The notes under the pieces are model-generated. The model saw nothing but the letters and a program-made list of their open reading frames with translations, was not told the origin of the DNA and searched no databases. Shown here piece after piece: positions 1 to 64,000 of a stretch of DNA of 64,000 bases. The position numbers and the translations under genes are program-made. Source of the stretch: Verrucomicrobiota bacterium (GTDB taxonomy: Bacteria; Verrucomicrobiota; Verrucomicrobiia; JADLBR01); contig JAKQKQ010000189.1 of NCBI GenBank assembly GCA_029560585.1, forward strand, positions 62,001 to 126,000, read 5' to 3'. The first letter of the stretch is position 1, and each line of letters starts with the position of its first letter.

Positions 1-893
1 CGGATCCGAAGTATCCCGCCCGTCCGCATCGCCTGCATCGCGTTCTTGATCAAATTGAGAAACACCTGCCGGATCTGGTCCGCATCCAACATCAGTCGCG
101 GCAGGCGGTCGGCCAGATCCATCTCCACTATCAGATCCCGCCCCTCGATCTCTGGCCGAAGGAACTCCACCGCGTCGCGCACGATCCGGTTCAATGCCAC
201 CAGCCGCAGGTCCAGCGGCGCCGGCCGGATCGCCCGCAGAAAATTCTTTATGATCCCATCCAGGCGGCGCACCTCCTGCCGCGCCACGCGCACCGCCTCG
301 CGCATTCGCACCCCCTCGCCCTCGCGCAGCTTGCGGATCTCTCGCTCCATCAGTTGGAGGTGTATATCAAAACTGTTCAGCGGATTCCCCAATTCGTGCG
401 CCACGCTCGCCGCCAGCGTCATCACGGCCTGCACGCGCTCGCTCTCGGCGCGCTCATCCATCGCGAGCCGGCTCGCCGTCGCATCGTGCAACACCAGCGC
501 CACCCCGATCCCCTCGTGCCCACCCTCCGCTAATGGAATCGCGTAGACACTAAGAAATCGCCGCTCCGGATACGTGATCTCCAGATCGCGCGATGCCGAT
601 GCGCCCTCCCGCACCAGCCCCTGCCAGTCCAATTCCCGCACGTGCCGCCCAATCCCCTGCCCAACTGCCCCGCCCGGACCAAAACCCAACATGGTCGCCG
701 CCGCAGGATTGTGATAACGGATGATGCCCCCTTCATCGATCACCAGTATCCCCTCGCGGATCGCGCCGAAAATCGCCCCCAACACCCCCTGCTCCCGCGC
801 CAAACGCTCCAGATACCCCTGCACCTCACCAGCGTCTAGCTGGCCCAGCCGATCCAGAACCTTGTCCAGTACCGCAGCTTTCAATAGCGCCAA
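1..893 (-). CDS. PAS-domain sensor histidine kinase, N-terminal part (gene runs off the window start)
   Basis: Membrane-free signalling kinase judging from the visible 297 residues. Reading leftwards, a PAS-like region (GILVIDEGGIIRYHNPAA, about residues 40-130) is followed by a HisKA dimerisation segment whose H-box is SVAHELGNPLNS (phosphoacceptor His near residue 164). The start of the ATPase domain follows, with the N-box DQIRQVFLNLIKNAMQAM near residues 270-287. The G-boxes lie beyond the window edge. There is no ATG near the 5' end. The TTG at 893 is chosen because a purine-rich GGGGCGGA stretch precedes it; an in-frame TTG at 920 is the alternative, and a stop lies just beyond. The partner response regulator is not in view. 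The fold is clear; the signal sensed is unknown. Confidence 0.88.
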   Translation of the reverse strand, partial: MALLKAAVLDKVLDRLGQLDAGEVQGYLERLAREQGVLGAIFGAIREGILVIDEGGIIRYHNPAAATMLGFGPGGAVGQGIGRHVRELDWQGLVREGASASRDLEITYPERRFLSVYAIPLAEGGHEGIGVALVLHDATASRLAMDERAESERVQAVMTLAASVAHELGNPLNSFDIHLQLMEREIRKLREGEGVRMREAVRVARQEVRRLDGIIKNFLRAIRPAPLDLRLVALNRIVRDAVEFLRPEIEGRDLIVEMDLADRLPRLMLDADQIRQVFLNLIKNAMQAMRTGGILRI

Positions 894-944
894 ATTGGCG
901 CATCCGCCCCGCGTCCGCAAGGACGGATAACTTCACTAGCGAAA

Positions 945-1006
945 CGTAGGAGCCCGCTTGCGGGCGATTTCACACATCAATCGCGCGCAAGCGCGCTCCT
1001 CCGATC
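945..1006. repeat. REPIN-like inverted pair of REP palindromes
   Basis: Two copies of a palindromic unit with the pattern GTAGGAGC-(C/G)CGCTTGCG-GGCGATT lie head to head (945-971 and, inverted, 979-1006). A similar pair occurs at 63473-63528 and a single unit at 44851-44877. The unit closely resembles the REP family described in Pseudomonas. It sits just upstream of the histidine kinase, between two leftward genes. No RAYT transposase gene is in the window. Confidence 0.75.
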
Positions 1007-1108
1007 CATCTTCATCCCTAGTCGCGCCCGCACTGTCGGGTATCATGTCTGACCCCACCATCCAATTCCCAACGACTCTTCCTCCCGCAGAGACACAGGG
1101 ACGCAACA

Positions 1109-2344
1109 CTACGGGATCAAACGAACTCGGTAAAACCGCTTGGGTATCCCCGCGGCACTCCCGTCGATCTTCCCTTCCTCGGAACCGGTACCGTCCACGT
1201 TGGGTGGCATCCCGTTCCATGGCCCGGCCGGCGAATCGCTCCACTCCGTCACGTACCGTCGGCCGCTGGAGGTGGTGAACCAGAGCCGGATGTCGCTCCC
1301 CAGCTTCTCAATTCTGGTGATCCTAAGGGCGCTATTGCGATCCGTGGGGATCGTCCTGGCGAGGTACTCCTTGAGGTTGCTCCAGCCATCACGATCGAAA
1401 TCCAGCCCCGCAAAACCCCCTGGGGCATTGGTCATGCCGAAATACAACTCCTCCCACCAATCGGGCATGCTGTCGGTATCGCCGTCTATGTCGACGTAGA
1501 CCTGCCCGGCCACCTCGACCACCTGGAGGGCCGACGCGCCCGTATCCAAAACCGCGGCCCCCCCTATCGTCAGGAGCGACCCGCTATTCAAGCCGCCCAC
1601 CGCCTGAAGGACCATCTTGGCCACCGCGACCTCGCCCGTGGGCGAATCCAGACTCGTCATATTCTCCCCGGAGAACATCACGCGCCCCGGCGTGTTGGTG
1701 TTGAGGATGACCGAGCCGAATGCCCCCCCTGCGGCCAAAACGTCCATGAGCCGCACGACGTTGGTGTCAAAGGCGATCTCCACCTCGTACCGCCCCAGCG
1801 GGTAGTTGCGGCTATCGACCACGATGGGCACCTCGAAGCTCGTCTCGCCAGGCACGTTGGTCGATCCCACGCGCACGACCGCCGGATCGGCGATGGCCAC
1901 CGATCCATCCACCCGCGCCACCGGCAGGTCATTGCCATCCACATCCAGCAGGCTCGCCAACGCAAACCCCACCGGACCCGCACTGCCCGGCGCGCCCACG
2001 GACTCGAAGGTCAACACGGCCACCCGGAATGTCCCCGTCGGCGAGGTCAGGCTGGTGAGGTTCTCGTCGCTCAGGGCTACGGCACCTGGGGTATTCGTGT
2101 TGAACAAGGGCGAACCGAACTCACCCGCACCACCCGCGATGGAAACCAGCCGCACCACCGAGGTGGGATACCCGATGATCGCGTCATACCGGCCCAGCGG
2201 CGCCGTCCCGCAGTCCACCACCAGCGGCATCTCGAATGTCGTGCCCCCGGGGACATTCGTCGTCGGCAGCGAGATCGTCGCTCCCGACGCAGGGGAGAAC
2301 AGCAAGGCCAACGCAGGGACGCTTGGACGGAGCAGTTTAACCAC
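1109..2344 (-). CDS. Secreted protein with two cohesin-like domains
   Basis: About 411 residues when started at the GTG at 2344, which places a signal peptide (VKLLRPSVPALALLFSPASG) at the N-terminus. The frame is open up to 2425, but those extra codons only translate a dispersed repeat (NHREHEGHEE), so they are unlikely to be coding. Two successive beta-sandwich repeats each begin with a motif like TNVPG(G/E)T(T/S)FE(M/V)P and contain GRY..I.(Y/F)..(S/N)VVRL, the pattern of cohesin-type domains. After them comes a Ca-binding linker (DIDGDTDSMPDWWEELYFG) and a C-terminal beta domain of the kind common in verrucomicrobial exported proteins. It is the last gene of a leftward set. The dockerin-like repeats of the neighbouring 2171-aa protein make a cohesin-dockerin partnership possible, but that is inference. 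Confidence 0.78.
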   Translation of the reverse strand: MVKLLRPSVPALALLFSPASGATISLPTTNVPGGTTFEMPLVVDCGTAPLGRYDAIIGYPTSVVRLVSIAGGAGEFGSPLFNTNTPGAVALSDENLTSLTSPTGTFRVAVLTFESVGAPGSAGPVGFALASLLDVDGNDLPVARVDGSVAIADPAVVRVGSTNVPGETSFEVPIVVDSRNYPLGRYEVEIAFDTNVVRLMDVLAAGGAFGSVILNTNTPGRVMFSGENMTSLDSPTGEVAVAKMVLQAVGGLNSGSLLTIGGAAVLDTGASALQVVEVAGQVYVDIDGDTDSMPDWWEELYFGMTNAPGGFAGLDFDRDGWSNLKEYLARTIPTDRNSALRITRIEKLGSDIRLWFTTSSGRRYVTEWSDSPAGPWNGMPPNVDGTGSEEGKIDGSAAGIPKRFYRVRLIP

Positions 2345-2421
2345 GAAGGCCACGAAGCACGCGAAGGTTGATGACCCTCGCTTTTCTTCTTCGTGCCCTT
2401 CGTGTTCTCTGTGGTTCATTT
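2338..2421. repeat. Dispersed imperfect inverted repeat (AACCACGAAGG...CTTCGTG...TGTGGTT)
   Basis: The left arm AACCACGAAGGCCACGAAG and the right arm CTTCGTGTTCTCTGTGGTT are nearly complementary, so the element can fold as a long hairpin. It fills the gap between the stop of the 2171-aa protein gene and the probable GTG start of the next gene. Elements of this type recur in intergenic regions of PVC genomes and generate spurious HEGHEE-like peptides. Confidence 0.7.
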
Positions 2422-5400
2422 TCATCTAATCTCGAAGGTTCCCGTCGATATCACGCTATTACTCGGGAAGGCGATGACGCTGACCGCCCCGGTGCCGGTC
2501 CCGCCGCCGGCGGGCACCACGCCGCGGATCTCCTCCCGGCTCACCGCTGTCACGTTCGACAGGCTCAGGCTCACCGGCGGACCGATCGTCACCCCGCTCA
2601 CCGCCTGCGTCGGGAAGCCGATCCCGTACACCGCCACCGCCGTCGGCGCCGAGTTGCTCCGCCACGAGGGCATCGCCTTCGTCACCACGAACGACCGCAG
2701 CTGCACCAGCACCTGATTAATCCGCAGCGAATCGGCCCCGGTCACCTGCCCGTCCCCGTTCACGTCACCATTCCGGAAGCCCGCCTTGGCGAAAACCGCG
2801 TCATTGGTCTGCCGCAGGCCCGGGGGCACCAGCGCCTGATTGATCAGGAGGGAATCGGCGCCCGTCACCCGCCCATCGCCATTCACGTCGCCCGGCGGAT
2901 ACATCACCACCACGATCAGGTTGGACTTCGTCACCGAGCTGGACCCGGCCGGGCCCTGCACCGTCAACGTCACCGTGTTCGTCCCCGGCAGCGCGTAGGT
3001 GTAGACGATGTTGCTTTCGGCCGTAGCCAGCGATCCGCCGTCCCCGAATGCCCACACCCGGTTCGTCACCATCGCCTCGGTCAGGTCCGTGAACAGCACC
3101 GCCAGCGGCGCGGCCCCACTCGTCGGCCATGCCGTGAAATCTGGCGCGGGCAGATCCGCCCCGATGGCCACCACCCGGTTGGTCCGCGTCCCCCCATTGC
3201 TCTCGAAGATCACGTCCTCGCCAAACGACCCATTCCCCGATGGCGTGAACCGCACCACGACCGCGCCCCCCGCAAAGCCGGCCAGATCGTACGGGCTGCC
3301 CGACACGATCTCGAACACCCCCGCCGGCACCGAGGCCGTCCCGCTCACCGATGACGGGCCCTTATTGCTGAGGGTGAATGTGCCGTCTCGGTGGGCGCCC
3401 AACATCACCCCGCCGATGTCTAACACCGGATCCGGCGTGACCACGAGTTGATCCGACCCATTCACCGTCGTCGTTGCACTCGCCGTGTTGTTGTCCGACA
3501 CCGGATCGCTCCCCGCGTGGCTCGCCACGGCCGAGGCCTCGATCTCACCCGCCGCGTTCGGGCGCACCTTGATCGTGATCGTCGCGGTCGCACCGTTGCC
3601 CAACAACCCCAGGTCGCATTGCACCGAACCGCCCGACGGCGTGCACGTCCCCTGCGAGGCCTCCGCAGAGACAAACGTCACCCCGCTCGGCAAGGTCACA
3701 TCCACCACCGCCCCCGGCGCCTCCGTCGGACCCTTGTTCAACACCCCCAGCGAATACGTCAGCTCCTGACCCTGCACGACCGGATCGGGTTCATCGCCCA
3801 TCGAAAGTTCCAAATCCGCGATGTCGATGGTCATCGCATACGGCACCGCCACCGACCACGTTCCCGAGCCGCTCATGTCCCGTGCCTGCGCCCGCAGGAG
3901 GACCGTGCCCTGATACCCCGACCCCACGTCCCCGCGCGCATTCCACACCGCACCATGCGTCGTCCCGCCCGGCTGCGCCTCGAAAAATGCCGAAGGACTA
4001 TACGCCTGCCCGTCCAGCGTCAGGATGGTCGCCGGTCCCCACGACGCCCCCCCATTCGTCGAGAACTGAACCGCCACCGCGCTCGGATTGCCCTCCGCAT
4101 CCCAGATCCGCACGTCCACCGCCGCACTCCCACCATGCGAGTTCGACGACACCATCACCGAGGTCTGCGGCACGGTCTGCGGGATGACCGGCGGCGTCCA
4201 AAGCTCACGCTGCGGCGCAAAGTACGCAACGTGGCACACTGACGCATTGGTCGGATCCACCCAGAGGCCCGCCAATCCCTCGCCCGCGTTGGCTTCGGCC
4301 CGCGCCGCCAGGTGGTGCCAAGCCTTGCCTTCATAATGGCCACTGAATAGCCATCGTTGTAGGGCGTTCGTCGAATGGAGCGCTTGCCATGAGTAAACGC
4401 GACCGTCCGGCTCGCCCGTGAAGAACACCTCGTTACTCCTACTCAAGAAATTCGCAAAGGCCAGCGCATACGAATGACTTAATTGTCCCCCTTGCATAAC
4501 CACGCGATTGCTTGTGCACACGGAATAGTTGGTTCCCAGGACCACGAACTCCTCCAAAATGAACTCGTCGCCCGAATCGACTGTTTCGTTTGCGTTCCTG
4601 TCATCCAAACACGTGTAACAGAGCGACCAGCCGTTCGTGTTTCGCAGCGTCCCCGCATCCAGCGATAGTCCCCGCCAAAGCATGCGCGCGCTCACCGTTG
4701 GCTCGGGTAGGCTGATCTCGTTAGCAACCGGTCTGATTTCAGAATCCACCGTGCCCTCCGCAAGACCCGAAGCACCGCCGTTCAGGCTTATGTTGTTCCA
4801 TGTCGTCGCGCCCGCGGTCATTACCACCCAGAACTCACCTGCGTCCGGTTGACCCGAAGCCCAGTTTCTATACGTCGATGTTGAACCGCTGGACCAAACC
4901 CAACCACTAACGGGCCCCGAAAACGCATTCGATGAATGCAACCCAAGCCACAACTCACCTGTAAAATTTGCGCGTATCCAACTATTTTCCTCTTCGTCCT
5001 CGACCGTCACAAGATGGCAGCCATACTGTTGCGAAATGTTTTCGGCATTCGTCCAGTTTATCGGCCCCGGCGTGGTAAAGTACCAAGACGCCGATCTGGG
5101 GCGATTTATCGCACCCGGCGGTAGACTGACCCGAGACGCATTCTGAATCACCTGAATCGTCCCCCCGTCGGTCAACCTTAGTCCCATCAAACCCGGGATT
5201 TCAGGCATAGCCGTGCCCAGTCCACGGCTGGCCGAATTCGAATCGCTCAGGGTCGCCATCCAAACATCGTTCGACTGCCTCAGGCCAAACAACGCGTCAT
5301 GCGGCACATTGGTGATCGAAAGTTGCGCCATCAGGTGCGTTTCAGCAGCCAAGCAAATCAGTGTGGCCGCATCGTTCGTATTCGCCGTCGGCAACGGTGT

Positions 5401-8400
5401 CTTCATCCACGCATTGCTCACCCACTGCACCTGCACCACAGCACCAGTGCCACCCACATCGCGCGTCCCAATATAAATCGCCGGCGCCCCGTTCGTTACG
5501 GCCCGACCCACCACGATCGAGGTCACCCCTACCGGCCCAACCTCCACCCGCTGCGTGGACCAACCCCCCGTCGCCTGCGACAATACCAGAAGCGCATTCG
5601 TCACCCCTCCCGGATTCCCGTCCGCCCCGATGATGATCTCTTCCCCACCGATCCCATCCAGCTGACCGACCCCCATGACGAAATTCGAGGGCGTGAACCC
5701 CGGGTCAAACGTCAGCAGATTCGTCCCCAACACCCCGAGGACATTGGGCACGCTGTTGGAATCCCCCGCGTTGCTTCCGCCCTTCAACTCCTGCCAGTTC
5801 GACCACCCGTCCCCGTCGCTATCCGCGTACGCGTTCGCATTCGAGGTTGAGACTCCATCCAGGAACTCGCGGATGTCCGGAATCCCGTCCCGGTCCCCGT
5901 CCCGCCTCAGGTAAATCTGCCGTTTGATGTTCCCGTTGCCGTCGTAGACGTACGCGATGGACAACCCGTTGGACCCGTGGTTGTACTCGGCCCCGACCAA
6001 CCGATCGATCTTGTCGTAGTAATACTTCTCCGCCTTCCTCCCCCACCGGTTCTCGTAGTCGCTTTTCCCGTCGGCATTGGAATCGGCGTTGTTCGCCCGA
6101 TAGTCCTGAAACCGCAGATCCCACTCCTCCAAGTTCGTCAACCCGTCCAGATCCCGATCCTCCGCCGCATCGTTCAGCGTCGGGTTTAGCCCGTTGTCCA
6201 CCTCCCAGTCGTCCCAGATGCCGTCGTTGTCGGAGTCATTCGAAACTGGGCTCGTGCCATGCACGGAGTACTCGACGCCATCGCGCAAGTTGTCGCCATC
6301 GCTGTTCGGCGCATTTCCTTTGGAACCGAGCTTGTACTCCAACCCGTTCCCGAGCCCGTCCCCGTCACCATCTCCCAATGGATCCGCAAGCAATGGATTG
6401 GTTTCATTATCGACCTCCCACCCATCGGGCATCGCGTCGCCATCAGAATCCGGATTCCGGGGGTCAGTCGCCCTCTGGTATTCGCCAAGATCCGGCAAGC
6501 CGTCTTCATCCGCGTCCGGCGGCGGGAACAGGCCCCGCGGCACATCGTATGCTGCGGTCCGGTTGGCCTGAGGCTGCGACCCAATACCTTGATTCCCCAT
6601 CCATTGGCTGATCCGCACTCGCCCGTCGCCCCCATTTCCACCCGGCCCGCCGCCATTCGGCGCGCCCGACCCTCCGAGCCCGCCTGTGGCGAAGACAGAG
6701 ATTCCGCCCCCGGTCTTCACCCCGAGCCATACCGAGCCCCCGGCGCCGCCCCCCCCATACCCTCTCTCCTCTCCGGCGGACCCTCCAGCCATCCCGTTCG
6801 CTTCGATCCTACCGCCGGCTCCAGCGCTTGAGTTCGTGAGCGAGGCGGCGTGGATGAACACGATCCCTCCCCCCGCGCCCCCTTTACCGCCGTTCAAATT
6901 TGCGTCACCTGGGTTGTCCCCATCCTGACCCCCTGACCCTCCGCCGCTGCCCACGAACAGACCCGCGAGGTTCGTTGTCCCATACGCCATCCCGCCGGCA
7001 CCCACCGGGCCACCCGTGATCGTCACGCCAGGGGCGCCCGCAGTTCCGTGGCCGCCCCCACCACCTCCGTTGCCCTGATTATTATAGGTGCGACCACCGC
7101 CGCCGCCCCCACCGAAATTGTTCGTGTTCAACCGAGCCAACCAATTGGTGCCAAACGACTCGCCCTGGTAGCCATCCGCATCTCGCAGTGCGTAATCCGG
7201 CCCTCCCCGGAAACCTCTGGCTGACGCTCCGATCACACCTGCACTTCCAATTGTCACCGACTGGGCACGAAACGCCACGATTCCCCCATTCGTGCCATCC
7301 CAAGGGCGGCACGTCAGGAACCCATCGACGCTCACCGAAGAATACTCCGGAACCTTCAAGACCTGCATCACCCTGCCACCTGCCACCGTGAAGGCGTTGC
7401 TGAGCGGCACGGACAGGCTCAGAAAATTGCTCTCCACCACCGCGACCCGCCCAAACTCATACGTGCCCGCCACGTTCTGTCCTAGGTTTGTCGCGGGATC
7501 CTGCATCACCGCCATCAGCACGAGGTCGCTCACGCCAAAGCCAACCGTCGCGCTCACGCGCAAGACAGTACCGCCCGCCCCATTCGTCCCGACGATATTG
7601 GCCCGAACGCCGTCCGTGTAGTTCGTGCCGCCGTTCGCGACAGCCAATAGCCCGTCGCTCGCGTCACTGTACCACTCCTCCTCGCCAGCTCTTCCGTTCA
7701 CCGGATCTAGGGGATCCAGACCGTGCGCAAGCTCCCAGTCATCGGGCATGCCATCGTGGTCCGTGTCGTCGTCGACTGGGTTCGTCCCCCCCTCGAACTC
7801 CTCGAGGTTTGTCAACCCATCCCCATCCGCATCAGAACCTGGCTGGCAGGCGCCCGGGTTGCCAAAGTATTGAATTTCCCAGACATCGAGGATGCCATCC
7901 CCATCATCATCCCCGGCGAGCGACAACAAGAAGTCGACGCCCCCCACATCGTTAGTCACCAGAAACGGATTCCCCCCATAGGCGCCCGACGGATCCTCGC
8001 CTCCCTTCACCAAATCGCCAAGCCGGTCCATATACGCGGACACGTTCGCGAACCCCGGCGGCACATTCGATATCGCATATCCACCGGGCGCCGCGATCCA
8101 CACCCCCGCGTTGAACGGCACGCTACCACTCGCCGCCACGATCTGTGCGCCGGAGAGAAGGGCACCATTCTGCCCATTCCCGGTCACATCCCGGGCCGTG
8201 CCATCGTCGAAATTCCAGTACCCCACCAGGCCCGCCTGGCCCCCCGACAGCGGGTGGCCCATGTCCGCCTGGATCTCGGACTGGCTGCGCACCCGGTTCC
8301 AGATGCGGACCTCGTCCAACTCACCATAAAACCTCCATGTCAGGTTCGACGAGCTCAAGTCCATCGAGTGCCCCACCTGCCATGGGCCCCCGGACATCAC

Positions 8401-8937
8401 GGTGTCGCCCGTCCGAATCGTCACCGAGTGGTAAAGCGCACCGTTGATAAACGACTTCATCAGCCCCGCATTCCGGTCCACCGTCGCCGCCACGTGATAC
8501 CACTGTCCCAAATGCATCACGTTCGACTTATAACTGTCTTCACTCCCAGAACCATCCTTCGTTATCGTCGCCAGATGGGTCAATGTCTGATCGCCCCCAA
8601 GCCAGTTCATATAACTTGAGCTCAAATAACTTGGACCATCGTAGTATTTCCGTATCAACCCCATCCCACCACCGATCGCCTGCGTGAACTTCATCCGCAG
8701 TTCCACCGTCATCGTTCGCGTCGGCGACAACAGGGCCGTCGACCCCACCTCCATCCCCGCCCCATTGCACGCCAGAACCCCGTTCGTCCCACTCGCCGAA
8801 ACGTACACCTGCCCAGACGAGGAACCGAAATACGACACCGTGCCCGAGATCGTGGCGGCTCCGGACCACGACACGGCCAGGGCAGCGGCCACCGCACACG
8901 CCCCCAGCGCCCGCCTCACTGGATCTGCCGCTGCCAC
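2422..8937 (-). CDS. Giant modular secreted protein: LamG, TSP3-like, Gly-rich, C-type lectin, DUF11, PKD, dockerin-like
   Basis: 2171 residues, GTG start, with a signal peptide (ALGACAVAAALAVSWSGA). Approximate order: LamG/concanavalin-like domain (residues 35-260); Ca-binding TSP3-like repeats such as DADGDGLTNLEEF (340-405); a long Gly-rich stretch (600-780); more TSP3-like repeats (800-1030) enclosing one short YD/RHS-like motif (YYYDKIDRLVGAEYNHG); a C-type-lectin-like domain starting INWTNAENISQQYGCHLVTV (1290-1380); DUF11-like domain (1710-1830); PKD (1930-2000); two dockerin-like repeats GDVNGDG(R/Q)VTGADSL (2010-2075); and an IPT-like tail. It overlaps the stop of the RHS gene by 22 bp, so translation is probably coupled. 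The likely role is surface display or adhesion. It ends without a recognisable sorting signal. Confidence 0.85.
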   Translation of the reverse strand: MAAADPVRRALGACAVAAALAVSWSGAATISGTVSYFGSSSGQVYVSASGTNGVLACNGAGMEVGSTALLSPTRTMTVELRMKFTQAIGGGMGLIRKYYDGPSYLSSSYMNWLGGDQTLTHLATITKDGSGSEDSYKSNVMHLGQWYHVAATVDRNAGLMKSFINGALYHSVTIRTGDTVMSGGPWQVGHSMDLSSSNLTWRFYGELDEVRIWNRVRSQSEIQADMGHPLSGGQAGLVGYWNFDDGTARDVTGNGQNGALLSGAQIVAASGSVPFNAGVWIAAPGGYAISNVPPGFANVSAYMDRLGDLVKGGEDPSGAYGGNPFLVTNDVGGVDFLLSLAGDDDGDGILDVWEIQYFGNPGACQPGSDADGDGLTNLEEFEGGTNPVDDDTDHDGMPDDWELAHGLDPLDPVNGRAGEEEWYSDASDGLLAVANGGTNYTDGVRANIVGTNGAGGTVLRVSATVGFGVSDLVLMAVMQDPATNLGQNVAGTYEFGRVAVVESNFLSLSVPLSNAFTVAGGRVMQVLKVPEYSSVSVDGFLTCRPWDGTNGGIVAFRAQSVTIGSAGVIGASARGFRGGPDYALRDADGYQGESFGTNWLARLNTNNFGGGGGGGRTYNNQGNGGGGGGHGTAGAPGVTITGGPVGAGGMAYGTTNLAGLFVGSGGGSGGQDGDNPGDANLNGGKGGAGGGIVFIHAASLTNSSAGAGGRIEANGMAGGSAGEERGYGGGGAGGSVWLGVKTGGGISVFATGGLGGSGAPNGGGPGGNGGDGRVRISQWMGNQGIGSQPQANRTAAYDVPRGLFPPPDADEDGLPDLGEYQRATDPRNPDSDGDAMPDGWEVDNETNPLLADPLGDGDGDGLGNGLEYKLGSKGNAPNSDGDNLRDGVEYSVHGTSPVSNDSDNDGIWDDWEVDNGLNPTLNDAAEDRDLDGLTNLEEWDLRFQDYRANNADSNADGKSDYENRWGRKAEKYYYDKIDRLVGAEYNHGSNGLSIAYVYDGNGNIKRQIYLRRDGDRDGIPDIREFLDGVSTSNANAYADSDGDGWSNWQELKGGSNAGDSNSVPNVLGVLGTNLLTFDPGFTPSNFVMGVGQLDGIGGEEIIIGADGNPGGVTNALLVLSQATGGWSTQRVEVGPVGVTSIVVGRAVTNGAPAIYIGTRDVGGTGAVVQVQWVSNAWMKTPLPTANTNDAATLICLAAETHLMAQLSITNVPHDALFGLRQSNDVWMATLSDSNSASRGLGTAMPEIPGLMGLRLTDGGTIQVIQNASRVSLPPGAINRPRSASWYFTTPGPINWTNAENISQQYGCHLVTVEDEEENSWIRANFTGELWLGLHSSNAFSGPVSGWVWSSGSTSTYRNWASGQPDAGEFWVVMTAGATTWNNISLNGGASGLAEGTVDSEIRPVANEISLPEPTVSARMLWRGLSLDAGTLRNTNGWSLCYTCLDDRNANETVDSGDEFILEEFVVLGTNYSVCTSNRVVMQGGQLSHSYALAFANFLSRSNEVFFTGEPDGRVYSWQALHSTNALQRWLFSGHYEGKAWHHLAARAEANAGEGLAGLWVDPTNASVCHVAYFAPQRELWTPPVIPQTVPQTSVMVSSNSHGGSAAVDVRIWDAEGNPSAVAVQFSTNGGASWGPATILTLDGQAYSPSAFFEAQPGGTTHGAVWNARGDVGSGYQGTVLLRAQARDMSGSGTWSVAVPYAMTIDIADLELSMGDEPDPVVQGQELTYSLGVLNKGPTEAPGAVVDVTLPSGVTFVSAEASQGTCTPSGGSVQCDLGLLGNGATATITIKVRPNAAGEIEASAVASHAGSDPVSDNNTASATTTVNGSDQLVVTPDPVLDIGGVMLGAHRDGTFTLSNKGPSSVSGTASVPAGVFEIVSGSPYDLAGFAGGAVVVRFTPSGNGSFGEDVIFESNGGTRTNRVVAIGADLPAPDFTAWPTSGAAPLAVLFTDLTEAMVTNRVWAFGDGGSLATAESNIVYTYALPGTNTVTLTVQGPAGSSSVTKSNLIVVVMYPPGDVNGDGRVTGADSLLINQALVPPGLRQTNDAVFAKAGFRNGDVNGDGQVTGADSLRINQVLVQLRSFVVTKAMPSWRSNSAPTAVAVYGIGFPTQAVSGVTIGPPVSLSLSNVTAVSREEIRGVVPAGGGTGTGAVSVIAFPSNSVISTGTFEIR

Positions 8938-11900
8938 GACCGCGCCTCCTTGCGGTACATTCTCGCCATATCGCTATAGTAATCCGCGACCTGCTGGAAC
9001 TCGTCGCCCCGCGCCCTGAACCCCCCCGCCCGGTCCATGTAGTTGTACCGGTCCTCCTCGCCTGCCTGCGACAGGTCCATGTCCCGCCGGTACAGCCCCA
9101 TGTAGTACGCGCTCGTGGAGGCGTTCTCCGCCGCGATCCCAGCGCACTGGGCCGACATCCTAAAGTACATCTTCGCCGTCGCGCGGTAGGAGCGATTACG
9201 GTTCTGCCGCGCGGCCTCCTCGTTCGCAGCGTTCTGTTGCTCGGCTTCTTCGGTGGCGGCCAATGTCTCTCCCGAAAGTCGCTCGGGGGCGCCATCGATT
9301 ACTTCCACATTTACCATGTTGTTATTGTTAAGCATCAGCTCGTTCATAAGCATCTGACAATTATTATAAAGATATGAAAAGGTCCAGTCTTCATGCGTAG
9401 CTTCTGTATATTGAACAGCCTCGTCTGACACTGTGGCAATTGCCCTTTTTCTGAGCAAAATATCTGTAAGCCAGTTATGCGCTTCCCACTCATCATCTCC
9501 AAATCCGAACGTGTCACCAGTTTCGTTGTTCTTTGCGTGCTGATGTACAAGTCCCAGGTCGTTCTCCTTAGCCGCGTCCATGAACCCAGGTAATCCGAAA
9601 ACGTTCCCAAAGACTTTCTCAACAAGCGGCGCACCCACAAAGAGATCATATTCGTATATAGTGTACTCGCTTCCGTTTGGATCCACATTTGCGAGAGGAT
9701 TATTCCCACAATAGGCATAGGCACAAGATTTCCACCCAGATTTGATTTTTCTGACTGGGTCTGGGGAAAAAAAGCTTCCTGCACTAGGGCTATAATATCG
9801 CGCTCGCATGAAATATACGTCTCCCAGGTCCTCCTGCGCGCCCAGCACCCCGACGAATCGGTATGGCTGGACTTCCGTCGCCCGACTATTCGTATCCTCA
9901 AGGGATCGGCCAAACGCTGTGTACGCATACTGCGCCACATTTGTGGCCCCCGCATCGGTTAAGGATACGATGTTCGCCTGCGCATCGGCGTGATAGCAGA
10001 CCAGAGCTCCATTCGTCTCCACCTTGTAGCATAGGTCCGGCCCGTGGACGTAGTGCGCCGTGATCTGCCCGGCGGGGGTCATGTCGCACAGGATGCGCTC
10101 CATGGATCCCTGGAGGTCGAGGGCGTAGCGGGTCTCCGAACCGTCTTTCGTCCTCGCAATCCTTCGGCCCAGGGCGTCGTACCGATTGCGGATGAGTGCC
10201 GCGCTCGTCCCGCCATCGTAGTCCAACACCGTGACGCGGTTATCCTCGTCATAGGTGAAGCCGAAGCTCTCACCTCCGCCGACGCAATTGGTCATGTTCC
10301 CGCTCTCGTCGTAGTGGTAAACCCACGTATTCTGGTTGGTTTTGGCGGCATCGACGCGGTCGATCAGGCGCCCGCTGGCGGTGTAGCGGGCGGTCTCGTC
10401 GATGGAGGAGGGGTCGGGCCAATCCAACGTGCCGAGGGCGGTGGAATCGGTCCGGTTGCCGTTTTTGTCGTAGCCTTGAGACCAAGCGCTGAGAACGGCC
10501 CCACCGGACTGAACGTATCGCAGGTCAAAAAGGCGCCCGGCCTCGTCGAAGCTGTTGGACTGGACGATGCCGTTCGGGTAGCTGCGGAAGACCATCCGGT
10601 CGGCCGCGTCATAGGCATAGGCGGTGTTGAAGGTGCTCTCGTAGGTTTGGCTGGTGAGGCGCCCCAATTTGTCGAAGCCCTGCGTCAGGACCTTGTTGTC
10701 GGGGTAGGTGAGTGAGGTGACGCGGCCCACCTTATCGTACCCGTAGCGGACCCGCTTCGAGAAGGTATCCGTCACCTCGGTGACGCGATCCAAAATATCG
10801 TAAGCGAACATCGTCGAGGTGGGCGGATCGCCGGGGCGGGAGCGCGACAGGAGGACGATGTTGTTGTTCTCGTCGTAGCCGTAGTCGTCCACCCGTCCGG
10901 TGCTCAGGCTGACGTAATCGATACGGCCCCCGGCGTCGTAGGTCACGGTGCGGACGGTGCGATTGGGGTCGGTCTGCTGGTCGGGGCGGAGCAGGGCGTC
11001 GTAGCGGTAGTGCCACTCCTTGAGGTCCTGGTTTCGCTCCATGATGCGCTCGTTGCGGTCGCCATATTCCATCACGTAGTGCCCGCCGAGGGCGTCCTCC
11101 ACGTCGAGGATATTGCCCACCCCGTCATAGGTGTATTTCCAGACGTAACTCTCGGCATCGACCCAGGTCGTCATGCGCCCCCGCCCGTCGTACGCGTATG
11201 TCGAGACGTAGCCATTTGGGGCAGTGACGGTCCTCGCCCTTCCGGCGGCGTCAAATGTCGTGCTCTTGGTGTGGCCGAAGGGGTCGGACTCCTCGATCAC
11301 GCGGTTCAGGCGGTCGTAGGTCTTCCGCCACCGCCGCCCGAGCTTGTCCTTCGTCGCTACGGCGTTGCCGTTAGCATCATACGTTGTCTCAACAGAAAAC
11401 CCGTAGGGGTCGGTCCCGCCCGTCGGTCGGTTCGCCTCATCGTAGCCGAACGAATTGGTGACCGACAGCGCGTCGATGGCAAACTGGGCCTTGCCCCGCG
11501 ATGTGTAGGTGTACTTCCAGACCCCGTTCGCGCGGTCGGTCATCTGGATCTTCTGGTTTGCCGCATCGAAGACGTTCCGGGTCACCTGTCCCTTCGCGTC
11601 GTAGGCCTCGGTCAGGTTCCCATTCGCATCGTAACCCGACCGATACTCCCGAAACAACGGGTCAACTGTGTGCACGACGCGCCCGTTGATGTCGTGCGAA
11701 TACGTGGTCACCTGGCCGAGCGGATCGGTCTCTGATGTCACCCAGCCGAACTCGTTGGGCGTGTACTGCCACGTGTTGTTACCTGGGGCAGTCCGTGCGA
11801 TCAGGAATCCGCTGGCATCGTACTCCGAGCGCGTGGCGTGGCCATTCGCGTCGGCGGCGGTCTCAATTTGACCGTTGGGATAGTAGGTGAACTGCGACAG

Positions 11901-14093
11901 ATTCCCGATGTCGTCGTAGTGCCGGATCAGGTTCCCCGCCGAATCGTATTGGAAATGCGTCACCCAGCCCAATGGATCGGTCTCGGTGAGGGGCTTGTTG
12001 AGGGCGAGATCGTAGGTCCAGTTGCGGACCTCCCCGAGGGCGTTGGTCTCCGAGATCCGGTTCGCCTGCGCGTCGTAGGCTGTGTAGGTCGTCCAACCCA
12101 GCGGTTCGGTGGTGCTGGTCCGGTTCCCGGCCTCGTCGTAGGCGAACGTGGTGGTCTGCCCGAGCGGATTGCGCGTCGCGATCACCCGCCCCTGCCGGTC
12201 GTGGGTCTCGATCCACGGGTAGCCCCCGGCATCCGTGCGGGTGATCTGACGCAATCCAGGCGTCATGTACGCCGTCGTGCTGGCGCGTCCCAGCGCGTCC
12301 TTGGTCTCGATCAACCGGCCGTAGTCATCGAATCGAACGATGGCATTGGTGTTCCCCCTCGGGTCGATCAGCGCCCGGATCAGCCCGTTGGAGTAGGTGC
12401 AGGACCACGCCGTATTCAGGCTCGCGTACTGGCTTGGGCCGGTGACGAAGGAATTTGTCAGATAGCCATCCGCGTCGTACTGGAATTGCGCCGACCAGCC
12501 CAGGTACGCCGTGCCCGTGATCCGGTTCTGCGCGTCGTAGTAGAAATCGCAGCGCCCGCCGGCAGTATCAACCGCCTGAGTCATGAGGCCAAGCGTCTCG
12601 TTCCACCCGAACCGGACCGCGTTGCTGTTGAGATCCCGGATCTCCACGAGGCGGCCGCGCATCACGGCCGCGCCGCTGTTGGGGTGCCGGAACCGGAGGA
12701 TCATCCGGTCCGGTGTCTTCCATTCGCATCCCGACCCATCAAGGGTCAGTTCGCCCCGATATCCCTTATGGCGCGTCCGGTAGACGCCGTTGGTCAAATC
12801 CCACGTCTCGATCGCGCCGTTCCATGTCATGAGCCCGAGGACATCGGTGTCGCTCTTCGGCGAAAAGTACTGGCTGGGCAGAACCCTCGTCTCAAACGAG
12901 TGCCTCCAGCCCTTGCCCATAGGCCCGGACTCGAAGGGGTCGAAACCACCCAGCGTCGATCGGCCGACGGAATTCGCGCTGCTATAACCTATGCGGAAAT
13001 TGAACGGCACCCCCGGCGTCGGGCGCATGAAGATACTGCGGTCCCATGTGAACGCACCGGACAGCGGCGCAATGGCGTCCCGGCCGCCGTTCTTTTTGGA
13101 GTCGAATGCCGACTGCTCGCCCGCCTCGTTCGTCGCCTCGAAGGCGAGGCCCGATCCCCTCTCCATCGCCGGATCGGTGCCCGACGGCGGCGATGGGGCA
13201 AAGTTCTTGAGGTGATCCGCCGTGTTGTCCGACGCCGCCAGTTTGTAGTAGCCGACCAGATTGGGGATGGCGCTTTGGTCTTGAAACATGAGGTCGCTGA
13301 TCAACTCCTTGCTCAGCGTGCCCTGATAGATGGCCAGCTCCTGGACCTCCCCGCGGAAATACTGTCCGCTCCCCATCGACGGCCACGAACCGATGGAGAC
13401 GTTGTTCACGTGCGCCGAATTGCCGATCGTGCCCCCCGTGTTGAACATCTCCCTCCCATCCACGTACCCGGCCACCGATTCGCCGCTCCGTACGACGGCC
13501 AAATGATACCATCGTTCCAAGTGCGGAAGCCGGATCAATGTCTTAAAGAACGTGCCGCTGGTGCCCTTCGTCAGGAACTCCACGTTGCCAGAGGTCCGGC
13601 TAAATCGGATCCAATAGCAATAGGGTGTGGTATCGTTGCCCGTCGTCCGATCGACGAGGATCGTCATGTCCTCGGAAAAAGACGCGCCCGTGGGCAACGA
13701 GATCTTCATCCAACAGGACACCGTGTAAATGTTCGTGGGCGACAAGGCGCCCGTGGAATCGGTGATCTCCACACGCGCGCTCCCGCCGAACGTCGCGGCC
13801 TGTACGTGTGGCGCGGCGAGGAGGGCTGCGGCCAAGAGAAAACGCGCGGCGGGATTCTTGACGGGATGAGCCGGGTTCCGGGGATGAGGCTTCTGGGATC
13901 TGGCATCTCCTCGCGGTGAATCCTCCGTTACCTCAGTTGCCTCCTGTGGAAAATCCGTCCCACCTGTCACGAGGGGCTTTGAACAGGAGGGAACAGAGGT
14001 AACGGAGACCTTGCTCGCGCGGGCACGAAGCCCAGCCGACCCGAAAGAAAACCCATCGCGGAGCGGAGGCCATTCGTGTCCGTTCGTGTCCAT
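8916..14093 (-). CDS. LamG-RHS repeat protein with a variable C-terminal tip
   Basis: Up to 1725 residues. A LamG domain (about 100-230) precedes a long run of YD/RHS repeats (about 400-1360; GRLIETKDALGRASTT is typical) and the RHS core boundary (YFMRARYYSPSAGSFFSPDP, about 1422-1441). About 260 residues follow as a tip. The tip DNA (roughly 9300-9800) is visibly AT-richer than the rest, as expected for exchangeable toxin tips. The tip carries HQHAKNN and, later, LYNNCQMLMNEL, an Asn-Cys arrangement seen in papain-like folds; that assignment is a guess. The true start is unclear: the first 55-60 codons translate dispersed repeats, and a signal-peptide-like segment (ARFLLAAALLAAPHVQA) begins near residue 85 without an ATG. 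No small immunity gene follows. Confidence 0.85.
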   Translation of the reverse strand: MDTNGHEWPPLRDGFSFGSAGLRARASKVSVTSVPSCSKPLVTGGTDFPQEATEVTEDSPRGDARSQKPHPRNPAHPVKNPAARFLLAAALLAAPHVQAATFGGSARVEITDSTGALSPTNIYTVSCWMKISLPTGASFSEDMTILVDRTTGNDTTPYCYWIRFSRTSGNVEFLTKGTSGTFFKTLIRLPHLERWYHLAVVRSGESVAGYVDGREMFNTGGTIGNSAHVNNVSIGSWPSMGSGQYFRGEVQELAIYQGTLSKELISDLMFQDQSAIPNLVGYYKLAASDNTADHLKNFAPSPPSGTDPAMERGSGLAFEATNEAGEQSAFDSKKNGGRDAIAPLSGAFTWDRSIFMRPTPGVPFNFRIGYSSANSVGRSTLGGFDPFESGPMGKGWRHSFETRVLPSQYFSPKSDTDVLGLMTWNGAIETWDLTNGVYRTRHKGYRGELTLDGSGCEWKTPDRMILRFRHPNSGAAVMRGRLVEIRDLNSNAVRFGWNETLGLMTQAVDTAGGRCDFYYDAQNRITGTAYLGWSAQFQYDADGYLTNSFVTGPSQYASLNTAWSCTYSNGLIRALIDPRGNTNAIVRFDDYGRLIETKDALGRASTTAYMTPGLRQITRTDAGGYPWIETHDRQGRVIATRNPLGQTTTFAYDEAGNRTSTTEPLGWTTYTAYDAQANRISETNALGEVRNWTYDLALNKPLTETDPLGWVTHFQYDSAGNLIRHYDDIGNLSQFTYYPNGQIETAADANGHATRSEYDASGFLIARTAPGNNTWQYTPNEFGWVTSETDPLGQVTTYSHDINGRVVHTVDPLFREYRSGYDANGNLTEAYDAKGQVTRNVFDAANQKIQMTDRANGVWKYTYTSRGKAQFAIDALSVTNSFGYDEANRPTGGTDPYGFSVETTYDANGNAVATKDKLGRRWRKTYDRLNRVIEESDPFGHTKSTTFDAAGRARTVTAPNGYVSTYAYDGRGRMTTWVDAESYVWKYTYDGVGNILDVEDALGGHYVMEYGDRNERIMERNQDLKEWHYRYDALLRPDQQTDPNRTVRTVTYDAGGRIDYVSLSTGRVDDYGYDENNNIVLLSRSRPGDPPTSTMFAYDILDRVTEVTDTFSKRVRYGYDKVGRVTSLTYPDNKVLTQGFDKLGRLTSQTYESTFNTAYAYDAADRMVFRSYPNGIVQSNSFDEAGRLFDLRYVQSGGAVLSAWSQGYDKNGNRTDSTALGTLDWPDPSSIDETARYTASGRLIDRVDAAKTNQNTWVYHYDESGNMTNCVGGGESFGFTYDEDNRVTVLDYDGGTSAALIRNRYDALGRRIARTKDGSETRYALDLQGSMERILCDMTPAGQITAHYVHGPDLCYKVETNGALVCYHADAQANIVSLTDAGATNVAQYAYTAFGRSLEDTNSRATEVQPYRFVGVLGAQEDLGDVYFMRARYYSPSAGSFFSPDPVRKIKSGWKSCAYAYCGNNPLANVDPNGSEYTIYEYDLFVGAPLVEKVFGNVFGLPGFMDAAKENDLGLVHQHAKNNETGDTFGFGDDEWEAHNWLTDILLRKRAIATVSDEAVQYTEATHEDWTFSYLYNNCQMLMNELMLNNNNMVNVEVIDGAPERLSGETLAATEEAEQQNAANEEAARQNRNRSYRATAKMYFRMSAQCAGIAAENASTSAYYMGLYRRDMDLSQAGEEDRYNYMDRAGGFRARGDEFQQVADYYSDMARMYRKEARSWQRQIQ
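13923..14007. repeat. Dispersed 25-bp inverted repeat pair in the 5' part of the RHS reading frame
   Basis: The arms at 13923-13947 and 13983-14007 match at 23 of 25 positions (core CTCCGTTACCTC / GAGGTAACGGAG). Directly upstream (14071-14101) stand three CATTCGTG-type units. Both are intergenic repeat types, which argues that the RHS protein starts downstream of 13923. Confidence 0.7.
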
Positions 14094-14099
14094 TCGTGG

Positions 14100-14648
14100 T
14101 TACCCTTCGTCCGCCATCTGCTTCACGTTGTTGCACCGGAGCACGCGATATACGCCGCCCTCGGCCAGCACCACGACCTCCGCCCGCAGGCCCTTGCGCT
14201 CCATGCGCATCGCGAAGCAATCCTCGGGCTTAACGCCGAACAGCGCCCCCCATTTCTCGGCCTCGGCGGGGAAGATCTCCCTCAACGGCCCGAAGGTCCC
14301 CTCCCGCTTGATGGCTGCAATCCCCTCGGACGAAATCTCATCTCTCAGCGCCTTGCGCAGGAAATCCTCCCGCTCCCATACTGTCTGCTCCGTTCGGCCC
14401 AGCGGCACCAGCACCGCCTTGTCCAGTGCGCCGGCGGCACCAGGCGCAACGAGGCACTGCTCCAAATGCGCGAGGGCGCGGAATGATTGGCGTTTCCCTT
14501 CCCCCAACTTCCAGCATCCAAGCGCGATAGCGCCGACCACTAACGCTGCCGCAGCGGCTATGACCCAAGCTCTGCCGACCTTCCCCGGCCTCGCATAACG
14601 CGGACCCGACCCATGGCCCTGCGGCGCTGCTCCTCGCTCGATAGACAT
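14100..14648 (-). CDS. Hypothetical single-pass membrane protein
   Basis: 182 residues. The N-terminal 25 residues are basic and hydrophilic, then comes one hydrophobic segment (AWVIAAAAALVVGAIALGCW, about residues 27-46) and an extracytoplasmic domain with FLRKALRDEISSEGIAAIKREG. No family is recognised. It lies 6 bp upstream of the longest possible RHS frame on the same strand and may be the first gene of that transcription unit. The repeat-rich sequence in between makes a separate RHS promoter equally possible. The N-terminal region contains only one predicted helix, so it would be anchored with most of the protein outside. Confidence 0.6.
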   Translation of the reverse strand: MSIERGAAPQGHGSGPRYARPGKVGRAWVIAAAAALVVGAIALGCWKLGEGKRQSFRALAHLEQCLVAPGAAGALDKAVLVPLGRTEQTVWEREDFLRKALRDEISSEGIAAIKREGTFGPLREIFPAEAEKWGALFGVKPEDCFAMRMERKGLRAEVVVLAEGGVYRVLRCNNVKQMADEG

Positions 14649-15000
14649 GCACTTCCGCTTAGCAAGGACTTAATCAGGTGAAAAGTTTGATCACAAGCGA
14701 TTTCATCGTCCGACTGGCACTTCACCCCGCTCTTTAAAGAACATTTTTTCGCCCGATTCCGCTAAACCTCTGACGGAATTGCACCCTGAGGACCACGCAC
14801 GTCTGGCACACCTTATTGCTAGGCGATCCACCCGTGGGCCGCGCGCCCCCCAACCCCAAAACCGGTCCTTTTCCAACGGGTCTACCACCATCTTCTGGCG
14901 TTTGTGATCATTCGTGTGGATTTCTGGTATCCGATTCCAGCCTTTGGAAGAACCGGGGTCCCCAGTCACGAAAAGGTCCATTCCCTAAGCCCCTGCGGCC

Positions 15001-15087
15001 CTGCGCCTCCGCGGGAGACCCTCCGTCGTCCGCCCGGCGCCCTGCCTGCGCCATCGCAGAAACTCCCGCAGAGACGCGGAGGCGCAG
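15001..15087. repeat. Dispersed inverted repeat in the 14649-15165 intergenic region
   Basis: The arms CTGCGCCTCCGCGGGAG (15001-15017) and 15063-15087 (containing GCGGAGGCGCAG) are complementary except for an 8-nt insertion in the second arm. The surrounding gap between divergent genes (14649-15165) holds no convincing ORF or RNA. The GCAGAGACGCGGAGGCGCAGAG text is another repeat type often seen between PVC genes. Confidence 0.6.
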
Positions 15088-15165
15088 AGGTTGGATCCCT
15101 AGGACCTTGGGCGTTGGTTGTTGGACGTTGAAGCCAACCCAGCCATATCCTACGATGCCTTTCTC

Positions 15166-16878
15166 ATGAAACGCTTGCTTCCCCTCCTGGCCTTCGGGTT
15201 GGCCCTCCCGTGCCCCGCCTTCGACTTTGATCGCGATCCGCTCTTGGCCCCGAGCACCAATGTCCTCTTCCGCGCTGGCGACGACGGCTATCACACGTTC
15301 CGGATCCCATCTCTCATCGTCACGACGAATGGCACCCTCGTCGCCATCTGCGAGGGCCGCAAGACCGACGCCAAGGACCACGGCGACATCGACCTGGTGT
15401 CCCGACGGAGCACGGATGCGGGCACAAACTGGTCCCCGCTGCGCGTCCTGCACGAACAGGGCGGCACCGAACCGATCACCATCGGCAATCCCTGCGCCCT
15501 CCTTGAACGCCAGACCGACCGCATATGGCTGACGTTCACCCGCGACAACAAAGACGTGCTCGTGACCCACAGCGATGATGCCGGGCAGACTTGGGCGGCC
15601 CCGCGGGATATCACCGCCGACGTCAAGAAGCCCGACTGGACCTGGTACGCCACCGGCCCCGGCGCCGGCATCCAGATCACCAACGGTTCCCACCAGGGCC
15701 GCATCATCATCCCCTGCGATCACCGGGAATCCGCCGATGGCAAGCCGGTGAAGCGCTCGCACGTCTTCTACTCGGACGACCACGGCGCCACATGGAAACT
15801 CGGCGGTTCCGCGCCCCAACACACCGACGAATGCCAGCTGGCGGAACTCCCCGATGGCTCGCTCCTGCTCAGCATGCGACAATTCCTGGCCCGCGATGGC
15901 GGCGACCCATCCGCCAAGGGAAAACGCGCCCGCGCCATCAGCCACGACGGCGGCGAAACCTGGCAAGACTTCCGTCTCGAGGAGGCGCTCCCAGACCCCT
16001 GCTGCCAGGCTTCGCTCATCCGCTTCGATGGCAAAGATCGCCTAAAGCGCCACCTCCTGCTCTTCACCAATCCCGCAAGCCCCGAAAAGCGCGAGGCGCT
16101 CACCCTTCGGCTCAGCTATGACGGCGGCAAGACCTGGCCCGTGGCCAAACCCCTGTGGGCCGGCCCTTCGGCCTACTCGTGCCTTGCCACGCTCCCGTCC
16201 AACAACATCGGCTGCCTGTTCGAGTGCGGCGACTCCAACCCGAATGAGCGGATCGTATTCTCGCGCTTCAGCCTCCACTGGCTCGAGACCATCGATTCCA
16301 AGGCGCTCCCGCCCGCGGGCCTCAGCCTCTTCGATGGCAAGTCGATGGGCCAATGGCTGAAGGGCGATTTCCGCGGACAGGAGGCGACCGTCCGCCTCGA
16401 CGAGGGCAGCATCGTCATGGAAAAAGGCAACGACATGACCGGCATCACCTGGGGCGGACCCGTCACCCGCATGAACTATGAGATCTGCCTCGAGGCTCGC
16501 CGCCTCGATGGCTCCGATTTCTTCTGCGGCCTCACCTTCCCCGTCGGCGAAAACCCCTGCACCCTCGTCCTCGGCGGCTGGGGCGGTTCCCTCGTCGGCC
16601 TCTCCTGCATCGACTACGAGGACGCCGCGAACAACGAAACCGGCATGACGATGCGCTTCGAGGACAAGCGCTGGTACCAGGTCCGCGTCCGCGTCACCCG
16701 GTCGGCCATCGAGGCCTGGATCGACGGCGAGCAAGTCATCGATGTCGAAACCACAAACCGCCGCATCGGCATCCGTTTCGAGGTCGAACCCTCCCGGCCC
16801 CTCGGCATCGCCACGTGGCGCACCACCGGCGCGGTCCGCGATATCCGCATCTTTCCCGTCACGCCCACCGACGAGTGA
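15166..16878 (+). CDS. Secreted exo-alpha-sialidase with C-terminal DUF1080 (3-keto-disaccharide hydrolase-like) domain
   Basis: 570 residues from the ATG at 15166; the signal peptide is MKRLLPLLAFGLALPCPAF. The sialidase six-bladed propeller (about residues 30-385) shows the FRIP motif (TFRIPSLIV) with its catalytic Arg and several Asp boxes: STDAGTNW, SDDAGQTW, SDDHGATW, SHDGGETW and SYDGGKTW. A DUF1080 jelly-roll domain (about 395-565) begins LSLFDGKSMGQWLKGDF. The family cleaves terminal sialic acids from glycans. The fused domain is the one named 3-keto-disaccharide hydrolase, often found in PVC glycan-degradation proteins and probably used for binding or a second cleavage step. It stands alone, divergent from the RHS set. 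Confidence 0.9.
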   Translation: MKRLLPLLAFGLALPCPAFDFDRDPLLAPSTNVLFRAGDDGYHTFRIPSLIVTTNGTLVAICEGRKTDAKDHGDIDLVSRRSTDAGTNWSPLRVLHEQGGTEPITIGNPCALLERQTDRIWLTFTRDNKDVLVTHSDDAGQTWAAPRDITADVKKPDWTWYATGPGAGIQITNGSHQGRIIIPCDHRESADGKPVKRSHVFYSDDHGATWKLGGSAPQHTDECQLAELPDGSLLLSMRQFLARDGGDPSAKGKRARAISHDGGETWQDFRLEEALPDPCCQASLIRFDGKDRLKRHLLLFTNPASPEKREALTLRLSYDGGKTWPVAKPLWAGPSAYSCLATLPSNNIGCLFECGDSNPNERIVFSRFSLHWLETIDSKALPPAGLSLFDGKSMGQWLKGDFRGQEATVRLDEGSIVMEKGNDMTGITWGGPVTRMNYEICLEARRLDGSDFFCGLTFPVGENPCTLVLGGWGGSLVGLSCIDYEDAANNETGMTMRFEDKRWYQVRVRVTRSAIEAWIDGEQVIDVETTNRRIGIRFEVEPSRPLGIATWRTTGAVRDIRIFPVTPTDE

Positions 16879-16964
16879 GGCGAGTGGGTTCGGGGCCCTG
16901 GGTGTTGGGTCCCAGTGCAGTGTGTCGTTTGGTCCTGACACATGCTTCGGGAGGGTCTGAGGCT

Positions 16965-17136
16965 GTCTCAAAACTCAAACGCCCAACACGGAACATCCAA
17001 CAATCAACGCCCATCTGATGATAGAGGGGACGTCCAATGGCGTGCCGCGTGCGACAAAGGACCGCGTCTCACAGAGACGCCCTACAAAATTTGTAGGCCG
17101 CCTGTGTCAGGCGGCGCTGTTCAGAGGTTTTGAGAC
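16965..17136. repeat. MITE-like 172-bp element with GTCTCAAAAC / GTTTTGAGAC ends
   Basis: A 10-bp perfect terminal inverted repeat (longer if mismatches are allowed: GAGGCTGTCTCAAAACTC against GAGAGTGTCTCAAAACCTC) bounds a short non-coding segment. Inside are smaller inverted repeats (GCGTCTC/GAGACGC and GCCGCCTG/CAGGCGGC). The ends resemble transposon termini of the TGTCTCAAAA type. No clear target duplication is visible. Confidence 0.5.
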
Positions 17137-17141
17137 ACTCT

Positions 17142-17203
17142 CGCCTCGCGGGCCGGGTTGGCCCAGGAATCGCGCATCCGGTGGGATGCGGACGCCGGGG
17201 CCA
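17142..17203. repeat. Dispersed ~60-bp element, copy 1
   Basis: Starts CGCCTCGCGGGCCGGGTTGG and ends GCGGACGCCGGGGCC. A close copy, with the same first and last blocks and a variable middle, occurs at 60755-60813. Both lie shortly upstream of a rightward chromosomal gene. Confidence 0.6.
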
Positions 17204-17261
17204 GAGTCCCGAACCCCGAACCTCCCCTTGCCCTTCATCCGAAAACCCCTATTGCTTGCCG

Positions 17262-18452
17262 ATGCCATTTGATTCCCTAGGACTTGCCGAACCCGTGCTC
17301 CGAGCCATCGGCGAAATGGGTTACGTGGATCCAACCCCCATCCAGGAGCAGGCCATACCGCTCGTCCTGGCGGGGCGCGATGTCATCGGCTCCGCGCAGA
17401 CCGGCACCGGCAAGACCGCCGCCTTCGGCCTGCCCATTCTCAGCCTGCTCAAAAGCCACGGGCCATTCCGCTGCCTGGTCCTCGAGCCCACCCGCGAACT
17501 CGCAGGACAGGTGGACGCCGCCTTCCGCGACTACGCCAAACACACCGATCTGAGCATCTGCCTCCTCCACGGCGGGGTCGGCTATGGCCCCCAGCGCCAG
17601 GCCCTCGCGGCCGGCGCCGACATCATCATCGCCACCCCCGGCCGCCTCCTCGATTATCTCGACCAGGGCACTTTCCATCTCAAGTCCGTCGAATTCCTCG
17701 TGCTCGATGAGGTCGACCGCATGCTCGACATGGGTTTCCTCCCCGACGTGCGCCGCATCGCCGGCTTTTGCCCCTCGAAAAAGCAGGTCCTTCTCTTCAC
17801 CGCCACGCTACCCCCCGAGATCGAACGCCTGGCCGCATGGACCCTCCGCGATCCTGCCACGATCGAGATCGGCCTCCGCCGCTCGCCCGCCGAAACCGTC
17901 CGGCACTTCTTCTACCCCGTGGCCATGGATCAGAAGTTCGACCTCCTGCTCGCGATCCTCGAAGCCCTCCACTACGAGAGCGTCCTCATTTTCACCCGCA
18001 CCAAAATGGCCGCCGACCGCATCTCCGACCGCCTCATCGCCCATGAGCACCGCGTCGCGGTCCTCCACTCCGACCGCTCACAGGCCGAGCGCACCCAGGC
18101 ACTCGCCGGTTTCAAATCAGGAAAATACGAGGTCATGGTCGCCACCGACCTCGCGTCCCGCGGTCTCGACGTCGTGGGCATCTCCCACGTCATCAATTAC
18201 GACGTCCCCGAAAGCCCCGATGACTACATCCACCGCATCGGCCGAACCGGCCGCGCCGAGGCCGAGGGCGACGCACTCACCCTCATCACCGCCGACGACG
18301 TCCGCGCCATCCACGCCATCGAGCACGCCGTCGGCAAACGCATCCCCCGCCAGAAACTCGAAAACTTCCCCTACCACTACACCACCATGCTCGAGGATCA
18401 CCCGATCCCCAAGAGCGCCGTCCGCCCTAAATTCGGACGCCGCCGCCGATAG
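17262..18452 (+). CDS. DEAD-box RNA helicase, RhlE-like
   Basis: 396 residues from the ATG at 17262; the frame extends upstream only through a dispersed repeat. All helicase motifs are visible: Q motif (PTPIQEQAIP, residues about 26-35), Walker A GSAQTGTGKT, PTRELA, TPGRLLD, the DEAD box as DEVD within LVLDEVDRMLDMGF, TATLPPE, LIFTRTK, ATDLASRGLD and HRIGRTGR. The DEVD variant keeps both acidic residues of motif II. The tail is short, so this is a minimal RhlE-type protein. The expected role is ATP-dependent RNA unwinding in ribosome assembly or mRNA turnover. It is monocistronic between repeat elements. Confidence 0.93.
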   Translation: MPFDSLGLAEPVLRAIGEMGYVDPTPIQEQAIPLVLAGRDVIGSAQTGTGKTAAFGLPILSLLKSHGPFRCLVLEPTRELAGQVDAAFRDYAKHTDLSICLLHGGVGYGPQRQALAAGADIIIATPGRLLDYLDQGTFHLKSVEFLVLDEVDRMLDMGFLPDVRRIAGFCPSKKQVLLFTATLPPEIERLAAWTLRDPATIEIGLRRSPAETVRHFFYPVAMDQKFDLLLAILEALHYESVLIFTRTKMAADRISDRLIAHEHRVAVLHSDRSQAERTQALAGFKSGKYEVMVATDLASRGLDVVGISHVINYDVPESPDDYIHRIGRTGRAEAEGDALTLITADDVRAIHAIEHAVGKRIPRQKLENFPYHYTTMLEDHPIPKSAVRPKFGRRRR

Positions 18453-18481
18453 CCCGAAAATATGGCCTAACGAAGGGGTAG

Positions 18482-18530
18482 CGAAGGGCTTGCGCCCTTC
18501 GGGGGGGGCCATGGGCAAGATGCCCATGGC
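18482..18530 (+). terminator. Two tandem hairpins after the helicase gene (possible terminator)
   Basis: CGAAGGGC-TTGC-GCCCTTCG (18482-18501) and GCCATGGGCA-AGA-TGCCCATGGC (18508-18530) are perfect stems separated by 6 nt. There is no T-tract, so they may be dispersed hairpin repeats rather than an intrinsic terminator. Confidence 0.4.
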
Positions 18531-18609
18531 CAGCCCCACGACCAGGATGGCCGTGCCACTATCGCGACAAATTTAACTTAGCGCCTTTCATGTCTGCCCC
18601 CCTCTTCCC

Positions 18610-19002
18610 TCACAGCGAATAGACCAAGACCACGAACGCGATCGCGGCCAGCAGCGCCTTGCTGATCGCGATCCTCGGCCAACGCATGGTCACCCACTTC
18701 TCCCGCAGACGCGGAAACCACGCATAGATGACGATCTTCACCACCATGGTCAGGGCAAACCACGCGCAGAAGATCGCCGCCGGCAGCGGGGCGTGACCCC
18801 GCGACACGTCGGCCAACGCCAAAAAAAGCAGCGTCAGGATCGCCGTCCAGTACGCCTTGGCCCAAAGCGGAAGCCTGAAATCCGGATACCCGTACGCCCG
18901 CCGCTCGTGCCGCTGGTACTCGTCCCGGAGAATCAGAACCCACCCGAGGCCCACCACCTCGACCACGATCACCGACGTCAGGAATACGAGCGCGAATGGC
19001 AT
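18610..19002 (-). CDS. Hypothetical four-helix membrane protein
   Basis: 130 residues from ATG 19002. Four hydrophobic helices are visible: FALVFLTSVIVVEVVGLGWV, YWTAILTLLFLALADV, LPAAIFCAWFALTMVVKIVIY and ISKALLAAIAFVVLVYSL. A charged segment (RDEYQRHERRAYGYPDFRLP) links the first two. No family is recognised. It is divergent from the next gene with start codons only 1 nt apart, so the two presumably share overlapping 5' control signals, or one of the starts is wrong. Confidence 0.65.
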   Translation of the reverse strand: MPFALVFLTSVIVVEVVGLGWVLILRDEYQRHERRAYGYPDFRLPLWAKAYWTAILTLLFLALADVSRGHAPLPAAIFCAWFALTMVVKIVIYAWFPRLREKWVTMRWPRIAISKALLAAIAFVVLVYSL

Positions 19003-19003
19003 T

Positions 19004-19345
19004 ATGTCTCTTTCGCTTATTCTCTGCCATCTCAGCCCACGCCTCAAACCCGAAAACCTGCCCGCCCTTGCGAGCCACTTGCAAAGCGTACATCCCGCGC
19101 CACCTTCCCGCGTGCAAAACCCCACCCTTGCCACTCTTGAGACCGCCCTCCGAGCCATCAAGACCGCCGCCAGCGAAAGGCTCGATTGCCGCGATCACCT
19201 CGCCCGACTCGACGAGATCGCTCGCCTCGCCGGCTCCTCCCTGCCCTCCGATCTCCGCCACTACCTCCGAAACCGCAGCTACGACAAAGCCCTGCTCCTG
19301 CTTCAGGGCCATGACCCTGAAACCTCCCCCGCCCGCTGCGGCTGA
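19004..19345 (+). CDS. Hypothetical small helical protein
   Basis: 113 residues. The C-terminal two thirds look like a folded helical protein (TLATLETALRAIKTAASERL, then HLARLDEIARLAGSSLPSDL and LRNRSYDKALLLLQG); the N-terminal 35 residues are less convincing. No family is recognised. It ends about 75 bp before tRNA-Thr. The opposite strand is also open here, so coding status is moderate. Confidence 0.45.
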   Translation: MSLSLILCHLSPRLKPENLPALASHLQSVHPAPPSRVQNPTLATLETALRAIKTAASERLDCRDHLARLDEIARLAGSSLPSDLRHYLRNRSYDKALLLLQGHDPETSPARCG

Positions 19346-19421
19346 ATCCCGGCATCGCACCCTCTCCTTCCCTATTGATTTTCCCCGCAGCCCTGCCAGC
19401 ATACCGCCCGTTCCCTTTCCA

Positions 19422-19507
<86 letters not shown>

Positions 19508-19544
19508 CACTTGCGACGGAAGTCGAATCGTCGCCCAAGTATCT

Positions 19545-19566
19545 CTTGGACACTTCTTGGACACTT
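19545..19566. repeat. Tandem CTTGGACACTT repeat near attL
   Basis: Two adjacent 11-bp copies (19545-19555, 19556-19566), 38 bp inside the att repeat. The same tandem pair lies at 33430-33451 (first codons of the integrase), and one clear plus one degraded copy lie at 56432-56453. Candidate arm-type binding sites. Confidence 0.6.
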
Positions 19567-19757
19567 TTCTGGCCCACTCCCCCACCATTCGTCTGCTGAC
19601 CCTTCCTGTGTTGCGGTGATTCCTTCTGACTACCTCGCTAGCCGCTGGCCCACGGCTGAGATGATCGTGGCCCGCCTCATGCAGTGACTGGGCCACACGC
19701 TCCCTTCCCCTGGCCCACCATCAAAATTGCCCAGGCCGCGTGGCCCATGCCGCCACC

Positions 19758-20234
19758 CTACCCCACTGCCGATAGCGTGGCCGTCAGCACCGCCCCCACC
19801 CACTCTCCGATGCCTGGTTCCTTGCTCTCCCGCGAACCGGCGACGTTGAGCACCGCGACGCGGTGCCTGCCGATGAAGTCCCGCAGCAGCGCGGCGGCGT
19901 CGCCCCTTGCGTCCCTGGCGATGTGCAGGCACGGCTTGCCCAGCACCCGCGCAATAGCGATGGTCTTGCGGCTACCCCCGCTGGCCGCCTTGCCCAGCGT
20001 GAAGACGACCGTGCCGTCCGAGTCGCGCACGTTCCACTCGGTGCGCTGGAGGTAGCTGGCACCTGGAGTCTCGGTGAGCGCGTAGCGATCTGGTATCGTT
20101 CCATCCTCGGCCCTGCGGCCCTTCGGGCACCAGCCGCCATGGGAAAGGCCCAAAGCTATGGCGGCGTCCAGCGCGGCGCGGTCGGCGCCTGTCTGGCCCC
20201 CAGAGACCAGCTTCTCGATGAGGAATGCGGGCAT
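19758..20234 (-). CDS. Putative molybdenum-carrier / SLOG-family protein
   Basis: 158 residues. The N-terminal signature LVSGGQTGADRAALDAAIAL followed by GGWCPKGRRAEDG and IPDRYALTE is characteristic of the putative molybdenum carrier family (cytokinin-riboside-monophosphate-hydrolase/DprA-like Rossmann folds, SLOG superfamily). GGSRKTIAIA lies in the second half and probably completes a nucleotide-binding pocket. Such SLOG proteins are thought to bind nucleotides or cofactors, and many sit in mobile or defence-related islands; the substrate here is unknown. It is the leftmost gene of island 1, transcribed towards attL, with the CRISPR array upstream. Confidence 0.75.
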   Translation of the reverse strand: MPAFLIEKLVSGGQTGADRAALDAAIALGLSHGGWCPKGRRAEDGTIPDRYALTETPGASYLQRTEWNVRDSDGTVVFTLGKAASGGSRKTIAIARVLGKPCLHIARDARGDAAALLRDFIGRHRVAVLNVAGSRESKEPGIGEWVGAVLTATLSAVG

Positions 20235-20490
20235 GGAACAATCTATGCGCGGGCATGGGACATGGGTAGTGCCACACTGCGGGCAAATCCCCTTGCCCTC
20301 CCCGGCCTGCTCCCCTCATCATTGGTCCAACGCTTGGGATCGTTCGCGTGAGGCCGGTTACGGTCCTGCCATCCCATGCGCCAGGGCCGCGCGGGCCGTT
20401 CTTTCCCCTATCCCAAAACCCACCCGCGCGGCCCGTCTTCTATTCTCCGACCACGCTGCGCTGGAGCGAGTCCTCGAGACACCTTGACCC

Positions 20491-20669
20491 AATCAAATGG
20501 GGCCGCGGCTGTGAGGCCGCGGAAACATCGGCATCGCCATCTCGACCAACCAGATTATGCTGCTTCAATGGGGCCGCGGCTCTGAGGCCGCGGAAATCGG
20601 CGTCACACCGGCGGTGATCCCGAAATACTGGACGCTTCAATGGGGCCGCGGCTCTGAAACCGCGGAAAT
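20491..20669 (-). CRISPR. Mini CRISPR array: three 36-bp repeats, two spacers, no cas genes
   Basis: Repeats at 20491-20526 (degenerate at its 5' end), 20562-20597 and 20634-20669 (two mismatches, AA for GG). The spacers are 35 bp (20527-20561) and 36 bp (20598-20633) and unrelated to each other. The repeat contains the palindromic stem CCGCGGCTCTGAGGCCGCGG. On the minus strand it ends CCCATTGAAGC, which resembles the 8-nt 5' handle of type I/III repeats, so transcription leftwards is inferred. No cas gene occurs anywhere in the window, so any activity would need cas proteins in trans. Confidence 0.88.
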
Positions 20670-20871
20670 GCGCAGCCATCCCGGCGGAACGCATCTTCGG
20701 GCCATTGCACGACCTGTCGGCGGAGATATCCAAAGTCCTCAGCGGGCTGCTCCGCGCGCTGCGCAAACCGTAGTTCCCTGCAGCCTGCGGCCTCCAGTCT
20801 CCAGCCTGCTCGTGGCATGGGTCTCTGGGACCCGCCGCCCAGCCGGGGGCCGGAGCCGTCGGCATTCCCGC

Positions 20872-21010
20872 TCGACCTCCGGCGCCCCGTCCGCTACGCT
20901 ATCCGTATCGTGGGACGGCTTCAGACGGGGCTGGCAGCCCCCCGGAGGGCGACGGGGGGGCGGTCGCGCCCACGGAGCGGGCAAAACCAGTTTCCTATCC
21001 GTAATTACAG
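20872..21010. repeat. Segment shared (inverted) between the two islands, copy 1
   Basis: Contains CCGTCCGCTACGCTATCC and GTGGGACGGCTTCAGAC. The reverse complement of 50340-50460 carries the same text with substitutions (CCGTCTGCTACGATATCC, ATGGGACGGCTTCAGAC), and the read-through peptides align (PVRYAIRIVGRLQT against PVCYDIPMMGRLQT). It is probably the remnant of a mobile gene or its terminus. Confidence 0.55.
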
Positions 21011-21090
21011 CTAGAATAAAGTCATATTTTTAACAATTGACTAGCGATAAGAACATAAACTTTATAAATAAGTCTAGATTAACTAACATT

Positions 21091-22050
21091 ATGAAAAGGC
21101 AAGATGTACCTAAACCAAGTTTTCTTGGCATGCTTCTAGACAGTGTTAGCTGTGCAGGAATAGCAAGAAAGGCTATGATGTATGGTGCTCTGATTGCGGG
21201 ACTAACTAGTGAAGCAGGCGCTTCCTTGATGCCTTTGGATGATGTTCATGATTCTACATTTATTCCCCCAGTTATTTTAAAACCAGCAAGTTATGGAAAC
21301 TTAACTGGCGGCGACGGAGATGTCTCTGACCCTATTTGGGTGGCATCTACTGATTTGGGTTATTTACACTTTTATAACGGCACAAACGCAATACCGGTGA
21401 AGACAGTCAACACTGGAGTCCCTGACCTGTCTGGAGTGGCTTATCTTGGTAATAATAATTATGCATTAAGCGGAGGAGGCAACATTTATGTAGGCAATGT
21501 TTCAGGGAATACCTGGACGCAGACCACATTATTGCCTTTGGATGTTCTGGCTATAACCGACATTGACTTTGCGAATAACAAATATTGGATATCGACAGCA
21601 GATGATATTAGATTGGTTAATGATGATTTGTCTACTACAGTGATAGATCCTGGTGGAGGGCAATCACTTGACATTCTTGTGTTTAAAGATGGAGTATATA
21701 CTGTAAATTATAATATGGCTCAAGGAAACGCGGAATTGTTCAACAGACAAGATTTAAATGGTAATATACTGCACGGCGCAGGAAATGAAGCATTAGTTGA
21801 TTGGAATAATTCAACAACTGTAAGGGGAATAGCTTATTATGATGGTGGAGTTGCAGTTATAATGAATCCAGGAATGCAAATGCACGGAGAGCAAGCGTAT
21901 CAGCCGAACATGCTATCCGGAATACCAGAACCAAGCGCGCTTCTTGTGTTAGCTCCATTGGCAGTTGCTTTGATGGCAAAAATACATAGCAAACCCAAAA
22001 GAGAATTAACTGACTTTTCCAGTGATTATTTCTTCCGCCTGATGTTATAA
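21091..22050 (+). CDS. AT-rich secreted protein with PEP-CTERM-like sorting signal
   Basis: 319 residues from the ATG at 21091 (an upstream in-frame TTG at 21037 is less likely). After a hydrophobic N-terminal region (MMYGALIAGLTSEAGAS) the body reads as a beta-propeller-like protein with repeated strands (WVASTDLGYLHFYNGTN, YALSGGGNIYVGNV, KYWISTADDIRLV). The C-terminus is PEPSALLVLAPLAVALMA followed by KIHSKPKRE: a PEP motif, one hydrophobic helix and a basic tail, as recognised by exosortase/PEP-CTERM systems. The DNA is strikingly AT-rich compared with everything around it, indicating recent acquisition from a different genome. No exosortase gene is in the window. Confidence 0.75.
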   Translation: MKRQDVPKPSFLGMLLDSVSCAGIARKAMMYGALIAGLTSEAGASLMPLDDVHDSTFIPPVILKPASYGNLTGGDGDVSDPIWVASTDLGYLHFYNGTNAIPVKTVNTGVPDLSGVAYLGNNNYALSGGGNIYVGNVSGNTWTQTTLLPLDVLAITDIDFANNKYWISTADDIRLVNDDLSTTVIDPGGGQSLDILVFKDGVYTVNYNMAQGNAELFNRQDLNGNILHGAGNEALVDWNNSTTVRGIAYYDGGVAVIMNPGMQMHGEQAYQPNMLSGIPEPSALLVLAPLAVALMAKIHSKPKRELTDFSSDYFFRLML

Positions 22051-22109
22051 ATCAGTATCTTTATTTGGTGGAGGCCGGGGTCGGATAACGTACGCTGTTT
22101 TTCGCACAT

Positions 22110-22475
22110 TTGATGGGGCTGGTCTGGGTTGATACAACCGGGACAGCGACAATGGAGACAGGAGAGAAGCAGTGCGACGGGCAGGTGCCTGCCGGGGGAT
22201 CCGGGCTGGGCAAGGTGATCAACATCGACGAGGGGCGGATCCGTGGCCATCTGGACAAGATGGTGCTCGAGACCGTGGAGCAGACGCTCAACGGGCTTCT
22301 GGACGCGGAGGCCGATCGGCTCTGCAGGGCGGGCCGGTACGAGCGCAGCGCGGAGCGGCTCGACACGCGGGCGGGTTGTTTCCGGCGGCTTGGACAACCC
22401 TGGCGGGTTGGCCACAATCCTCGCGGCCCCTGCCAGCCGGGCCTTCGGGGGCCCGGCTTGGCCGCTGCGGGTTGA
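22110..22475 (+). pseudogene. IS256-family (mutator) transposase, N-terminal remnant
   Basis: Residues DEGRIRGHLDKMVLETVEQT followed by LLDAEADRLCRAGRYERS and DTRAG match the N-terminal region of IS256-type transposases. Homology stops near 22374, and the remaining codons are unrelated. The catalytic DDE part is absent. It is a dead fragment next to the AT-rich gene and may mark how that gene arrived. Confidence 0.75.
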
Positions 22476-22643
22476 CGCCCCCAGAACAACCCTTCCTTGT
22501 TAGAACGAACCAATACCAACGAACCACTCAACCGATGACCCAACCGAGAATGTGCGAAAGATTCTGGACACTACCCGGATCGGCAAACCCTCGCCTGTCC
22601 GCAGAACCTTCAATCAGCCCAGAACGCCATCGGAGTGAACGCT

Positions 22644-23459
22644 CTATTTATTGTTCGTCGCTTCCTCAGCTAAGGGTCCCCTGTCTATCTGCTCCTTAGG
22701 TGGTTCACGCCGCGACATCGAATACCTCATAAAAATCTCCGTATTGCGTATTTTTCTATCAACCGACAAGCCCAGTTTTTTGTTGTGTGCCGAAAACGAT
22801 CTAACGATCCACTGACACAAATCCGCAGGCAACTCTCCAGGAAAGACCGGGCTCACCAAATATGTGTCTTCTTCTTTCTCGCTTTTCAAAGGCGTGCGAT
22901 ATTCGACGACAAAACCATAATCGATGCAAGGCTTCAGCAGTTCTTTTGCGTCAAGTTTTTCGGCTAATGTTTTGCTGATAGCGACAGCCGCTAAATCTAG
23001 TTTTGTCGTGAAATCATGTGCTTCGATAATAGTTTTTCCTGCAAAGATGTCGTTATTGAAAACCACATCACCGAAGGCAATACCCCCACGTATCGGGAGC
23101 CCATCCATCATAAAACTGTAACATAGCATTTGAATGTACCCAAATAACCAAAACAAGACGGGCACCGAAATATTTGCATTGGAAATCGGGAGCATGATTA
23201 GGATGGTGTCGGAGAACTGTATTATCCGCATAGTGTCTAACGCCTCGCGAGCCTCGGCCCATTTGCTTGGATCCTCGTTGAAATCCTCCATTATAGATTT
23301 CTTAATCGCGCGTGGGGTTTGCCGGATAACGGAGTCACTTATCTCTGCCGCGGTCTCCGGTTCGTTTGTGTTTAAGAACTCCCTGTACCCGAGGATATCC
23401 AAGAAAGCTACGATGCTTTCGCGCGACCCAAAATGAGTGGCCCCAGAATCTTTAGTCAT
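22644..23459 (-). CDS. Class III nucleotide-cyclase-like protein (possible signalling/defence cyclase)
   Basis: 271 residues, cytoplasmic, no membrane segment. The arrangement IVAFLDILGYREFL (first metal-binding Asp), then IIQFSDTILIMLP (second Asp), then LPIRGGIAFGDVVFNNDIFA and IIEAHDFTTKLDLAAVAIS follows the layout of class III adenylate/guanylate cyclase homology domains, including the stand-alone cyclases found in phage-defence islands such as Pycsar PycC. The substrate-specifying residues cannot be assigned by eye. The DNA is less GC-rich than its surroundings. There is no TIR or transmembrane effector gene adjacent, so a Pycsar role is only a hypothesis. Confidence 0.6.
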   Translation of the reverse strand: MTKDSGATHFGSRESIVAFLDILGYREFLNTNEPETAAEISDSVIRQTPRAIKKSIMEDFNEDPSKWAEAREALDTMRIIQFSDTILIMLPISNANISVPVLFWLFGYIQMLCYSFMMDGLPIRGGIAFGDVVFNNDIFAGKTIIEAHDFTTKLDLAAVAISKTLAEKLDAKELLKPCIDYGFVVEYRTPLKSEKEEDTYLVSPVFPGELPADLCQWIVRSFSAHNKKLGLSVDRKIRNTEIFMRYSMSRREPPKEQIDRGPLAEEATNNK

Positions 23460-23699
23460 AGTTTAAACCGTAGGGCGGCAGCGTGGTTTGTTCAAGGTTC
23501 TTGTCATCATGGGTGTTCGGTTTGTTCGCGAGCGTAGGGGCGATGCTGAAAAGGCGGCGTATATAGTCTGTTTTTGTCGCATATCCCATGATTGGGCCAC
23601 TCCGCACGACCTCTTTGGCCATTCGAGAACGCGTCCCTTTGGTATGATCTCGCAACTCCTTCGCCTGCGCGCGTCTCGTGTTTCTGTTCCCCAGCCACC

Positions 23700-23734
23700 A
23701 CCCTCCACATAGAATGTTCCATAGTGTGGAGGGT
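23700..23734 (+). promoter_or_regulatory. 10-bp perfect inverted repeat just upstream of a start codon
   Basis: ACCCTCCACA (23700-23709) and TGTGGAGGGT (23725-23734) flank a 15-nt loop and end 2 nt before the ATG at 23737. It could be an operator or a 5' UTR hairpin occluding the ribosome site; the right arm (GGAGGGT) contains the likely Shine-Dalgarno sequence. Confidence 0.55.
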
Positions 23735-23736
23735 GT

Positions 23737-24003
23737 ATGGACGCAGTCAGTCGCCGACAGGCCATCGATATCGTAACCGAGGCCCTGGTTGAGCGAATCA
23801 GGCGGAAGATGCGCGTCTGGGGATTTGGGGACGCCGGGTGCCCCCGCCCCATCTACGAGGCAAACAATGCGCGCTATCGGGACTCCTGGGTGGTGCGCAT
23901 CCCGACGGAGCCGCCGTATCTCCTTCGGAGCAGCGAGATCGTCAGCGTCTCGAAGGCAACCGGAGAGATCCTGTACTCAGGCTCCGCGAACGACGAGGGC
24001 TGA
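23737..24003 (+). CDS. Small hypothetical protein (88 aa)
   Basis: A basic N-terminal helix (AIDIVTEALVERIRRKMRVWGFG) is followed by a beta-rich part (SWVVRIPTEPP, then EIVSVSKATGEILYSGSANDEG). The WVVRIP...ATGEI pattern is like small PepSY- or NTF2-like immunity folds, but no family can be named with certainty. Its ribosome site (GGAGGG) lies inside the right arm of a perfect inverted repeat, so translation could be gated by RNA structure. It is divergent from the cyclase-like gene with about 280 bp between them. Confidence 0.6.
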   Translation: MDAVSRRQAIDIVTEALVERIRRKMRVWGFGDAGCPRPIYEANNARYRDSWVVRIPTEPPYLLRSSEIVSVSKATGEILYSGSANDEG

Positions 24004-24083
24004 CACGTCGGGCCCATTATGGTCATCCCGCCATGTGACCGCGCCGTTGACCACAATGTGTTCCTGTTCCGGGATCCGGCCCG

Positions 24084-24431
24084 CTAGGAGGACTGCGAGT
24101 TCCGCCTACACAATTCTTGCAGCCGCTTTAGCTCCTGCCGATACCCACTCTCCAGATAGGCGCGGACGGCCCCCTTGGGCAGTAGCGGCGCGGGCGGCAA
24201 CTGCGGGATCTGATCGTCCGAATCGGACGGGGGTTCCTGCGACTGCGAGCCGGTTGTTCCCTTCTTGCGCGCCGCCAGGAATGCCCGCACCTGGGCCACG
24301 CCCTCCGTCACGCTCCGATCCAGCCAAGCGAGTTCCTCGGGCGTCAACATATTGGAGGACGAAGAAGATTGTGTGCTGCGCGTTCGCGAACGCCCCTTTC
24401 CGGCACCTTGCCCTTTGACACCCTTGCCCAT
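24084..24431 (-). CDS. Hypothetical small protein (115 aa)
   Basis: Starts at ATG 24431. A Ser/Gly/Arg-rich N-terminus (GKGRSRTRSTQSSSSSN) precedes a helical segment (LTPEELAWLDRSVTEGVAQV) and a second helix near the end (AYLESGYRQELKRLQELCR), with a Pro-rich linker between. No family is recognised. It is convergent with the 88-aa gene. Confidence 0.5.
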   Translation of the reverse strand: MGKGVKGQGAGKGRSRTRSTQSSSSSNMLTPEELAWLDRSVTEGVAQVRAFLAARKKGTTGSQSQEPPSDSDDQIPQLPPAPLLPKGAVRAYLESGYRQELKRLQELCRRNSQSS

Positions 24432-24603
24432 GACGAGAATGTTACGTACCGCCACCACCCAGAAAGTCCAGCGTGCCCGAACCGCGCGCGGGGCAACCGG
24501 CTTTACGGTGGTCATCTCGATTAAGGTCTTTGCGGAGGGTCGCCACGCTGGGGTAAAGTCCTCGGTCATGAGACTACGCGAGACGATGCGCAAGGGGGCC
24601 TGC

Positions 24604-25008
24604 ATGGCCGATGACGCGATGCCGCTGGTGATCGACAGCACCGTGCGCGAGAACGTGGCCGCGGTCGTCGCCTACGCCCGCGAGAACCGCCTGCCCATGG
24701 CCCGCCTGCTCGGCGCCATGCACGACGAGGGCTACGTCGCGCCTGGGGATGATCCGCGCCGCGTGGTGCACATCCCCACCTGCTACCGGTGTGTCTACAC
24801 CGAGGAATCGCAGCCACAGGGCCTGTGCCGCCATCTGTCGGTGAGCATCGGGCGCAAGGGCGAGGTGCCGTCGGACGACGCGGTGCAGTTGATCATGGGG
24901 TTGTTCGGGTTCAAGAGCCCGAAGGTCGAAGATGCGCTGGCGTGCTACGTCGAAGACACCGACGCCCCAGGCATCCAGGCGGTCAGCGTGGTCGAGATCA
25001 TGGTGTGA
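24604..25008 (+). CDS. Hypothetical protein with a CxxC...CxH cluster (134 aa)
   Basis: The start at 24604 is preceded by a good ribosome site (CAAGGGGG, 5-6 nt spacing); an upstream in-frame ATG at 24568 lacks one. The motif CYRCVYTEESQPQGLCRHL (about residues 60-78) could bind zinc or an iron-sulphur cluster. It is followed by a helical part (SDDAVQLIMGLFGFKSPK) and a C-terminal strand (QAVSVVEIMV). Strong third-position GC supports coding. Function unknown. Confidence 0.62.
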   Translation: MADDAMPLVIDSTVRENVAAVVAYARENRLPMARLLGAMHDEGYVAPGDDPRRVVHIPTCYRCVYTEESQPQGLCRHLSVSIGRKGEVPSDDAVQLIMGLFGFKSPKVEDALACYVEDTDAPGIQAVSVVEIMV

Positions 25009-25180
25009 CCGTATGCCGTGGCGGTTCCATGGGCGGTTGCCGGTGCTCCCCGCGGGTTAGGTCTGGCGGTCGCGCGAGCTCATCCCGTGCCGGAAGCTGA
25101 GGCCCTGAAGTGCCAAAAAATGTCGCCCGGTCGCCTGCGGTGCCCATGGGGCCTTAGATGTCGACGTGCCCGGCCCACGT

Positions 25181-25208
25181 CAAAAAAAATTGACCCCCGA
25201 CGGGGGTC
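25181..25208 (-). terminator. Intrinsic terminator for the double-FGE gene
   Basis: On the minus strand the stem GACCCCC-GTC-GGGGGTC is followed directly by AATTTTTTTT. It lies 190 bp downstream of the leftward FGE gene stop. Confidence 0.85.
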
Positions 25209-25266
25209 GCCGCGACTAGGACTCCCAGATGGGAGAGACGAGTTTGGCAAGGCTTCATTCAACCGG

Positions 25267-25317
25267 GCGTAACGCGACGGCTTCTCGGCCCGCAGCGGGA
25301 CGTGCCCCCCGCGAGCG
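25267..25317. repeat. Direct repeat flanking the double-FGE gene (second copy 27740-27788)
   Basis: GCGTAACGCGACGGCTTCTCGG (25267) corresponds to GCGTAGCGCGCCGACTTCTCGG (27740), and both continue to GGGACGTG..CCCCCGAGCG-like text. The pair brackets the FGE gene at a distance of about 2.5 kb and may be recombination scars of a mobile cassette. Confidence 0.5.
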
Positions 25318-25397
25318 ATGTGCAAGTAGCGGGGTTCGGGAGGAGGGCATCATCTGCCAGCAGCCCTTCTCCCGCGTGCGGTCTGCGTCAATGACTC

Positions 25398-27464
25398 CTA
25401 CCTGCGGACGGGGCGGAAGCCGGCGTTGAGTGGGCCGTTTGACGGGTAACACATGATCCGGCATCCAACGCGGCACCAATACGCTGAGTTGTCCCAATCG
25501 CCGCCGCGCCCGACGCGGGAATCGATGCCGAACGACGTTGGGCCCGTTGGATCGCTCGGCGGTGAACTTGAATAATAGGTGTATCCCCAGGTATCCCAGC
25601 ACCACTCCCACACATTGCCAGCCATGTCGTAGAGCCCGTAGCCGTTGGCCGCGAAATACCCCACGGGGCTCGTGAGCGGGAGGTCCCCGTGGTCGAAATC
25701 CGGGTGATTGGCCTGCGTCGGACTCACGTCATAAGCGTCCGACGCGGACGAATAGTAATTGGCCCGAGTGTGCGTGATCGTGTCCGCATCGCTCCAGGGG
25801 AAGCGGCGTCCGCCAGTCCCACCACGCGCCGCCTTCTCCCACTCCGCTTCCGTCGGCAGCCGATAGCCATTTGCATTCCAGTCCACTGAGCCGCTGTCGA
25901 TCTCCAACTGTTCGCCCCGGTACACGTTCGTCTGTGCGCCATCGGTGTGATAGCACGGCGTTAACCCCTCCTTCTCGCTGCGGGCGTTGCACCACTTCAC
26001 CGCATCATACCAGTTCACGCCATGAACAGGGTGGTTTGCCGCTTTACCGCCCCCCGGCGGTAGATCATAATAACCATTTGTCGAGGCCCACGCCCGTACG
26101 TCCTCCCACTGCGCCTTAGATGTCTCCGTCGCCTGCATGTAGAACGCGCTCACGTAGACTGTGTGCCGGGGAAGCTCGTCTGCCCATCCCTCGCTTGGAT
26201 CGAACGCATTGCCCATCTGGAACTCGCCAGCCGGAATCAGGACATAGCTCGGTAGCGCCGACCCCAAACGGGCGCGCCAGAATCGGTGCACGGTGTCCGG
26301 CTCCACGGGGACGTTGGTGCACCATCCGTGCGGCGGGAGCGCCACCCTGACCCACGGCTGCCAGTTGGTGAGGTCGTCGGAGACCTCGATCCAGTGCCGG
26401 AAGCCGACGCTCCCTTCCAAGTCGAGGCGCACAGCGCCATTCGTCAGCCTGGCCGCGACGAGCGCGGGCACCTTGAAAATCGCTGCGACACGAAAACCGA
26501 TGTCATCCAGCTCAGCCGAAGAAACATGGACGCCTCCCACCGACGACCCGATGAACGCCGTGACATTGCTCCAGCTTCCGCCCCGCAGGCCCCGATACGG
26601 CTGGGATCCGACAGTCGCGTTGCTTTCGTTCCACTCCCGGGCGTTTCCCGCCTGGTCAAAGGTCCCATAATAGCTGTCCGCCACGCTGTAGCCACCCGCG
26701 GGGGTCAGGTAGTTCTCGCCGCTGGAGTAGCTGCTGCTTCCCGTCTTCGCGAATCCGTCGTTGAGGAAGTTATACGGCGGACCGACGTCACGGTAGAAGT
26801 TTGCGCTGTTTGTATCGATGCCATTGGGAGGGCGGCTGTTGGGAACCGAGTCGCTCTGCGTCGGGTAAAACCAATAGCCGTCACTCGGCCCACCCGCATC
26901 CGACGGTTGGTGGTGCGCCGCCTTGTACCACTCGTTCTCTGTCGGGATCACCCAGGTCGCGTTCGCCGCGCGGGCGCTGACGTTCGTCGTGGTGCCACCG
27001 TCGGTGAACAGCGTGTAGCTGCCCGTCTCGGTGGTACCAGGAACCTGATTTGTCGGTGCCGGCTGGCCGTTCTCCAACCAGTTCACAAACCGAGCGGTGT
27101 CATAAAAGTCCACGAACACCACCGGCACGTTCCCATACCCAGATTTCACCGAATAATTGTAGCTGCCGCTGGAGCCCGCGCGGATGATTCCTCCGCGGGC
27201 GTCGGAGGACATCTGTGTGTTGTACAGCCCATGCGCGTCGGTCATCGCCACCGAGTTGAGGAACTCAACGTATTGACTGTTGTACACCTCGAACTTGCCG
27301 ATCTGGAAGATGTACGGGACGCTTCCGATGTCAGGCACTGCGTTCGTGTTAAGCGGGTCGGGCGGATTTCCCGGATCTCCCACCGTCACCATCTCCATCG
27401 TGAGGGCCGACGCGACGACTGGCATCGCCAGCATCAACGCATAGCCAATCAGCGACCTCGTCAT
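25398..27464 (-). CDS. Secreted protein with two tandem sulfatase-modifying factor (FGE/SUMF1) domains
   Basis: 688 residues from ATG 27464 (ribosome site GGGGAAAG), with a signal peptide (SLIGYALMLAMPVVASAL). Domain 1 spans about residues 22-325 (WVIPTENEWYKAAHH; GNAREWNESNAT; RGLRGGSWSN). A linker carries a WIEVSDDLTNWQPW beta motif. Domain 2 spans about 400-688 (IPAGEFQMGNAFDPSEGWAD; YRLPTEAEWEKAARGG; DMAGNVWEWCWDTW; GRGGDWDNSAYWCRVGCR). The family fold is that of formylglycine-generating enzyme, but many secreted PVC members are binding or structural proteins. Whether the catalytic Cys pair is kept cannot be settled by eye. It is flanked by direct repeats and followed by an intrinsic terminator. 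Confidence 0.85.
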   Translation of the reverse strand: MTRSLIGYALMLAMPVVASALTMEMVTVGDPGNPPDPLNTNAVPDIGSVPYIFQIGKFEVYNSQYVEFLNSVAMTDAHGLYNTQMSSDARGGIIRAGSSGSYNYSVKSGYGNVPVVFVDFYDTARFVNWLENGQPAPTNQVPGTTETGSYTLFTDGGTTTNVSARAANATWVIPTENEWYKAAHHQPSDAGGPSDGYWFYPTQSDSVPNSRPPNGIDTNSANFYRDVGPPYNFLNDGFAKTGSSSYSSGENYLTPAGGYSVADSYYGTFDQAGNAREWNESNATVGSQPYRGLRGGSWSNVTAFIGSSVGGVHVSSAELDDIGFRVAAIFKVPALVAARLTNGAVRLDLEGSVGFRHWIEVSDDLTNWQPWVRVALPPHGWCTNVPVEPDTVHRFWRARLGSALPSYVLIPAGEFQMGNAFDPSEGWADELPRHTVYVSAFYMQATETSKAQWEDVRAWASTNGYYDLPPGGGKAANHPVHGVNWYDAVKWCNARSEKEGLTPCYHTDGAQTNVYRGEQLEIDSGSVDWNANGYRLPTEAEWEKAARGGTGGRRFPWSDADTITHTRANYYSSASDAYDVSPTQANHPDFDHGDLPLTSPVGYFAANGYGLYDMAGNVWEWCWDTWGYTYYSSSPPSDPTGPTSFGIDSRVGRGGDWDNSAYWCRVGCRIMCYPSNGPLNAGFRPVRR

Positions 27465-28015
27465 CAGGACTTTCCCCAGAGCGGGGCCTAGCGTAGCAGC
27501 AACACTCATGGGGGAGAAAGACAAATCAGGGCGATCCGCCATCGCCTCGGCCCCACTCCGGTGAGCAGACCCGATCGCGCGCTGGTGATGGCGGCGGAAC
27601 CGGTGGTGGCGTGGATCGACGTGTCCAACCCGCGAGAAAATTTTTCCACCCCCCCCCACCCCATGCCCGATGGGGCCCCCCAAACGGGACGTGGCCTCGC
27701 CGGGAAGAGACGATTTTCGCCGACGCTTCTCATGCCATGGCGTAGCGCGCCGACTTCTCGGCTTCTGGGGGGACGTGACCCCCGAGCGGAATGCCCTGCG
27801 AGGCCCGCGGGGCTCCGCTCACACGCAAGGCTCCGCTCCCCCGCGCGCGCACCGCGAGGATCGAGCAGCGCGCTTGCGCGCTGGTTCAGGGCCCCCGAGC
27901 TAGCGGGGCCTTCGGCCCCGAGGGATCGGTGCCCCCCGCTGGCTGCGGGCCGCTGGGCCGGATCTGGGCCGCCCGTGGCCGCTCGCGTCGGGCTGTCCCG
28001 CGGCGAAATCGGCGC
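27465..28015. other. 551-bp GC-rich intergenic region with several palindromes, no gene seen
   Basis: Contains the second copy of the direct repeat (27740-27788) and palindromes such as GCGCGCTTGCGCGC and GGGGCCTTCGGCCCC. Open frames here are low-complexity Arg/Pro/Ala and not credible. The FGE promoter must lie in the first part. Confidence 0.6.
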
Positions 28016-28297
28016 TCATTCGGATGGGGGCGAAGGGCTGCCTTTTTCGCCAGTCGGCGGAATCGGCTCCGCCGCGGGTTGGGGACGCCGTCTACCATGT
28101 CGGCGCCTGGCGGCCAAAGGCCGCAGCTTGGCATGGAAATCAGCCAGTGCTTCGAGGGAGAACACTGGGGTGCCATCTTCGAGAAACTCCGCTCGGAGAC
28201 GGCCCGCGCTGACTGCGCACTGGATGCTGGAATGGCTCACGCCGATGGCGCGGGCGGCCTGGATCAGACGGAGGTAGGGCAACGAGCTCATGGCCAC
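28016..28297 (-). CDS. HTH DNA-binding protein (excisionase/MerR-like)
   Basis: 93 residues. The helix-turn-helix AARAIGVSHSSIQCAVSAGR followed by a wing (AEFLEDGTPVFSLEALADF) has the layout of excisionase-type winged helices. The C-terminal 30 residues are basic and Pro-rich. It is the last gene of the island 1 replication operon (52 bp after the helicase). A role in excision control or copy control is inferred. Confidence 0.65.
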   Translation of the reverse strand: MAMSSLPYLRLIQAARAIGVSHSSIQCAVSAGRLRAEFLEDGTPVFSLEALADFHAKLRPLAARRRHGRRRPQPAAEPIPPTGEKGSPSPPSE

Positions 28298-28349
28298 TTG
28301 GTGGGTATGTTTCGCCGTTCACTGTTCATTTCAACTCCTTCGCCAAGAG

Positions 28350-29612
28350 TCACGGATTCTCGGAGGATTGCGGCTCCATGAACCGGCACAAGGGTCGGTT
28401 AAATGTCAGCTTCGCGACGCCGGTCGGGCCATTGCGGTGCTTAGCGAGATCTAGCTCGATCTCGCAGAAGTCCGCTTCCTCATAATCGGCCTCCTCGGGG
28501 CGGTGCAGCAACAGGGCAATGTCGCAATCCTGTTCGATGCTCCCCGATTCCCTGAGATGCCGCAGGGCCGGGCGATTGCCGCAGGCGTCGCGGTTCAATT
28601 GCGAGGCGGCAATGACGGGCAGGCGCAATTCGACCGCCAGCAGCTTCAATGCCCGCGTAATCCGCCCAACGGCCTCCGCACGGGTGTCGCCATCGGCCTC
28701 GATCAACTGGCAGTAGTCGATGCAAACCAGTTTGGCGCCGTACCGGGCAACGTCGCGTCGAATGGCGGCAACTACGGCGCCCAGGCGCGAGACTCCGGTG
28801 ACCATGTGCAGGGGCATCGCCCTGACGACCTCGGCGGCCTCCGTGAGCGCCTTTTCCCGAAAGGCTGAGTGGGGGGAACCGAGGGACACGCTGCTAAGGT
28901 CGGCAATCAACCGGGCCGTGAGTTCCTCGGCGGACATCTCCAATGACACGAAAAGCACCGGCTCGCCGGCCCTGGCAACGTGCCTGCTGACGTTCAGCAG
29001 AAAGGCCGATTTGCCAACACCAGGCCGCGCTCCCACCACAACCAGTTGCCCCGATCGCAATCCTCCAAGGCGGCGGTCGAGCTTGCTGAATCCGGTGCCC
29101 AGCCCGTCAAGTTGATCTGGGTTCTCCCATCGGCGGCGGTATGCCGCGACAACGGCGTCAACCTCATCGCCCACGGATGCCGAGTACTCCACCGGGGACG
29201 CGACCTGGGCCAGTGACGCGGCAAGCTGCTCTCCCACTTCTCCGACATCGTCGCCGCCATCGAGGGCTTCGATGCCTCGCCTCATCGCTTCCCGCAGCGT
29301 CCTCGTAGCATGGGCCTCGATCAGCAACGCCTTGTAATGTCTCCAGGCTGGCGGGATCGCCCCGCAGACGCTCAACTCTGCTAACAGGACGCGATCTGGT
29401 GGCGCGGCCCCTCGCAGCACAAGCATTTCCGCCAGCGTGGCGGGATCCATGGTTGGGGCCTCGGGCAACCCCAAAAGGCCATCAACGAGCCGCCTGTGCT
29501 CTGGCATCGTGAACCACTCGGGCCGGATGTCCTCCCGCCCGATCAGGGCCGGGGCCAAGAGCAGGCAGCCGAGGGCCTTCCTCTCCACGTCTAGGTATTC
29601 GACGACGGTCAT
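28350..29612 (-). CDS. DnaB-type replicative helicase of the island
   Basis: 420 residues from ATG 29612. The N-terminal domain begins EYLDVERKALGCLLLAPALI. The RecA-like core carries Walker A GARPGVGKSAFL (about residue 195), the SLEMS motif, Walker B LVCIDYCQLIE (about 295), ASQLNRD and the arginine-finger region RESGSIEQDCDIAL. It is slightly shorter than chromosomal DnaB (about 450-470) but complete. It starts 2 bp after the stop of the HTH replication protein, so the pair acts as initiator/loader plus helicase. It implies that the excised island can replicate autonomously. Confidence 0.9.
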   Translation of the reverse strand: MTVVEYLDVERKALGCLLLAPALIGREDIRPEWFTMPEHRRLVDGLLGLPEAPTMDPATLAEMLVLRGAAPPDRVLLAELSVCGAIPPAWRHYKALLIEAHATRTLREAMRRGIEALDGGDDVGEVGEQLAASLAQVASPVEYSASVGDEVDAVVAAYRRRWENPDQLDGLGTGFSKLDRRLGGLRSGQLVVVGARPGVGKSAFLLNVSRHVARAGEPVLFVSLEMSAEELTARLIADLSSVSLGSPHSAFREKALTEAAEVVRAMPLHMVTGVSRLGAVVAAIRRDVARYGAKLVCIDYCQLIEADGDTRAEAVGRITRALKLLAVELRLPVIAASQLNRDACGNRPALRHLRESGSIEQDCDIALLLHRPEEADYEEADFCEIELDLAKHRNGPTGVAKLTFNRPLCRFMEPQSSENP

Positions 29613-29614
29613 AC

Positions 29615-30367
29615 TTACAACTCCCGCCGCTTGGGTTCGGGCCGGGCCGGTGGTGATGATGCCCCGTTGCGCTGGGCCGATGCCACCCATGCCTGCGGAT
29701 CATCCTCATAACGACCATGGTTGAACCACGTCGCCGGGTGCGGCGTAAATTGCGGGTCTTGCCCCTGCCGGGATGCGGCATACTGCCTGACCCTTGCCAG
29801 CAGGATTTCATGCGGAACTTTCCGCATGACCTTCGTGATCGCTTTCAGTGCCGCAGTCTTGCCGACGTGCTTCGGGTATGCCTGATAGATCGCCTCCGCT
29901 TGGATCGAGGTCTCCGATGTCGGGGGCCTGGTACTAGAAACCATTCGCGCCCGGTGATCGGTGCCTATGGACGCCGCACTCGTATCTGACGATTCCTGGT
30001 GGTTCCTTGATGGTTCGGCTGAACTGGAGTTCAGGGGTTCGATGAACTGGGGTTCAGGGGGGACGGAATTCCGGTTCACCCCTGAACTGGAGTTCACCCC
30101 TGCATTGGGGTTCACGGGTATCCTGTATCGATTCGTGCCCTTCCGCCCCGCCTGCCGCTCAACTATCAATTCCCCTGATTCGGCCAGGCGCCTCAATCGA
30201 ACCCTGACATTGCGCTCTCCAGTTAGGCATCTCTCCGCCAACTTCGGTACGGATGGCCAAGCGACCCCGTAATCATCCGCATAATCCGCGATGCATAGGA
30301 GCAAGAGCCGATCCGTGCCCTTGGCCCTGCTCTGCTTCCAGACGTGTCCCATCACCTTGATGCTCAT
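29615..30367 (-). CDS. HTH replication protein (phage RepO/DnaD-like helicase loader or initiator)
   Basis: 250 residues from ATG 30367. The N-terminal winged-helix region (HVWKQSRAKGTDRLLLLCIA, then YGVAWPSVPKLAERCLTG, NVRVRLRRLAESGELIVERQ) is the helix-turn-helix replisome-organiser type. A low-complexity Ser/Asn/Pro linker follows, and then a C-terminal module AEAIYQAYPKHVGKTAALKA with FTPHPATWFNHGRYEDDP, a pattern shared by phage and satellite replication proteins. The start overlaps the previous stop as ATGA. Confidence 0.72.
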   Translation of the reverse strand: MSIKVMGHVWKQSRAKGTDRLLLLCIADYADDYGVAWPSVPKLAERCLTGERNVRVRLRRLAESGELIVERQAGRKGTNRYRIPVNPNAGVNSSSGVNRNSVPPEPQFIEPLNSSSAEPSRNHQESSDTSAASIGTDHRARMVSSTRPPTSETSIQAEAIYQAYPKHVGKTAALKAITKVMRKVPHEILLARVRQYAASRQGQDPQFTPHPATWFNHGRYEDDPQAWVASAQRNGASSPPARPEPKRREL

Positions 30368-30570
30368 CGCCGCCACCGCCTCTCGCGTCGCGTAGCGGCG
30401 ACCATCCAGCGTTCCAGCGAATCCAGCCGTGCCTCGACCTGCCCCGCGGCCAACCCAACTTGGCGACAGCGCCAGACCTCCCCAAGAAATCTCTCCCGCT
30501 GCCGCCTGGCCCGGCGGAGGACAAAGGGCGAGACCGGCCCCGATAAGGGGAAAAGGGTCTGGCGGTTCAA
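30364..30570 (-). CDS. Small basic helical protein of the replication operon (68 aa)
   Basis: Start placed at a TTG (30570) that overlaps the upstream stop as TTGA; its own stop overlaps the next start as ATGA. Mostly one Arg-rich helix (RRARRQRERFLGEVWRCRQV, then VEARLDSLERWMVAATRRER). No family is recognised. The precise 4-bp overlaps on both sides are the main evidence that it is translated. Confidence 0.6.
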   Translation of the reverse strand: MNRQTLFPLSGPVSPFVLRRARRQRERFLGEVWRCRQVGLAAGQVEARLDSLERWMVAATRRERRWRR

Positions 30571-30848
30571 GGTCCACCGACTTTCGCGCTTCCAGCCTCT
30601 GGGCGAGTGTAGGGCCGAAACCCCCACAGCGGACATGCCGTCGAGGGACATTCTCGGATGGCAGCCTCATCCATGCCAACGCAATCGAGGCATTGCGCCT
30701 TGATGGCTTCGCGGGGGCTTGCCCTGCCCAGAAAAACCCGCCGGAAGAGGCTGGCCTTGCCGGGGGCGCACTCCGACACCCACTGCATCCTCTTCGCCTG
30801 TTTGGGATCGCCAAACTGGCCCACCGAGACGGTTTGAAGGGGCTTCAC
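30567..30848 (-). CDS. Cys-rich phage-type small protein
   Basis: 93 residues from a GTG at 30848 that overlaps the previous stop as GTGA. It contains AIKAQCLDCVGMDEAAIREC followed by CPLWGFRPY. The C-x2-C ... C-x4-C arrangement before a P-L-W/H-x-(F/Y)R end is typical of small phage and mobile-element proteins that probably bind zinc. GKASLFRRVFLGRASPREAI precedes it. Function unknown. Confidence 0.7.
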   Translation of the reverse strand: MKPLQTVSVGQFGDPKQAKRMQWVSECAPGKASLFRRVFLGRASPREAIKAQCLDCVGMDEAAIRECPSTACPLWGFRPYTRPEAGSAKVGGP

Positions 30849-31045
30849 GATGCCCTCCCATCGTTCTCTATCTGGAGGATATCGCTCAGCCTGTATCGCA
30901 GCAGCCGGGAACTGAACTGAATGGCCTTGAGTATCCCGGCACGCTGCCGACGTTTTATGGTTTCCACCGAGCAATCCCATCGAGCCGCGAGTTCGCGGCG
31001 CGACAAGAGGCGCTCGACATCAGTTGTCGGAACAAGGTTCTTCAT
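30845..31045 (-). CDS. AlpA-like HTH regulator (66 aa)
   Basis: One winged helix-turn-helix: LLSRRELAARWDCSVETIKR followed by GILKAIQFSSRLLRYRLSDI. This is the layout of AlpA/excisionase regulators that activate integrase or replication genes in satellites. It is the first gene of the leftward replication operon, 54 bp downstream of the 326-aa gene. Confidence 0.75.
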   Translation of the reverse strand: MKNLVPTTDVERLLSRRELAARWDCSVETIKRRQRAGILKAIQFSSRLLRYRLSDILQIENDGRAS

Positions 31046-31099
31046 ACGGCATCTTGATACCGCATGAGCCCGGGGGCGTGGGTGCCTAGCTAAGGCACC

Positions 31100-32080
31100 T
31101 TAGCTTTGCGCAGGGTTAACCATTGATTCCAAACGGATTCTGATGATTTTTTTCAGTTCGGTGCGTATTGCCCTCTCCAGTGTCGGCCCGTTACCACCGC
31201 CGACTGCAACACGGAGGCGCGCCAGAACTTCTGCAGTGGTCTTCATGTTGTTCCGCACTCTATAGAGATCAAAGCTGTGCCAGTTGCGTTGCGCCCCACG
31301 AACAGCGAGTTTCCTGAATTCCACCACCCGCTCGGGATGGCCAGCGCATGCATGACACAGCATCTTCCAGATCACCTCGACATACCGCCCGATCGAATGA
31401 GGACGCAGATCGCCCAGATCGGCGCATTCGAGCAGCGTTTTCCCAGCGTACGCCGGCAATTCCCCCCGAACGTGTTCGAGGATTTCTTTCGCCGTTCCAT
31501 CCCCGTCATCGAGCAGAGGTTTCAGAAGCTCGGCCCATGGTTGCATGAATCCGATTTGACCGATCAACTGAACCACAACGCGAGTCGCATCCTCTTTCTG
31601 GCTCCACCGCCGCGTCCGTGCGCTGTCCTTGCCCGGCGGCTTCATCGTGTTGATTTCGGCGGTTTTCCCGACCTCCAACCGCTGGATCAACGCCGCGAAC
31701 TGCTCCCGCTCCTCGGGATGGTCAGAATAGAGGATTGGCCAACAACTTTGACCGTGAGCGATGTCGCGGAAGATCTCGGGCCTCTTGGAGGCGGCCTCTT
31801 TCAAGAGAACCACACCCCGCTCCACGCGCAACACCAACGCAAGCGCCGCCTCCGCGTTTCCCTGCAAGGCCATGCCATATAATCGCTCCAGCCCATCCTC
31901 CACTCCCGATGCGACCAGACGGACGGCGGCGTCATCGTGCGCCTGCGGTTCAGACAATTTTTTTGCTGCTAGGTAGTCGCGAAGAGACCGATATTCGCGA
32001 CCGAGTTTCTCGAATGGCGCTCGATCCCAAATCGGCAAGTCCCTGAGGTGGACCAAAGTCCGTTCCGATCTCTCTTTCAT
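31100..32080 (-). CDS. Hypothetical protein coupled to the integrase (326 aa)
   Basis: Starts within the integrase stop (ATGA overlap), so it is co-translated with it. The sequence is helical and charged: AALALVLRVERGVVLLKEAA, SQKEDATRVVVQLIGQIGFM and LLKPLLDDGDGTAKEILEHV, with a Trp/Cys-containing segment (VIWKMLCHACAGHPERVVEF). No family is recognised. Position suggests a role in integration, excision or host sensing. Confidence 0.72.
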   Translation of the reverse strand: MKERSERTLVHLRDLPIWDRAPFEKLGREYRSLRDYLAAKKLSEPQAHDDAAVRLVASGVEDGLERLYGMALQGNAEAALALVLRVERGVVLLKEAASKRPEIFRDIAHGQSCWPILYSDHPEEREQFAALIQRLEVGKTAEINTMKPPGKDSARTRRWSQKEDATRVVVQLIGQIGFMQPWAELLKPLLDDGDGTAKEILEHVRGELPAYAGKTLLECADLGDLRPHSIGRYVEVIWKMLCHACAGHPERVVEFRKLAVRGAQRNWHSFDLYRVRNNMKTTAEVLARLRVAVGGGNGPTLERAIRTELKKIIRIRLESMVNPAQS

Positions 32081-33456
32081 TTTGCCCTTCTCCGCTTGCC
32101 GAGGAATCGCCGTGGGGGGATGCCCTCCCCGCTAGCTGGAATTTCAACTCCGATAGTGACAGCCCCCTTGTGCAACAGCGGGCCAAGACCGACCGTCACC
32201 CTCCGCTTACCGTCGAGGTAATGCGCCGCCGTAATCCCGATGTCCGCGTGGCGCAGGGCGCGACTGGCGGCATAGATTCCTCTCTGATCGCAAATGAGCG
32301 AGCCAAACTCTTTCCTGAGTGCGTGAATCGGGGATTTCGCTTTGATCCCTTTATGCCGCAGCCAAAGTGTGAGCCCCTCGAAATGCCGCTGGCATCTGTA
32401 ATGGTGGGAGCCGCCCTCTGGGCGCGGCACCGATTCCGATTCCACCAAGAATCGCCCCTTGGCCACTGACCGAAGGCCCTGAAGTAACTGCATCACCTCC
32501 AGATCGACCTCCACATCCCCGGCAGCCTCCTCCGTCTTCGGATGGAAAAACTCGGTAGCCTGGATGCGGATCAGCCCCCGATCCTGATCCACGGCAGCCC
32601 ACTCCAGCTTGTCGATCTCGTTCCGGCGCAGCCCGGCGAACAGGGACAGCACGAAGATCTTGAACTGCTCCGGCGACGACTCGCGCAATTCCGCCTGGGC
32701 GTCCCGAATCAGTGCCTCGGCATCGATCTCGCTCCTGTACCTCATAGATCCCCGAGGTTCGAATTGCACACCGTCGAATGGATTGGGCTTCGGCAGATCC
32801 AACGTTACGAATCGGAGGTGCCTCGGGCTGAACAGGCTCTTGGCATTCCTCAAAAAGGTGTTTGCAGACCGCCGTGCCGCCCGTTGCTTCACGGGGTTGG
32901 CGCCGGCGGCCTTGATGAAATCCAGTTTCCACTTCTGGACCTTTTCGGGCGTGATCTCGGCCATCGGGACAGCATGGATCTGTTCCACCCACGCCTTGTT
33001 GCCCCCCGCGCGGTAGTCGAACTTCGCCCTGCCACCATCGATGCCCTCGATCTCCGCGACGATCTTCCGCAGCGACCGGGCATATTCAGCAAGAGTATGG
33101 GTCCGAATTCCCGCTTTGGCCCCGATCTCGCCCAAGAGATCCCCCACGGTCGGCCCACCCTCCCGTTTCTGGGTGACCGCACCTGCCTTGAACTTGGCCA
33201 AGGTCTCGTCCCAACCAGCGGCCTCGATGCTCAGATAGATCTCCCGCGCCCTCGCCGCGGCGGCGGCCCGGTTGGGTGTCTTGAGCGGGAACAATTCACG
33301 CCGGCCCCCGTGCTGGATCTTCACGGCCCAGTCTGGCGTCCGCCGCTCCTTGCCCTTCCATCGGTACCCGAGCCGGTACACCTTCTCCGCCCAATACCGC
33401 TGATCCGTCCTTGAAAAGGGCCTCGGACTCTTGGACACTTCTTGGACACTTTTCAT
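32077..33456 (-). CDS. int: Tyrosine integrase of island 1
   Basis: 459 residues from ATG 33456 (ribosome site AGGGGTGA); an in-frame GTG at 33501 is a weaker alternative. A SAM-like core-binding domain (about 90-200) precedes the catalytic domain with Arg I (LFAGLRRNEIDKLEW, about 272), beta-hairpin Lys (FFHPKTEEA), HALRKEF (H-x-x-R, about 376), LRHADIGITAAHYLD (His about 400, Tyr nucleophile about 411). All active-site residues are present. It lies 127 bp from the middle att copy and is transcribed inward, the standard arrangement for tRNA-targeting islands. Confidence 0.93.
   Translation of the reverse strand: MKSVQEVSKSPRPFSRTDQRYWAEKVYRLGYRWKGKERRTPDWAVKIQHGGRRELFPLKTPNRAAAAARAREIYLSIEAAGWDETLAKFKAGAVTQKREGGPTVGDLLGEIGAKAGIRTHTLAEYARSLRKIVAEIEGIDGGRAKFDYRAGGNKAWVEQIHAVPMAEITPEKVQKWKLDFIKAAGANPVKQRAARRSANTFLRNAKSLFSPRHLRFVTLDLPKPNPFDGVQFEPRGSMRYRSEIDAEALIRDAQAELRESSPEQFKIFVLSLFAGLRRNEIDKLEWAAVDQDRGLIRIQATEFFHPKTEEAAGDVEVDLEVMQLLQGLRSVAKGRFLVESESVPRPEGGSHHYRCQRHFEGLTLWLRHKGIKAKSPIHALRKEFGSLICDQRGIYAASRALRHADIGITAAHYLDGKRRVTVGLGPLLHKGAVTIGVEIPASGEGIPPRRFLGKRRRAK
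33430..33451. repeat. Tandem CTTGGACACTT repeat at the integrase start
   Basis: Same 11-bp tandem pair as at 19545-19566. It covers the first integrase codons (reads SVQEVSK on the minus strand), so integrase binding here could also autoregulate the gene. Confidence 0.55.
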
Positions 33457-33582
33457 GCTCACCCCTGCCCTAATCTGATCTCCAATGACCCGATGCCTCA
33501 CGTCGCAAATATCGCTTTAACAGGCTGATAATGCAAGCAGTTCGGATCAGAAAAGGTCACGTCGGGTCAAGGTAAGATACAA

Positions 33583-33639
33583 ATTCGTAATCAGTAGGTC
33601 GTGGGTTCGATCCCCATCTCCGGCTCTCTGATAATCAAC
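33583..33639 (+). other. 57-bp att direct repeat, copy 2 (island 1 / island 2 junction)
   Basis: Identical over 57 bp to 19451-19507. Only the 3' part of the tRNA is present, so it is not a functional tRNA gene. Confidence 0.95.
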
Positions 33640-33909
33640 GAGTTAGCGATGGGCTGCTGACATGCTCAAATTTTTGTCGCACTAATGTCGCACTGGTTTT
33701 TAGGTGCTCTGTCCCCTCATTCGAATATGAGGTGATCGCTCCCCATATTTGAGTGCGACATGCCCTCTACCTTCTAGTCGGCTTCACGGCGTGGTCCCAC
33801 TCTGGGCTACGACGACCAACGCGGATCCTGATTCCCTTCCCACTGGCCCGGTGATAATGAGTCCCGAGACGGCAATATCCGTGCGACGACTATCGTCGAG
33901 GAGGTCTAC

Positions 33910-34014
33910 ATGGCCAAGAAAGGTCCGAAGACGAAAACGCCCGCCACCGCGAAGCGGTCGGCCCGTCGGAATCCAAAGCCACTGTCGGACGACGATCTCC
34001 TTGCGCCACACTGA
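33910..34014 (+). CDS. 34-codon ORF with strong ribosome site; frame stays open past one TGA to 34188
   Basis: GAGGAGG lies 5 nt before the ATG. The peptide is Lys/Arg-rich then acidic (MAKKGPKTKTPATAKRSARR ... PLSDDDLLAPH). After the TGA at 34012 the same frame continues 57 codons to a TGA at 34186, encoding ACTECGLCERVCPAHLQIVQ, a [4Fe-4S] ferredoxin-like motif like the C-terminus of iron-sulphur aldo/keto reductases. It may be a short peptide, a pseudogene of a Cys-rich protein or, less likely, a Sec-containing protein; no SECIS-like hairpin is obvious after the TGA. Confidence 0.45.
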   Translation: MAKKGPKTKTPATAKRSARRNPKPLSDDDLLAPH

Positions 34015-34324
34015 GCCGACTTTGCGACTGCCCACGACCTGGGGACGGAGTGCACCCTTGGCTGTTGCACTCGGCCAATTTCTGCGCCCGCGCCGGCATG
34101 CACGGAGTGCGGTCTCTGCGAACGCGTGTGCCCGGCACACCTGCAGATTGTTCAAAAACTGAAGGCGGCCCACGCGCCGCTCGCGTGATCGGCGCTCTTC
34201 TCTGCAGCCTCCGCTCCGCCTCGCAGCGCGGCACGATAATGGCTCCATGCGCCGTGTCTCCGTGAACCCCGTGGTTCAATCGGTCTCCGTTTCAGCATCT
34301 TGTTCATCCTGTCGAAATACTCCG

Positions 34325-35077
34325 TCAGCCCGCAAATGCGCGGAGCAGGCTTTTGACATCGAACGGGCGAAGGCCCGGGTAGGCGCCCACCAGTAGCGCG
34401 CAGACGCCGCTTATGGCCGGCGTGGCAAAGCTCGTCCCCGTGACGCTGGTCCGTCCGCCGCCCGGCGCAGCCGCCATTACCCGGTCGCCGTGGCCCGAGA
34501 ACTCGATGATTCGGTCGTCCCGGAAAAGGAGATGAAACTGCGATTGCAGCTTCGTGTTGTCGACGCCGATGACGGTAGCCACCTCGGCCGGAAAGCCCTC
34601 GTCCGTCAGGGGCATGTTGCGGCGGGACGCCACCACGACCTGGTTCTGGCGATAGGCGGTTTGGCAGAGCGCCTGAAGGGGCTCGGCAAACCTGGCGCTC
34701 GCTGCCAGGCTCATGTTGATGATACGCGCCTTCGACTCGACTGCGACCCGGAACCCTTCCATGAGCGTCTCGCCAGTGCAGACGTTCTTCTCGTCCAGGA
34801 CGCGCACGTCCAGGATGCGCGCGTTCGGCGCAATCCGGGCGATGATGCTGGCCACGGCGGTGCCATGGCCATAGACATCCGCGTTGCGGCGCCCTTTCCC
34901 CTCGACCACCCGGTGCCCCTTGCGCGTCGGCTCCACGCAGACCGCGCGCACGACCCGCCCCTTCAACTGGGGATGCGTGGCGTCCACGCCGCTGTCGACG
35001 ACGGCCACGGTGACGGGCTTCAGCTTCCGCAGCCGCAGCCGTTCCGGTCGGGTCTCGAGTGCGCTGCGCAATTCCAT
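34325..35077 (-). CDS. Subtilisin-like (S8) serine protease without signal peptide
   Basis: 250 residues. The catalytic triad is visible as VAVVDSGVDATH (Asp), YGHGTAVASII (His) and GTSFATPAISG (Ser); the oxyanion Asn is probably in VVASRRNMP, where the usual G-N is altered to R-N. The absence of a signal or prodomain suggests a cytoplasmic enzyme, like the S8 proteases that trim leader peptides in RiPP pathways such as cyanobactins. It is the last gene of the RiPP-like operon, 9 bp after the GAF gene, which supports that role; the cleavage site is unknown. Confidence 0.85.
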   Translation of the reverse strand: MELRSALETRPERLRLRKLKPVTVAVVDSGVDATHPQLKGRVVRAVCVEPTRKGHRVVEGKGRRNADVYGHGTAVASIIARIAPNARILDVRVLDEKNVCTGETLMEGFRVAVESKARIINMSLAASARFAEPLQALCQTAYRQNQVVVASRRNMPLTDEGFPAEVATVIGVDNTKLQSQFHLLFRDDRIIEFSGHGDRVMAAAPGGGRTSVTGTSFATPAISGVCALLVGAYPGLRPFDVKSLLRAFAG

Positions 35078-35086
35078 GGTTGAGGC

Positions 35087-35740
35087 CTATTCGGCGGCGA
35101 GCGCCGCGATGTCCGCAAGGAGCCGGGCGATCCGGGCCTTGGCGTGCGGCTTGTTTCGCGTCAGTTCCAGTACCGAGTTCGCGATTTCAAATTCCGTGCG
35201 TCCGTCGGCTCCGGCCCTCCTTTGGGAACGCCCGCCACGCCGGGGGGCCTGCAGATCCGAGAGCCGCCGCGCCTGGTCCACCACTACGCCCGCCACGGCC
35301 GCGATGCGACCGTAAAGCACGGCATCCTCGCCCGTGAACTCCTTGCCTGAACGGAAGCTCACCGCCGTCAGCACCCCGACCAGGCGGTCCTCGATCAGCA
35401 TCGGGGCCGCCAGGACGGCCTCGGGACCTTTGTTCGGCCGGGCCTGGCGGGTCTTGAAGACCGGCGCGCCGATCTGAACCTCCCGCGTCTGCGCAGCGAG
35501 ACCGGTGATGCCCTTCCCTACCGGGACGGCCTGCCCGAGCAACGCTTTCTCGGAGGACTTGCTACCGGTCGTCATGGCGAAGACGAGCGCCTTCTTCGCT
35601 TCGTCATAAACCAGAAGCGACCCTTCCTCGGCGCCGACGAATTGCGCACCCAATTCGATGAGCAGGCGCAGGACTTCCGGTTCCCGGCCACGGGACGATA
35701 TTCCGAGGTGAATTTCCAATACCGAGTTTGCTTTGGTCAT
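35087..35740 (-). CDS. GAF-domain protein
   Basis: 217 residues from ATG 35740. A GAF sensor domain covers about residues 20-170: LLIELGAQFVGAEEGSLLVY, VPVGKGITGLAAQTREVQIG, VLAAPMLIEDRLVGVLTAVS and EDAVLYGRIAAVAGVVVDQA. The C-terminal tail is basic, then helical (ARIARLLADIAALAAE). No output domain is attached, so it may bind a small ligand such as a cyclic nucleotide; a class III cyclase is encoded in the same operon, which makes a cNMP link attractive but unproven. Confidence 0.8.
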   Translation of the reverse strand: MTKANSVLEIHLGISSRGREPEVLRLLIELGAQFVGAEEGSLLVYDEAKKALVFAMTTGSKSSEKALLGQAVPVGKGITGLAAQTREVQIGAPVFKTRQARPNKGPEAVLAAPMLIEDRLVGVLTAVSFRSGKEFTGEDAVLYGRIAAVAGVVVDQARRLSDLQAPRRGGRSQRRAGADGRTEFEIANSVLELTRNKPHAKARIARLLADIAALAAE

Positions 35741-35810
35741 CGCTGCTTTCTTTTTCCGGGGCCTGTTCCGCCTCTTATGCCCAATGCGGGTGATGGGAGC
35801 CAAGCGCAAA

Positions 35811-37139
35811 TCAATGGAATGGACATCCACCTGATCTCTCGTCCTCGAGCGGAACAAAATTGACGTACAGGGTGACTCGACCCAGGCCGCGGTCAGGGCA
35901 AAGCCGGTAGGAAAGCGTGTGCGGGATGAGCGTGATCCGCCTTCCGCTTTCCACGGTGAGGGTATCGGGCAGCGAACGGAGCGAAGCCTGGGGCAGACCC
36001 AGTCCTTCGCTGACGATGGCGCCGACCTCGTCCATCGTCAGCCTGCCGGGGAATCCATCACGGAGATTGAGGTGGACCTTGATGCCGCCTTGCGCGGACC
36101 CGTCCGGGGCGTGGTAAATGCTGACGATGCCCACGTTCCGGCTCGGGTCAACGCCGTGGCACAGAAGCCTTTCCAAGGCTTGGAGCACGGGTTGGCCGGC
36201 CTCCTCGAAATGCTCCAGGGCCATGGCCTCCTGAAGGCCGCGCCGATCGAATCCGTCGAACATCGCGTAGACCTTGAGTAAGGGCGGCTGGTCGTTGAAG
36301 TTGCATCCGAGCAGCTCGGTCTGCGCCACCGTGCCAAACCGGTCGCGCCAGCGCTTCAGCCGTTCGCTCGGGAGATTCAGGGCGACCAGGACCTGAATGG
36401 CACGCTCCCAGCGCAGCTCGCGGTCTGCGGCCCAGCCCAGGTTCCAATAAGCCGAGACAGTTTCGCCCTCGGGAGAATAGTCGATGGCCGGGTGCAGGTA
36501 CTTGACGTAGGGGCTGATGAAGCGGGACGGGTCCGCCAGCATCAACCCGCAGATCCGCTCGAAAAGCTCGCGCCCATGGCGCAGGCCTCGACGGAAAGCA
36601 TCCCGCGCCAGGCGGACATTTTCCCACGGCGTGAGCAGCGGATCGCGGCAATCCAGCGCGATCCTCACGCTGCCGGTCGTGCCGCCAACCATGTCGAGGC
36701 ACAGCGCTGGCCGGCTGGGCAGATATTCCCTCGGCATGCAGAGAGGTTGGCGAAGAACGGTTCCGGACCAGGCGGCGATGCCGTCGCGCACGCGCGGCCA
36801 AAGCGCGTCGGCATCCAACCGATGGCAGACCACCTGGAAGACCTGCAGGAAGAAATCCCCGGCGCTTTCGCCCGTCCCTAACGAATCCACGAGATCAGAT
36901 GGAACCAGGGCGCGTGCCGCGATCAACTTTCTCATCCACTCCAACATGGGGATGAGGTCGTCAGACTCGACCCAGGGCGAATACCGGAAACTGCCATCGC
37001 GGAGGGCCTCGTATTGCGCCGGCGAGAGCGGCACCGCCGCGCCATCCGGGCCGATCAGCGACGGTTCGGGCGCCCTCTTGATTTTCCAACGGGGGGAAAG
37101 AAGCCAGCCGTTCATTTCATTCAGATGGGGAGCTTTCAT
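35811..37139 (-). CDS. Unrecognised 442-aa protein of the RiPP-like operon (speculatively an ABBA-type prenyltransferase)
   Basis: Start at ATG 37139, 4 nt after the previous stop; ATG 37151 is an alternative. No family can be named with confidence. The length (about 440), the segment IALDCRDPLLTPWENVRLAR and alternating beta strands with basic/aromatic pairs (LLKVYAMFDGFDRRG; GGIKVHLNLRDGF; GRVTLYVNFVPLE) are reminiscent of aromatic prenyltransferases, which line a barrel with Arg/Lys/Tyr. It ends SGGCPFH. Position between a SPASM enzyme and the GAF gene suggests a tailoring or scaffold role for the peptide product. Confidence 0.7.
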   Translation of the reverse strand: MKAPHLNEMNGWLLSPRWKIKRAPEPSLIGPDGAAVPLSPAQYEALRDGSFRYSPWVESDDLIPMLEWMRKLIAARALVPSDLVDSLGTGESAGDFFLQVFQVVCHRLDADALWPRVRDGIAAWSGTVLRQPLCMPREYLPSRPALCLDMVGGTTGSVRIALDCRDPLLTPWENVRLARDAFRRGLRHGRELFERICGLMLADPSRFISPYVKYLHPAIDYSPEGETVSAYWNLGWAADRELRWERAIQVLVALNLPSERLKRWRDRFGTVAQTELLGCNFNDQPPLLKVYAMFDGFDRRGLQEAMALEHFEEAGQPVLQALERLLCHGVDPSRNVGIVSIYHAPDGSAQGGIKVHLNLRDGFPGRLTMDEVGAIVSEGLGLPQASLRSLPDTLTVESGRRITLIPHTLSYRLCPDRGLGRVTLYVNFVPLEDERSGGCPFH

Positions 37140-37143
37140 GCCA

Positions 37144-38220
37144 TCATCCATGAGTGCGGGTGAGGCTCGGTGCTCGTTCCGCAACCAGGTATTTCCAGAA
37201 CATCCGGTTGGCCGCGCACTCGTGCTCAAACTTGCAGAAATCCATTTGATGGTAGGCTGCGCATCCATGATCGCAGATGGCATTGGCCGGGCACGAGGAG
37301 CAATGGGACCACCGCTGCTTGTTCCGCCAGAATTCCTGTCGCGCGCGCGGAAGCCGGTCCAGGGACGCGGCCCGGCCCAGCCCCCCGCGCATGCTTTTCT
37401 CCACGCATAGGTTGAAGGATCCGTCCGGGTCCAGACAGGCCAGGTGAAGTCCTGCGCCGCACTTCAGTTGTTCGCAATGCTCCTTCACGACCGTCCGTCC
37501 GCGGAAGGCCTGGTCGAATTCCTTCACCTGCCGGTCGACGTTGCGCTCGTGGACCGCACCCTCCTGGTGCCGTTGCATATGCTCGTAGATGGCTTTCTTA
37601 ACGTTGAACAAGGTGTCGGGAGAAAGCCGCTCCAAACGACGGACGCGCGTCGCCTCCCCAATTGGGTTCACTCGGATCTTGAGGAAGCCCTGGCGTCGGA
37701 ACCATTCCAGCGCGTCCTCGATTTCGTTGGCGAGCTCCGGGGTCAGGCAACTGACGATGGCGAACCGGACGGCGCGCGCCTGCAACCGCTTCAGCACCGC
37801 AAGGGTGGCCGCGCCATTTCCCCGACGGACGTCATGGACGTGGGGCGGGCCGTCAAGACTGAAGCCGGGCTCGATCCGCCATCTTTGGAGGAGATTGATG
37901 AAATCGTCATCGACCAGCACGCCGTTCGACTGAATCCCGATGGTGAGGTCGATGCTTCGGCGGCCGGCCTCGGTCGTCGCAACCCGGCAGACACGCTCCA
38001 GGTTTTCCAGCCCCCAAAGGATGGGCTCGCCCCCGGTCATGACCAGGGTGGCCCGGTTTCCTTCCAGGTCGGACAGCCATTGACGGACCGCGCGTTCCGC
38101 GATTTCGGGCGCGAGCGCGGCTTTCCGGCCGGGGCCCGCGGCGGCGCTGCAATAGCGGCAGGCCAGGTTGCACCGATCGGTGGTGGAAACGAACAGCGTG
38201 GCGATCCGGTGTTTGATCAT
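37144..38220 (-). CDS. Radical SAM/SPASM peptide-modifying enzyme
   Basis: 358 residues. The N-terminal C-x3-C-x2-C cluster lies in STTDRCNLACRYCSAAAG; MTGGEPILWG and IGIQSNGVLVDDDFI are standard TIM-barrel motifs. The C-terminal SPASM domain has its Cys set in CGAGLHLACLDPDGSFNLC and CSSCPANAICDHGCAAYHQM. SPASM enzymes install C-S, C-C or C-O cross-links in ribosomal peptides. Genes on both sides are 22 bp (ABC exporter) and 4 bp (unknown 442-aa protein) away in the same direction, so it belongs to the operon. Confidence 0.92.
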   Translation of the reverse strand: MIKHRIATLFVSTTDRCNLACRYCSAAAGPGRKAALAPEIAERAVRQWLSDLEGNRATLVMTGGEPILWGLENLERVCRVATTEAGRRSIDLTIGIQSNGVLVDDDFINLLQRWRIEPGFSLDGPPHVHDVRRGNGAATLAVLKRLQARAVRFAIVSCLTPELANEIEDALEWFRRQGFLKIRVNPIGEATRVRRLERLSPDTLFNVKKAIYEHMQRHQEGAVHERNVDRQVKEFDQAFRGRTVVKEHCEQLKCGAGLHLACLDPDGSFNLCVEKSMRGGLGRAASLDRLPRARQEFWRNKQRWSHCSSCPANAICDHGCAAYHQMDFCKFEHECAANRMFWKYLVAERAPSLTRTHG

Positions 38221-38242
38221 GGGGCCGCAACCCTGTCACCGG

Positions 38243-40114
38243 TTAGTGGCCCGGTTTACCGAACTGTTCCCGGTAGAAGGTGCAGGATCCCATGAGCTGC
38301 TCATGCGTTCCCACGGCCTCGATCACGGTGTCCACGTGGCCGTCTGCGCCCGAAGACACTCCCAGCACGATGACCCGGTCCATGGCCTTGAGAATCTCGG
38401 CCTGGTGCGTGCTGATGATCAGGGTGGTTCCCAGATTCTCCTGCGTGAGGGCATCGATGATGGCCTGCACCTCCATGGGTGGAACCCCGGTGAGGGGTTC
38501 GTCCAGGAGCAGAAGTTCCGGGCGTTTGACGATCGCGCGGCTCAGGATCAGGCGCCTACGCTGGCCGCCGGAGATATTCGATCCCATGTGCTCGAGCACC
38601 GTCTGCAGGCCCTGGGGCATGCGGAGGATCTCCCGGTCGAGGCGGGCCTTAGCCAGCGCCTGCAATGTCTCCTCCTCGCCGACGGCCTGGCCCGCGGGTG
38701 CTCCATACGCGACGTTGCGCGCCACCGTGTCGGCGAAGATGTAGTTGTCCTGCAACATCAGGCCCATGCGTCCGCGCAATTCACCCAGCGGAATCGAGCG
38801 CAGTTCCTTTCCCTTCAGGTAAATCCCGCCCCGGTACTCGCTGAATATCCGGAACAGGAGCAGCAGCAAGGTGGTCTTGCCGGCGCCGCTCGGCCCGACC
38901 AGCGCCACCCGCTCTCCCTCAAGAATCTCAAGCCGCGAGAAACGGAATCGTCGCCTGGCGCCGGGGAACTCGAACTCCATGTCCCGGATCGCGAGGAAGG
39001 CCGCCGGGGACGACGACGGTTCCGCATGATCGTCCCCGGTGGATGCGCGCTCGGTCTCCGACGGGTGATGGAAAATCTCCTCCAGGTTGTTGACGCTGAC
39101 CTCCAGCTCCTTGAGCGCCATGGGGATGGCGGATAGCCGGTCCACCGGGCCGTAGAGCATGCTGGTCGCAGCGACGAAGGCCATGAGCGTTTCCAAGGGT
39201 GTGATTCCCTTCATGACCAGATATCCGCCGATCACCATCACCGCCACCGGCCCGATGGCGCTGAGGAGCTCGGTCATGCATTTGTCGAAGAGCAGCACAT
39301 AGGCGTGCCACCGTTTTCTCCGGGCGGCATTCTCGGTGATGTCGGCGAAGCGCCCGGTCTCAAAGGCTTCGCGGGCGTTGGCGCGGATGTCGAGGAAACG
39401 CTCGAAGGACTCCTGGGCGAAGCCCGAGACCTCCTCGCGGCTGCGGTCGACGGCGTGGATGCGCTGGGCGGCGACACGGGCGGAAAACCAGGCGAGGACG
39501 ACGTAGAGGACCAGCACCAGGAGCGAGACGAGGGTCAGGCGCGGTTCCAGGGCGGCCAGATAAATGATCACGCCGCTGAAGATGACGAGGTCGGCGACCC
39601 GGAACAGGCAAACGTCCAGCACCAGCCGCCGGATCTGGGCGGAATCGTGATGAATGCGCTTGACCAGCGCCGCCACCCGGAACTCCTTGAATGCCGGGTA
39701 GGGCAGCGTCACCACCTTCGCGTAAACCCGGTCCTGAAACATCTTGGTGAGCTTAATGGAGACCAGTTCGAAGATGATGTCGCGAGCGTACATGAGGACG
39801 TAGGTGATGGCCGGGAGCGCCAGGGCCACGATCGCGCAGGTGACGAACAGGGGGTCGCCGCCGAGACGGAACCGTGCGCCCAGCCAGGCCGCAAATCCGG
39901 AGGCCTCAGCCCCGGCCAGACGGATTTGGAGCGTCTGGATCAAGGCCCGGGCGGCCTCGATGGAGGCGATCTGCGAGAAGGTCGTGACGAAAAGAAGCAC
40001 CAGGGAAATAACGAGGTAGCCGCGGATCTGCTTCAGGTCCGGGAGGATGTGCTTGCGGGTGAAATGGGTCAGTGTCATCTGGTCCTGGACCCGAGTTTCC
40101 ATCGAACTGCGCAA
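38243..40114 (-). CDS. ABC-type exporter, fused membrane and ATPase domains
   Basis: 623 residues. A six-helix ABC transporter membrane region (about 25-330; YLVISLVLLFVTTFSQIASI is helix 1) is followed by the ATPase with Walker A VGPSGAGKTTLL (about 405), Q-loop MLQDNYIF, signature ISGGQRRRLILSRA (about 513), Walker B LLLLDEPLTG and H-loop STHQAE. There is no N-terminal C39 peptidase domain, so leader removal must be done elsewhere, presumably by the S8 protease of the operon. Probably exports the mature peptide and may give self-protection. ATGs at residues 5 and 13 are alternative starts. Confidence 0.92.
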   Translation of the reverse strand: MRSSMETRVQDQMTLTHFTRKHILPDLKQIRGYLVISLVLLFVTTFSQIASIEAARALIQTLQIRLAGAEASGFAAWLGARFRLGGDPLFVTCAIVALALPAITYVLMYARDIIFELVSIKLTKMFQDRVYAKVVTLPYPAFKEFRVAALVKRIHHDSAQIRRLVLDVCLFRVADLVIFSGVIIYLAALEPRLTLVSLLVLVLYVVLAWFSARVAAQRIHAVDRSREEVSGFAQESFERFLDIRANAREAFETGRFADITENAARRKRWHAYVLLFDKCMTELLSAIGPVAVMVIGGYLVMKGITPLETLMAFVAATSMLYGPVDRLSAIPMALKELEVSVNNLEEIFHHPSETERASTGDDHAEPSSSPAAFLAIRDMEFEFPGARRRFRFSRLEILEGERVALVGPSGAGKTTLLLLLFRIFSEYRGGIYLKGKELRSIPLGELRGRMGLMLQDNYIFADTVARNVAYGAPAGQAVGEEETLQALAKARLDREILRMPQGLQTVLEHMGSNISGGQRRRLILSRAIVKRPELLLLDEPLTGVPPMEVQAIIDALTQENLGTTLIISTHQAEILKAMDRVIVLGVSSGADGHVDTVIEAVGTHEQLMGSCTFYREQFGKPGH

Positions 40115-40150
40115 GGGAGCACGACAAATCTCTCGGCGATTCCGTTACCG

Positions 40151-41245
40151 CTAACCCTGAAACGGCCTCAGCACCATCTCGTCGTACAGATGACGGACGC
40201 GCTTGTGAACTCCCGGACATTCATCGCGACGGGCGCAGCCAGCGCAGACCGGCCACCTGCAAAATTGGAGGAGCCGTTGGTAGCCCGTGAAGGCCATGAC
40301 GTGGTCGCGATCCTGCCCCGGCTGGATGAAAACGCGGGGGGCATGGTCGGTGAGCCGCTGTCGATCTTTGCTCCGGGGCCATCGCTGGCCGAGCAGGCAC
40401 AGGGGCATCCCTTCCGCCCGGTAGTCGATCCCCAACCGGTCCCACACGTCGAACAACGAGGGCAGGCGCGATTCCAACTCCCGGGGGTCTGGTACCAGGG
40501 CTGCCATCTCCGGAGTGTAAGGCTCGACCAGCGACAGGATCACCTGCGGTCGAACGGGCAAAGCCTCGAGCCAGGAGGCCCCGGCCAGACTTTCCAGAGT
40601 GGCCGAGGTCAGGACGTGGTTGACCCCGAAGTATTCGATCGTTCCCAGCTCCTTCTGGCGGGAAAAGTTGAGGAGGACCTTCCGCCAGGCCGGGTCCGGT
40701 GTCCTCCGGCCCGTGATCCGCTCGATGGATTTTTCGTCAAAGGCTTTCACGCTCACCAAAAAACCGGAGGCTCCGGCGCGGACGATCTTCTCCAGTCGCC
40801 GCTCGTCCTTCGCCCAGATGCCGTTGGTGAGAACCGTGGTCTTGATATCCAGGGCGGCGAGGTCAGCAAGGATGCGCGGGGATTCCTTGAATATGCCCGG
40901 CTCGCCGCCGCTGAGGACGGCGCGGCGCAGGCCGGCCAGGGCGAGTGCTTTCACCAGGACCCGGACCTGGGGCCAGTTGACAGGGCGCTTGTTGGTCCCC
41001 GCCAGGTTGCAGTAGACGCAGTGGTAGTTGCACGAATAGGAGGCGTCGATGATCAGGGCGGCCCGAGTGAGATCCAGATCCAGGATTTCGTTCCACGAAC
41101 TCTTGACGTAATCGCGCCCGCGGATGGGGGCGCGGGAGTCCCTTCGCTCCCGGGATTCGTCGGTGGGATCGAGGCTCGGATCCGACCGGATCTTCCAGAA
41201 GGCGAGCGGCCGCGGACCCGGGCGTCGATGTGTCTTCTGAACCAT
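40151..41245 (-). CDS. Radical SAM enzyme with C-terminal auxiliary Cys cluster
   Basis: 364 residues. The cluster motif C-x3-C-x2-C is in ASYSCNYHCVYCNLAGTNK, followed by VLSGGEPGIFKESPRILADL and TTVLTNGIWAKDE. The C-terminus has CRWPVCAGCARRDECPGVHK, suggesting one auxiliary iron-sulphur cluster (twitch/SPASM-like). It is distinct from the SPASM enzyme encoded at 37144-38220, so the operon has three non-identical radical SAM enzymes. It lies 12 bp after the B12-binding enzyme gene. The substrate is presumably the 74-aa precursor. Confidence 0.9.
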   Translation of the reverse strand: MVQKTHRRPGPRPLAFWKIRSDPSLDPTDESRERRDSRAPIRGRDYVKSSWNEILDLDLTRAALIIDASYSCNYHCVYCNLAGTNKRPVNWPQVRVLVKALALAGLRRAVLSGGEPGIFKESPRILADLAALDIKTTVLTNGIWAKDERRLEKIVRAGASGFLVSVKAFDEKSIERITGRRTPDPAWRKVLLNFSRQKELGTIEYFGVNHVLTSATLESLAGASWLEALPVRPQVILSLVEPYTPEMAALVPDPRELESRLPSLFDVWDRLGIDYRAEGMPLCLLGQRWPRSKDRQRLTDHAPRVFIQPGQDRDHVMAFTGYQRLLQFCRWPVCAGCARRDECPGVHKRVRHLYDEMVLRPFQG

Positions 41246-41257
41246 CGTGTTTTCGTT

Positions 41258-42847
41258 CTAAAGGAAGCAACGCTCATGCGCGTCGATGCGGTCAACCATC
41301 TTCCGTGGCGAGGTCCCGATTTCGAGGAACCTCTCAAGAGTTTCCCTGTCGGCCTGCGCCAGCAAGAACTTGCACATGGAGGCTTGTGTTGCTGAGAACA
41401 AGTCTTCCCTCGCCATCGTTGCGCCTCCCTCGAGGGCCAGGCCCAGACTCTCCAGTTGCCAGAACGCATAGGCGCGCCGCCGTCCCAAACTGGCCTCCGG
41501 CGGCGCCAGGCGCATGGCGGGAAAGAGAACCGCGCCTTGGATCAGGCGCCACCGGTCATAGATCTCCTGCACGGCGGGATCGGCGGCCTTCCACTCGCGT
41601 CGCCACGTGTTGCCGGCGTATCCAGAGGCGATGGGCGTCCCGGATAAGATATCGAGTTCGTTGAGGCCCAGAAAATAGCAGCGCAGGTTCTTTTCCATGA
41701 GCCGTTTCAGAAATTCGAGATCCGTGCGAATGCTCTCCCGGGTCATCCAGGGATGGAAGATGATGGTTCCGGCGGTGACGGTGATGCCCAGCCTGTCGAG
41801 GATGGCCGTGGCCTCCTCGCCCTGCCGGCGGGTGGCGCCCTTGTTGAGCTTCGCGAGGATCGCGTCGTCGCCCGACTCCAACCCCAGCAGGACGTGGTGA
41901 AGGCCCACCTCCTGCAGTTCGCCGAAGGCTTGGGGATAGGCGCAGACTGTGTCGGCCCGGACCATCACGCTGAAGGGGACATGGATCTCTTTCCGGCGCA
42001 TGAGATCGGCGATGGCGGCGGCGCGCTCGTCCGGCGCGGGTCCGCCCAGGAAGTTGTCGTCCACCACGATGATCCGGGTGGCTCGGTGGTTGCGGACCAG
42101 CTCTTCCACCCGGGCTACGAACCACTCCGGTGAATGGCCGCGCCAACGGCCGGACGCGCCCCACAGCGGTCCCACCGCGCAAAAGGAGCAGCGGCCGCTG
42201 CAGCCCCGGCTCGCCACCAAGCTCCAGTCCGCCGGGCCGATGTCCTCGTCGATCCAGTCGAAGTCGATATTTCCCAGCCCGTCAAGGTCCGTCGCCAGGG
42301 AACGGGGTTGATCCCCGCAGATCTGGCCATTCTCTTCCCGCCACCGCAGGCCGGGGATCGAATGCCTGATGTGGCCCTCGCCCAGGGCTATCAACAGGGC
42401 CCGGAGGGCGCCTTCCCCCTCGCCTTCGATCACGTAGTGGATGCGATCGTGAGCCTCGAGAAGCTCCCGCGCCTGATGGGTTGCGTAGTGACCCCCGACC
42501 ACCACCGGGACCTTCCGTCCCAGCTGGCGCTCCAGGATCTGAATGATGCCGAGCGCCTCTTCCAACATGCTGGGAGAATGAAGGCAGAAGCCCAGGAGGC
42601 GCGGCGCGCCCCGGGCGAGGATCCGGGCGACGGTCTCCTGACGGGGCAGACCGTTGAAATAGGCGTCGACCAGATCGCATTCCCACCCGGCCTGACGGGC
42701 GGCGTTTTTGAGATAGAGCAGGGCGAGGGTGTAGAGCCGGTTGAGATTACCCGGGCGCTTGGGCGTGTTGGGCGCACAAAGGACCAGTCGCGGAACCGTC
42801 CCATCCCGGGCACTTGAACAGGCTGTCCGGATCAGTTTTCTCCCCAT
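41258..42847 (-). CDS. Cobalamin-binding radical SAM enzyme
   Basis: 529 residues from ATG 42847; the frame is open up to 43003 only because of a duplicated segment. An N-terminal B12-binding Rossmann region (VPRLVLCAPNTPKRPGNLNR to about residue 200; VPVVVGGHYATHQ, IEGEGEGALRALL) precedes the radical SAM core with C-x3-C-x2-C in VASRGCSGRCSFCAVGPLWG. LGLESGDDAILAKLNKGA is a typical later motif. Members of this group methylate unactivated carbons or carry out ring-forming chemistry on peptides. The 5' end overlaps a remnant of a second precursor copy. Confidence 0.92.
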   Translation of the reverse strand: MGRKLIRTACSSARDGTVPRLVLCAPNTPKRPGNLNRLYTLALLYLKNAARQAGWECDLVDAYFNGLPRQETVARILARGAPRLLGFCLHSPSMLEEALGIIQILERQLGRKVPVVVGGHYATHQARELLEAHDRIHYVIEGEGEGALRALLIALGEGHIRHSIPGLRWREENGQICGDQPRSLATDLDGLGNIDFDWIDEDIGPADWSLVASRGCSGRCSFCAVGPLWGASGRWRGHSPEWFVARVEELVRNHRATRIIVVDDNFLGGPAPDERAAAIADLMRRKEIHVPFSVMVRADTVCAYPQAFGELQEVGLHHVLLGLESGDDAILAKLNKGATRRQGEEATAILDRLGITVTAGTIIFHPWMTRESIRTDLEFLKRLMEKNLRCYFLGLNELDILSGTPIASGYAGNTWRREWKAADPAVQEIYDRWRLIQGAVLFPAMRLAPPEASLGRRRAYAFWQLESLGLALEGGATMAREDLFSATQASMCKFLLAQADRETLERFLEIGTSPRKMVDRIDAHERCFL

Positions 42848-42981
42848 CCGTACTCTGCGCTTGATGAGATTCGCAAGCGCTTGGGCGTGTTGGGCGCTCA
42901 AAGGACCAGTCGCGGAACCGCCCCATCCCGGAGACTCGAGCAGGCTGTCCGGATCACTTATTCTCCCATCCGTAGCTGCGC
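42755..42981. repeat. Tandem imperfect duplication between the precursor gene and the B12-rSAM gene
   Basis: Segment 42755-42862 and segment 42877-42981 are near-identical (GCGCTTGGGCGTGTTGGGCG, GGACCAGTCGCGGAACCG, CAGGCTGTCCGGATCA in both). A further 19-bp block, TCTGCGCTTGATGAGATTC, occurs at about 42854 and again at about 43201, upstream of the intact precursor. The unit is therefore about 347 bp and originally contained a whole precursor gene. Confidence 0.85.
42832..42862 (-). pseudogene. C-terminal remnant of a second precursor peptide gene
   Basis: On the minus strand it reads (A)EYGWGEN-stop, aligned with the intact precursor end RSYGWENK-stop within the duplicated block. The rest was lost, apparently by deletion between two AGCGCAG microhomologies (5' UTR and C-terminal codons). 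It overlaps the start of the B12-rSAM gene. Confidence 0.65.
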
Positions 42982-43178
42982 TGGCCGCTAACCTCGATAT
43001 CAATGAGTTTCTCCGCCTCTGTCATCCCCTTCTGGTGGACCTTCTTCAAGATCTTGATGTCCGCTTCCGACAGGCCCTTGACGTGCTTGAGCACAACATC
43101 AAAGTCCTTGCGAAACGCCTTGGCGTTGTCGCCTTTCATGATCCAATCCAACGCTTGTTCCAAACTCTTACTGGGCAT
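42954..43178 (-). CDS. Putative RiPP precursor peptide (74 aa)
   Basis: Strong ribosome site AAAAGGAGCC 7 nt before ATG. The leader-like N-terminal 60 residues are helical and charged (MPSKSLEQALDWIMKG, then AFRKDFDVVLKHVKGLSEAD, then LKKVHQKGMTEAEKL), similar in style to Nif11 or Franean1_4349-type leaders (long helical leader with a GLS motif), though not an assigned member. The C-terminus SGQRSYGWENK is short, aromatic and Gly-containing, as for a core. It is encoded immediately before three radical SAM enzymes, an exporter and a protease. A W-E-N triplet fits the aromatic-x-Asn pattern of radical SAM cyclophane peptides. Confidence 0.72.
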   Translation of the reverse strand: MPSKSLEQALDWIMKGDNAKAFRKDFDVVLKHVKGLSEADIKILKKVHQKGMTEAEKLIDIEVSGQRSYGWENK

Positions 43179-43386
43179 AATTCAGGCTCCTTTTCTCGAT
43201 ATTCTGCGCTTGATGAGATTCTCTAAAAGGAATCACTTTTCCGATGGCACGAACCCGTGCCGGTCGAGCCGTCACCAGGCGCATACTGCCGACAAAGAGG
43301 CTGCTGGGACCAGGCAAGGGAGGCAAGCGTAAAGAGAATGCGCCACGCCCATGTCGTTCGGACCCCTCGCCGGTTCGTTTCAGGAC

Positions 43387-44451
43387 TCAGGCAGCCTCTT
43401 GCTCGGATACTCCCCGACGACGGGCCTGGAGGGCGGACGTCTTCGCCTGATCGGTATGTCCCAAGGCCTTGTGAACGCGCGCGAGTTCGAGCCATGCGTC
43501 GGCGAACATGGGCCAGTGCCTCGTCAAATCCTCATAGTACAGAAGAGCGATTTCCTTCTGGTCCCGCTCGGCCATGGCCTGACCGGCATGGTAGAGGGCG
43601 GCGGGATTCTTGGGGTCGATGTTGAGGACGTGCTCGCAGAGGCGGAGTGCCTCATCGGTGATCCGGTCGTTCGCTTGGGCGGCCTGATAAACCTGCCAGC
43701 AGGCGTGGACCCAGAGATCGAAAGTATTGCGGGCCAGGGCCTGGTGCGCCATGCGCTCGAAGCCTTGCAGCAACTCAGGTTCGAGGCGCTTTCCCATGTT
43801 CATAAAGCACTCGGCCACCTCGTGAACACCGATGGGAACCACGACGCCTTTCATCGGGACGATCCGCCGGGGTTCGAAGAGCAGGTTGCGAATGCGGCGA
43901 TTGATCTGCTTGAAGGCCGGGTCCGACACGAAGACCTGGTAGCGCTCCCCCTCGCGCGAAGCGGATTCGACGCGCTTGCCCACGTTGAGGGCGAAACCGC
44001 ACAACGCGAATCGACCGCCGGTGCGGCGGGCCCAGACCTGTCCGAAATTGATCCCCGCCGCCAGCCCAGTGCTGGAAAGGGCGGAATTGAGACGGGCCGT
44101 ATTCATGGGCGAACCAAGCCATCCGCACTTGAGGGCCACCGCCAGGCAGATCAGGAGATAGACGTCGTTGGGCGGGTTGTCGGTGTGGAGAAACACCACC
44201 ATTTCGTCGCCGACGATCTGGACGCTGTAATCGAGATGCTCCGTCTTGGAAAAGGTCTCGAAGAAGAAGCGGGTCTGCCGCAGGCACAGGTCATGAAACG
44301 CCTGCACGTATTCGGCGTATTCCCGGAGCCCCATCACGCTCGCGAAATCGCTGGAGCTGATCAGGTCCATGAACAGCACCGAGACCTGCAGAGGACCGGA
44401 CTCGCCCTCTTTCCACTCTGCGGGTGGCTTGCAGACGGGTTCGGGGGACAT
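43387..44451 (-). CDS. Class III adenylate/guanylate cyclase with TPR-like tail
   Basis: 354 residues, soluble. The cyclase homology domain covers about 18-215: VSVLFMDLISSSDFASV (first metal Asp), VQIVGDEMVVFLH (second Asp within the GDE motif), AAGINFGQVWARRTGGRFAL and ALNVGKRVESASREG. The C-terminal third is helical TPR-like (LCEHVLNIDPKNPAALYHAG, then LTRHWPMFADAWLELARVHK). It starts 3 bp after the lipoprotein gene and lies upstream of the precursor. It may set a cyclic-nucleotide signal sensed by the GAF protein of the same operon; no experimental basis in the sequence. Confidence 0.88.
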   Translation of the reverse strand: MSPEPVCKPPAEWKEGESGPLQVSVLFMDLISSSDFASVMGLREYAEYVQAFHDLCLRQTRFFFETFSKTEHLDYSVQIVGDEMVVFLHTDNPPNDVYLLICLAVALKCGWLGSPMNTARLNSALSSTGLAAGINFGQVWARRTGGRFALCGFALNVGKRVESASREGERYQVFVSDPAFKQINRRIRNLLFEPRRIVPMKGVVVPIGVHEVAECFMNMGKRLEPELLQGFERMAHQALARNTFDLWVHACWQVYQAAQANDRITDEALRLCEHVLNIDPKNPAALYHAGQAMAERDQKEIALLYYEDLTRHWPMFADAWLELARVHKALGHTDQAKTSALQARRRGVSEQEAA

Positions 44452-44454
44452 GTG

Positions 44455-44760
44455 CTACTTGTTAAGCTCCAGAGGATCTGGAACGGCACTCTGGGACTCG
44501 GGACGCCGTTCCGCCCGACGAGGGGCGGCCTCCCGCATGCTGGATGCATCATCCATCTGCCGCCTGGACTCCATCTCAAACCCCTCGGGCTGGCGAATCT
44601 GATTGGTGGGCGCCAGAGCCGGGGCGGAAGCGGTTGGCGGATTGGCGGCACCCGGCGCGGGTTTCTCACCACCGCAGCCGGTCACTAGAACCAGCGCGCA
44701 GCAAGCAATGATCCTGGGAATGGCAACTGATCTCCATCCCTCGGAGAAGAAACATCTCAT
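44455..44760 (-). CDS. Small lipoprotein
   Basis: 101 residues. The signal peptide has the lipobox LVTGC (IIACCALVLVTGCGG) and is followed by an Ala/Pro-rich spacer (APGAANPPTASAPALAP) and a charged tail (ESRRQMDDASSMREAAPRRA). No family is recognised. First gene of the leftward RiPP-like operon, only 3 bp before the cyclase. Confidence 0.75.
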   Translation of the reverse strand: MRCFFSEGWRSVAIPRIIACCALVLVTGCGGEKPAPGAANPPTASAPALAPTNQIRQPEGFEMESRRQMDDASSMREAAPRRAERRPESQSAVPDPLELNK

Positions 44761-44850
44761 AATGCAACGATCCTATCAGCCTAAACAGAAACTCGCAACG
44801 TCCGCTTTCTACAAGGTCCGTGACCGCGTCGCCACCCAGACGGAAATCGA

Positions 44851-44877
44851 ACGTACGGGCGCGCTTGCGCGCGATTC
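44851..44877. repeat. Single REP-like palindrome
   Basis: ACGTACGGGCGCGCTTGCGCGCGATTC resembles the REP units at 945 and 63473 but is a lone, partly degraded unit inside island 2. Confidence 0.6.
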
Positions 44878-44907
44878 ATAGATTTTCGGAAACGCTGATT
44901 GGCCTGT

Positions 44908-45093
44908 CTAAACCGCCACCGTCAGGGTCCGTTCCTTGTACTCGGCCATAGCCCGATCGAGGAACGCATCCAGCGACATCTGGCCCTCGTCGCCCTTCTG
45001 GCGAGACCTCAGCGACACCGTGCCGAACGCCGCCTCCTGTTTCCCGACGACCAGGCCATGGGCGTTCCGCGTCCAGCAAACCTGTTTCGCCAA
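44908..45093 (-). pseudogene. thrS: Threonyl-tRNA synthetase C-terminal fragment
   Basis: About 50 codons (LVVGKQEAAFGTVSLRSRQK, GDEGQMSLDAFLDRAMAEYK) match the end of the anticodon-binding domain of ThrRS. Everything upstream of about residue 10 is unrelated. The fragment is intriguing because the island sits in a tRNA-Thr gene, but it cannot be functional. Confidence 0.75.
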
Positions 45094-45252
45094 CGAATCT
45101 TGTGGATTGCTGTTGTCGAGCCGCTATCCTGCACCCGTGATCGGCGCTTTGGCCGTCTGCCCACTTTGCGGTAGCCGTGGTCTCACGGGAGTCGTGGGGC
45201 TATCCCACCTAGCCGAGGGTGGACGATGCGTGGTCCCTTTGAAAGGACATGG

Positions 45253-45609
45253 ATGAGGTCGTTCGTGCTGATGATATTTCTTGCCTGCGGGGCCGCGCCT
45301 GTGGCTGCGGGTCTCTCCCCGCTCCCGGAGGGCGAACTGGAACCGATCCACCTCTTCAAGATTACCAACGGCGTGGTGAGCATCGGCGTTGCAACCACGG
45401 GCTACACGAACGAGAAGTCCTTCCGGATCGACGTCTCCCGAGCCCCGAATGGGAGGGTGTACACGCTGAAGATTGTTCGAACCCAGCGAGACGAGGGCAA
45501 GGCTATGCCGGGGCCCATCGTCCTAAACTACAGACTGCAGGACCTGAAGATCGATCCACGGTTTGTCGTCAAGGTCGAGAATCCCTTTTGTGAGGAGGAA
45601 CCGTGGTGA
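45253..45609 (+). CDS. Secreted hypothetical protein, first gene of a three-gene operon
   Basis: 118 residues from ATG 45253 (AAAGGA at 6-7 nt spacing; an ATG at 45226 is less well placed). The signal peptide is SFVLMIFLACGAAPVAAG. The mature part is beta-rich (IHLFKITNGVVSIGVATTGY, VYTLKIVRTQRDEG, LQDLKIDPRFVVKVENPF). No family is recognised. The stop overlaps the next start by 7 bp, so the operon is coupled. All three products are exported, suggesting a periplasmic or surface system of unknown purpose. Confidence 0.72.
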   Translation: MRSFVLMIFLACGAAPVAAGLSPLPEGELEPIHLFKITNGVVSIGVATTGYTNEKSFRIDVSRAPNGRVYTLKIVRTQRDEGKAMPGPIVLNYRLQDLKIDPRFVVKVENPFCEEEPW

Positions 45610-46154
45610 GATTGCGGCACTCGGTGTGGAGCGCGCTGCGCCTCCTGGTGGTTGCATCCGGGCTGCTGGGCGCCCGCGCGTGCCTCGCTGATGCGGGGGT
45701 CCCTAAGGAGATGGTTTCCGGGGAAGAGTTGGCCGTGCTCAAGGCCGTGGTGCCGAAGATCTGCGACGCCTCGTGCGAGATCCGAGAAAGCACGCTGCTG
45801 GGCACTCCGGTGGATCCAGCGGTGTTTCTGGGCTCGGGAACGAACGCCCCACCCGAGAGCATGGTCGCGGATTATAGGAGGAGGAGCGCGAAGCAGCTCA
45901 AGATACCCGATGGCGCATTTTCGGCTGTGCGGCGGAAGCCGTACTTTCCTCCGAATGAGAAGGGGAGAAGTTGCCAGCTGTCACGTCCGGGCATCGACGC
46001 GGAGGGGCAGCGGGCGATGGTGATTGTGAAACTGGTCGAATCCCTCCCGAAGGACGTCATCAGCGAAGGTAAATGTGTATTGCTGCAAATGAAGGACGGG
46101 GCCTGGGTGGTCGAGAGGACCGTGAGCGCGTGGCCCCCGATGCTGGCACACTGA
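45603..46154 (+). CDS. Secreted hypothetical protein, second gene of the operon
   Basis: 183 residues from a GTG (45603) preceded by GAGGAGGA. The signal peptide region is SALRLLVVASGLLGARACLA. The mature protein has two Cys near ICDASCEIRES, a Lys/Arg-rich centre (YRRRSAKQLKIPDGAF) and a beta-rich end (AMVIVKLVESLPKD, KCVLLQMKDGAWVVERTV). The end resembles small NTF2-like or lumicyst-type domains only superficially; no family is assigned. It is 3 bp upstream of the third gene. Confidence 0.7.
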   Translation: MVRLRHSVWSALRLLVVASGLLGARACLADAGVPKEMVSGEELAVLKAVVPKICDASCEIRESTLLGTPVDPAVFLGSGTNAPPESMVADYRRRSAKQLKIPDGAFSAVRRKPYFPPNEKGRSCQLSRPGIDAEGQRAMVIVKLVESLPKDVISEGKCVLLQMKDGAWVVERTVSAWPPMLAH

Positions 46155-46157
46155 TCC

Positions 46158-47057
46158 ATGCCCCACACCATAAGGCACCTATTGAAGTCCTGTGCGGTGG
46201 CCATCGCATCAGCGATCGTTGGCGCCGGGGCGGCGGCAGCGCAGGGCGTAGCCGACGCCGTGACAATCGACGTCACGAAGCCGGGCACCTACCGATCGGG
46301 GCCATGGGAGTATCGGCTGATGATCACGTCGCCCGGCAGCAAGAGCGAAGGGTCGGTTGGCATGCTGTCCTTCGCTGGCAAACGGTTGGAAGGGGCCGCG
46401 CCTGGAGACTATTACCGCACCCCATGGGGTGTCATTAAGTGGATCGGCGACTCCGGCCGGTTATGGGGCGCTCACGGGTGGATGCGGCTCGAGCCCGGAA
46501 CCACGCCCGGCGTCGGGCGCGAGTTGTCGTTGCCTTCGTCGGGCGCGGGAAGCACCGCTGGCCATGCGCCGCAGACCACCAACGGCGAGGACGTAGCGCA
46601 CTACTACGGCACGTCCGATGCGTTTTCGCCCGACGGAAGAATCCCATACAACAATTGGAACGTGCTCCTGAAGCGGACCATTTCGGACGGGGGACGTGTC
46701 GTGGTCGAGACGTGGACCCGGCCCGCCCCTTCGCCTTCCATGGCTCCGGAGGTGCGTACCTTGCGATTGACGCGGCGGGCGGGGTCGCTGGTGTACGATG
46801 CCTCGGACGATAAGTCGACATGCGTTGGCACGGTGACGTTCACGAGCGCCGTTTTGGATGCGTGGACCTATGATCTCGATTATGGCACGGACAGGAAGGT
46901 GACCGGCACAGGGCGGATCACCGCCGCAGGGGTGAGTGTGGCCAAAGCTGTGCAGGGCCCGCGCTCCATGCGCGTCATAGAAGAACTGCGACCCGTCAGC
47001 CAGCAAATGTACGAATATCAACAGGCATTGATGCGACCCCCAAAGTGGGCCGAGTAG
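46158..47057 (+). CDS. Secreted hypothetical protein, third gene of the operon
   Basis: 299 residues. The signal peptide is SCAVAIASAIVGAGAAAAQG. Beta-rich mature domain: AVTIDVTKPGTYRSGPWEYR, YYRTPWGVIKWIGDSGRLWG, GWMRLEPGTTPGVGRELSLP and a C-terminal repeat of strands (VGTVTFTSAVLDAWTYDLDY, GTGRITAAGVSVAK). No family is recognised. The start lies 3 nt after the previous stop. The operon is on the plus strand, opposite to the RiPP-like operon, and is not clearly related to it. Confidence 0.72.
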   Translation: MPHTIRHLLKSCAVAIASAIVGAGAAAAQGVADAVTIDVTKPGTYRSGPWEYRLMITSPGSKSEGSVGMLSFAGKRLEGAAPGDYYRTPWGVIKWIGDSGRLWGAHGWMRLEPGTTPGVGRELSLPSSGAGSTAGHAPQTTNGEDVAHYYGTSDAFSPDGRIPYNNWNVLLKRTISDGGRVVVETWTRPAPSPSMAPEVRTLRLTRRAGSLVYDASDDKSTCVGTVTFTSAVLDAWTYDLDYGTDRKVTGTGRITAAGVSVAKAVQGPRSMRVIEELRPVSQQMYEYQQALMRPPKWAE

Positions 47058-47306
47058 CGCTGGCGGATGGGGCGCGATCGACCCCAAGGCCGTGGAATCT
47101 CATTTCCCGATATCTCGGGTTCAGGTTTAAAGGTGGGATTCCCGTGTCTGAACGAGTCGACCACATCGCGAAGGTCGTGGGCGATTTTCGCAATACTCAT
47201 ACTGGGGCCGGATCACGGGTTTTGCATGACCCCCGGTACACTTGCGGCGATCCCGTTGCCTTGGGGACCTGACCGGGACCTGTCGCCACATGGCGACAGA
47301 GTTCCG

Positions 47307-47430
47307 TCACCCCGCCTTCCGCATCGGGATGACGTTGCGCGCGCGCTTCGGTGGCCGGATGCCAAACCAGGCCTCGGCGTCCTGCTTGGTCACGTCGTGG
47401 CGAGCGTAGTGGCAGAAAGTGGTGTCGGCA
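47307..47430 (-). pseudogene. Tyrosine integrase C-terminal remnant (tail 1)
   Basis: FCHYARHDVTKQDAEAWFGI followed by RARNVIPMRKAG is nearly the same as the end of the integrase pseudogene at 55446 (FHHYAHRDVTKQDAEAWFGV, RARNVILMRKAG). The Tyr of the active site is in the FCHYA part. Upstream homology fades out. It marks the former right end of an older insertion. Confidence 0.8.
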
Positions 47431-47576
47431 TGCTGAACGAGACTCTGGGCCATCATAGGCCACCTTGGCTTGGCCGGATGTCGACGAATTGTTTTGCTGA
47501 CAATTGCTGACAAAATTTCTTCGCGATGGCGCGAGTTCGTGCGCGATGGCCTTAAGTGGCATCTCGCGTAAGCCAA

Positions 47577-47930
47577 GGGATTTCCACGGGGCTCATAATC
47601 CCGCTCGACAGGCGGGAAGTCGAAGCCAACTTTCCATCCGCCGGCAACGACGAGGGCTTGTCGCCCCTACCCGACCAACATGCATCGACCCGCGTCCGAC
47701 CCCAACCGCCACCTTAGAGCAGAAATCAGGCGCCAAAAATCGTCGCTAAGATCGTTCAATCAGCCGTTCTCCGCGCGCAACTTATTATCACTGCATTGCA
47801 TCCTGTGGTCCGACCCGTTTGACCAGTATTCTGCAGCTTGATCAAGCCGTTTTCCCCTGAAACCCTGTGTTTGTCCTTGTTTGCTGGAGTGGAGGGCCGA
47901 ATTCATCGGTTTGAGGCGTAGCATCGCCAG
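47577..47930. other. 354-bp gap without a recognised gene
   Basis: Follows the integrase tail; moderately AT-richer than its surroundings. No ORF, hairpin or repeat stands out. The leftward radical SAM gene ends at its right edge. Confidence 0.5.
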
Positions 47931-49757
47931 CTACCAGCGGGCAGCCCTCGCAGCAGGTGCAATGCAATCCACGCCTGTTACCAGGCTGACAAGTCGGCCG
48001 CCAATGACAGCCACCAGTTGACGGGCCACTAAAGTGCGAAGCGTCTCAAGGCGAATGGCGCCTGCCAGTTGCGCCCATGTCTTGCGCCGCACAGGCCGGA
48101 TCAGCTCCACCAGCAGGCTGGTTTCGGATTCTGAAAGGGAGTGAACGACTTTCTTCGCGACCGACCGGGTGTCCATGACGATGGCACTCCCATCGGGAAG
48201 ATTCACAAGGGAGAGAATCGGTGCTTGGTCCGAGGACCAGGACCCGCGCCAACGGTTCACTGCCTCCGTGAGCTCAGATCGCAGCCCGTTCTCAGTGGAC
48301 GGAAGATCGAAATCGGCCTCATAGTGAGTCGCCAGTCGCCCGATGTCTGCGTGCGCTGGGAAGATATGCGAATAAGAACTTGAGGCTCGAAGGTGACACT
48401 CGGGGGTTCTCTTGGATAACCCAAAAAGAGGGCTGAATCGCTCAACGGTTACCCGTCCGATACCCATCGGAGGCCACAAATGATGAATCAGAGGGAAGAT
48501 CCGTATCATCTGCTCATAATCCTCGGCTTTCTCCCCCGGTATGCCGTAGAGCAGCCCCCAGCCCGCTCGAAGACCAACCGTCACACAGTCCCGCAGGAAC
48601 CGAACGTTGTCTGCTGCGGTGGTGCCCTTGTTGAGCAGAAGCAACAGAGCGTCCGAGAGGCTTTCGATGCCCGGGCCGACAGAGTAACAGCCCCCCTTGC
48701 GCAACTGGGACAACTCCTCGAACGAAAGAGTCGCTCGGACACAACAGTCGAGTTTGACCGTGTTGCCGGCTTGGGCCAGGTGTTTGAAGAGCGGCCCCGT
48801 CTGCTTGGAAAGGCTGGTCGCCGTAGCCATCACACTCCTCATGGGATATCGCTCCTGCAACCATACCAGTTCGCGCCCAACCCGTTCCGGGGACTTGGCG
48901 CGGAACGTCGTGTCCGGACCATTCAATCCGCAGAAGAGACACGGCTGGTTCTCACCCCACCAGCATCCCCGCGAAAACTCCATCGGTAATTGGGTCTGGC
49001 TGCAGTCGAGCCCAAGGGAGGCGGCTTGTTCATAGTAATCATCGTGGTTTGGATATGGAATCGAGTCCAAGTGTTGGACAAGATTCGCGACCATGACGCC
49101 CCGAGCCTTCCTGCGGCCATGCAGCACGTCATCGCAGAACTGCGGAAACTCAAGGTCGCCCTCCCCTGAGAAAACAAAGTCGACATCCGGCGTAATTTCA
49201 AGCAGAGCTGCTCCCATGGGCAGAACACATGCCGATCCGCCAAGAACCGTGACGATGGAGGGGCACGCCGCCTTGAGAGAGCGGCAGAGTGCCAGCGACG
49301 ACAAGACCTGCTCGAAGGTTATGCTGAACCCCACAATGGACGGACGTAAACGTACGGCCTGGGCAACCACATCTTCCAAGAATGAAGGAACCATTCTCTC
49401 CACCGCCTTGTACTCGGCGAATGAAATCTGAGTCGTCCGGTTGGCCGTCTTCAGCGATCCAGCGGCTTCCAGCAACGCCCCATACTCCTCCGCACCAGTG
49501 GGATGTTCGAACGCGTGGCGCGAGAAAAGCCGCTCGCCAGCAAGCAACTTGGGCGGCAGGAAGCAAAGGGTTTCATAGATCGGCCAGCCGAGCCTGGATC
49601 CAAAAACGAGATTGGCGTAAAAAACGTGGGTTCTAATGCCCCGTTGGCTGCAGGCCGCCCGGAGCGTGCTGGCGGCGATGCACGGAATCTTGGTCGATGC
49701 GAACGGAGGAACGACCAAAAGGACGTCGACCGGTCCACTCTCGCGAGGCTCTTTCAC
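47931..49757 (-). CDS. RiPP maturation radical SAM enzyme (rSAM_ocin_1-like, B12-binding N-terminus)
   Basis: 608 residues from a GTG at 49757. The N-terminal B12-binding-like domain (VDVLLVVPPFASTKIPCIAA, then VGFSITFEQVLSS, VLGGSACVLP) precedes the hallmark SRGCWWGENQPCLFCGLNGP with FRAKSPERVGREL, which is characteristic of the family named RiPP maturation radical SAM protein 1. Note the longer C-x7-C-x2-C spacing in this motif compared with the other three radical SAM enzymes of the island. The start overlaps the stop of a 38-codon ORF as GTGA. It lies 3 kb from the main RiPP-like operon on the same strand, so it may serve that pathway or its own small peptide. Confidence 0.88.
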   Translation of the reverse strand: MKEPRESGPVDVLLVVPPFASTKIPCIAASTLRAACSQRGIRTHVFYANLVFGSRLGWPIYETLCFLPPKLLAGERLFSRHAFEHPTGAEEYGALLEAAGSLKTANRTTQISFAEYKAVERMVPSFLEDVVAQAVRLRPSIVGFSITFEQVLSSLALCRSLKAACPSIVTVLGGSACVLPMGAALLEITPDVDFVFSGEGDLEFPQFCDDVLHGRRKARGVMVANLVQHLDSIPYPNHDDYYEQAASLGLDCSQTQLPMEFSRGCWWGENQPCLFCGLNGPDTTFRAKSPERVGRELVWLQERYPMRSVMATATSLSKQTGPLFKHLAQAGNTVKLDCCVRATLSFEELSQLRKGGCYSVGPGIESLSDALLLLLNKGTTAADNVRFLRDCVTVGLRAGWGLLYGIPGEKAEDYEQMIRIFPLIHHLWPPMGIGRVTVERFSPLFGLSKRTPECHLRASSSYSHIFPAHADIGRLATHYEADFDLPSTENGLRSELTEAVNRWRGSWSSDQAPILSLVNLPDGSAIVMDTRSVAKKVVHSLSESETSLLVELIRPVRRKTWAQLAGAIRLETLRTLVARQLVAVIGGRLVSLVTGVDCIAPAARAARW

Positions 49758-49870
49758 GACCAGAGCTTGTCCTCAACCAGCTCGTCAGTTTCAGCAGGGT
49801 TTCGGCGAACGGGTTCGAATTTCGGCATCGCTCGGCAGACAAAAAGGCTTATCTTGAGATCTTCCGCCAT
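49754..49870 (-). CDS. 38-codon ORF translationally coupled to the rSAM_ocin_1-like gene
   Basis: Reads MAEDLKISLFVCRAMPKFEP ... ETDELVEDKLWS, then a TGA that overlaps the next GTG start. The ribosome site is weak (AAAGG immediately before the ATG). One Cys and a C-terminal Trp-Ser. It could be a precursor peptide, a leader for coupling or chance. Coupling and position are the only support. Confidence 0.4.
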   Translation of the reverse strand: MAEDLKISLFVCRAMPKFEPVRRNPAETDELVEDKLWS

Positions 49871-50544
49871 GCCTTTGTAAGGGGACAACATGTTGGAATA
49901 GCGCCCCATGCAAAATTAAATCGAAACGTGCGGTGTGCGGTGGGTTTCAGTCCAATCGTGCGGCGCCGGATGGGGTTTGCATAGCGGGTAAAGGGGTTCA
50001 GGTCAATGGTAAGCGCTTTCCGAGGGGGAACGGAACCGAGTATCGGAAGCAGAAACGGCGACCTGTTTCCCTCTGAGCCCTGTGCCTGGAATGCCCAGGA
50101 GTGCCCTCAATTATTTTGCCCAGGGAGGGGGGATCGGGGGGGATGAGAGCGAAGGATGGTGCTCTGCGTAGTCCGATGGACGGAGCAGAGTTTTTTTGCT
50201 TTTCAAATCAGGCTACGGATGGCAGGCCATCCTTTCTCGAACCGCGCGGGAGCGAAGGCGATGTTCTCATCTTTCTATTTCACCATGAAAAAGAAAGTGA
50301 TGGCTGTCTCCCTGGCACGTTAATACGGGGGTCGGACCAACCGATCGGAATTTGGTTCTGACGCCCTGCCGAACGGACCCGCCCTCCTCCCGCCCTCTTG
50401 GGGGTCTGAAGCCGTCCCATCATGGGGATATCGTAGCAGACGGGCCACCGGGGGTCGAGCGGTGCTCGCCATTGCGGTGCTCGCCATCGCCCAGCGCCAC
50501 ATGCTGTACGCCCCCCTTCCCCTTCAAGAACTTCATCGCCCCGC
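49871..50544. other. 674-bp region without an intact gene
   Basis: Contains the inverted counterpart (50340-50460) of the segment at 20872-21010. The rest has no credible ORF; short runs of T and A suggest a promoter for the leftward radical SAM gene but none is assigned. Confidence 0.5.
50340..50460. repeat. Segment shared (inverted) between the two islands, copy 2
   Basis: See 20872-21010; here in opposite orientation, with GTCTGAAGCCGTCCCAT and GGATATCGTAGCAGACGG as landmarks. Confidence 0.55.
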
Positions 50545-50664
50545 AACGCCTGGTCGCTGTTCAACGCCTTCACGGCCGTCCACCGGGAGATCAATCCCCA
50601 CACCGCCCTGCGCCGCGGCGAGGCCCTCCACGGCCTCTTCGACGCGGTCGTCGGGCTGTCGTGA
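50545..50664 (+). pseudogene. C-terminal fragment of a DUF932 phage/plasmid protein
   Basis: 40 codons, NAWSLFNAFTAVHREINPHT followed by RRGEALHGLFDAVVGLS-stop, match the end of phage/plasmid-like DUF932 proteins (NAWxLFNAFTE...LHGLLD). No start or upstream homology remains. It is followed by an intrinsic terminator. Confidence 0.6.
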
Positions 50665-50673
50665 GGCAGAGAG

Positions 50674-50709
50674 AGCCCCTGCGCCTGGAAGGGCGCGGGG
50701 GCTTCCTTT
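50674..50709 (+). terminator. Intrinsic terminator after the DUF932 remnant
   Basis: The stem AGCCCCTGCGCC / GGCGCGGGGGCT (one G-T wobble) with a 6-nt loop is followed by TCCTTTA. Confidence 0.7.
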
Positions 50710-50964
50710 AGATCTCAGATCCCAAACCAACCGTGCGCGCACCGCCACAGCGGCGAGGCGCGCGGCTGGCGCGGGCGGTACACCCCGGAGGCGATCTGGC
50801 ACACGCCCCCGGATCATGGGAACCGAGGTGTGCCATCTAACGGCACACCGGCAAAGACATTTTGGGCGGAAAGAACGCTTGTCAGGGCACGGCAGGACGC
50901 TCAAACAGCCAGCGCCCCGAGCGCTCCGCCGAAATGCTGCGCAGCGTGGTCCTTTGACCTCGGC

Positions 50965-51555
50965 TCACGATTCGACACGCAGCGTGCCATCCTCTTCGAT
51001 GATGAACCGGAAGCGGAAGGCCGATTCGTGGCGCTGATTCGTGTAGTAGAGGTGTTTGCCGGAAAAAGCCGCCTCGTAACGGCCTCCGGCGCTTTTTTCC
51101 CCCTCGATCTTCACCGTCGATTCGAGATGCACAAAAGTCTGGAGGATGTCGCTCCGCATCAAAAACCACGCCACGGCCCTCGGGGCCAGCTTGCGGCCCG
51201 GTTCTTTGATTTTCCCGACCACGACGGTCTTCCCCACGCCCAGCGTGGTGACGTTCACCATGGTCAGATCGCCAAAAGCGCGTTCATCAACCACCGCCTT
51301 TGATTTGTCCGCCGCGAACCACAACAGCGGCTGCCCGTCGAGGTTGAACTCCGCCGTCGCCTTCACCGCAATCATGGTCTGCGGGTCGATTTTCACCGCC
51401 GGGAACACCTGCTGGAAATCATCCACGTGTCTGCCCAGGCTCCGATGCTCATAGAGCACTGAGGTATCTCGGCTGAAGGTCAGGGCGTCGGTCTTGCTCA
51501 TGGTTTGTGCGCCCAGCATGGTCGGAAACAGCAGCAGGCAAACGATCCGCTTCAT
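50965..51555 (-). CDS. Secreted hypothetical protein (196 aa)
   Basis: The signal peptide is [17 protein letters not shown]. Beta-rich mature part: [60 protein letters not shown] and [20 protein letters not shown]. No family is recognised. Its start overlaps the stop of the broken transketolase frame as ATGA, an accidental arrangement created by the truncation. Confidence 0.7.
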
Positions 51556-52470
51556 GAATGCATCATGCCACAGACGCCTTGGATGAGGCGAAGAGAAAAG
51601 GAGGCTGTCTCCAGCCTCCTTTTCGTGAGTGTTGGGCGGCTGAGGGCGAGCAGGGTCGGGCCGTCATTGCGACTGAACGCGGCGGCGATGGCTCCGGCCG
51701 CTTCCTCGGCATCGCCAGGACGGATGGCATCGAGATTGGGGATCACACGCAGGCCGCTGACGGTTTCCACCGGCTGATGCGTCGGGCCGTCTTCACCGAC
51801 GCCGACGCTATCGTGCGTGAAGATGTAGGTGACGGGCAGTTTCGCCAGCGCGGCGATGCGGATGCTCGGGCGGCAGTAGTCGGCGAAGACGAGGAAGGTC
51901 GCGCCGCTGGCGAGGAAAAGGCCGTCGTAGGCGATGCCGTTGCAGATCGCGCCCATCGCGTGCTCACGGATGCCGAACCAGATGTTGCGGCCGGTCGGAT
52001 TCGCGGCGCTGAAGTCTCCCAGGCCGGTGGGGTAGTTCTTCGTGGAGCCGAAGAGGTCGGCGCTGCCGGTGACGAGGTGCGGCACCGCTTTGGCGATGTG
52101 ATTCAAAATCTCACCACCGCTGTTGCGTGTGGCGGCCTTGCCTTCGGCAGGATATTCCGGCACGACCTTGAGCAAGTCCTCGGCCTTGAGCGTGCCGTTG
52201 CGGGCGGCGTCGAGTTGTTTCGCCAGTTCCTGATTTGCCGCGCTCCAGGCGAGGTAAACCTTGTTCCACTCGCCGTGGATCGCGGCGCGCTTGTTCTTCA
52301 AATCGGCAAAGTAAGCCTTCACTTCATCGCTGACGTGGAAATGCGTGGCCTCGGGGATGCCGAGGCCTTTTTTCGCGGCATCGACAAATTTCACGCCTCC
52401 TTCGCCGTGCCGGCGACTTCGGGGATGCCTTTGCCGATGATCCTCTTGGCGATGATGATCTCGACGCAGA
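51552..52470 (-). pseudogene. tkt: Transketolase, truncated and frameshifted
   Basis: The piece [19 protein letters not shown] (5' of 52395) ends in a stop, and homology resumes one frame away at [20 protein letters not shown], so a few codons are lost. The frame then continues through the middle domain ([60 protein letters not shown], ending [13 protein letters not shown]) and runs into unrelated sequence. The thiamine-diphosphate domain and the C-terminal domain are both missing. Clearly a dead fragment of a housekeeping gene carried into the island. Confidence 0.9.
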
Positions 52471-52582
52471 GCTCTGCTTGCTAGCCGCCGCTTTGGGCGC
52501 GGAGCTATTCCCGCCGGGGTCTCGGCGAAGGCCGCCGGGCACGTTCATCGCGGCAGCCCGCCACAGCGAGGACTGAGTCTCG

Positions 52583-52819
52583 CTACGGCCCACTCGTCAG
52601 CGTCCCACTCCTAAATGGCCGCGTCATCCAGGTCTGTCCGCCCGGGCCGGTCGTGATGGTCCCGCCCCCGAAGGGCCTCGTGTAGTACGACTGCCCGCCC
52701 GGCGCCGCCGTGATCGTGCCGGAGCCGAACGGCCGGGTGTAGCACTGCTACTGGGAGGAACAGGGCGCGCACAGCAGCGACAGTGTGGCGATCATGGCGA
52801 GGCAAGATGCGCGTGCCAT
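52583..52819 (-). pseudogene. Small secreted repeat protein interrupted by an amber codon
   Basis: 79 codons with TAG at codon 24. The signal-like start is MARASCLAMIATLSLLCAPC. After the TAG come three imperfect 19-20-residue repeats of the form YYTRPFG(S/G)GTIT(T/A)xPGGQ(S/T), the last as WMTRPFRSGTLTSGP. Such (YTRPFGSGTI) repeats occur in small exported proteins. Either a pseudogene or suppressed at UAG. Confidence 0.65.
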
Positions 52820-52892
52820 GGGGACAACGTACCATGGGATGCCCGGCCCGTCGCGGGGGATGATGGGCGGGGGTTGGCCGAGACCCGAATGG

Positions 52893-53297
52893 CTATTTTT
52901 CCGTAACGGTCTTCCCCACGGGCGCCAGCGAGATGACGGCCAGCTTCAAGTGCTGTATGCCGAAGGGGATTCCGATGATAGTGACGAAGTTGGCGAGGGC
53001 CGAGCCGATGTGCCCGATGGCCAGCCACCAGCCAGCCACGAGGAACCAAATCACGTTGCCCAGCAATCCCAGGAGGCCGGTGCCCCCGTCGTGGTGGCCC
53101 TGCACTTGCTGGCGGTCCACGATGACTTTGCCAAAGGGCCAGAAAGCCAAGCGGGCGATGACGAAGCAAGAGCGGGCCCAGGGCAGGCCAATGATGGTGA
53201 TAGCCATGATGACCCCGGCCAGGAACCAGCCCAGCCCCATGACGATACCGCCCAGCACCAACCAGAGGAGATTCATGATGAAGCTGACGGGTTGCAT
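52893..53297 (-). CDS. yccF: YccF-family inner-membrane protein
   Basis: 134 residues from ATG 53297 (ATG 53276 is an alternative). Hydrophobic segments LLWLVLGGIVMGLGWFLAGV, AITIIGLPWARSCFVIARLA and NVIWFLVAGWWLAIGHIGSA, then FVTIIGIPFGIQHLKLAVIS. The paired I-I-G-(L/I)-P motifs and the length are those of the YccF (DUF307) family. Function unknown. It lies between degraded sequences in island 2 but appears intact. Confidence 0.88.
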   Translation of the reverse strand: MQPVSFIMNLLWLVLGGIVMGLGWFLAGVIMAITIIGLPWARSCFVIARLAFWPFGKVIVDRQQVQGHHDGGTGLLGLLGNVIWFLVAGWWLAIGHIGSALANFVTIIGIPFGIQHLKLAVISLAPVGKTVTEK

Positions 53298-53346
53298 TTC
53301 ACCAGCGTGGCAGATGGTCCCGCGGAGGTCGAGCCGCACGGAGGTC

Positions 53347-53386
53347 ACCCGCCCCCCGCATCGGGATGAAGTTGCGGGCCCTCACC
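53347..53386 (-). pseudogene. Tyrosine integrase extreme C-terminus (tail 2)
   Basis: Reads ARNFIPMRGAG on the minus strand, matching ARNVIPMRKAG of the tails at 47307 and 55446; the DNA match extends to GTTGCGGGCCCTC. The original stop is lost. Confidence 0.65.
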
Positions 53387-53410
53387 TACCCCGGCCACAC
53401 GGAGCCGTCG

Positions 53411-54541
53411 TTACCTGGCCCGCAGAGCCTGCTTGAGCGCCTGGATTTCTGCCGGGTCATAGGGCCTGAAGTCTCCGTGGAAGATGTCGTGCTGCCACAC
53501 GTCGGGCTCCGGCTGGCCCGGCCGGTGTCCCCAGTTCAGGTGGGTCTGCGTCTTACCGTTCACCAGCCCCCACAGCATGCACCCCACGTCATGCCTCTGA
53601 AAGACCGGCAGGCACCCGGCGATGGTGGAGCGATGCCCCCTGTTCATCCACTCGGTGTTGATCACGGGCCTGCCGTGCGCCCTGAGGTCCAGGATCTGCT
53701 TCTCCAGCGCGGCGGCGTTGCCGTAGTTGTGGAATGTGATCACATCGCTCAGGCGCAGGCAGAGCTCGTTGAGCCTGGCGTTCCCGTTCCAGACGCCGAC
53801 GGTCAGCGGCTGCATTGGGCTGACGGCGCGCGCCCACGCGAAGACCTGTTCGACCAGCGGCAGCGAGACGTCGCCGATGCCGTTGGTCGGCTCGTTGTAG
53901 AGATCCCACACCCAGACGCGCGGGTCGCCCTTGAAGGTGCCGACAATGTCGGTGACGTACCTCTCGAGCCTTGGCCAGGCGGCCCTGTCGCGCACCATCT
54001 TCCAGCCCGGCGACGGCGTCCAGCCATTGGCGTACCAACCGGCCACCACCTCCGGTTGACGCCCGAAGACGGGATCTTCGATCGGGCCGAACCTGCAGTC
54101 GTCGAAGAGCGCGAACATGACCTTCAGGCCGCGTTTCGAGCAGATACCGGCGAAGGCGTCGAGCCGCTTCTTGAAGGCCTCGGGCTCGCCTTCCCAGACC
54201 ACGTAGGGAAGGACGACGCGGATGCAGTTGAGGCCGATTTCCTGGGCCAGCGCGAGCTCTTTGTCGATCAGCGCCGCATCGAAGGCGTAACCCATCCACA
54301 TTTCGGTGTAGCTGATGCTATTGGCGGGCACGTAGTTGAACCCGCACGGCCAGGGCTGCTCCTCATACCAACGATTGGCCCTTGCGCCACCCCATCGTTC
54401 CCCCGGCGTCCCGGCGCTCAGCGCCTGGGGCGCCGCCAGAGATGCGATCACGGCCACCACCATGATAATCGCGGTTGCCGGATAGAACCCCACCCCCGGC
54501 TCCCTCACCAGCGAAACCCGTCCCAGGCGATCTTCCAACAT
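53411..54541 (-). CDS. GH5-like glycoside hydrolase, exported
   Basis: 376 residues. The N-terminal hydrophobic segment (YPATAIIMVVAVIASLAAPQ) ends in ALSAG, a signal-peptide cleavage context; an ATG at 54463 would shorten the n-region. TIM-barrel landmarks: NCIRVVLPYVVWEG, VWVWDLYNEPTNG (acid/base Glu in the NEP motif), VITFHNYGNA and VINTEWMNRGH (nucleophile Glu). Related proteins are annotated as cellulase or xylanase-type hydrolases; the substrate cannot be predicted. It is intact within the decayed right part of island 2, flanked by integrase tails. Confidence 0.85.
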   Translation of the reverse strand: MLEDRLGRVSLVREPGVGFYPATAIIMVVAVIASLAAPQALSAGTPGERWGGARANRWYEEQPWPCGFNYVPANSISYTEMWMGYAFDAALIDKELALAQEIGLNCIRVVLPYVVWEGEPEAFKKRLDAFAGICSKRGLKVMFALFDDCRFGPIEDPVFGRQPEVVAGWYANGWTPSPGWKMVRDRAAWPRLERYVTDIVGTFKGDPRVWVWDLYNEPTNGIGDVSLPLVEQVFAWARAVSPMQPLTVGVWNGNARLNELCLRLSDVITFHNYGNAAALEKQILDLRAHGRPVINTEWMNRGHRSTIAGCLPVFQRHDVGCMLWGLVNGKTQTHLNWGHRPGQPEPDVWQHDIFHGDFRPYDPAEIQALKQALRAR

Positions 54542-54589
54542 GCATAACGCCTAGCGGTCCGGCACCCGAGGTCGAGCGGGTTCGGGTGT

Positions 54590-54728
54590 CCCCCGCCCCG
54601 AATTTCACCTTCGTCACCATCTCCCTCTCGTGCTCGGCACGCACGTGCGAGTATGTCTTCAGCAGCAGGGCGCCGTGGTCCTTGTGACCCAGCCACTCGG
54701 CCACGGTGTGGATGTCAATCTCGACCTC
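54590..54728 (-). pseudogene. Tyrosine integrase C-terminal remnant of a different subfamily (tail 3)
   Basis: IDIHTVAEWLGHKDHGALLL followed by KTYSHVRAEHERE shows the LGHKD motif (catalytic His) and the Tyr nucleophile (KTYSH). It is not similar to the RARNVI-type tails. The frame is open only because upstream sequence reads through by chance. Confidence 0.8.
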
Positions 54729-55387
54729 TAGGCCCCGTCCCTCTTCCGCAACACTCGGGCCAGCTGGCCCACCGTCACCCGCGGCCACGGCAGCAGCTTC
54801 AGGCAAGCGTCGACGTGCGCCCGGTCAAAGGCCTCGGGATCAAAACCTCCCCCCAGCCACTCCAGCATGGAGTCGTGCTCCTCGTGCCCCGGGTCGGCGA
54901 TGGCCTCCAGCAGATCCTCATAACCGCCCGGCCCACCGCAATCCTCGGGAGGACAGGCCCGCGCGCCATCGACGCACTCGGCGTCTCGGGCGATGGGGCC
55001 TTGCGGCCCGGTGATCGACTCCACGGTCACGCGGTGCGACCAGCTGTCGCCCATGTCGTACTCGTACTCCAGTTCGGTGCCGCCAACGGGGGCAACGTCC
55101 ATCAGCCTGACCCGCCCCTCGTCCCCGCACTCCAGCTCAAAGGAGGGATCGGAGAAATCCCCCGACGGGGTGCCGAAGCGGTGCAGATGGCTGTTGGTCC
55201 ATCCCGTCGCGACCTGCAGGGCCGCGTGCAGCCAGCCCAGCGTCGCATCGCCCGCCACCAGCAGGGAACGCCACACCGGCGGCACCACGCCCATCAATTC
55301 GACGCGCAGGCGGTACAGGAGCGCGGGCGGGCGATTCTTGGGGGAAGGTTTCCTCGGTCGGGGGGCCGGCCTCGCGGGGCGGATCAT
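54728..55387 (-). CDS. Plasmid pRiA4b ORF-3-like protein
   Basis: 219 residues from ATG 55387. The N-terminal strand LYRLRVELMGVVPPVWRSLL and WLHAALQVATGWTNSHLHRF, then ELEYEYDMGDSWSHRVTVES, CPPEDCGGPGGYEDLLEAIA and FDPEAFDRAHVDACLK, are diagnostic of the pRiA4b ORF-3-like family (IS1096 TnpR-like). Function unknown; the family is frequent in mobile elements. The last codon abuts the integrase tail at 54728. Confidence 0.9.
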   Translation of the reverse strand: MIRPARPAPRPRKPSPKNRPPALLYRLRVELMGVVPPVWRSLLVAGDATLGWLHAALQVATGWTNSHLHRFGTPSGDFSDPSFELECGDEGRVRLMDVAPVGGTELEYEYDMGDSWSHRVTVESITGPQGPIARDAECVDGARACPPEDCGGPGGYEDLLEAIADPGHEEHDSMLEWLGGGFDPEAFDRAHVDACLKLLPWPRVTVGQLARVLRKRDGA

Positions 55388-55445
55388 GCCGGTGATACTA
55401 CCGCCCACCAAAGCGCTGGCGCAATCCCGGTTCCCGCTGACGACC

Positions 55446-56237
55446 TCACCCCGCCTTGCGCATCAGGATGACGTTGCGGGCCCTCTCCTGTGCCCGCACG
55501 CCGAACCACGCCTCCGCGTCTTGCTTTGTCACGTCCCGGTGGGCGTAGTGGTGGAAAGTGATGTCGGTGGTCGAGTGCTTCATCTCCCGGGCCGTCAGCG
55601 CAGCATCGCCATGGAGGGCATAGTGGTAGGTGGCAAACGAGTGGCGCAGGCCGTCGTGCGGTATCGCCACGCCCGCGGCCTCGCACATGGCCCGCTTGGC
55701 CAGCTTCGCGCACGGGTTGGCCGAAAGCCACCCCATCTACACCGCGTACCCGAAGATCGCGCTCACGACTCGGAACGTGACGAAGCGGGAGGTGGCCGAG
55801 ATGCCCTTGAACGAGTGCAGCCACTTGAGGATCTCGTCCCTGCCTATGCCCGCCAGATTCCGGTCCCCGAACTTGGCCTGGAACTTTCTGCCCTCGTACC
55901 GGATGTGTTCCAGGTATCGCGCGGACGCCCTCGAGCTCGTCTGGGCCCTGTAGAACTCCTCCAGCGCCTTCCGCGCCGTCATGGGCTCCCTGCCGCGCTG
56001 CTCCCTCAGCCGCTGGGCGTGGGCCGCCATTTCCGCAGTCTCCTCGGGCGTCAGGTCCTGCCAGAGGTTGGAGCCCAGACCCGACAACTTGCTCTGGCAC
56101 TCCCGGGCGAAGTCCATCGCGTCGGCCCTGGCCTTGAAATACCGCCTCTCCACCCTGCCGCCCGACAGCGCCTTGGGCACGTAGACCGCGTACGGCGTGC
56201 GGGCTTGTGCGTCTTCCTGACCTGGATCCTCACGCAA
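55446..56237 (-). pseudogene. int: Tyrosine integrase of island 2, inactivated
   Basis: The N-terminal part (AVYVPKALSGGRVERRYFKA; core-binding domain with ILKWLHSFKGISATSRFVTF) runs to FGYAV and meets a TAG at 55737. The frame continues in phase as GWLSANPCAKLAKRAMCEAA. The region that should hold catalytic Arg I and the beta hairpin is deleted, and the sequence jumps to IPHDGLRHSFATYHYALHGD (H-x-x-R), MKHSTTDITFHHYAHRDVTK (Tyr) and the tail RARNVILMRKAG. Nonsense plus internal deletion mean island 2 cannot excise on its own. Confidence 0.92.
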
Positions 56238-56336
56238 CGATGGTCGCGGTTGTCAATGTCCAAACCAGTCCAATCGTGTCTATGTAAGTCACTGCTATTC
56301 CAACAAATTCCTTTTTCCTAGAGGCGGCTTTCCCCG

Positions 56337-56393
56337 ATTCGTAATCAGTAGGTCGTGGGTTCGATCCCCATCTCCGGCTCTCTGATAATCAAC
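56337..56393 (+). other. 57-bp att direct repeat, copy 3 (right end of island 2)
   Basis: Identical to copies 1 and 2. The following bases (GGATTAGCGACAGG) resemble those after copy 2 (GAGTTAGCGATGGG). Confidence 0.95.
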
Positions 56394-56927
56394 GGATTAG
56401 CGACAGGCGCGCCTTCTTTGCCCAACGTTCTCTTGGACACTTCTTTGCCACTCTTATTCCCCGCCCCCAAGTCAGAAACTTCGGGCGCTGTTCGCGGGCG
56501 CGGATCGTGCCCCGATCCAGGATCCGGACCGGGAGGGTTTTGGACTTGCGGTGGCAGCGTCCCGGATCGGGGCGGTGCCACCGCTTTGCCGGTGCCGGAC
56601 CAACGGCGAAAGCGACGCGTTCGCGCGCCGCATCAAAAAACCCTACCCCTCGCATTATTTTGCGGCGGCTCCGCCGCCGCTTTCCGCGGCCGGCGGAGCC
56701 GCTTTCCAGAACCGGGCCCAGGAACGCCCAAATCTCCCAATACCCGCTCACAGAGGCTGCAGAGGACTTCCGCACTCCGCTCTGGAACGCAACTCCGACC
56801 ACCCGTGGGTGAGACGGTATCGGGCGCCTGTGATCGCGCGCTCAAACGGCATTGCTAACTCACTCGGCCTTGATAGCCTTCCCAAATCGTCGCGCGGACC
56901 AAAGTGGTCCCCGAAAGGTAAGGCCCC
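56394..56927. other. Chromosomal flank after island 2, no gene seen
   Basis: 534 bp. Contains one CTTGGACACTT (56432-56442) plus a degraded neighbour, and GATCC-rich palindromes. Frames are low-complexity. The OmpA-family gene promoter should lie near the right end (AAAGGTAAGGCCCC precedes its ATG). Confidence 0.5.
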
Positions 56928-57908
56928 ATGAAATTCACCAAACCGGTCAACCTGCCGCTCCTGGTTCTCGCCCTCGGTGGTGCAGTTCACACGCATGCGT
57001 CACTCCCGACAGCCGACGTGGAGGGTGCGGCGGATCCTCCCGGAATTAAGCGCTACGCCGGCTCCGTGATATTCAAATACTCAAAGGCCGAATTCGAGCC
57101 GTATACGCTGGCCCTCGGGAAGGCCGTGGAACCCGGTCGCTACGAAAGCTCCAAGAAGCTGGAGGGCCGCTTGACCCGTCTGAGCTATGTGGCCCCCGAG
57201 GGGCGCTCGTCACTGGAGATCTTGCGAAACTACCAGCAAGAGCTCCAGTCGGCCGGCTTCGAGACCCTGTTCGAGGGTGACCACCAGACCCTCGGCGCAA
57301 TGTTCGGCACGCACACGTACCAATCCCTCGGCCAGATATTCGCCTACAGCCCAAACAAGGAACTGTTCTGGGCCGCCCGTCGCTCCACCCCGCAGGGCGA
57401 CCAGCACATCGCACTGTACGTCACCGAATTCGAGGGCGGATTCGACTCGCGCGTCGAGATCCCCCGCGGCCGCGCGATCGCCCAGCTCGACTTTCTCGAA
57501 TCCAAGCCCATGGAGCAACGGATGGTCCTGGTGAAGGCCGAGGAGATGTCTCGCTCCATCTCCGACACGGGTCGCATCGCCCTATATGGCATCTACTTCG
57601 ATTTCAATAAGGACGACATCAAACCCGTATCTGGCCCGACCCTCGAGGAAGTCGCCAAGCTCTTGCGGTCCAATCCCACCCAGAGACTCCTCGTCGTGGG
57701 ACACACCGACAGCGTCGGCGGCATGGATTTCAATATGGACCTCTCGCGCCGCCGCGCCGAGGCGGTGGTGCGGAACCTCTCGGGGCAGCATGGCATCGAT
57801 CCCGCAAGGCTGGTGCCCGCCGGTGTCGGGTACCTCTGCCCGGTGGCCAGCAATCGCGCCGAGGACGGCCGGACGAAAAACCGCCGCGTGGAACTGGTGG
57901 AGTTCTGA
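56928..57908 (+). CDS. OmpA-family outer-membrane protein with N-terminal DUF4892-like domain
   Basis: 326 residues; the signal peptide is MKFTKPVNLPLLVLALGGAV. The first 190 residues include FEPYTLALGKAVEPGRYESS and LEILRNYQQELQSAGFETLF, the DUF4892 pattern. The C-terminal OmpA peptidoglycan-binding domain begins IALYGIYFDFNKDDIKPVSG and holds VVGHTDSVGGMDFNMDLSRR and NRRVELVEF. It probably anchors the outer membrane to the cell wall. The stop overlaps the ATG of the next gene (TGATG), so the two genes are co-expressed. Confidence 0.9.
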   Translation: MKFTKPVNLPLLVLALGGAVHTHASLPTADVEGAADPPGIKRYAGSVIFKYSKAEFEPYTLALGKAVEPGRYESSKKLEGRLTRLSYVAPEGRSSLEILRNYQQELQSAGFETLFEGDHQTLGAMFGTHTYQSLGQIFAYSPNKELFWAARRSTPQGDQHIALYVTEFEGGFDSRVEIPRGRAIAQLDFLESKPMEQRMVLVKAEEMSRSISDTGRIALYGIYFDFNKDDIKPVSGPTLEEVAKLLRSNPTQRLLVVGHTDSVGGMDFNMDLSRRRAEAVVRNLSGQHGIDPARLVPAGVGYLCPVASNRAEDGRTKNRRVELVEF

Positions 57909-60328
57909 TGCGCCCGCTTCAACTCGTTGCCCTCCTGAGCATCGCGATCGCGCAATCGCCCCGGGCGGCCACCCCTCCCCTGGCCGACCCCGCCCGCGCG
58001 GCCCAGATCGGCCCCGCGCTGCCCCAAAAGCCCGCCGGCCCCGGCCGCCCAATCGCCGACCGCGCCGCATGGGCAAGCTTCGCCAGCCAGACCGCCCGCG
58101 ACGAAATCGTCCAATATGCCGAATCCATTTCAAAAACTCCGCTGCCCGAAACCACCGACGACCTCTTCCTGGATTTCTCCAAGACGGGCAACCGGACCCG
58201 CTGGCAGGGCGTCGCCGGAAAACGCCGCGGGCGCCTCCCGAGGCTGGTCCTTGCCGAGTGCATCGAGAACAAGGGCCGCTTCCTCCCGGCGTTTCACGAA
58301 CTCGCGCGCTCCCTGTGCGCCGAGCGCACGTGGACGATGCCAGCCCATGATCGGAAGCTGGAAAATTTTTATGCCAAGTCGGTCTCCATCGACCTCGCCT
58401 CCTCCGACGTCGCCTGGCAATTTGCAACCGCCCTCTATCTGCTCGGCGACCGCGTCGAGCCCGATGTGCGCGCGCTGATCCGCTCCCGCATCGACGCCTG
58501 GGTCCTGAACCCCGCCCGCGACGGGATCACCGGCAAAGGCAGAGAACAGGGATGGATGCGCGCCACGCACAACTGGAATGCCGTTTGCACCGCAGGCGTC
58601 ACCGGCGCCGCGCTCGCGCTCGTCGAGCCGCGCGAAGACCGGGCGCTCTTTGCCGCCGCGGCCGAGGCCAGCACGCGATTCTTTCTATCGGGATTCACCC
58701 CCGATGGATACTGCAGCGAGGGAATGGGCTACTGGAACTACGGCTTCGGACATTTTCTGCTCCTCGCCGAGACTCTCAGCCAGGCCACCTCCGGAAAACT
58801 CAACCTCCTCGACATGCCCGGCGCCCAAGAACCGGCCCGATTCCCAGTAAACATCCATATCCAGGACGGCGTCTATCCCGCCTTCGCGGACTGCGCCGTC
58901 GGCAGCCGTCCGTCCGCGGCCTACATGTACTTCATCAACCGGTACTTTCAGGCTGGCTGGCCACAGTACAATAACCTCGATGACGCCGGGGCCACCGGCG
59001 GCCTCCCGGAAAACCTCCTGTTCGGATTCCCCAACTCCGCATCTAACAAACCCGCCCCGCCCCCGAAACCAAACGACGGCATCCGCTCGTGGTTCAAGGA
59101 TGCCGGCATCCTCATCGCCCGCCCAATGCCCGGATCGGCCTCGCGCTTGGCCGTTGCCCTCAAGGGCGGCAACAATGCCGAGCACCACAATCACAATGAT
59201 CTGGGCAGCTACGTCGCGGTCCTCGGACACGAGGCGATCATCCTCGACCCCGGCGGCGAGGTGTACACGGCCCGCACCTTCAGCAAGGACCGCTACACCA
59301 GCAAGGTCCTCTCCTCCTACGGCCATCCGGTCCCGGTTGTCGGCGGCCGATTGCAGCGCACCGGCCGCGAGGCCCAGGCCAAGGTCCTCGAGTCCAAGTT
59401 CTCTGATAGCACAGACACATTGGCGCTCGACCTCACCTCGGCTTACGACACCCCCGGACTCAAGCGCCTCGTCCGCACATTCGTCTACTCCCGTTCTGGC
59501 GACGGACGACTCACGGTCCGCGACGATGTTGTTTTAGAGAAACCCGCCACCTTCGAGACCGCCCTCATCACACTCGATACGTGGCAACAACTCGCGCCCA
59601 AGACGCTGCTCATCCGAGGTTCCCGCACCGCCCTCGGGGCCGAGATCGACGCCGGGGGGAAGGCATTCGCAGTCGTCGGCGAGGAGATCAAGGAGGATGT
59701 GCACACGCGCAATCTCCCACAGCGCATCGCCGTCCGGTTCACCCAACCTGTCACCCAGGCCACGATAACGATCACGCTGTCGCCCCTGCCCCGCTCCGCG
59801 CTCGGGCCCCAGCCCGCCAATGGTGATTTTGAACAGGCCTCCTCCGGTTGGCAACTCGACGGCAAGATGTCAACGATCACAGAGGCCTTCAAAGCTTCGG
59901 GGAAGCGCTCGCTTCGCATCACTGACACCAGCAAAAAGGATGGCTCCAGCGCCTCGTCGCCACCGGCCCTCCTGTCGAACCCCGGTCGTCACGAGGTCCG
60001 CGGCCACTACCTCAATCTTTCGGGCAAGGGCATCGGGGTCTACGTCCGTTACCTCGACGAGCAAGACCACCCGATCAAAACCGAGAGCGACAGGCACCCC
60101 ATCGGCGTCCTCGGCGACGGTCAGCCCACCCAGGCGTGGAAACCGTTCGCCTTTGCGTTCGTGCCCCCCAAGGGCACCGATGCCGCCACCGTCTGGCTCC
60201 ACAGCATATCCTCGGCAACGGTCGATGGCTGCATCGACGACATCCAGGTCGTTCCCTCCCCGCCCCCCGTCCCAAATCCCTCTTCGAAACCAATCGGGCC
60301 GACCCCGCGCACCGCCACCGCGCCGTGA
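57908..60328 (+). CDS. Secreted heparinase II/III-like polysaccharide lyase
   Basis: 806 residues with a signal peptide (LQLVALLSIAIAQSPRAA). The N-terminal alpha-toroid region (about 60-380) contains GWMRATHNWNAVCTAGVTGA and GYCSEGMGYWNYGFGHFLLL. The heparinase II/III beta region has GGNNAEHHNHNDLGSYVAVL with the His-rich active site and ILDPGGEVYTARTFSKDRYT. A C-terminal carbohydrate-binding-like beta domain (about 630-790) starts NGDFEQASSGWQLDGKMSTI. Family members cleave acidic polysaccharides such as heparin or alginate by beta-elimination. Together with the sialidase and sulfatase it indicates sulfated or acidic glycan use. Confidence 0.88.
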   Translation: MRPLQLVALLSIAIAQSPRAATPPLADPARAAQIGPALPQKPAGPGRPIADRAAWASFASQTARDEIVQYAESISKTPLPETTDDLFLDFSKTGNRTRWQGVAGKRRGRLPRLVLAECIENKGRFLPAFHELARSLCAERTWTMPAHDRKLENFYAKSVSIDLASSDVAWQFATALYLLGDRVEPDVRALIRSRIDAWVLNPARDGITGKGREQGWMRATHNWNAVCTAGVTGAALALVEPREDRALFAAAAEASTRFFLSGFTPDGYCSEGMGYWNYGFGHFLLLAETLSQATSGKLNLLDMPGAQEPARFPVNIHIQDGVYPAFADCAVGSRPSAAYMYFINRYFQAGWPQYNNLDDAGATGGLPENLLFGFPNSASNKPAPPPKPNDGIRSWFKDAGILIARPMPGSASRLAVALKGGNNAEHHNHNDLGSYVAVLGHEAIILDPGGEVYTARTFSKDRYTSKVLSSYGHPVPVVGGRLQRTGREAQAKVLESKFSDSTDTLALDLTSAYDTPGLKRLVRTFVYSRSGDGRLTVRDDVVLEKPATFETALITLDTWQQLAPKTLLIRGSRTALGAEIDAGGKAFAVVGEEIKEDVHTRNLPQRIAVRFTQPVTQATITITLSPLPRSALGPQPANGDFEQASSGWQLDGKMSTITEAFKASGKRSLRITDTSKKDGSSASSPPALLSNPGRHEVRGHYLNLSGKGIGVYVRYLDEQDHPIKTESDRHPIGVLGDGQPTQAWKPFAFAFVPPKGTDAATVWLHSISSATVDGCIDDIQVVPSPPPVPNPSSKPIGPTPRTATAP

Positions 60329-60348
60329 CGCGCCGCACTCAAATCCCT

Positions 60349-60678
60349 ATGCCAAACATCCCGTCCGAAATCCCAAACGTCACCGTCCTCACGAAGGCCA
60401 ACGTCTACTTTGACGGCGGCGTCATCAGCCACACCATCCTGTTCGATGATGGTACAAGGAAGACCCTCGGCCTCATCCGCCCCGGTCGCTACCACTTCGC
60501 AACCGACAAGGCCGAGCGCATGGATATCGTCGCCGGAACTTGCCGCGTTAAACTCGATGGATCACCCGATTCCCGCGACTACTCCGCCGCCAACACCTTC
60601 GAGGTCCCCGCAAAATCCGGCTTCGACATCGAGGTTGTGAGCGGCCTTTGCGAATACATCTGCTCATTCCTCGGCTGA
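60349..60678 (+). CDS. ppnP: Pyrimidine/purine nucleoside phosphorylase
   Basis: 109 residues from ATG 60349. The single cupin fold of PpnP (YaiE/DUF1255) is shown by VTVLTKANVYFDGGVISHTI, RKTLGLIRPGRYHFATDKAE, MDIVAGTCRVKLDGS and FEVPAKSGFDIEVVSGLCEY. It splits nucleosides with phosphate to free base and ribose-1-phosphate. Length (109 versus about 94-105 in relatives) fits. It follows the lyase gene by 20 bp and may be in the same transcript without functional link. Confidence 0.9.
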   Translation: MPNIPSEIPNVTVLTKANVYFDGGVISHTILFDDGTRKTLGLIRPGRYHFATDKAERMDIVAGTCRVKLDGSPDSRDYSAANTFEVPAKSGFDIEVVSGLCEYICSFLG

Positions 60679-60754
60679 CCGGAGTTCGGACCAACAGCCC
60701 GCCGAAAACGTCATCGCTCCACGCTGCCAGCGGGCATCCTGGGGAGGGCCCGCG

Positions 60755-60813
60755 GCCTCGCGGGCCGCGTTGGCCCGGATGACGCGCGACCGGTGAATCG
60801 CGGACGCCGGGGC
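60755..60813. repeat. Dispersed ~60-bp element, copy 2
   Basis: GCCTCGCGGGCCGCGTTGGCCC ... GCGGACGCCGGGGCC; compare 17142-17203. Part of the 312-bp gap before the oxidoreductase, which holds no gene. Confidence 0.6.
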
Positions 60814-60990
60814 CGGCGTCCCTCCCCTACCCGTTCCGATGGCGCGGCGGATGGGGTTTTCAAGAGCCCGCCAAGACAATGGGTTCTGGCGGGGCGGATC
60901 GTGCGTCCGCATGCAACCCCTCGCAGGCAGCCTCTCTCCCCGCGTTCCCGCGCTTGACGTTTTCCGCCACACGAATCCAGACTGCCACCC

Positions 60991-62424
60991 ATGCCTAATG
61001 CCCGACGCTCGAATCCCACGCGCCGCCAATTCTGTCGCACCGCTGGCGGTGCCGCGGCGACCCTGTTCTCGTTCCGCTTCATCCCCAGCAGCGTCTGGGG
61101 CGCAAACTCCCGCCTCGCGCTGGCCGCGATCGGCACCGGCGGAAAGGGCGCCAGCGATATCAAGGGCGCTGTCGGTGCCGGATTCCAGGTGGTCGCCCTC
61201 TGCGACACCGTCGATGCCACCAAGATGACCGACAAGGGCGGCCGCATGAAGGGCATCGCCGAATCGCGACAGGCGTACCCGGACGCCAAATTCTATTCGG
61301 ATTGGCGCGAGATGCTCGCCGACAAGTCTCTGGATTTCGACGCCGTCACGGTCGCGACCCCCGACCACCACCACGCGCACGCCTCGATCGCCGCCATGCG
61401 CGCGGGAAAGCACGTGTATACCCAGAAACCGCTCGCCCACTCCGTATGGGAGGCGCGCGCCATGGCCAAAGTCGCGGCCGAGACGGGCGTAAAAACCCAG
61501 ATGGGCAACCAGGCCCACGCCAATGACCACATGCGCCGCGTGGTCGAACTCATCCGCGCCGGAATCATCGGCAAGGTCAAGCAGGTGCACGCCTGGACCA
61601 ATCGCCCGATCTGGCCACAGGGCTTCGACCGCTATCCCGATGCCGAAGCCGTCCCGCCGTGGATGAACTGGGATGCGTGGATTGGCCCCGCGGCACCCGT
61701 GGACTACAGCTCGCACATCGCCCCATTCAATTGGCGCGGCTATTGGAATTTTGGATGCGGCGCACTGGGCGACATGGCCTGCCATATCATGGATGTCGCA
61801 TTCTGGGCGCTCGAACTCGGTTCGCCCACGACCATCAAGGCCGAAGCCGAGGGCGGCACTCCCATCTCCGCCCCGATCAACTCCACCATCACCTACGTCT
61901 TCCCCGCGCGGGGCGATCGCCCGGCCGTCAAGTTCGTCTGGTACGATGGCCAGAAGGGTGCCCGGTTTGACGCGTCGGCGTGGAAACTTATTCCCGGCGA
62001 ACCCAATCTCCCATCCAAGGCTATTCTCGAGGGCTTCGACATCACCGAGGCCAATGGCTACGATTGCATGTTTGTCGGCGAAAAGGGCAAGCTCTTCTTC
62101 AATCGCAGCAAGAATAACTGGGTGGTCAAATCCACCAGCGCCATCGACGGGTTCGCGTGGCCACCGCCGTCGCTGCCGCGCGCCACCGACCAAAATCCTT
62201 ACAAGGAATGGCGCGATGCCATCGATGGCAAGATCCCACAGGCCGCGTCGCATTTTGGCCACGCCGGACCATTCACCGAAATGGTCCTGCTCGGTTGCGT
62301 GGCGCAGCGCGCACCGGGCAAGGATCTCCAATGGGACGGGACCACCCTCACGATCAAGAACGCCCCGGAGCTACAGGGCATGATCCACCGCGAGTACCGA
62401 AAAGGCTGGGAGCTCAAGGCCTGA
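60991..62424 (+). CDS. Gfo/Idh/MocA-family oxidoreductase with Tat signal
   Basis: 477 residues. The N-terminus NPTRRQFCRTAGGAAATLFS is a twin-arginine signal. The NAD-binding Rossmann fold follows (LALAAIGTGGKGASDIKGAV, VVALCDTVD), then DAVTVATPDHHHAHASIAAM, AGKHVYTQKPLAHSVWEARA (catalytic Lys of the EKP-type motif as QKP) and the C-terminal substrate domain (GALGDMACHIMDVAFWAL). Tat-exported members are very abundant in PVC genomes and act on sugars or inositols in the periplasm. The exact substrate is unknown. Repeats lie upstream and hairpins downstream. Confidence 0.92.
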   Translation: MPNARRSNPTRRQFCRTAGGAAATLFSFRFIPSSVWGANSRLALAAIGTGGKGASDIKGAVGAGFQVVALCDTVDATKMTDKGGRMKGIAESRQAYPDAKFYSDWREMLADKSLDFDAVTVATPDHHHAHASIAAMRAGKHVYTQKPLAHSVWEARAMAKVAAETGVKTQMGNQAHANDHMRRVVELIRAGIIGKVKQVHAWTNRPIWPQGFDRYPDAEAVPPWMNWDAWIGPAAPVDYSSHIAPFNWRGYWNFGCGALGDMACHIMDVAFWALELGSPTTIKAEAEGGTPISAPINSTITYVFPARGDRPAVKFVWYDGQKGARFDASAWKLIPGEPNLPSKAILEGFDITEANGYDCMFVGEKGKLFFNRSKNNWVVKSTSAIDGFAWPPPSLPRATDQNPYKEWRDAIDGKIPQAASHFGHAGPFTEMVLLGCVAQRAPGKDLQWDGTTLTIKNAPELQGMIHREYRKGWELKA

Positions 62425-62446
62425 TCGCCCGACGCTCTCGCTCCCT

Positions 62447-62486
62447 TAGCAGACTGTCGGACTTCAGAAAGTCCGCCAGCCTGCTA
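62447..62486. repeat. Hairpin repeat after the oxidoreductase
   Basis: TAGCAGACTGTCGGACTT / AAGTCCGCCAGCCTGCTA, an imperfect 18-bp stem. Shares the GTCGGACTT core with the hairpin at 62623-62655; together they could bound a small (about 210-bp) non-autonomous element. Confidence 0.55.
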
Positions 62487-62622
62487 GAAAGCAAAACCGA
62501 CTGGACATCAAATGGTCATAGAATTGAGGTGAATGCTTGGTTTCTCAACGACCGGGTTCGTCGGCATCGTCGGCCATCCCAGGTGACTCCATCATATTCA
62601 AGACAGCAGGCGGTTTTGCCAG

Positions 62623-62655
62623 AGGAATCTGTCGGGCAAAGTCCGACAGATTCCT
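62623..62655. repeat. Perfect 13-bp hairpin upstream of the FkbM gene
   Basis: AGGAATCTGTCGG - 7 nt - CCGACAGATTCCT, ending 9 nt before the ATG at 62665. No T-tract. It could influence translation of the methyltransferase or be the right end of the element starting at 62447. Confidence 0.6.
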
Positions 62656-62664
62656 AGTGACCCG

Positions 62665-63387
62665 ATGAAATCGGCCCCTCGCCCGCATTGGCGGACCACC
62701 CTCGCCACAGCCGCCATTGCCGGGAGCACCGTCTTTGCCCTCGCGTGGTTCGTCCTGCAGACCCTTGCCCCAGACCCCTATGGCGTGCCCGACGCCCCCC
62801 GCCACATCTTCATCGACGGCGGCGCCCATGAGGGCGAAAGCATCCGATCCTTCAAACGCACCCGCATGTTCCGAGATCACAGATGGGACATCTTCGCCTT
62901 CGAGTGCAATCCGGACCTCGCGTCTCGCCTTTCAGCGACCACGGACGCCAGGGTCCTCAACCAGGCGATGTGGACCAACAGCGGCTCCCTCGAGTTCTTC
63001 CTCACCCAAGAGACCACGTGCAGTTCGGTGTTCCGGGACGCCGGCATGGGCAAATTCGAGAAACGCCGCGTCGAGGTCCCCTCCATCGACTTCGCCGCGT
63101 GGCTCCACGATAATGCCCGATCGGATGATTTCGTCGTTCTGAAACTCGACGTCGAGGGCGCCGAGTACCCCATCCTGGATCACCTGCTCAAGGGCGACGC
63201 CGCCGGGCGCATCGACATCCTCTTCATCGAGTTTCACAACGCATGGGTCGGCGTCCCGAAGGAGCGCGACGACGCCCTCCTTCGCCAGCTGAGGGCTCGT
63301 GGCATCCGCGTCGAATTCGCGCAATCGAAGAAGGACGGCGACTGGTTCGCGCGGCCCCATGTGTTTTCGAAGTGGTCAGGCCGATAA
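62665..63387 (+). CDS. FkbM-family methyltransferase, membrane-anchored
   Basis: 240 residues. One N-terminal helix (LATAAIAGSTVFALAWFVLQ) precedes a SAM-dependent Rossmann domain: HIFIDGGAHEGESIRSFKR (motif I), IFAFECNPDLASRL, VLNQAMWTNSGSLEFFLTQ and FVVLKLDVEGAEYPILDHLL, the last being the FkbM hallmark DVEGAE. The family methylates hydroxyls on sugars or secondary metabolites; PVC genomes have many copies. The substrate is unknown. Confidence 0.88.
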   Translation: MKSAPRPHWRTTLATAAIAGSTVFALAWFVLQTLAPDPYGVPDAPRHIFIDGGAHEGESIRSFKRTRMFRDHRWDIFAFECNPDLASRLSATTDARVLNQAMWTNSGSLEFFLTQETTCSSVFRDAGMGKFEKRRVEVPSIDFAAWLHDNARSDDFVVLKLDVEGAEYPILDHLLKGDAAGRIDILFIEFHNAWVGVPKERDDALLRQLRARGIRVEFAQSKKDGDWFARPHVFSKWSGR

Positions 63388-63472
63388 GCTTTCGGCGTCT
63401 TCCCGCACTGCCCCTTCGGACTGCGCATGTCCCTCTTGCGCCCTGTAAAACGGCCCGGCCGGGGAAAATGAG

Positions 63473-63528
63473 ACGTAGGAGCGCGCTTGCGCGCGATTCG
63501 GATCGCCCGCAAGCAGCCTCCTACGATT
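63473..63528. repeat. REPIN-like inverted pair, second copy
   Basis: GTAGGAGCGCGCTTGCGCGCGATTC (63476-63500) faces an inverted unit (GTAGGAGGCTGCTTGCGGGCGAT on the minus strand). Lies in the convergent gap between the methyltransferase and the sulfatase. Confidence 0.75.
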
Positions 63529-63589
63529 CAGCATCTGGGTTTTAGATCTCGCACGCAGCCACTCTCCGGCACCCTCTCCCTTATCCCGG

Positions 63590-64000
63590 TCACCGGACCG
63601 CCTTGCCATGCGGCGCCGCCGCCTGCCCCCGAAAGGTGGTCTCGCACCGCTGCCACAGCGCCGACAAGTCGCGCACGATATCCGGTCGTTTCGACGCCAG
63701 ATCGTCCCTCTCGCACCGGTCTTTCGAAAGGTCGTAGAGCTCCCATGCGTCGCCCCCCTCGCGCGCCGAAACCAGTTTCCAATCGCCTTTCCGGATCGCG
63801 CGATTCCCCTCATGATGAAAGAAAAGATAATCCCGTTTGACCATTCCGTCCCTCGCGAACGTCGGCATCAGGCTCCGCCCCGGCAGGGGCGGCGTCTTCA
63901 CCCCATTCCATTCTCTGCCGGCATCGATTCCGGCAAGCGCCAACACCGTCGGCACAAAATCGATCACATGTCCCATGTCGCGCCTGAGTTCTCCGCGCGA
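63590..64000 (-). CDS. Sulfatase, C-terminal part (gene continues beyond the window end)
   Basis: The open frame runs from the window edge: GELRRDMGHVIDFVPTVLAL, then PGRSLMPTFARDGMVKRDYL, FFHHEGNRAIRKGDWKLVSA and WELYDLSKDRCERDDLA. H-x-I-D-x-x-P-T and N-x-A-I-R-x-G-x-W-K are the C-terminal motifs of arylsulfatase-type enzymes. The catalytic Cys/Ser that is converted to formylglycine lies outside the window. It ends about 60 bp from the REPIN pair. Confidence 0.9.
   Translation of the reverse strand, partial: SRGELRRDMGHVIDFVPTVLALAGIDAGREWNGVKTPPLPGRSLMPTFARDGMVKRDYLFFHHEGNRAIRKGDWKLVSAREGGDAWELYDLSKDRCERDDLASKRPDIVRDLSALWQRCETTFRGQAAAPHGKAVR

Follow-up and report, generated by a model that had tools for sequence, protein, structure and literature searches.

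A candidate RiPP operon with three radical SAM enzymes and a predicted ABBA-fold prenyltransferase on a tRNA-Thr island of a Verrucomicrobiota bacterium

RiPP pathways, radical SAM enzymes, ABBA prenyltransferases and processing by an S8 protease and an ABC exporter are each already known. ComX, a prenylated Bacillus pheromone, carries its Trp fourth from the C-terminus (PMC5331326). MppC geranylates Trp of a lanthipeptide in a leader-dependent manner (PMC12715784), the cores of daropeptides follow an aromatic-x-aromatic-x pattern (PMC9055067), and in the QHNDH system QhpE cleaves the leader, whereupon the ABC transporter QhpF exports the product (PMC7876137). In the open-access literature, we found no description of radical SAM chemistry and peptide prenylation within one RiPP pathway.

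Here, we analysed an operon in a window of 64,000 nucleotides, the whole stretch of Verrucomicrobiota DNA under study. Like the cyanobactin pathways (PatA/PatG, F-family), the operon encodes an S8 protease and, by prediction, an ABBA-fold prenyltransferase for a ribosomal peptide; unlike them, it has no YcaO, no macrocyclase protease and no recognition-sequence cassettes, and carries three radical SAM enzymes instead. With ComQXPA it shares a putative short C-terminal core, a Trp at position -4 and an end of the type ...WEQ/WEN. It differs from that system in two respects, as ComQ resembles trans-isoprenyl-diphosphate synthases rather than ABBA enzymes, and ComQXPA has no radical SAM enzymes. 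No ComP or ComA was found here, and none of the ten operon proteins matched a prenyl-synthase family of the ComQ type in Pfam or NCBIfam.

The operon and its genomic setting

The open reading frames of the window and their translations confirmed ten leftward genes at 34325–44760, all on the minus strand, in the place and with the protein families given by the original prediction. The first gene (44455–44760) encodes a small lipoprotein with the lipobox LVTGC and without a Pfam or NCBIfam match. It is followed by a putative, divergent class III nucleotidyl cyclase domain with C-terminal TPR repeats (43387–44451) and by the 74-aa precursor peptide (42954–43178), a conserved ORF with an AGGAG ribosome site upstream. 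Next come a B12-binding radical SAM enzyme with the motif RGCSGRCSFC (41258–42847; PF02310 and PF04055), a second radical SAM enzyme whose C-terminal part holds cysteines for an auxiliary cluster (40151–41245; PF04055, nearest PDB entry PqqE) and an ABC exporter with fused membrane and ATPase domains (38243–40114). Pfam gave these two exporter domains alone (PF00664 and PF00005), in line with the claim that a C39 domain is missing. The remaining genes encode a radical SAM/SPASM enzyme (37144–38220), a 442-aa protein (35811–37139), a GAF-domain protein of 217 aa (35087–35740; PF13185, 3.6e-10) and an S8 protease (34325–35077; PF00082). Pfam and NCBIfam thus bore out the assignment of all three radical SAM enzymes, the GAF protein and the protease.

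All ten genes were found in identical order on contig JADLBR010000278.1 of Verrucomicrobiia bacterium SJ186, a metagenome-assembled genome of the same genus, with amino acid identities of 83–98% (lipoprotein 87%, cyclase-TPR 97%, 442-aa protein 91%). Because SJ186 has all ten genes with their order kept, the operon is real by this comparison, and not a set of chance ORFs. For the known or suspected enzyme genes, dN/dS between the two genomes was 0.12–0.29; the lipoprotein alone had a value near 1. The comparison also bore on two gene starts. Position 43003 was rejected as the start of the B12-binding radical SAM enzyme, since the upstream frame contains a stop in the relative and conservation starts at about 42793; ATG 42847 is the likelier start. 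In SJ186, a longer 5' extension of the GAF gene falls out of frame, which leaves ATG 35740 as the start of this gene.

The original prediction also took the operon for cargo of an integrated island, and this was upheld by exact 57-bp repeats of the 3' half of tRNA-Thr and by synonymous divergence. The repeat occurs in three perfect copies in the window, all on the plus strand, and in one copy in the SJ186 genome. The copy at 19451–19507 is the original attachment site, tRNA-Thr(CGT), and bounds a first tandem island on its left side, while those at 33583–33639 and 56337–56393 are the left and right boundaries of the operon-bearing island. The repeats delimit two tandem islands, one at 19.5–33.6 kb and one at 33.6–56.4 kb (22.8 kb, with the operon). 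The first encodes a putative tyrosine recombinase (32077–33501; Phage_integrase E 1e-4, 22.4 bits, under the cut-off of 27.1) together with DnaB and an HTH_36 protein. At the right end of the operon island (54363–56237), recombinase-like fragments were recognized by eye, and Pfam gave no match there. On the operon contig of SJ186 the 57-bp repeat was not found, and the downstream flank differs. The downstream integrase block is missing in SJ186, and we considered whether the operon might be unlinked to an island; this idea was given up once the repeats had put that block in the separate, adjoining island. Synonymous divergence from SJ186 was 0.05–0.34 in the operon and 0.05–0.11 in two upstream genes, as compared with 0.50–0.80 in four chromosomal genes, and this low divergence of the operon fits a recent transfer. 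The operon island carries a fourth radical SAM enzyme (47931–49757, minus strand), which lies 3.2 kb upstream of the operon and outside it. It scored 490 bits with TIGR03975 (cut-off 282) and is, by this curated model, a bona fide RiPP maturation C-methyltransferase.

The putative precursor peptide and its decayed copy

The 74-aa peptide ends in ...SGQRS-YGWENK, with Trp71 as the fourth residue from the end. It differs from the SJ186 version at nine of 74 residues. The 21 nucleotide differences include 11 synonymous ones, against an expectation of about four (P = 6e-4), and codon position 3 takes 13 of the 21. With dN at 0.058 and dS at 0.32 (dN/dS about 0.18), this substitution pattern indicates that the peptide is under purifying selection. 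The stretch SGQRSYGWE is identical in both peptides, and the last two residues differ (NK here, QN in SJ186). Profile searches matched the peptide to no known leader family. Neither peptide contains Cys, which excludes thioether chemistry of the sactipeptide or ranthipeptide kind.

Between the peptide and the B12-binding enzyme lies a 122-bp tandem duplication (42755–42852 and 42877–42974; 89%). Its second copy contains a decayed second precursor at 42832–42872 on the minus strand, in which a fragment of the precursor 5' flank (42851–42872) is joined at a CGCAG repeat to YGWGEN and a stop codon (42832–42852). This decayed copy is absent from SJ186. We read the duplication as what is left of another precursor gene, whose leader would have been lost by deletion. 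YGW is retained in all three cores (YGWENK, YGWEQN and YGWGEN), and Trp is the fourth-last residue in each.

A search for co-occurrence found the 442-aa gene and the peptide together in SJ186, the sole relative in the collections searched. Among the 141 nearest relatives and in wider genome contigs the 442-aa protein was found in SJ186 only; across 388 phylum genomes it matched itself only, plus noise at E of about 0.002–0.008, and plasmids and viral contigs gave nothing. The peptide matched itself only across 289 phylum genomes. The peptide was conserved, and no homologues of the enzymes without a peptide gene were seen, in what amounts to one relative only. With a single relative, the comparison shows the peptide ORF to be real rather than its co-occurrence to be general, and the pairing of peptide and enzymes does not count as independent evidence.

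The 442-aa protein and its predicted fold

The 442-aa protein had been described as unrecognised, which remains true of its sequence: searches of Pfam, NCBIfam, PHROG and the PDB sequences gave no match. Its predicted structure now suggests a probable ABBA-fold prenyltransferase, with an N-terminal domain of about 90 aa followed by a predicted ABBA barrel (35814–36875). The ABBA idea came from reading the sequence before any structure search, and was then tested with AlphaFold2 and Foldseek. A full-length model from a two-sequence input was poor (pLDDT 37), and Foldseek against the PDB placed IptA first (E 7e-3, probability 0.87), with ABBA enzymes in 16 of 50 matches. When the C-terminal 354 aa were modelled alone (pLDDT 51, pTM 0.50), the model consisted of five beta-hairpins alternating with helices. 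IptA was again the top match (E 1.8e-3, probability 0.98), ranks 1–31 were all ABBA prenyltransferases, and such enzymes made up 43 of the 50 best matches. These came from many families and included DMATS1, PriB, FunA, CdpNPT, TleC, FgaPT2 and NphB, as well as the peptide enzymes LimF and KgpF. The TM-scores of 0.3–0.4 and rmsd of about 9–12 A indicate that the modelled arrangement is inaccurate.

Candidate lumen residues D152, R162, K292/Y294, K357/H359, R415 and Y428 are invariant here and in SJ186. Registered by hand, their counterparts in FgaPT2 (query sequence identical to PDB 3I4X) are E89, R100, K259/Y261, Q343/Y345, R404 and Y413, which we take to be the catalytic acid, diphosphate and Tyr-shield sites. 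The position of the DMATS diphosphate-site K187 is Ser in the 442-aa protein. An hhalign comparison with five fungal DMATS gave no signal (score 18.4; shuffled controls 12–22, reversed 20.9), and PF11991 (Trp_DMAT) matched neither the 442-aa protein nor anything else in its own genome. An impression that the N-terminal domain is a PqqD-like RRE was set aside, as Pfam gave no match.

The protein therefore resembles the ABBA indole prenyltransferases (DMATS/IptA/PriB; KgpF and LimF) in its predicted hairpin and helix arrangement and best fold matches, in the candidate acid, Arg and Lys-x-Tyr lumen positions (under the hand register), and in having a Trp acceptor available. It differs from them in its lack of detectable sequence similarity, the low confidence of the predicted fold, the N-terminal extension of about 90 aa and the radical SAM context. 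Taken together, the models support a prenyltransferase fold short of proof, and we regard such a fold as likely. It is also probable, at a lower level of confidence, that the protein prenylates the 74-aa peptide.

The absence of a sequence match to any prenyltransferase family and the low confidence of the structure model would suit a RiPP pathway that uses radical SAM enzymes only, in which the 442-aa protein is a leader-binding or scaffold partner, or another enzyme, and not a prenyltransferase. We consider this rather unlikely, since two models of unlike length both retrieve ABBA enzymes first, the modelled beta-hairpins have the number and order of that fold, and the cationic and aromatic residues are conserved. 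IptA and PriB, the closest ABBA folds, prenylate free Trp. This property, and the failure of the peptide to match a known leader family, could point to small-molecule substrates such as free Trp or a lipid, with the 74-aa ORF encoding an unrelated small regulatory protein. Such a reading is improbable: the peptide is encoded within the operon, a tandem duplication of its gene preserved the core, the YGW near its end is invariant, and an exporter, a cytoplasmic S8 protease and three radical SAM enzymes are a usual complement of a RiPP pathway.

A possible pathway for the peptide

The conserved peptide, the intact enzyme motifs and the full synteny in one relative favour the RiPP pathway that the original prediction had proposed. 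We think it reasonably probable that the radical SAM enzymes and the prenyltransferase modify a short core, that the S8 protease frees the product and that the ABC transporter exports it. The precursor would consist of a long leader followed by a core of very few residues at the C-terminus, roughly SYGWENK. That all operon enzymes act on the peptide is something we infer, as are the order of the steps, their chemistry, the acceptor residue and the role of the product.

At least one of the three radical SAM enzymes would modify non-cysteine residues of the core. None of the operon enzymes has a close characterized homologue that would fix the radical SAM chemistry. The B12-binding enzyme is distantly related to BchE/PhpK/ApyD/HpnJ (NCBIfam) and, by its family, may carry out a C-methylation or another C-H functionalisation. 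In the second enzyme, C283, C334, C337 and C343 are conserved in SJ186. The nearest NCBIfam models of the SPASM enzyme are those of PapB, anaerobic sulfatase maturase, QhpD and cyclophane maturases, and its nearest PDB entries are anSME and CteB. It matched all these models well below their cut-offs (AmcB 75 bits against 425, DynA 74 against 450, DarE 47 against 650), so that no daropeptide or triceptide maturase model passed its cut-off. Daropeptides and triceptides are still alike in two ways, namely the weak match of the SPASM enzyme to cyclophane maturases, including the DarE and DynA models, and the resemblance of the Y-x-W-x core to W-x-W/F-x (darobactin WNWSKSF). They differ in that the scores here are far under the cut-offs and that a B12-binding and a third radical SAM enzyme, a predicted prenyltransferase and an S8 protease are added. 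A cross-link across Y-x-W-x by the SPASM enzyme is our leading guess, because Y-G-W-E resembles the aromatic-x-aromatic-x cores of daropeptides.

The 442-aa protein would transfer an isoprenyl group onto the core, with Trp71 as the likeliest acceptor, and its N-terminal domain possibly binds the leader. The cytoplasmic S8 protease would then cut the leader before the ABC exporter secretes the product. With intact D/H/S motifs, no signal peptide, and matches to TIGR03921 (mycosin, 111 bits) and NF049966 (QhpE, 102 bits, cut-off 165), the protease is by its profile a cytoplasmic relative of mycosin and QhpE. In this respect the operon resembles QHNDH maturation (QhpD/E/F), with which it shares a SPASM radical SAM enzyme, a cytoplasmic S8 leader protease and an ABC exporter without C39. 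A QHNDH-like maturation of a redox cofactor or small enzyme subunit, in which the peptide would remain part of a bigger protein complex that is exported, is highly improbable: QhpE cleavage and QhpF export offer a precedent and the SPASM enzyme gives 77 bits with QhpD, but this match (cut-off 453), that to QhpE and all others fall under the curated cut-offs, the peptide lacks the Cys that thioethers or CTQ would require, and the operon has neither alpha/beta dehydrogenase subunit genes nor the flavoprotein QhpG.

The nearest analogy for the role of the RiPP product would be a ComX-like signal. The cyclase and the GAF protein could be downstream parts of such peptide signalling. Of the predicted class III cyclase-TPR protein, the TPR part was confirmed and the cyclase domain was marginal, with the isolated domain just under the PF00211 cut-off (21.4 against 21.9 bits, E 2e-4) and with the motifs FMDLIS, VGDEM and ALNVGKR. 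The suggestion that cyclase and GAF protein form a cyclic-nucleotide switch is speculative, with cNMP binding putative and the cyclase borderline.

If the 442-aa protein is indeed an ABBA prenyltransferase, the gene set is more unusual than was originally supposed, and a prenyltransferase not recognizable by sequence would mean that this fold is under-detected by profile methods. Both cross-linking by radical SAM enzymes and prenylation are prized as ways to stable, membrane-active peptides, and the system is small, self-contained and amenable to co-expression. Tentatively, and with less than even confidence, the operon may represent a new class of RiPP pathway. Here radical SAM enzymes would cross-link or C-modify a core of six or seven residues, and a new family of ABBA enzymes with a built-in leader-binding domain would prenylate its Trp; tRNA islands would spread the pathway, and its product would possibly serve as a secreted prenyl-peptide signal in Verrucomicrobia.

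Boundaries and content of the first island

The window contains two tandem genomic islands, bounded by three perfect 57-bp copies of the 3' half of tRNA-Thr (19451-19507, 33583-33639 and 56337-56393). Among the genes of the first island are those for a DnaB helicase, an HTH_36 protein, a probable tyrosine recombinase (32077-33501) and, on the minus strand, a large FGE-sulfatase-like protein (25398-27683; PF03781). DNA fragments approximately 70% identical to the latter gene occur at several places in the sister genome G001. Between positions 21000 and 23000, GC content drops to 0.47 against 0.62-0.65 in the surroundings, and a 337-aa ORF within this stretch had no match in Pfam.

Operon-bearing island outside the operon

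The second island carries, outside the operon, a minus-strand gene for a RiPP maturation radical SAM C-methyltransferase (47931-49757; TIGR03975, 490 bits), whose start is overlapped by a 51-aa ORF (49754-49909). A minus-strand transketolase pyrimidine-binding domain (51552-52394), preceded by just the end of the N-terminal domain, is probably a pseudogene fragment. Adjoining the right island boundary, minus-strand pieces at 54363-56237 look like a broken tyrosine recombinase; they are split by a pRiA4b ORF-3-like gene (54728-55411; PF07929).

Transfer unit in the sister genome

The window shares its operon, together with 1.1 kb or more of the DNA upstream of it, with contig C283 of G001 (loci L004/L005) at 93-96% identity. 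Because the downstream flank on C283 is wholly different from that in the window, and no tRNA-Thr repeat is found on this contig, the transfer unit is not the same in the two genomes.
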